Of a DNA stretch of 17,751 nucleotides, positions 1 to 17,751 are shown piece by piece (position 1 is the stretch's first letter; each line of letters begins with the position of its first letter). Both the position numbers and the translations under genes were made by a program. The DNA is from an uncultured Oscillospiraceae bacterium (lineage in GTDB: Bacteria > Bacillota > Clostridia > Oscillospirales > Acutalibacteraceae): the NCBI GenBank assembly GCA_900552985.1, contig USBP01000007.1, positions 1 to 17,751 of the forward strand, written 5' to 3'. A model generated the notes under the pieces. It was not told the origin of the DNA. It worked only from the letters and a program-made list of their open reading frames with translations, and searched no databases.

Positions 1-78
1 GAGGATATTACGCTCCTCCGGCAGTTCAGTATTTCTATGAGCCAGTTGTTTGAGCGTGCTGAATCTGAAATCTTATAA
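1..78 (+). CDS. C-terminal tail of an unidentified protein (partial)
   Basis: Frame 1 is open from the window edge to a TAA at 76-78, giving 25 residues that end in MSQLFERAESEIL. The stretch is amphipathic and reads like a C-terminal helix. The stop overlaps the kamA-family stop (73-75 on the other strand) by 6 bases, a common tail-to-tail arrangement. There is too little sequence to assign a family. A chance open frame of this length is quite possible, so this call rests mainly on the neat convergent spacing and protein-like composition. Confidence 0.4.
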   Translation, partial: EDITLLRQFSISMSQLFERAESEIL

Positions 79-1161
79 CCAAGCCTGGCCCTCTTCCAGC
101 TCTACGGTAAAAATACGGCTGTTGTTTTTGGGATCCTTCGCCTGATGATATTTGAAAAGCATCTCCTTTTCGTTGAGCATACCGAGGATCTCGATCTTGC
201 CCGTTTCATGCGACATCGCATAGCGAATCCGCTTGCTGAAGCCGTTGCACCTGGCCTTGGCCTGATCCACAATTTGCACGCCCTCTGCAAGCGGCACCTG
301 AAACTGTGTTTTCACATGGGTAACAGGCCTGCACTGAAAGATGTAATAGGGGATTACACGGTTACGAATCAGGGAGTTGAGCAAGGTTGCAAGCGTATCC
401 GGATCATCATTGACGCCGCGCAGCAGAACAGTCTGGTTATTGACGATCACGCCGGCGCTCAACAAGGCGTCAATGGAGGCAACCGCCTCGGATGTCAATT
501 CCTTTGCATGGTTGAATTGGGTCGTGACATAGATGGTTTTCTTTTTGCCGTACTCCCGCAAAAGGCTGATCAACTCGGCATCCTCTGTAATGCGGGAGGG
601 AAGCGTGACCGGAATCCGTGTGCCGAAACGGATAAAATCCAGGTGCTCAATTCCAGCAAGCTCCTGCAAATAGTAGGAGATCACGCTGTTGCTGTTGAGA
701 AAAGCATCTCCTCCGGAAATCAGGACATTATTAATCTCCTTATGTTCTTTGATATAGGCAAGAATCGGGGCAAAGGTTTTGGCAACTTCCTCATCTGAAG
801 TACCAACCAGCCTTTTGCGAAAGCAGTGGCGGCAATACATTGCGCATTTGCTGGTTGAGAGAATCAGCGTCGTCTGCGCATATTTATGTTGCAGGCCCTC
901 TGTTTTGGTATTGCTGGCCTCGCCGCTGGTGTCCCACATGCCGGCATCATCCAATTCCTCCAGCGCAGGAAGGCTCATCTTGCGAATTGGATCATTCGGA
1001 TCATTTGGGTCGATCAGGGAAAGGTAATAGCGGGGAATAGACATCGGGAACTCATCAACGATTGATTTTAATTTTGCAATCTCAGAGCTTTCGAGGGGGA
1101 TGTATTTTGCAAGCTCCTCGATGGTTGTCACATTGTTTTTTAATTCTTCTTGCCAGCGCAT
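73..1161 (-). CDS. KamA-family radical SAM aminomutase-like protein
   Basis: A 362-residue radical SAM/PLP protein of the lysine 2,3-aminomutase (KamA) family. The [4Fe-4S]/SAM motif CxxxCxxC is at C106, C110 and C113, followed by a GGD motif (GGDAF, 150-154) for SAM binding. Near the C-terminus, SHETGK (317-322) precedes GKIEILG; K322 is in the place expected for the PLP-binding lysine. The start ATG at 1161 has an ideal AAGGAGG (1173-1167). At 362 residues it is shorter than characterised clostridial KamA (about 416). No lysine-fermentation genes (kamDE, kdd) and no efp are next to it, so the substrate is open: free lysine, an EF-P lysine as in EpmB, or something else. It carries a DPNDPNDP stretch at 51-58. 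The gene stands alone on the - strand. The family assignment is firm; the substrate is not. Confidence 0.9.
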   Translation of the reverse strand: MRWQEELKNNVTTIEELAKYIPLESSEIAKLKSIVDEFPMSIPRYYLSLIDPNDPNDPIRKMSLPALEELDDAGMWDTSGEASNTKTEGLQHKYAQTTLILSTSKCAMYCRHCFRKRLVGTSDEEVAKTFAPILAYIKEHKEINNVLISGGDAFLNSNSVISYYLQELAGIEHLDFIRFGTRIPVTLPSRITEDAELISLLREYGKKKTIYVTTQFNHAKELTSEAVASIDALLSAGVIVNNQTVLLRGVNDDPDTLATLLNSLIRNRVIPYYIFQCRPVTHVKTQFQVPLAEGVQIVDQAKARCNGFSKRIRYAMSHETGKIEILGMLNEKEMLFKYHQAKDPKNNSRIFTVELEEGQAWL

Positions 1162-1195
1162 GGTTTCCTCCTTGGTGTTTTTAACCGAAATATTA

Positions 1196-1201
1196 ATTAT
1201 A
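1196..1201 (-). promoter_or_regulatory. Possible -10 box of the kamA-family gene
   Basis: A perfect TATAAT lies on the - strand at 1201-1196, putting transcription start near 1189 and leaving a short leader before the ribosome site at 1173. No convincing -35 is seen 16-18 bases upstream (AACTTA at 17). The whole region is very AT-rich, so a chance match is quite possible. Confidence 0.35.
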
Positions 1202-1209
1202 ATAATAGC

Positions 1210-1303
1210 ATATTTCTGTAAGTTTTTTATGAATAAATAAAATTATATTCCATTTAACAATTGATTTTTTATTGAAATTTTGTTTTAGAATTTACAGAAA
1301 TAT
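1210..1303. repeat. 12-bp perfect inverted repeat upstream of the kamA-family gene
   Basis: ATATTTCTGTAA at 1210-1221 is repeated as its exact reverse complement at 1292-1303, with 70 bases between. The inner arm lies at the expected -35 position of the kamA-family gene. The two arms could be paired operator half-sites or long-range stem arms in an AT-rich leader. No regulator is recognised. Confidence 0.55.
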
Positions 1304-1341
1304 CCTTATTCTGACAAAAAGCAATACAAGTTTGAATCAAC

Positions 1342-1381
1342 AGAAAAACACCGTTTATGCCAGGCTTCCCTGCATAAACGG
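1342..1381 (-). terminator. Terminator-like hairpin, - strand
   Basis: CCGTTTATGC (1351-1360) and GCATAAACGG (1372-1381) form a perfect 10-bp stem. After a one-base bulge, AGG (1362-1364) and CCT (1369-1371) add 3 bp, closing a 4-base loop. On the - strand the stem is followed by TGTTTTTCTG (1350-1341); on the + strand no T-run follows. This is the shape of a - strand intrinsic terminator, but no annotated gene ends just before it. Confidence 0.6.
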
Positions 1382-1487
1382 CTTGCGGAGAAGGACAGCA
1401 AACGCATTTTCAAATATCCTCTTCCGCTGGGAATAGGATACCCCGCTTATTCATCCTGTATGCAGGCTAAATTTTCCCAGCAATGCG
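1342..1487 (-). ncRNA. Candidate structured RNA between kamA-family gene and scfA
   Basis: Three consecutive stems fill this part of the 390-base gap. Read on the - strand: stem 1 pairs 1481-1474 with 1433-1426 (8 bp, GCTGGGAA type), optionally extended by AATGCG/CGCATT (1482-1487 with 1403-1408) and with an inner AGGAT/ATCCT pair. Stem 2 pairs 1427-1417 with 1395-1385 (9 of 11 bp). Stem 3 is the terminator-like hairpin 1381-1351 followed by a U-rich tail. Stems 1 and 2 share bases 1426-1427 and so could compete. No long ORF is here. I found no good - strand promoter (best -10 like boxes around 1510-1520 lack a -35), and I do not recognise a known riboswitch or 6S RNA. It could be a stand-alone small RNA or a regulatory leader to the kamA-family gene. 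Confidence 0.4.
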
Positions 1488-1488
1488 A

Positions 1489-1517
1489 TTGAAAATCAGA
1501 GCAGAATGTGTTATAAT
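1489..1517 (+). promoter_or_regulatory. Sigma-A promoter of scfA
   Basis: TTGAAA at 1489-1494 and TATAAT at 1512-1517 are separated by exactly 17 bases, and TGT precedes the -10 box, making it an extended -10 promoter. Transcription should start near 1524, with AGGAGG at 1538-1543 and the scfA start at 1552. This is the best promoter in the window and implies strong vegetative expression. Confidence 0.85.
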
Positions 1518-1551
1518 TTTACCATTATCAGATGATGAGGAGGATTCTGTG

Positions 1552-1689
1552 ATGAAGCATATTGTAACGCTGAATCAGGCGAACCTGAAGAAAAGCGCCG
1601 CCAAGGGTGGCTGCGGCGAGTGCCAGGCATCCTGCCAGTCCGCCTGCAAGACTTCCTGCACAGTTGCTAACCAGAAGTGCGAGAAATAA
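1552..1689 (+). CDS. scfA: SCIFF precursor peptide (six-cysteine RiPP)
   Basis: A 45-residue peptide with exactly six cysteines (C21, C24, C28, C32, C36, C43) after a Lys/Asn-rich leader (MKHIVTLNQANLKK). This matches the SCIFF family (six Cys in forty-five residues), the near-universal ribosomal peptide of Clostridia. In the characterised Clostridium thermocellum peptide the maturase joins Cys32 to Thr37 by a thioether; both residues are at the same positions here. The start at 1552 is chosen because AGGAGG sits 8 bases upstream; a longer in-frame ORF from 1483 would begin inside the promoter and is rejected. The maturase gene scfB follows 117 bases downstream in the same direction. The biological role of mature SCIFF is not established. 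Confidence 0.96.
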   Translation: MKHIVTLNQANLKKSAAKGGCGECQASCQSACKTSCTVANQKCEK

Positions 1690-1712
1690 GGGCTTTCAAT
1701 CAAATCGGCTTC

Positions 1713-1745
1713 AAATGAAGGGGCAGGGGACTGTCCCTTCATTTT
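1713..1745 (+). terminator. Hairpin (partial terminator) between scfA and scfB
   Basis: AAATGAAGGG (1713-1722) and CCCTTCATTT (1735-1744) form a perfect 10-bp stem with a 12-base loop, ending in only four T's. This fits a leaky terminator or an mRNA-stabilising 3' hairpin that would give more scfA than scfB transcript. A TTGACA at 1763-1768 lies downstream, but no -10 box is found at the right distance, so scfB probably depends on read-through from the scfA promoter. Confidence 0.6.
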
Positions 1746-1806
1746 CCGTATAAATAAAAAAGTTGACAAGCGCTGTAATACGGAAGGCGGAAAGGAACAC
1801 ACGAAC

Positions 1807-3186
1807 ATGATTCATAAATTTTATTTAAACGGTTTTTATATTGTGCTGGATGTCAATAGCGGCGCAGTGCATGTGGTAGACCAACTCTCCTATGAGCTTC
1901 TGGACGGACTGGAAGCCCCTTTGGACGATCAATGTCCCAAAGAGGTGGCAGAGCATCTGCGCGCCTCCTATCGTGAGGCGGAGATTCAAGAAGCATACGA
2001 GGAGCTCTATGAACTCTATCAAAACGGGTTTCTCTTTTCTGCGGATGACTATGCGCCCTTCGCTGCCCAAATGGGGCCCGCGCCGGTAAAATCCATGTGT
2101 TTGAATATTGCGCACGACTGTAACCTGCGCTGCAGCTATTGCTTTGCCGCACAGGGGGATTTTGGGCATGGCCGTAAGCTGATGCCTCTCGAGGTGGGTA
2201 AGGCGGCAATTGATTTTTTAATCGCACATTCTGCCAACCGGCATAATCTGGAGCTGGATTTCTTTGGCGGAGAGCCACTGATGAACTTTGAGGTGGTTAA
2301 GCAAGTGGTGGATTATGCCCGCTCCATTGAAAAAGAGCACAACAAAAATTTCCGTTTCACCATTACAACCAATGGCCTACTCCTGACAGAGGACAAAATC
2401 GATTATATCAACCGGGAGATGTCAAATGTTGTCCTCTCCATTGACGGCCGAAAAGCGGTGAATGATTCCCTACGCTTCCGCGTAGATGGCAGCGGCAGCT
2501 ATGATGCGATTGTGCCCAAATATCAGCGCCTTGTAGAAAAACGGCGCGGTGGGAAATTCGATCAATATTATGTCCGCGGCACGTTTACAAAGCAGAATCT
2601 TGATTTTACAAAAGATGTTATCCATATGCGGGAATTGGGATTTGACCAGATTTCGATCGAGCCTGTGGTGGCCGACCCAAAGCTGTTGCCCGTTGCCCTG
2701 ACAGAAGAGGATTTGCCTCGTATCTGCGAGGAATATGAAACGCTCGCAAAAGAAATTATCCGCAGAAAAAGGGGAGGGGACAGCTTCAATTTCTTTCACT
2801 TCATGCTGGATCTTGACCAGGGACCCTGTGCCATTAAACGGCTGCGTGGTTGCAGTTGTGGCAATGAATACATTGCCGTTACGCCGGAAGGCGACATTTA
2901 TCCATGCCATCAATTTGTCGGCATGGAGGAGTGGCGGATGGGAAGCGTTTTAGATAACAGTTTGGATCAATCAAAGAAGCTGATGTTTTCCAAAACCAAC
3001 GTCTATGAAAAGCCGGAATGTCGTGAATGCTGGGCGAAATTTTATTGCAGCGGTGGCTGTAACGCGAACAACCTGCAATATGCAGGCGACGTTTTAAAGC
3101 CGCACAAACTCTCCTGCGCTTTGGAGAAAAAGCGGTTAGAATGCGCAATTATGATAAAAGCCGCTTTGGTAAGTGACGCAGAATAA
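1807..3186 (+). CDS. scfB: SCIFF radical SAM maturase (thioether-forming)
   Basis: A 459-residue SPASM radical SAM enzyme that forms the Cys-to-Thr thioether in the SCIFF peptide. Residues 1-85 form the leader-binding region expected of a RiPP recognition element. The SAM cluster motif CxxxCxxC is at C105, C109 and C112 (CNLRCSYC), with GGEP at 154-157. The C-terminal Cys-rich SPASM region has C341, C349, C351, C367, C405, C408, C414, C418 and C437, including CxxC (405-408) and CSGGC (414-418), enough for two auxiliary [4Fe-4S] clusters as seen in the CteB structure. Length is usual for the family. GGAAAGGAAC lies just before the ATG. The gene is directly behind its substrate gene scfA. No transporter or protease gene follows; the transcript is closed by a strong terminator. 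Confidence 0.96.
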   Translation: MIHKFYLNGFYIVLDVNSGAVHVVDQLSYELLDGLEAPLDDQCPKEVAEHLRASYREAEIQEAYEELYELYQNGFLFSADDYAPFAAQMGPAPVKSMCLNIAHDCNLRCSYCFAAQGDFGHGRKLMPLEVGKAAIDFLIAHSANRHNLELDFFGGEPLMNFEVVKQVVDYARSIEKEHNKNFRFTITTNGLLLTEDKIDYINREMSNVVLSIDGRKAVNDSLRFRVDGSGSYDAIVPKYQRLVEKRRGGKFDQYYVRGTFTKQNLDFTKDVIHMRELGFDQISIEPVVADPKLLPVALTEEDLPRICEEYETLAKEIIRRKRGGDSFNFFHFMLDLDQGPCAIKRLRGCSCGNEYIAVTPEGDIYPCHQFVGMEEWRMGSVLDNSLDQSKKLMFSKTNVYEKPECRECWAKFYCSGGCNANNLQYAGDVLKPHKLSCALEKKRLECAIMIKAALVSDAE

Positions 3187-3216
3187 TTTTGTAATCTCAA
3201 CGTAAATTAATAAAGT

Positions 3217-3270
3217 AAAGCCACCATATTCCTTCTGCTGAAAAAGGAGAAAAGGAATATGGTGGCTTTT
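3217..3270 (+). terminator. Strong intrinsic terminator of scfAB
   Basis: A perfect 18-bp stem (3217-3234 with 3252-3269) encloses a 17-base loop, and its 3' side runs into TTTT ATT. The stem core is CCACCATATTCC. It starts 31 bases after the scfB stop codon, so it ends the scfAB transcript. The 5' side is preceded by an A-rich stretch, so it could also act weakly on the other strand. Confidence 0.85.
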
Positions 3271-3300
3271 ATTGAGAATGCAAATTATCCCGGGGAATGG

Positions 3301-3329
3301 TTCTATTCCACGGATCTGCACCATAGGAT
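3301..3329 (+). promoter_or_regulatory. Possible sigma-E type promoter of spoIIM
   Basis: TTCTATT (3301-3307) and CATAGGAT (3322-3329), 14 bases apart, resemble the Bacillus subtilis sigma-E boxes (KMATATT and CATACANT): 5 of 7 and 6 of 8 bases fit. B. subtilis spoIIM is a mother-cell sigma-E gene, so such a promoter is expected here. No sigma-A promoter is evident. The match is imperfect and tentative. Confidence 0.35.
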
Positions 3330-3365
3330 GGCTCTAGAGGATATGTGTAAAAAGGAGGATGCTAA

Positions 3366-4013
3366 ATGGGGACAAGACATATGCATCTGCGGGAAGCGCA
3401 ACCACTTCCTGGAGGAATCTTGGCAGAGCGAATCCTATCCGGCTGGAAACTGATTTTATTGACCGCATTTTTTACTGCTGGCATGGCCTTTGGCGCGGTA
3501 CTGGTGAAAAGCAGCGCTGACCATGAATGGCTTGAAAAGCTGCTGGATCTGTTGCAGGAATACAGTCTACTTCGCAGCACGCAGTCTCTCTTCGCTACCA
3601 TATGCAATTCAATGCTGGCAAACATGCTCTATTTGGCCGGCGCTTTCGCAGCAGGGCTTTGTGCAATTGGCCTGCCGCTTCTCATGCTGCTGCCCTTTAT
3701 CCGCGGCCTTGGGCTCGGTGCGGTATTCGGCTATCTCTATAGCGCGCAATCACTTGCCGGAGTGGGCTATTGCCTGTTAATCCTGTTGCCCGGCGCAATT
3801 CTCTCTACTGCTACGCTCCTCATTGGCTGCCGGGAAGGGATCACGATGTCCTTTGATGTTTTTACTGTAATGAACGGTAAAAAAATCCTGGATCATTCCC
3901 ACAGCCTGAGGCTTTATTGTGTCCGTTTTGGCATTCTGCTTGTGTTACTTTTGTGCGCTTCTTTGGCAGATGCGTTATTTGCAAAAGCTTTTTCTGGATT
4001 TTTTCACTTTTGA
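3366..4013 (+). CDS. spoIIM: Stage II sporulation protein M
   Basis: A 215-residue integral membrane protein of the SpoIIM family. In Bacillus subtilis SpoIIM anchors the SpoIIP/SpoIID peptidoglycan hydrolases that drive engulfment of the forespore. A first membrane segment lies at about 27-47 and four more hydrophobic segments follow at roughly 85-110, 105-125, 130-155 and 190-210; the loop-rich middle carries the conserved GLGLGAVFGYL-like stretch of the family near 115-125. The start ATG at 3366 has AAGGAGG 7 bases upstream. The 3' end overlaps the xerD 3' end by 10 bases on the opposite strand. SpoIIM and XerD are also neighbours in B. subtilis, which supports both calls. A sporulation promoter is expected upstream. 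Confidence 0.93.
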   Translation: MGTRHMHLREAQPLPGGILAERILSGWKLILLTAFFTAGMAFGAVLVKSSADHEWLEKLLDLLQEYSLLRSTQSLFATICNSMLANMLYLAGAFAAGLCAIGLPLLMLLPFIRGLGLGAVFGYLYSAQSLAGVGYCLLILLPGAILSTATLLIGCREGITMSFDVFTVMNGKKILDHSHSLRLYCVRFGILLVLLLCASLADALFAKAFSGFFHF

Positions 4014-4999
4014 GGTGTTTGGGAAGGCTTCTGCGCATGAAGCGGGTTTGCATCAATTGCAGCTTTAATCTGATCGTCCATGATATGTGTATAGATTTCT
4101 GTCGTGCCTAAATTTTCGTGGCCTAAAATCTCTTTTAGCACTAAAACATCCACCTTGCCATGCTGATACATCAGTGTAGCGGCCGTATGCCGCAGCTTGT
4201 GCACAGAAAGCCCCTGCCCAGAAAGTCCCGCTTTTTCTAAAAATGTGTATACAATATGCTGCACTGTTTTTGGACTGATCCGCTGTAGCCGGTTGCTCAG
4301 AAAAAGCGCATTTTTATCCCGTACACCGTCTACCGGACGCACCTTCAAATAGGCTCTCAGTGCATCCCGGCAAGCCTGGTTTAGATATAAAATACGCTCC
4401 TTGTCGCCCTTGCCCGTCACGCGGATCGTTTCTTCATCCTGAATGTCGCTCAAATTGAGGCCGACAAGCTCAGAAAGCCGCATCCCACAATTGAGAAAAA
4501 AAGTGATGATACAAAAATCGCGTTCCTTATTTTTACCGTCAATATGATTTAAAAGTGCAATGCTTTGATCCAGAGTGAGATACTTTGGGAGTGTCTTTTT
4601 TTGCTTTGGGGTATCCAACTCCTGCATCGGGTTTTCTTCCAAAAGTTTTTTCTGAAGAGTCAGGTATTTAAAAAATCCTCGAATGCTGGAAACCTTACGG
4701 GAACGGGTTTTCGCACTATTGTGACGTTCATTTTTGCAATATGATAAAAATGCATAAGCATCGCTAATAGACACTGTGCGTACAAAGGCAATGTCTAAAT
4801 CAGTAATATCAATTTGATCAAAGGGTATTGAAACCGGCGCCAGCTTACGCGACATTTTTAAAAAGCGAAAAAAGGTACGAAGATCCATGGCGTATTCCTG
4901 CACCGTCAGCGGGGATTTATTCTTAATCACTTCCAGATACCGTAAAAAATCAGCAACAATAGATGGATACTCTGTATAATCAATGGATCTGTTTGGCAT
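4004..4999 (-). CDS. xerD: Tyrosine recombinase XerC/XerD type
   Basis: A 331-residue tyrosine site-specific recombinase. The N-terminal SAM-like core-binding domain spans about 10-120 and the catalytic domain 140-315. All catalytic residues are visible: R174 (CGMRLSE), K197 (GKGDKE), H267 and R270 (HKLRH), H294 (LGHE) and the nucleophile Y303 (EIYTH). Length is slightly above the usual 295-310, with a Pro/Gln tail of about 15 residues. It most likely resolves chromosome dimers at dif. Position beside spoIIM supports a housekeeping XerD rather than a phage integrase; no attachment repeats or mobile genes are near. The ATG at 4999 has only a weak AGGA two bases upstream and an in-frame stop lies a dozen codons before, so the start is fixed but poorly served by a ribosome site. 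The leader upstream is unusual (see 5080-5192). Confidence 0.92.
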   Translation of the reverse strand: MPNRSIDYTEYPSIVADFLRYLEVIKNKSPLTVQEYAMDLRTFFRFLKMSRKLAPVSIPFDQIDITDLDIAFVRTVSISDAYAFLSYCKNERHNSAKTRSRKVSSIRGFFKYLTLQKKLLEENPMQELDTPKQKKTLPKYLTLDQSIALLNHIDGKNKERDFCIITFFLNCGMRLSELVGLNLSDIQDEETIRVTGKGDKERILYLNQACRDALRAYLKVRPVDGVRDKNALFLSNRLQRISPKTVQHIVYTFLEKAGLSGQGLSVHKLRHTAATLMYQHGKVDVLVLKEILGHENLGTTEIYTHIMDDQIKAAIDANPLHAQKPSQTPQK

Positions 5000-5079
5000 A
5001 GTCCTGCGCTTGGATTTGGGGAATCTATCATATCAAATCGGCTGTATGAATATTGAGGAAAATCCAATTTCCCTCCCCT

Positions 5080-5111
5080 AAATTATACAAAATATTTATT
5101 TTGTATAATTT
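5080..5111. repeat. 32-base near-perfect palindrome in the xerD leader
   Basis: AAATTATACAAAATA (5080-5094) and its exact complement (5097-5111) flank a 2-base centre. Each arm contains TTGTATAAT, so a TATAAT box appears on both strands. It lies about 80 bases upstream of the xerD start and downstream of the likely xerD promoter, so it could be an operator or, in the mRNA, a long AU hairpin. It does not resemble a dif site, whose arms are not symmetric to this degree. Confidence 0.8.
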
Positions 5112-5139
5112 TTTGCCAAATGTTCGCCCCTTCTCCCAA
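5083..5139 (-). CDS. Possible 18-residue leader ORF upstream of xerD
   Basis: A TTG at 5139-5137 starts an 18-codon frame (MGEGANIWQKIIQNKYFV) ending with TAA at 5085-5083. AAGGAGG (5150-5144) lies 4 bases upstream, a little close but strong, and an extended -10 box is 14 bases further. The last ten codons and the stop fall inside the 5080-5111 palindrome, so translating it would open the hairpin. This could be a leader peptide that tunes xerD. There is no homology evidence, and such short frames arise by chance. Confidence 0.3.
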   Translation of the reverse strand: MGEGANIWQKIIQNKYFV

Positions 5140-5163
5140 GCTTCCTCCTTCCAGCTTGTATTC

Positions 5164-5192
5164 ATTATATCATCATTTCTCCCAACGTTCCA
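5164..5192 (-). promoter_or_regulatory. Likely xerD promoter with extended -10
   Basis: On the - strand TGA TATAAT (5172-5164) is an extended -10 box. The -35 at 17-base spacing is TGGAAC (5192-5187), 3 of 6 matches, which an extended -10 can tolerate. Transcription would start near 5157, giving a leader of about 158 bases before xerD that contains the palindrome and small ORF. Confidence 0.5.
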
Positions 5193-5222
5193 GCTGAGTT
5201 TTTACGCCCCTGCGCGGAATGC

Positions 5223-5254
5223 AAAAAAAGTGCCCCGGCATCATACCGGAACAC
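5223..5254 (-). terminator. Intrinsic terminator of the scpA-rluB operon
   Basis: On the - strand GTGTTCCGG (5254-5246) pairs with CCGGGGCAC (5238-5230), a 9-bp stem with two G-U pairs and a 7-base loop, followed by seven T's (5229-5223). It lies 21 bases after the rluB stop and closes the - strand operon. Confidence 0.88.
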
Positions 5255-5274
5255 TCGAAAACAAACAAAACGAT

Positions 5275-6015
5275 TTATGTTTGCAAATCCATTTGAGCTG
5301 CACGCATCAGCTTGTGCACCTCATCCGGTGTCAATTCCCGCCAGTGTCCTGGAGGCAGCATACCAAGCTTGACAGGCCCCACAGCAATCCGCTTTAATCG
5401 CGCTATTTCCAAGCCGAGTGATTCGCACATCTTTCGGATTTGCCTGTTTCTTCCTTCATAAAGGACAATTTCCAACACAACCCTGCCCTCATCCCTGCGC
5501 ACGACATGGACATCAGCGGGCGCCGTCATACGGCCCTCCAGAAGAATGCCAGACGCCATCCGGTTAAGCTGCTCTTCTGTAATATCCGGCCGGACCGTCA
5601 CACGGTAGGTTTTGGAGACATGGCGTTTTGGATGCATCATCGCGTTGGCAAAATCACCATCATTCGTCATCAAAAGAAGCCCCTCTGACTCACGATCCAG
5701 CCTCCCAATCGGATAAACTCGTTTTTCATAATCCTGTACCAGCTCTGCAACGCACTTGCGTTCCATTTCATCGCTCATGGTGGTGATAAACCCACGCGGT
5801 TTATGCAGCATGAGATAACAGAGCGTTTTTTCCCGTATCACCTTTCGGCCATTTACAGCAACGGAGTCCCGCTTGGGATCTATCTTATCGCCTATCTTTG
5901 CTGGAATTCCGTTGACCTTGACACGCCCTTCCTCAATTAGTTGTTCACTTTTCCGGCGTGAGGCGACGCCACATTCCGATAAATATTTTTGCAGCCTGAT
6001 TTTTGCATCAGTCAT
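5275..6015 (-). CDS. rluB: 23S rRNA pseudouridine synthase, RluB/RsuA family
   Basis: A 246-residue rRNA pseudouridine synthase. Residues 6-50 form the S4 RNA-binding domain (RLQKYLSECGVASRRKSE); the synthase domain covers about 65-235. The catalytic Asp is D107 in GRLDRESEG, the family signature, and GRNRQIRKM (about 194-202) is the second conserved motif. The RluB subgroup modifies the 23S rRNA near U2605; the RsuA/RluE relatives cannot be fully excluded, but Firmicutes with this gene order carry RluB. The ATG at 6015 overlaps the carboxypeptidase gene by 8 bases and has AGGAGAG inside it, so translation is coupled. It is the last gene of the operon and is followed by a terminator. In many Clostridia cmk follows rluB; here it does not. 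Confidence 0.92.
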   Translation of the reverse strand: MTDAKIRLQKYLSECGVASRRKSEQLIEEGRVKVNGIPAKIGDKIDPKRDSVAVNGRKVIREKTLCYLMLHKPRGFITTMSDEMERKCVAELVQDYEKRVYPIGRLDRESEGLLLMTNDGDFANAMMHPKRHVSKTYRVTVRPDITEEQLNRMASGILLEGRMTAPADVHVVRRDEGRVVLEIVLYEGRNRQIRKMCESLGLEIARLKRIAVGPVKLGMLPPGHWRELTPDEVHKLMRAAQMDLQT

Positions 6016-7231
6016 TTTGCTTTTCTCTCCTCATAATATGGGTTAAAACCCATTCCTTTATTTTTGCCCAAAAGCCAACCTGTTTCGTCTCCTTGTTTTG
6101 CTCCTGCCGAACTGGAACATTGACATTCTCCACAGCGCGCGCTGTTTCCAACGGTACGCTGGCAATCAGTCGATCCCCCTGATAATAACGGGCCTCCCCT
6201 ACCAGCTGCCCCTGCTCTACAGGCGCATAAACAAAGGGCTCCAGTAAAATTTCCCGACGGATTCCGGTGGGTTGGGAAGAGGCCGGATAGTCCGGTGTAA
6301 TCGCGCATTCCACTGGAACTTGACTGCTTACTCCCCCCACAACGGGCAACTGGAGGTCGGAAAAACTGTCATCCAATTTAATATTTTCGATTATGGAAAA
6401 TCCATAATCGAACAGTTTTTTGTGATCTGCCCAATCGTTTGGCGCATTAAGTGTTACTGCAACAAGCGTTATACCATCGCGCTCAGCGGCTGAGACCAGG
6501 CAGCGGCCGCTTTTTTTAGTGAAGCCCGTCTTGACCCCGATACACCCATCATAAGCGGATAATAGGCGGTTATGATTAGACAAAGTACGCAAGTATTCCG
6601 GATTGCCATAAGCCACACGGATACTTTTTGTAGCGCAAATGGAGGCAAATTCCGGGTTGCGAATTGCCTCTGCGCCCAAGAGAGCCATATCATGCGCGCA
6701 GGAATAATGCTCTTCATGATCCAACCCCGACGGTGTTACGAAATGGGTGTTTGTCATCCCGATTTCTCTGGCTCGTAGGTTCATGCGCTGCGCGAACTGA
6801 TCCACAGAACCGGCAATCGCAATCGCCGTAGCGTTTGCGGCATCATTGCCAGATTCAAGCAACATGCCGTAAACCAGATTGCGCAGTGTGATTCGATCCC
6901 CAGCACGCAGGCCGATCGAAGTACCCTCCACTCGAACCATGGCATCCGTTGCCGTGATAACCCGGTTCGGCGTGCCCTCCTCAATCGCCAGCAGGGAGGT
7001 CATAATCTTCGTTGTGCTTGCCATTCCCCGTTGCTGATACGCGTTTTTTTCAAACAGGAACTCGCCTGTATCGGCAACCAGCAACGCGGCCGATTGAGCC
7101 GACACAGAGGGCGGGCCCTCCGCTCGCACATGTACACCGGCGTAAAGTAAAAAAAGCCCGCACAATAAAAACAGAGCCAAATATTTATAACTCCAGATTT
7201 GCTTTTTCTTTTGATTGAACAAAGCCACCAC
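6008..7231 (-). CDS. dacB: D-alanyl-D-alanine carboxypeptidase (PBP5-type)
   Basis: A 407-residue penicillin-binding protein that trims the terminal D-Ala from peptidoglycan stem peptides. The N-terminus has a Lys-rich start and a hydrophobic signal segment at about 17-33. The serine peptidase S11 motifs are complete: SxxK at S72-K75 (STTK), SGN at 127-129 and KTG at 234-236. The PBP5 C-terminal beta domain covers about 290-375, and a basic amphipathic C-terminal tail (FWAKIKEWVLTHIMRR) probably binds the membrane. Placement between gerW and rluB matches B. subtilis dacB, a sporulation cortex enzyme, though dacF is similar, so the symbol rests on synteny. No ATG start exists: GTG at 7231 is the longest option but lies in a hairpin stem; TTG at 7222, with AGGTGG before it, is an alternative. 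The 3' end overlaps rluB by 8 bases. Confidence 0.93.
   Translation of the reverse strand: MVALFNQKKKQIWSYKYLALFLLCGLFLLYAGVHVRAEGPPSVSAQSAALLVADTGEFLFEKNAYQQRGMASTTKIMTSLLAIEEGTPNRVITATDAMVRVEGTSIGLRAGDRITLRNLVYGMLLESGNDAANATAIAIAGSVDQFAQRMNLRAREIGMTNTHFVTPSGLDHEEHYSCAHDMALLGAEAIRNPEFASICATKSIRVAYGNPEYLRTLSNHNRLLSAYDGCIGVKTGFTKKSGRCLVSAAERDGITLVAVTLNAPNDWADHKKLFDYGFSIIENIKLDDSFSDLQLPVVGGVSSQVPVECAITPDYPASSQPTGIRREILLEPFVYAPVEQGQLVGEARYYQGDRLIASVPLETARAVENVNVPVRQEQNKETKQVGFWAKIKEWVLTHIMRREKQND
6361..6420. repeat. Nested inverted repeats inside the carboxypeptidase gene
   Basis: TTCGATTATGG (6386-6396) and CCATAATCGAA (6402-6412) form an 11-bp hairpin with a 5-base loop. Outer arms AAAAACTGT (6361-6369) and ACAGTTTTT (6412-6420) pair as well. 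On the + strand, antisense to the gene, the hairpin ends in CAGTTTTTTG, resembling a terminator. The protein reads straight through (DYGFSIIENIK). It may be chance or an mRNA structure. Confidence 0.5.
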
Positions 7232-7263
7232 CTGCCATGGTTTATACGTATGCAGGCGGTGGC
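7224..7263 (-). promoter_or_regulatory. Hairpin at the carboxypeptidase translation start
   Basis: On the - strand GCCACCGCCTGC (7263-7252) pairs with GCAGGTGGTGGC (7235-7224): 12 bp with a single G-U, which would be a mismatch on the + strand, so it is an RNA structure for - strand transcripts. Its 3' arm holds the GTG start (7231) and is followed by TTTGTTC. It could be a weak terminator of the upstream operon, or it could mask the start of the carboxypeptidase. The 100 bases between gerW and this gene hold nothing else I can support. Confidence 0.55.
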
Positions 7264-7332
7264 AAAAAAATCAATTCATTTTTGAAAAGCTACGGGCATA
7301 AATGCGTACGTTAACCCTCATCTGAAAAAATG

Positions 7333-7770
7333 TTATTTTGTCTCTTGTTCAGAAACAGGCGGAGCAGTCTCCTCCCCCTGGTCGGCCTGCGCTTCTTTTT
7401 TCTTTATGGTCTTGTTAACAACACTGGTCACCTTATCAAACATCTCAGGCACCAGGTTCACAACACGCTCTGCCGCATTATCATATGCCGTAATATGCTT
7501 AAGCGTAACCTCGCCGTCGCTGACAATGAGGAAAGCGACCGGCGTAATCGTCACGCCTGCTCCGCCGCCGCCGCCGAAAAGCTGCGCATTCGTCTTCGAC
7601 GGAAAGTCTGAGCCTCCGGAGGCAAAGCCATACGTCACCTTGGAGATTGGGATAATGGTAATTCCGCCTTCCAGATACATCGGATCGCCGATAATTGTGC
7701 TTACATCGACAAGATCACGAATTTTCTCAATTGTCGTACCCAGGATCCCTGCTGCTGACTGTTCTTTCAT
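7333..7770 (-). CDS. ytfJ: GerW (YtfJ) family spore protein
   Basis: A 145-residue protein of the YtfJ/GerW sporulation family. The core, about 10-120, has the family features: IGDPMYLEGGITIIPISKVTYGF (split by turns) and a glycine run FGGGGGAG near 65-72 before a hydrophobic strand (VTITPVAFLIV). The C-terminus from about 120 is charged and Glu/Gln-rich. In Bacillus subtilis GerW is made in the forespore and is needed for a normal germination response; the molecular activity is unknown. The ATG at 7770 overlaps the DUF2953 stop as ATGA, so translation is coupled. The gene order DUF2953-gerW is common in Clostridia. Confidence 0.92.
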   Translation of the reverse strand: MKEQSAAGILGTTIEKIRDLVDVSTIIGDPMYLEGGITIIPISKVTYGFASGGSDFPSKTNAQLFGGGGGAGVTITPVAFLIVSDGEVTLKHITAYDNAAERVVNLVPEMFDKVTSVVNKTIKKKEAQADQGEETAPPVSEQETK

Positions 7771-8468
7771 GAAGAAGCACCACCTTGTTTTATTTCAATT
7801 CTATTTTCATTGCTTTTATCTGGTTTGGAAAAAAGCAGTTTGAAAACAACCTGGAACAAAAGCTTTACCACCATAGCAACCGCTGCGTTAGTCACAAAAA
7901 TCGGACGCAGTGTGAGCACTGCGTGCAGCTCTGTTTCACTCTGATTTGCTAAAAAATCCGGGGAAATATCCACATCATATTTTTTGACCTTCATGACAGA
8001 GCATATAGCGCCCAATGCAGGAAAAACCTCCGTGCAAACCTTGCCATAGTCGATTGCGGTCTGTGCCGCATCCCCGGAACCAATATACATTTGCAAATAG
8101 AACTTGTCAAGAATGATATGCCGAAAAACGCTGCGGAACATACCGGAGAGAATTGACGCAGTTTTTTTCAGCAAGGCTATGACGCCATCTATTCCCTCGT
8201 TATTCCAAAATGTTGCCAGCGGGTTCTGCTTCGAACCTCCCTTTTTCTTCTGAGAGGTATCTTTTGGAGGTTGTTCCGAAGCAGGAGCCGGCTTCTCTGT
8301 TTTTGGCTTTTTTTCCTTCTGCTCCCAAGGTAGGAGCTTAAATTTCAGGAATAAGTAGCGGATCTCCAACTCTACAACATCGTGATAATCCAACTGAACC
8401 GTCAACCGGAAGCTAAACGCCAGTATAATCAGCGCGATAATCGCAAGCAGAATATACAGGACAATCAT
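7767..8468 (-). CDS. DUF2953 domain membrane-anchored protein
   Basis: A 233-residue protein matching the DUF2953 family (YtfI-like) by its N-terminal membrane helix (1-20), the following RYLFLKFKLLP stretch and a Lys/Pro-rich linker (about 50-85). The second half (about 95-215) is the conserved domain, with YIGSGDAAQTAIDYGK near 126-142 and a hydrophobic stretch near 195-215. In Firmicutes this family is almost always next to gerW, as here, and is presumed to act with it in sporulation, but no activity is known. The ATG overlaps the scpB stop by 4 bases; GGAGGCGGGTGT precedes it. Confidence 0.82.
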   Translation of the reverse strand: MIVLYILLAIIALIILAFSFRLTVQLDYHDVVELEIRYLFLKFKLLPWEQKEKKPKTEKPAPASEQPPKDTSQKKKGGSKQNPLATFWNNEGIDGVIALLKKTASILSGMFRSVFRHIILDKFYLQMYIGSGDAAQTAIDYGKVCTEVFPALGAICSVMKVKKYDVDISPDFLANQSETELHAVLTLRPIFVTNAAVAMVVKLLFQVVFKLLFSKPDKSNENRIEIKQGGASS

Positions 8469-9052
8469 ACACCCGCCTCCTCTTCTGTAAGTGATGTGCG
8501 TGAAACACCGGCATGGGCCTCCTCCTGCTGTTCTGCTGCCTGACGGTCAGGCAGCGGCGGAAGCTCTTCCAGAGAGGAAAAGCTGAAGCACCGCAGAAAC
8601 TCAGCGGTCGTACCATACAAAAGCGGCCGGCCAGGGAGCTCTAGCCTCCCCTTTTCTTCCAAAAGACCTTTCTGACAAAGGGTATTGACAACGCCGGAAC
8701 AATCTACCCCACGCACCTGCTCCACAAAGGACTTTGTAACAGGCTGGTTATAAGCAATGACCGCCAGCACCTCAAAAGCCGCCTGAGAAAGCGGTGCGTT
8801 GCGCTTGATTTCCAGTGCCTGCCGAATACTGGGCGCAAACTCTGTGCGTGTGCACAGCTGATACCGGTTGCCCAAGCGCAGTAAACATAAACCGCTCCCC
8901 CGTTCATCAAGCTGGGCTTCTAAATTCTTTAAAATCTGCTCCATCAGCCCTTCGTTAATCTCCAGCGCTTGTGCCAGGCGAGACAGCTCCAAGGGCTCGC
9001 CAGAAGCAAACAGCACTGCCTCAGCGGCCGCCTGTATTTGCTTTGCGTTCAA
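8465..9052 (-). CDS. scpB: Segregation and condensation protein B
   Basis: A 195-residue ScpB, the winged-helix partner that binds as a dimer to the kleisin ScpA in the SMC-ScpAB condensin. Two winged-helix units cover about 5-80 and 85-160. The conserved ALEIKRNAPLSQAAFEVLAVIAYNQPVTK region (split here) is at about 79-107, with RGVDCSGVVNTL and GRPLLYGTT following. The last 30 residues are acidic and low-complexity. The start is TTG at 9052, overlapping the scpA stop as TTGA with GGGGAGG 10 bases upstream, so it is coupled to scpA. Length is typical. Confidence 0.95.
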   Translation of the reverse strand: MNAKQIQAAAEAVLFASGEPLELSRLAQALEINEGLMEQILKNLEAQLDERGSGLCLLRLGNRYQLCTRTEFAPSIRQALEIKRNAPLSQAAFEVLAVIAYNQPVTKSFVEQVRGVDCSGVVNTLCQKGLLEEKGRLELPGRPLLYGTTAEFLRCFSFSSLEELPPLPDRQAAEQQEEAHAGVSRTSLTEEEAGV

Positions 9053-9801
9053 GAATGATTCGCCTCCCCTGCCTGAAAAGCTTTAGATTGCTTTAGGGCA
9101 TCCCGCACCAAAACGACTTGCGAGGCATCGCCCTCCCCTTCGACAAGGATTCGTTTCGCCTTGATGAGCTCCAACATGGCCAGAAAGGTAGCCACCATAT
9201 CGGAACGAGAGGGAGCAACCTCAAAAAACGAGCCAAGCCTCTGCCTTTGGCCGCGAATGAGCCTGCGCAGAATAAAGGATACTTTAGAGCCAACAGACAC
9301 AATTTTATGAGATACGATCGCCGTAAAGGAATCAACGGGAGGCGGCAGCTTGCGCCTGCCTTTTCCCACTGCGGAAAGATAGGCACGTAAAAGCTCCTCG
9401 GGTTCATGCAGCCGCGTATAAGTTGGATCCGCCTCAAAAACCTGCGGTTCCCGTACGTAATGGTCAAAACCGGATGTACGTTCAGCCAGCTTCTGCGCCA
9501 TAAGCTGACAATCCCGATATTCCAGGAGTTCGCCGGTAAGTTCCTTTTTGAGCTGCTCCGCCTCCTCATGCACTGGTAAGAGAGACACGGTTTTGATATA
9601 TACAAGACGCGCAGCCATCTCCAAAAATTCACTGGCGACGTCCATATCCTCATTCTGCATCTGGCGGACAGCGTCGATATACTGCTCGACAAGCTCTAAA
9701 ATTGGAATATCATAAATATTCAGCTTATGCTTGCTGATGAGATGAAGCAGCAAATCCATCGGGCCTTCAAACACAGGAAGCTTATAAGAAATTTTTTCCA
9801 T
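9049..9801 (-). CDS. scpA: Segregation and condensation protein A
   Basis: A 250-residue kleisin, the subunit that bridges SMC heads in bacterial condensin. The N-terminal signature YKLPVFEGPMDLLLHLISKHKLNIYDIPI (split here) spans about 6-35; ISKHKLNIYDI and YIDAVRQMQ are typical. The C-terminal winged-helix region, about 165-245, has the conserved FLAMLELIKAKRI segment near 208-221 that contacts the SMC head. ATG at 9801 has AGGAGAGGA just upstream. It is second in the operon, 13 bases after the M50 protease gene and overlapping scpB by 4. Confidence 0.96.
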   Translation of the reverse strand: MEKISYKLPVFEGPMDLLLHLISKHKLNIYDIPILELVEQYIDAVRQMQNEDMDVASEFLEMAARLVYIKTVSLLPVHEEAEQLKKELTGELLEYRDCQLMAQKLAERTSGFDHYVREPQVFEADPTYTRLHEPEELLRAYLSAVGKGRRKLPPPVDSFTAIVSHKIVSVGSKVSFILRRLIRGQRQRLGSFFEVAPSRSDMVATFLAMLELIKAKRILVEGEGDASQVVLVRDALKQSKAFQAGEANHS

Positions 9802-9814
9802 TTAATCCTCTCCT

Positions 9815-10489
9815 TTAGCGGAAAGGCAGGAAAGGGAGCCCTGCTATAAAGGCAAGCCCTTTTAACACCAGCGAGCTTAAAAAATTCAACGGCCAGCTGA
9901 GCACACCAAAAAACAAAAGGGCAAGAACCACGATCATGATAATCCGCTCGTATTGCATGACCTTGTAATAAATACGGTCAGGCAGTACCAAGCCAAGAAT
10001 ACGGGAGCCATCCAGCGGCGGGATCGGCAGCAGGTTAAAAACAGCAAGGTTTACATTGATCACAGCTGCCAGCTGGAAAAACACCGACGCTATGAGAAGA
10101 ATATGATTGCCGGCGGTATAAAAAAGGCCCAGCAGATTATAGACGATCAGAAATAGAAACGCCATCAACAGATTGGACAACGGGCCCGCCACAGCCGTCA
10201 GGGCCATATCCCGCTTCGGATTCCGGAAATTGCGCATGTTGACCGGCACAGGCTTTGCATAGCCAAAGCCCAACAGCAGAATCATCAGCGCACCGATCGG
10301 GTCAATATGCGCCATTGGGTTAAGCGTCAGTCTGCCGCTCAAGCGCGCCGTGTTATCTCCCAAGCGGGTAGCCGTCCATGCGTGGGCATATTCGTGAATT
10401 GGGAGCGTGCAAAAAACAACGAAGATAGAAACGCACACGCCGATCATCGTGCTCGTCCAGTCACCGCTGCGAAGGTAGCTCAGTATCAT
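9815..10489 (-). CDS. Site-2 protease family (M50) membrane zinc metalloprotease
   Basis: A 224-residue polytopic membrane protein of peptidase family M50. The zinc motif HExxH is HEYAH at H32-H36 in the first long hydrophobic segment; the third ligand motif is FNLLPIPPLDG (151-161) with D160. About five to six membrane segments are seen. The protein lacks a PDZ domain and fits the small YwhC-like group found upstream of scpA in many Clostridia; its natural substrate is not known. The ATG at 10489 has AGAGG 9 bases upstream. It leads the scpA operon and has its own weak promoter candidate. Confidence 0.9.
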   Translation of the reverse strand: MILSYLRSGDWTSTMIGVCVSIFVVFCTLPIHEYAHAWTATRLGDNTARLSGRLTLNPMAHIDPIGALMILLLGFGYAKPVPVNMRNFRNPKRDMALTAVAGPLSNLLMAFLFLIVYNLLGLFYTAGNHILLIASVFFQLAAVINVNLAVFNLLPIPPLDGSRILGLVLPDRIYYKVMQYERIIMIVVLALLFFGVLSWPLNFLSSLVLKGLAFIAGLPFLPFR

Positions 10490-10527
10490 GTGTTCAACCT
10501 CTCAAATTGGAAAATGATTTATTACTA

Positions 10528-10556
10528 AGCGTAGCTTAAAAAAAGAAGTGCGTCAA
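10528..10556 (-). promoter_or_regulatory. Possible promoter of the M50-scpAB operon
   Basis: On the - strand TTGACG (10556-10551) and TACGCT (10533-10528) are exactly 17 bases apart. The -35 matches 5 of 6, the -10 only 3 of 6. The start of transcription would be near 10521, 32 bases before the M50 ATG. There is no clear terminator after prmC (10575), so read-through from the upstream chain is also possible. Confidence 0.45.
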
Positions 10557-10574
10557 CGGATAAAATGTAAATTT

Positions 10575-11429
10575 TTATTCAAATGATTTCCAGCCTGCTA
10601 CAATTCGCGGGATTCCGCGATAATCCTTCAAAATCTGTGTTTGAATGTGTTGGGGCAGAAAAAGGAATTCAATTTTTTCTGCCTGCGATTCTCCACATTC
10701 CACCGCAATGAAACCGCCAGGCTTTAAAAAGGGCAGCCACTGCCGCGCCAACGCTCTGTAAAACAGCAGCCCATCCTCCCCTCCATCCAAGGCCATATGC
10801 GGCTCCCGCAGCACCTCGCGCTGTAAGCTCGCAATTTCAGCCGACGCAACATAAGGCGGATTGGAAACAATCACATGTGGAGCGGGAAGATGGGAGGATG
10901 CAAACCCCTCCAACACATCCCCCAGGCCCCAATGCGCATTATGCAAAGCTAGATGCGCCCCATTCTGGCAAAGATACGCATACGCCTCCGGAGACTTCTC
11001 CAGCAGATAGACCTGCGCATCCGGCCTGCGCTTTGCGATGCTAAGGCCAATACACCCGCTGCCTGCACAGAGATCCAAAATAACTGGCTTTTCCAGCTGC
11101 GCAGTCAGGCGCAGCACCGTTTGTGCCAGCAGCTCGGTTTCAGGCCTCGGGATCAATACGCCGGGGCCAACTTGATAGCTCTCATCGAGAAACGGCCATT
11201 CTCCCAGCAAATATTGGAGTGGCTCCCCAGCAGCCCTGCAGCGCACCAGCGCCAGAAAGCGATCCATCTCTTCCTTTGCAGGCTCCTCTCCGCCATGCAG
11301 AGCAAGAGCTGATCGATCCATGCCAAATGCTTTCTCCATCAGGCAACGCGCGTCAAAGGGGGCGTCCGGATTATCCGCCAGCCGAAGCGCTGCCACAGCC
11401 TCTTGATAGAGGGCACGGTAGGTAGTCAA
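10575..11429 (-). CDS. prmC: Peptide chain release factor N5-glutamine methyltransferase
   Basis: A 284-residue PrmC (HemK), which methylates the glutamine of the GGQ motif in release factors RF1/RF2 using SAM. The N-terminal helical substrate-binding domain covers 1-75. The SAM-binding loop is DLCAGSGCIGLSIA at 119-132 and the catalytic NPPY is at 190-193; VLIPRPETE (91-99) is the family motif. Length is typical. The start is TTG at 11429 within a TTGA overlap with the DUF1385 stop, preceded by GGAGG 10 bases upstream. In many Clostridia prfA follows prmC; here it does not, and the next gene is the M50 protease. Confidence 0.95.
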   Translation of the reverse strand: MTTYRALYQEAVAALRLADNPDAPFDARCLMEKAFGMDRSALALHGGEEPAKEEMDRFLALVRCRAAGEPLQYLLGEWPFLDESYQVGPGVLIPRPETELLAQTVLRLTAQLEKPVILDLCAGSGCIGLSIAKRRPDAQVYLLEKSPEAYAYLCQNGAHLALHNAHWGLGDVLEGFASSHLPAPHVIVSNPPYVASAEIASLQREVLREPHMALDGGEDGLLFYRALARQWLPFLKPGGFIAVECGESQAEKIEFLFLPQHIQTQILKDYRGIPRIVAGWKSFE

Positions 11430-12415
11430 ATTGCGTCATCCTCCGGATTATCCGTAATAACTGCCTGAAAAGCTGTAATGCCTACCTCAATCATACTGTC
11501 ATCGGGCTCTGCGGTTGTTAACCGCTGCATCCAAAGCCCGGGCGCAGAAAGGACTTTGGTCAGCCAATTCTCATGCCGCCCGGCATAGCGGATAAACTCA
11601 TAGCCAAAGCCCATGGTAACCGGCAGCGTCAAAATTTTAATACACATCCACAGTATCCGGTTTTCCGGATTTCCAAGCGCGGGGAACAAAAAAATCAATA
11701 GGGAAGAAACCAATATGCTGATAATCAAAATAACAAAGATAAAGCTGGTGCCGCAGCGAGGATGAAACCTGCTTTGCTTACGCACATTTTCCACTGTCAG
11801 TTCCTCGCCATGCTCGTAGCAGAAAATCGTCTTATGTTCCGCGCCATGATAACGAAAAACACGCTTAATATCCTTCATCCGGGACACCAGCGCAATATAT
11901 GCGATAAAAATTACAATACGCATCGCACCCTCAATCAAGCCCTTTAAGGCGAGCAGGCCGCCCTTTGTCAATGCATTCAGGCCGTCAAAAATGAGGGCGG
12001 GCAGGTAAAAAAAGAGCGCAAAGGCGAGCAGGAGGCCCAGCACCATTGCCACGGCAGAGATGACGCCCATCAGCTTTGGCCCAAAATGATCGGAAATCCA
12101 GCGGTCGAGCTTGGACATTTCCTCCTCCTCTGCCCCCTCCGTATCCAGGCCGGATTTCTCCGCAGATTCCATCAGGCATTTGTAGCCAAGGATCATGGAT
12201 TCCACAAAGCTGACCACACCGCGTATAATCGGCCATCCAAGGAATTTGATTTTATCTTTTATCTGTTTAAAATCCTTATATTCCGTATCGATAGAACCAT
12301 CCGGCAACCGGACAGACATCGCAGCGCCTCTCGGCCCGCGCATCATAATCCCCTCAATCAGAGCCTGCCCTCCCACAGAGGTTTTGTGCGGGGCTTTCTT
12401 TTGTTCCTCACTCAT
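11426..12415 (-). CDS. DUF1385 (YqhQ-like) membrane protein
   Basis: A 329-residue integral membrane protein of family DUF1385. The N-terminal signature GGQALIEGIMMRGP is at about 14-28. Membrane segments are at roughly 115-135, 140-155, 160-175 and 222-243. The conserved YHGAEHK (189-195) and CYEHGEELT, then RFHPRCGTSF, are typical and include His/Cys residues that could bind metal. The function is unknown; the family is paired with prmC and rpmE in many Firmicutes. ATG at 12415 has AAAGGAG 8 bases before it, inside the kinase 3' end (8-base overlap). Confidence 0.9.
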   Translation of the reverse strand: MSEEQKKAPHKTSVGGQALIEGIMMRGPRGAAMSVRLPDGSIDTEYKDFKQIKDKIKFLGWPIIRGVVSFVESMILGYKCLMESAEKSGLDTEGAEEEEMSKLDRWISDHFGPKLMGVISAVAMVLGLLLAFALFFYLPALIFDGLNALTKGGLLALKGLIEGAMRIVIFIAYIALVSRMKDIKRVFRYHGAEHKTIFCYEHGEELTVENVRKQSRFHPRCGTSFIFVILIISILVSSLLIFLFPALGNPENRILWMCIKILTLPVTMGFGYEFIRYAGRHENWLTKVLSAPGLWMQRLTTAEPDDSMIEVGITAFQAVITDNPEDDAI

Positions 12416-13847
12416 TGTATGAACTCCTTTCGTCAGGCAGAGAGACCGGTTCGATTGGTAAAGTGACTGAAACCGTCGTTCCCTCCCCCACTATGCTGTT
12501 GATTTTTAAAGTACCATGGTGCAGCCTGATGATCTCATCCACTACGGCAAGACCGATGCCGGATCCACGGGCCGACACGCTGGAGCGATAAAATTTCTCC
12601 GTTACATGGGGCAGGTCCGCCTCGGGAATACCGCATCCAGTGTCGCCCACCATGATTTCCAGCGTAGCTTGCACGATATTGGCGACCACAATCACCCGGC
12701 CACCCTGTTCAGTATATTTGAAAGCATTATCCAGAATATTGACAAATACCTGCTTGATCCGGTTGGCATCCCCGTTCATCGGCGCAGGCAGATGGGGCGC
12801 GTTGTAAATCAACTCGATCCCCTCCCGCAGAGCGCGCTCCCGAAACACAAAAACGGCATCGTCCAGCTCTGCGAGCACATCAATTTTTTCCAGGCACATG
12901 CTGAGTTTCCCATTTTGCATGCGTGAAAAATCCAACAGCTCTTCCACGATCCCCGTCAGCCGGGAGGATTCGTCAATAATAACCTGCATCCCCTTGGAAA
13001 GCAGCGTAGGATCTGTATCCCCTACCTGCAACAGGGTTTCCCCCCAGCCTTTAATAGCAGTCAGAGGGGTGCGAAGCTCGTGCGAAATAGTGGAAATAAA
13101 ATCATTTTTAACGCGGTCAGCCTCGCTCAGCTCAGAGGCCATATAGTTAATGGTTTCTCCCAGCTCACTGATCTCGTCGTTATAGCGTGAGCTGTCAATC
13201 CGGCTGCTGAAATCCCCATGCGCAAATTTTCTGGCCGCGTCGTTGATCTGCATCACTGGTTTGACAATCGACTGAATGAAGAAAGAACCGGACAAGGCCA
13301 CCAGCGCGATGGCCAGCAGGCACACAAAAAAGATCAGCAGGATAAAGGTAGCAATCTGATTGTCCACATCCTCCAGCGAGATCAAATACCGGACGGCGCC
13401 GCTGTCATCCCCCAGCAGCTGTGTCAGCGCCATTACCTTCTCTCCCGACGGAAGTTTACCAATCCAACGGGCCGTATCGCTTGTTGCCCCCGGCTCGATT
13501 GCCTGCTCATAATCCGGCATTTCCGGCTGTGTATCGACCGGAAAGCCGCTGGAGGATAGAATCACATTCCCATGCCGGTCGATCACCCAAACCTCCATCA
13601 TATCTTTCGCTTTAAAATTTTCAATAAATTCACGGGCACGGCTTTCGAACTGCTCGTCTGTATTGTTATAAAGGCTGAAGAAGGTGGAAACAGAATCATC
13701 TGCACGGGAATTTAGCGTCATTTCAACATATTCATAGTAGTAAAAATGGATCGAAAACGAGGCGATAATAGATACCAAAAGAAGCAGGGCTGAAATCGTC
13801 CCCAGCGTGTTTAAAATCCATCGTTTTGTAATCCCGTTGAAATGCAC
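12408..13847 (-). CDS. HAMP sensor histidine kinase
   Basis: A membrane histidine kinase of the PhoR/ResE type. From the longer frame (ATG at 13874), membrane segments are at about 24-44 and 175-200 with a 130-residue extracellular sensor between them, HAMP at about 200-252, HisKA with the phospho-acceptor H265 (STISHELRTP), N-box N379/N383, G1 DTGCGIP (411-417) and G2 GSGIGLA (437-443). I place the start at GTG 13847 (479 residues), because AAAGGAGG (13865-13858) lies inside the longer frame and 10 bases before that GTG, while the ATG has no ribosome site. The partner regulator gene ends 39 bases upstream, so they form a two-component pair. The ligand is unknown; the upstream lipoprotein is a possible partner. 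Confidence 0.9.
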   Translation of the reverse strand: MHFNGITKRWILNTLGTISALLLLVSIIASFSIHFYYYEYVEMTLNSRADDSVSTFFSLYNNTDEQFESRAREFIENFKAKDMMEVWVIDRHGNVILSSSGFPVDTQPEMPDYEQAIEPGATSDTARWIGKLPSGEKVMALTQLLGDDSGAVRYLISLEDVDNQIATFILLIFFVCLLAIALVALSGSFFIQSIVKPVMQINDAARKFAHGDFSSRIDSSRYNDEISELGETINYMASELSEADRVKNDFISTISHELRTPLTAIKGWGETLLQVGDTDPTLLSKGMQVIIDESSRLTGIVEELLDFSRMQNGKLSMCLEKIDVLAELDDAVFVFRERALREGIELIYNAPHLPAPMNGDANRIKQVFVNILDNAFKYTEQGGRVIVVANIVQATLEIMVGDTGCGIPEADLPHVTEKFYRSSVSARGSGIGLAVVDEIIRLHHGTLKINSIVGEGTTVSVTLPIEPVSLPDERSSYNE

Positions 13848-13886
13848 GCTTATTCCGCCTCCTTTCTTACGCATGGGCAGACCTAT

Positions 13887-14591
13887 TTAAATGACCCACT
13901 TGTATCCAATCCCCCAAATCGTCACCAAATGCTTGGGGTTAGAGGGTTCATCCTCAATCTTCATTCGGAGCCGCCGGATATTGACATCAACAATTTTTTC
14001 CTCACCAAAATAAGAATCTCCCCATACACGGTTAAGGATATCCGTTCTGTCCAAAGCGGCGCCCGGGTTTTGAAAAAAATACTCCATGATTTGAAATTCC
14101 ACCTGCGTCAAATCGATCAAAACGCCTTTTTTGGTCAGCGTCCGATTACGGGAATTCAGCACGAATTCACCCAATTCAATCGTGTCTTCCTGCGCCTTGT
14201 CAGCCGAAGACGCCTTGCTCATCATGACGCGCCGGTAGATCGCATCGACCCGTGCCATCAGCTCTGAAGGGGAGAAAGGCTTGGTTACATAGTCGTCGGC
14301 GCCGACCAGCAGGCCGGTCACCTTATCCATCTCCTGTGTGCGTGCGGTCAACATAATGATCCCCAAAAGGGGGCTGCGCGCACGAAGCTGCTTGCAGCAC
14401 TCCAGGCCGTCCATCTGCGGCATCATGATATCCAGCAGCGCTACGTCAATATCTCCGTTGCGTTCATCATAAATCTTCAAAGCTTCCATTCCATCGCCAG
14501 CCTCAAGCACCTCATAGCCGCTGCGGCGCAGGTTGATTACAATAAAATCACGGATGGAGATCTCGTCTTCTGCGACAAGTACAGTCTTCAT
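13887..14591 (-). CDS. OmpR/PhoB-type response regulator
   Basis: A 234-residue two-domain response regulator. The receiver (1-115) has the acidic pair E8-D9, phospho-acceptor D54 (LLDIMMPQMDG) and the DYVTKPF lysine near 103. The winged-helix DNA-binding domain (about 135-232) includes DILNRVWGDSYFGEEKIVDVNIRRLR (split) and ends in IWGIGYKWVI, a typical OmpR-family close. The start at 14591 (MKTVLVAEDE) is chosen because the strong GAGGAGGA lies 9-10 bases upstream and receiver domains begin there; the longer frame from 14624 would run into the lipoprotein gene. The gene is immediately followed by its kinase. DNA targets are unknown, and self-regulation of this operon is possible but not shown. 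Confidence 0.92.
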   Translation of the reverse strand: MKTVLVAEDEISIRDFIVINLRRSGYEVLEAGDGMEALKIYDERNGDIDVALLDIMMPQMDGLECCKQLRARSPLLGIIMLTARTQEMDKVTGLLVGADDYVTKPFSPSELMARVDAIYRRVMMSKASSADKAQEDTIELGEFVLNSRNRTLTKKGVLIDLTQVEFQIMEYFFQNPGAALDRTDILNRVWGDSYFGEEKIVDVNIRRLRMKIEDEPSNPKHLVTIWGIGYKWVI

Positions 14592-14616
14592 TTCGCCATA
14601 TCCTCCTCCTCTACGA

Positions 14617-16041
14617 TCACTCAATGATGGAAATGCTGGATTCTAATAAATCAAAATGAATATCATACGCTGAAGCGGCGTTTAATAACCGCCCAACATA
14701 AACGACGCTGTCGTTTCTCTTGAGCAACGTGTAATCAGCAAGGGGATTTTTCTCCCACTGATCTGCTGGAAGCGTCATAATCGCAAACAACTCGTCGCCA
14801 ATTTGTCCGCCCTCCCGAGCAAAAAAGGACCACTGCCGCTCGTTCTGATTGCTGATGATCGTCACCCGTGGCTCCTCGTTCTCGCCAATCCATTCCTCCG
14901 GATAGTAGAACAGGTATCCATCGGAATAGTTGATGGCGCTGTACGCGACCACCTTTGTCTCCTGTGGACCGCTGCCCTGAAATTGCAGCCATTTGGTCAG
15001 ATAGAGCTGCTGTGTAACACTGCTTGCCGCCTGCCCCTTTGAGGCGTTTGCCGCATTTTCTGAGAGCTCCTCTGATGCAGTGTAGCCGCTGTCCGGCAAT
15101 ATGCTCTGCACCGGTATTTCGATAATCGCATCGTTATTAATATCGTTAGAGGCAATCGCTTCATAACGCAGCGTCGCAACATTCGCTCCCTTTTGTTCCT
15201 CATACAGAGGCGCAATCAAGCGCTTGGCTCTGCTATCCCAATAGACAATCTCCGTAATCATAGAAGAGGCCCCTGCATTTGCATCTATATAAATTCTAAC
15301 AGGGCTTTGGGTGCCGAGCTTTTCAGATTTCAAAGAAACATAGTTGGAAGTTCTGGGGTCGAGCGCCACCTCACCAGCTACCGTAACAACATTTTTCACC
15401 ATTTTAAGCAGCTTACCGGACATTCCCCGCCCCGGTTCAGCTGTATCCTGTGCAAGCACAAACACTTCTTCACACCCGTCGGCATCCATATCAACCGGCA
15501 GCATCGCTGTAAAGGCCTCGCGTGCAAGCGTATTAATGTAAGGCCCATTTTCAGACTCTGTATATTGATAAATCGTCAGCATTTTACTACCCTGGCTGCC
15601 AAACAGACGCCATCCCACAATCAGCTCGGCCTTCTCATCATCATTCATATCGGCAAAGTAGACGGAATAGATCTCGCTGCCCTCGCCTGGGAAATCATAG
15701 TGAAACGTCCATTTTCCATTTTCACTATCCATAAAATGAATTCGGACAGTCGATTGATCCTTGTTTTCCGTATAAAAAACAAGCGCCTCTTCCTCCCCGT
15801 CATGATCCATGTCATACAAGATAAACGAGGAATGATACTCCCCCGTGCTGGGAGTTTTGAGCAAAAAATTCTTCCCAACAGCATCCTCAAATGCATCCTG
15901 TACCTCTTCATTGCCGCCTGCCAGTTTTGGAGGCCGCAGCAGGTTCGGCAGGGAGGTAAAGCGCAATGAGCATCCGCTAAACAGGAAAAGAAATGCAAGG
16001 GCCAGCGCCATGCAGGCATACAGTTGTTTTCTCATTTTCAA
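14617..16041 (-). CDS. Lipoprotein with repeated Asp-rich (FG-GAP/VCBS-like) motifs
   Basis: A secreted lipoprotein of about 474 residues, not recognised as a named family. A hydrophobic signal segment ends in a lipobox LFSGC (lipidated Cys at 24), so it should sit on the outer face of the membrane. Four acidic motifs recur: DMDHDG (77-82), DMNDDEKAE (131-139), DMDADG (184-189) and DINNDAIIEIP (about 300-310), each followed by E-A/L-hydrophobic strands as in VCBS/FG-GAP beta-propeller blades that bind calcium. The C-terminal third (about 340-474) lacks these. I chose TTG at 16041: AAGGAGGG (16058-16051) lies 9 bases upstream; ATG at 16035 is the alternative. It lies between cdaR and the response regulator in the same direction, suggesting a role with the two-component system. 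That link is inference. Confidence 0.7.
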   Translation of the reverse strand: MKMRKQLYACMALALAFLFLFSGCSLRFTSLPNLLRPPKLAGGNEEVQDAFEDAVGKNFLLKTPSTGEYHSSFILYDMDHDGEEEALVFYTENKDQSTVRIHFMDSENGKWTFHYDFPGEGSEIYSVYFADMNDDEKAELIVGWRLFGSQGSKMLTIYQYTESENGPYINTLAREAFTAMLPVDMDADGCEEVFVLAQDTAEPGRGMSGKLLKMVKNVVTVAGEVALDPRTSNYVSLKSEKLGTQSPVRIYIDANAGASSMITEIVYWDSRAKRLIAPLYEEQKGANVATLRYEAIASNDINNDAIIEIPVQSILPDSGYTASEELSENAANASKGQAASSVTQQLYLTKWLQFQGSGPQETKVVAYSAINYSDGYLFYYPEEWIGENEEPRVTIISNQNERQWSFFAREGGQIGDELFAIMTLPADQWEKNPLADYTLLKRNDSVVYVGRLLNAASAYDIHFDLLESSISIIE

Positions 16042-16099
16042 TGGGCATGCCCCTCCTTCCCTGCGATCCATACTTATCTACTGAAAAAATCCCAGCGAA

Positions 16100-17401
16100 T
16101 CAGCCGCTTTTTGCTGTAATCTGAACCGGAACCTGATAGGTATGATAGGCCCAACAATCGTTTAGCCCCCTGACATATACCCGCGCCGTAACCTCTTGCC
16201 TTCCCTCCTTGAGGGAAATGGTGCTGAGATCCACCTCGGCATACAGGTTAGAAGCATTCAACTCCGCAATAGACGCACTCGGACCGACAATCGTTACCCC
16301 GTCAATATCCTCCAGGACGGAAATTTCAAACGCATCGGGCACATTCAACAGGGTAATATTGCTTCTCGACACCGTATAGGACGAGGACACCATGTTGCTT
16401 GCATTAATTTCCACTGTAAAGCGGGCAACATCCTTATCAACCACCTTAACCTCCTGGATGGAATCGGCAGAAAAAGTAAAGGTGTTGCGAATGGTGCCAA
16501 TCTCATTAAAATCAATCGTACCAACGGAGAAGGAATCCATCGCATCAATATCGGCCTCTTCCGCGGCCACTGTAACACGAGAAGGCGTAATTGTCGTGGG
16601 AAGGGGATTGTTCACGTAGGCCAACGGGACATTGAGATACGAAACGGTGACAGGCAGTTCCTTCAGCTTCAAAACCCGAATCGTCAAAGTCGCGTTTTCC
16701 TGCCCGTGATTAATTTCCAGATATTGCGGCGTACCGCCATATTCACTGATCGGGACAATCTGCGCTTCCAGCGTGGTGGTTGTCGTCAACGGTTCCGAAA
16801 TAGAGACGCGCGCTACCACACGGCTGATCTTGTTTACCTCCGTCGTAGGGCCGGAAATGGTCACATTGCTAACGGAAGGATAGACAGATTCCTGAATATA
16901 CCCCTCCTCCGGAATGACGCGCTCTGCTACAATATCCGGCTCTAACGGATAAGACGCCTCCTTATACGTATCAAAATAGACCTGTACCTTTGTCTGAGAC
17001 AGGGACATCACGGTAAATTCCGCATCATCGCTGGCCGGCTGAGCCACAAGCGTGACATCATTTTTACCGGAGGAGCTGACATAGCTTAAGTCGGGTGTTA
17101 CCCGAATATCCTCCGGCTCCAGATTGGAAACAATATATCGCTTGCCATAAACAACGACATCCACCTTGTAATCGGTATCGCCGAAAGCCTGAAGCCCCAG
17201 TTGCTCCGGCAGGCTACCGCTCAGACTGAAATCCACAGGAACGTTTTCAACCGTGTAAGATTCCTCCGGGCTCGCTGTCATGGAAATCGCTACCCAGATT
17301 ACAAAAGCCAGCACAATCGAAAACAGGAGCACAAACCGGTTGTTGCTGAAAAGCTCGCGAAAATTTACCGGCATTTTAATTTTCTTTCCCATTTTTTTCA
17401 T
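16100..17401 (-). CDS. cdaR: CdaR (YbbR-domain regulator of c-di-AMP synthase)
   Basis: A 433-residue YbbR-domain protein. A short basic cytoplasmic N-terminus precedes one membrane helix at about 22-42; the rest is extracellular and consists of four YbbR repeats, each beginning with a V-x-V/hydrophobic strand (first at about 50-100, last at about 360-430). CdaR binds and adjusts the diadenylate cyclase CdaA in the cdaA-cdaR-glmM operon. I use ATG 17401 because GGGAGG lies 7 bases before it; the longer start at 17446 would run 71 bases into cdaA. It overlaps the cdaA frame by 26 bases. glmM does not follow; the lipoprotein gene does. Since the adjacent cdaA is broken, whether CdaR has its usual partner is unclear. 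Confidence 0.93.
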   Translation of the reverse strand: MKKMGKKIKMPVNFRELFSNNRFVLLFSIVLAFVIWVAISMTASPEESYTVENVPVDFSLSGSLPEQLGLQAFGDTDYKVDVVVYGKRYIVSNLEPEDIRVTPDLSYVSSSGKNDVTLVAQPASDDAEFTVMSLSQTKVQVYFDTYKEASYPLEPDIVAERVIPEEGYIQESVYPSVSNVTISGPTTEVNKISRVVARVSISEPLTTTTTLEAQIVPISEYGGTPQYLEINHGQENATLTIRVLKLKELPVTVSYLNVPLAYVNNPLPTTITPSRVTVAAEEADIDAMDSFSVGTIDFNEIGTIRNTFTFSADSIQEVKVVDKDVARFTVEINASNMVSSSYTVSRSNITLLNVPDAFEISVLEDIDGVTIVGPSASIAELNASNLYAEVDLSTISLKEGRQEVTARVYVRGLNDCWAYHTYQVPVQITAKSG

Positions 17402-17657
17402 GCTTGATCCTCCCGGCAATGCGCTTAAAGGTGCGGCTGATTTCACCTGGTTCTTCCGGCTGCGAAATCAGATATTTTTGCAGCTTTTCCCGCAGGTCGC
17501 CGTCAGAAATATCCTGTGTCAGCACCCCGTCGTGGGCAATGGAGATGGAGCCCCGTTCTTCTGAAACGACAACGACGATTGCATCGCTCTGCTCGCTCAT
17601 CCCAAGCGCCGCTCGATGGCGAGTGCCCAGCTCGCTGCTGACTGCATTATTTTGTGT
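17376..17657 (-). pseudogene. cdaA: C-terminal remnant of diadenylate cyclase CdaA
   Basis: About 93 residues matching the C-terminal part of CdaA/DisA-type diadenylate cyclase: TQNNAVSSELGTRHRAALG with the conserved LGTRHRA, then SDAIVVVVSEERG. The N-terminal three membrane helices and the DGA catalytic motif that should precede this are absent. Upstream of residue T (about 17657) the frame runs into the cmk promoter and coding strand and no longer resembles CdaA. The open frame on the - strand up to 17744 is antisense to cmk and not real protein. cdaR follows in the normal order, so an intact cdaA-cdaR pair existed. The cut may be a genuine rearrangement that abolishes the enzyme or a chimeric assembly join. 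Confidence 0.8.
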
Positions 17658-17663
17658 TATAAT
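17655..17663 (+). promoter_or_regulatory. Extended -10 box upstream of cmk
   Basis: TGT TATAAT (17655-17663) forms an extended -10 for the + strand, the same TGTTATAAT core as at scfA. A -35 would lie near 17635-17640 (CTGCTG), which is poor and lies within the cdaA remnant. It is therefore possible that the natural -35 of cmk was lost when this junction was made. Confidence 0.45.
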
Positions 17664-17697
17664 AAAAATGACGACATTTTTTGAGGAGGAATCCACT

Positions 17698-17751
17698 ATG
17701 ATTCGCATTGCCATCGACGGTCCGTCCAGCGCAGGAAAAAGCACGGTCGCA
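17698..17751 (+). CDS. cmk: Cytidylate kinase (5' end only)
   Basis: The ATG at 17698 begins MIRIAIDGPSSAGKSTVA, the classic start of cytidylate kinase, with the Walker A loop GPSSAGKST at residues 8-16. GAGGAGGA lies about 7 bases upstream. The gene runs out of the window after 18 codons. Cmk phosphorylates CMP and dCMP. In many Clostridia it follows rluB; here it is far from rluB and on the other strand, next to the broken cdaA. Confidence 0.88.
   Translation, partial: MIRIAIDGPSSAGKSTVA

Follow-up and report, generated by a model that had tools for sequence, protein, structure and literature searches.

An apparent cdaA truncation beside a foreign-looking cmk start in an uncultured Oscillospiraceae bacterium most likely reflects a chimeric join

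The window analysed here is the whole 17,751-nucleotide stretch of contig USBP01000007.1 (assembly GCA_900552985.1), assigned to an uncultured Oscillospiraceae bacterium. Its right-hand end carries an intact cdaR, the 3′ part of cdaA and, on the opposite strand, the beginning of a cmk gene, in the following arrangement:

16100–17401, minus strand: cdaR, intact, encoding a YbbR-domain regulator (Pfam YbbR; start set from P0001, 433 residues)

17376–17659, minus strand: 3′ third of cdaA, RHR motif present, DGA motif and membrane helices absent (Pfam DAC, TIGR00159; collinear with the intact cdaA of loci L001 and L002)

17655–17663, no strand assigned: breakpoint zone, where homology to the relatives' cdaA fades; overlaps an extended −10-like element (blastn ends; MAFFT alignment of the window, L001 and L002)

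17660–17751, plus strand: foreign-looking tail, a leader with GAGGAGG followed by the first 18 codons of cmk, running off the window (cmk profile matches; unlike same-genus cmk; poor match to the expected cdaA)

The minus-strand open frame 17376–17750 matches the Pfam DAC profile at positions 70–118 of 119 only and the TIGR00159 (CdaA) model at 182–250 of 254 only, the latter below the model's whole-protein cut-off. Compared with the 312-residue CdaA of L001, the fragment begins at approximately residue 216, losing DGGA (residue 196) and keeping RHR (residue 228); a full DAC domain with both motifs is lacking, as are the N-terminal membrane helices. What is left overlaps the start of cdaR and so lies directly before it, an arrangement identical to that of L001. 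Resemblance to the CdaA (DacA) diadenylate cyclase of the cdaA–cdaR operon is confined to a C-terminal, RHR-bearing DAC sequence ahead of and overlapping cdaR, whereas only residues ~216–312 (L001 numbering) are retained. A passage of PMC8573169 assigns the DGA and RHR motifs a role in ligand binding and, judged from these roles, a DAC piece devoid of DGA should not work. The neighbouring CdaR is 91% identical to the L001-encoded protein and 99% identical to P0001.

On the plus strand, a Shine–Dalgarno sequence (GAGGAGG, 17683–17689) precedes an ATG at 17698, from which the cmk frame reads MIRIAIDGPSSAGKSTVA up to the window end, with 18 codons visible. When translation is begun at the in-frame ATG at 17668, the resulting 28 residues match the TIGR00017 cmk N terminus (E = 4.7e-5) and Pfam Cytidylate_kin (E = 5.6e-4), scores that fall far below and below the respective curated cut-offs, with only 15–17 positions present. 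The best match of the same 28 residues to solved structures is the cytidylate kinase 1q3t (E = 0.0048), which confirms the cmk identity and names no donor. Set ungapped against the expected orthologous stretch of cdaA, the 92-nt tail agrees at 27 of 92 positions, which is about chance. The tail is absent from both same-genus genomes, G001 and G002, where the best match (E = 0.039) lies at the cdaA end of the query.

The transition between the two pieces is abrupt. Homology to the relatives' cdaA stops in blastn at 17659 (L001, L004 and L077) or 17657 (L002), in agreement with a preliminary description of this DNA that had the CdaA-like sequence end at about 17657. That description had also read the remnant as the RHR-bearing C-terminal third of CdaA alone, with membrane helices and DGA catalytic motif missing, and had seen it meet an extended −10 box and a cmk start on the opposite strand; profile coverage, the comparison with L001 and the positions of the box and ATG bear out each of these points. 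The extended −10-like element (TGtTATAAT, plus strand, 17655–17663) stands by itself: the promoter scan finds no full −35/−10 pair on the plus strand here, and its minus-strand result is a single weak pair that spans the join (9/12, with a mean of 0.2 in shuffles). A lone −10 would fit a leader severed from its −35 by the join. A 33-base string across the join occurs in none of the stretches in the genome contig collection, a weak test given that the collection contains one genome per species.

A CdaR profile search returned 44 loci in the genome collection, the nearest being L001 (from a metagenome-assembled genome; CdaR 91% identical) and L002 (Ruminococcaceae bacterium UBA1691; 79%). These belong to G001 and G002, respectively, the two listed genomes of one genus. 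In G001, L075 and L077/L001 lie on one contig, which is collinear with window positions 63–17659 at 82–84% DNA identity, apart from one 70-base unaligned gap (window 5204–5273); L002 aligns from 7547 to 17657 at 75%. The window thus keeps the gene order of the genus up to the breakpoint. When the sequence leading up to the join is divided into 92-nt blocks (190 in all), identity to G001 never drops below 53% (median 84%), the lowest values falling at 3216 and 5148–5331; these lowest values and the median are the same with or without merging of overlapping alignments. At the exact breakpoint the locus is intact in both close relatives, with L001 and L002 running through into the rest of cdaA (MAFFT, blastn). 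The L001 cdaA is a full 312-residue gene, preceded by genes other than cmk, which we take from their translations to be a class-V-aminotransferase-like gene, ispF and ispD.

Several features lie elsewhere in the window. A SCIFF six-cysteine ranthipeptide precursor (1555–1689, plus strand; TIGR03973, E = 5.5e-24) is followed by its radical SAM maturase (1807–3186, plus strand; TIGR03974, E = 3e-213), a common pair in Clostridia. Between a tyrosine recombinase gene and an rluB-like gene, a 31-base stretch (5081–5111) also matches G001 in inverted orientation (93.5%) and could thus form an imperfect palindrome, possibly acting as a terminator. A large lipoprotein-like protein with an FG-GAP-like repeat (14617–16071, minus strand) is encoded between cdaR and a two-component pair and has a counterpart in L001. 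Rfam and tRNA scans of the whole window return nothing.

The cmk start differs from that of the genus. A single cmk match is present in G001 and in G002, in both cases on a contig other than that of cdaA, and their Cmk proteins start MVN[VI]AIDGPAGAGKST, whereas the window Cmk starts MIRIAIDGPSSAGKST. Over the 54 nt of the cmk start, the window agrees with G001 and G002 at 35 and 37 positions, respectively, compared with 45 of 54 between G001 and G002. These differences argue strongly against the tail being the genus's own cmk moved to this place.

For a wider comparison of cmk we used 58 fetched loci, which are best-scoring or best-matching rows rather than a random sample and come from 57 genomes (L070 and L095 are the same G011 gene); the family Cmk search matched in 115 of 120 genomes, 30 of which supplied loci. 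The window shares the N-terminal P-loop IAIDGPxxxGKST with (d)CMP kinase (TIGR00017) but has SSA before GKS, a triplet found in 0/58 loci, where AGA (44), SGA (10), AAA (2), AGS (1) and GGA (1) are used instead. Surroundings differ too: the window copy has its own leader, and the relatives' cmk sits just behind an oxidoreductase gene, as in the oxidoreductase–cmk–plsC–ispH/rpsA run of G001 (gene names read from translations). The oxidoreductase motif lies just upstream of cmk in 43/58 loci, made up of 42/45 near and family loci and 1/13 from the phylum search; L069, L094 and L099 scored without it, L094 having been tested at a stray second match, so that 43 may be 44. That stray match, at minus-strand position 925 of L094 (G087), is a second copy of a Cmk start (MISIAIDGPAGAGKSS) located ~580 bases ahead of the genuine cmk; it continues into an unrelated, stop-containing frame and may be a duplication or a further small chimera. 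Read by eye, the tables place cdaA and cmk together on one contig in 7 of 120 family genomes, the nearest pair ~23 kb apart; in the remainder they lie on different contigs or one of the two is not found.

Searches for a donor of the tail were extended outwards at the DNA level. None emerged from 300 family genomes (79 match at E ≤ 0.01, the best at 83% over 54 bases) or from 398 phylum genomes (13 at E ≤ 1e-5, the best at 87% over 46 bases). Among the matches listed, the majority fall on the conserved cmk start; a few are limited to the A/T-rich leader (query 1 or 2 to ~26), and some include parts of both. An exact 24-mer of the cmk leader has no occurrence in viral contigs, and phages and plasmids give one and two weak records, respectively, covering at most 51% of the 112-base query. 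As these searches gave no donor, a foreign origin of the tail is suggested by its unlikeness to the cmk of the genus.

We next consider the enzyme complement that a real break would affect. In all four nearest genomes (G001–G004) the only DAC gene is cdaA, with one match each, and a real break in it should therefore be costly. A single DAC match is present in 114 of 120 family genomes; G114 has two partial ones, each on its own contig, and the other five genomes, which may be incomplete, have none. Of the G114 pieces (C178:2–184 and C7:3629–3820), the first starts at contig base 2, which looks like an assembly break in cdaA; in G088 the single match is partial (C131:3448–3582). A passage of PMC13289029 describes c-di-AMP as an essential second messenger in many gram-positive bacteria, a status that we would extend to the organism of the window. 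The preliminary description had allowed that another copy or DisA covers the role; with one DAC match per genome in the four relatives and in 114 of the 120 family genomes, this is not favoured.

Taken together, we consider the join at 17655–17663 most likely to be chimeric, and the truncated cdaA an artefact and not a gene loss. The window would be a stretch of a Ruminococcaceae-like bacterium whose own cdaA, presumably intact in the species, continued normally past 17659, and the assembled sequence would switch at 17655–17663 to DNA of another organism, comprising the leader and start of its cmk. A few shared bases probably bridged the switch, with ...TTTTGTGTTA of the cdaA complement passing into TGTTATAAT of the leader; it could have arisen in a read or amplicon that was itself chimeric, or through an assembly error. 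What is directly observed is an intact cdaA in relatives, an abrupt loss of homology and a cmk start unlike that of the genus; that the switch is technical, how it arose and that the tail comes from another organism are what we infer from these. Two unrelated loci joined at a short overlap also resemble the chimeric reads and contigs of multiple displacement amplification (MDA). One passage of PMC2731171 gives approximately one chimera per 10 kb for MDA single-cell libraries, with chimeric reads linking distant regions; it describes a few contigs that were misjoined through such reads and names annotation as a means of recognising them. The join here may be of this or another kind of chimera.

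Some points speak against a chimera. A 74-residue truncated protein, P0179, taken to be the window's own product, is 100% identical over its length and is credited to a contig of 135,051 bases and to a two-sequence cluster; the join may accordingly be internal to a long contig and may have been observed on two occasions. Among the 120 listed of 3,004 matches, P0179 alone is 100% identical, the next (P0067) reaching 89%. The lack of a donor among the 300 family and 398 phylum genomes counts in the same direction, as does the short length of cmk in view (18 codons).

A real transfer or rearrangement, both taken together, is unlikely. The better-surviving form, itself unlikely, has a cmk region from another lineage enter the cdaA locus by insertion or recombination, at the cost of the 5′ two thirds of the gene, with c-di-AMP made by another enzyme or dispensed with. 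Besides the contig and cluster to which P0179 is attributed, it can draw on a Pusillibacter record that annotates cmk under a weak tail match, which shows that a large replicon catalogued as a plasmid can carry cmk. Like the other hits to the tail among phages and plasmids, however, this match is weak, and the position of cdaA as sole DAC match in the nearest genomes and most of the family weighs against its loss. On the side of the join that can be seen, the open reading frame list has no recombinase close by; the opposite side is in view for just 92 bases.

Rearrangement within one genome, putting the organism's own cmk beside a broken cdaA, is very improbable. The pieces do face each other head to head, an orientation that an inversion could produce, and G001 and G002 have one cmk and one cdaA match each; the window cmk start nevertheless departs from both same-genus genes in codons, P-loop residues and upstream sequence, while the rest of the window is 75–84% identical to the same two genomes. 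The cmk piece, unlike the genus's own, thus argues against such an event. The preliminary description had offered rearrangement or chimeric assembly as its two readings, of which the chimera is strengthened by the intact, collinear cdaA of two same-genus genomes and the rearrangement is weakened by the cmk piece. Insertion of a mobile element at the join is unsupported, as the only phage-integrase-type gene among eight proteins scanned (4004–4999) is 12.7 kb distant and belongs to a stretch that is collinear with G001.

The chimeric reading chiefly calls for caution. What is probably the sole c-di-AMP synthase seems to be lost here, but this should not be counted as biology, and claims on gene order should leave out the window's last ~100 bases. 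Improbable as it is, a real lineage-specific event, in which foreign cmk-bearing DNA recombined into cdaA, would leave a naturally c-di-AMP-deficient or compensated organism that keeps cdaR, although its family generally has no diadenylate cyclase besides cdaA. If real, the join would be a natural test of whether such bacteria live without c-di-AMP.
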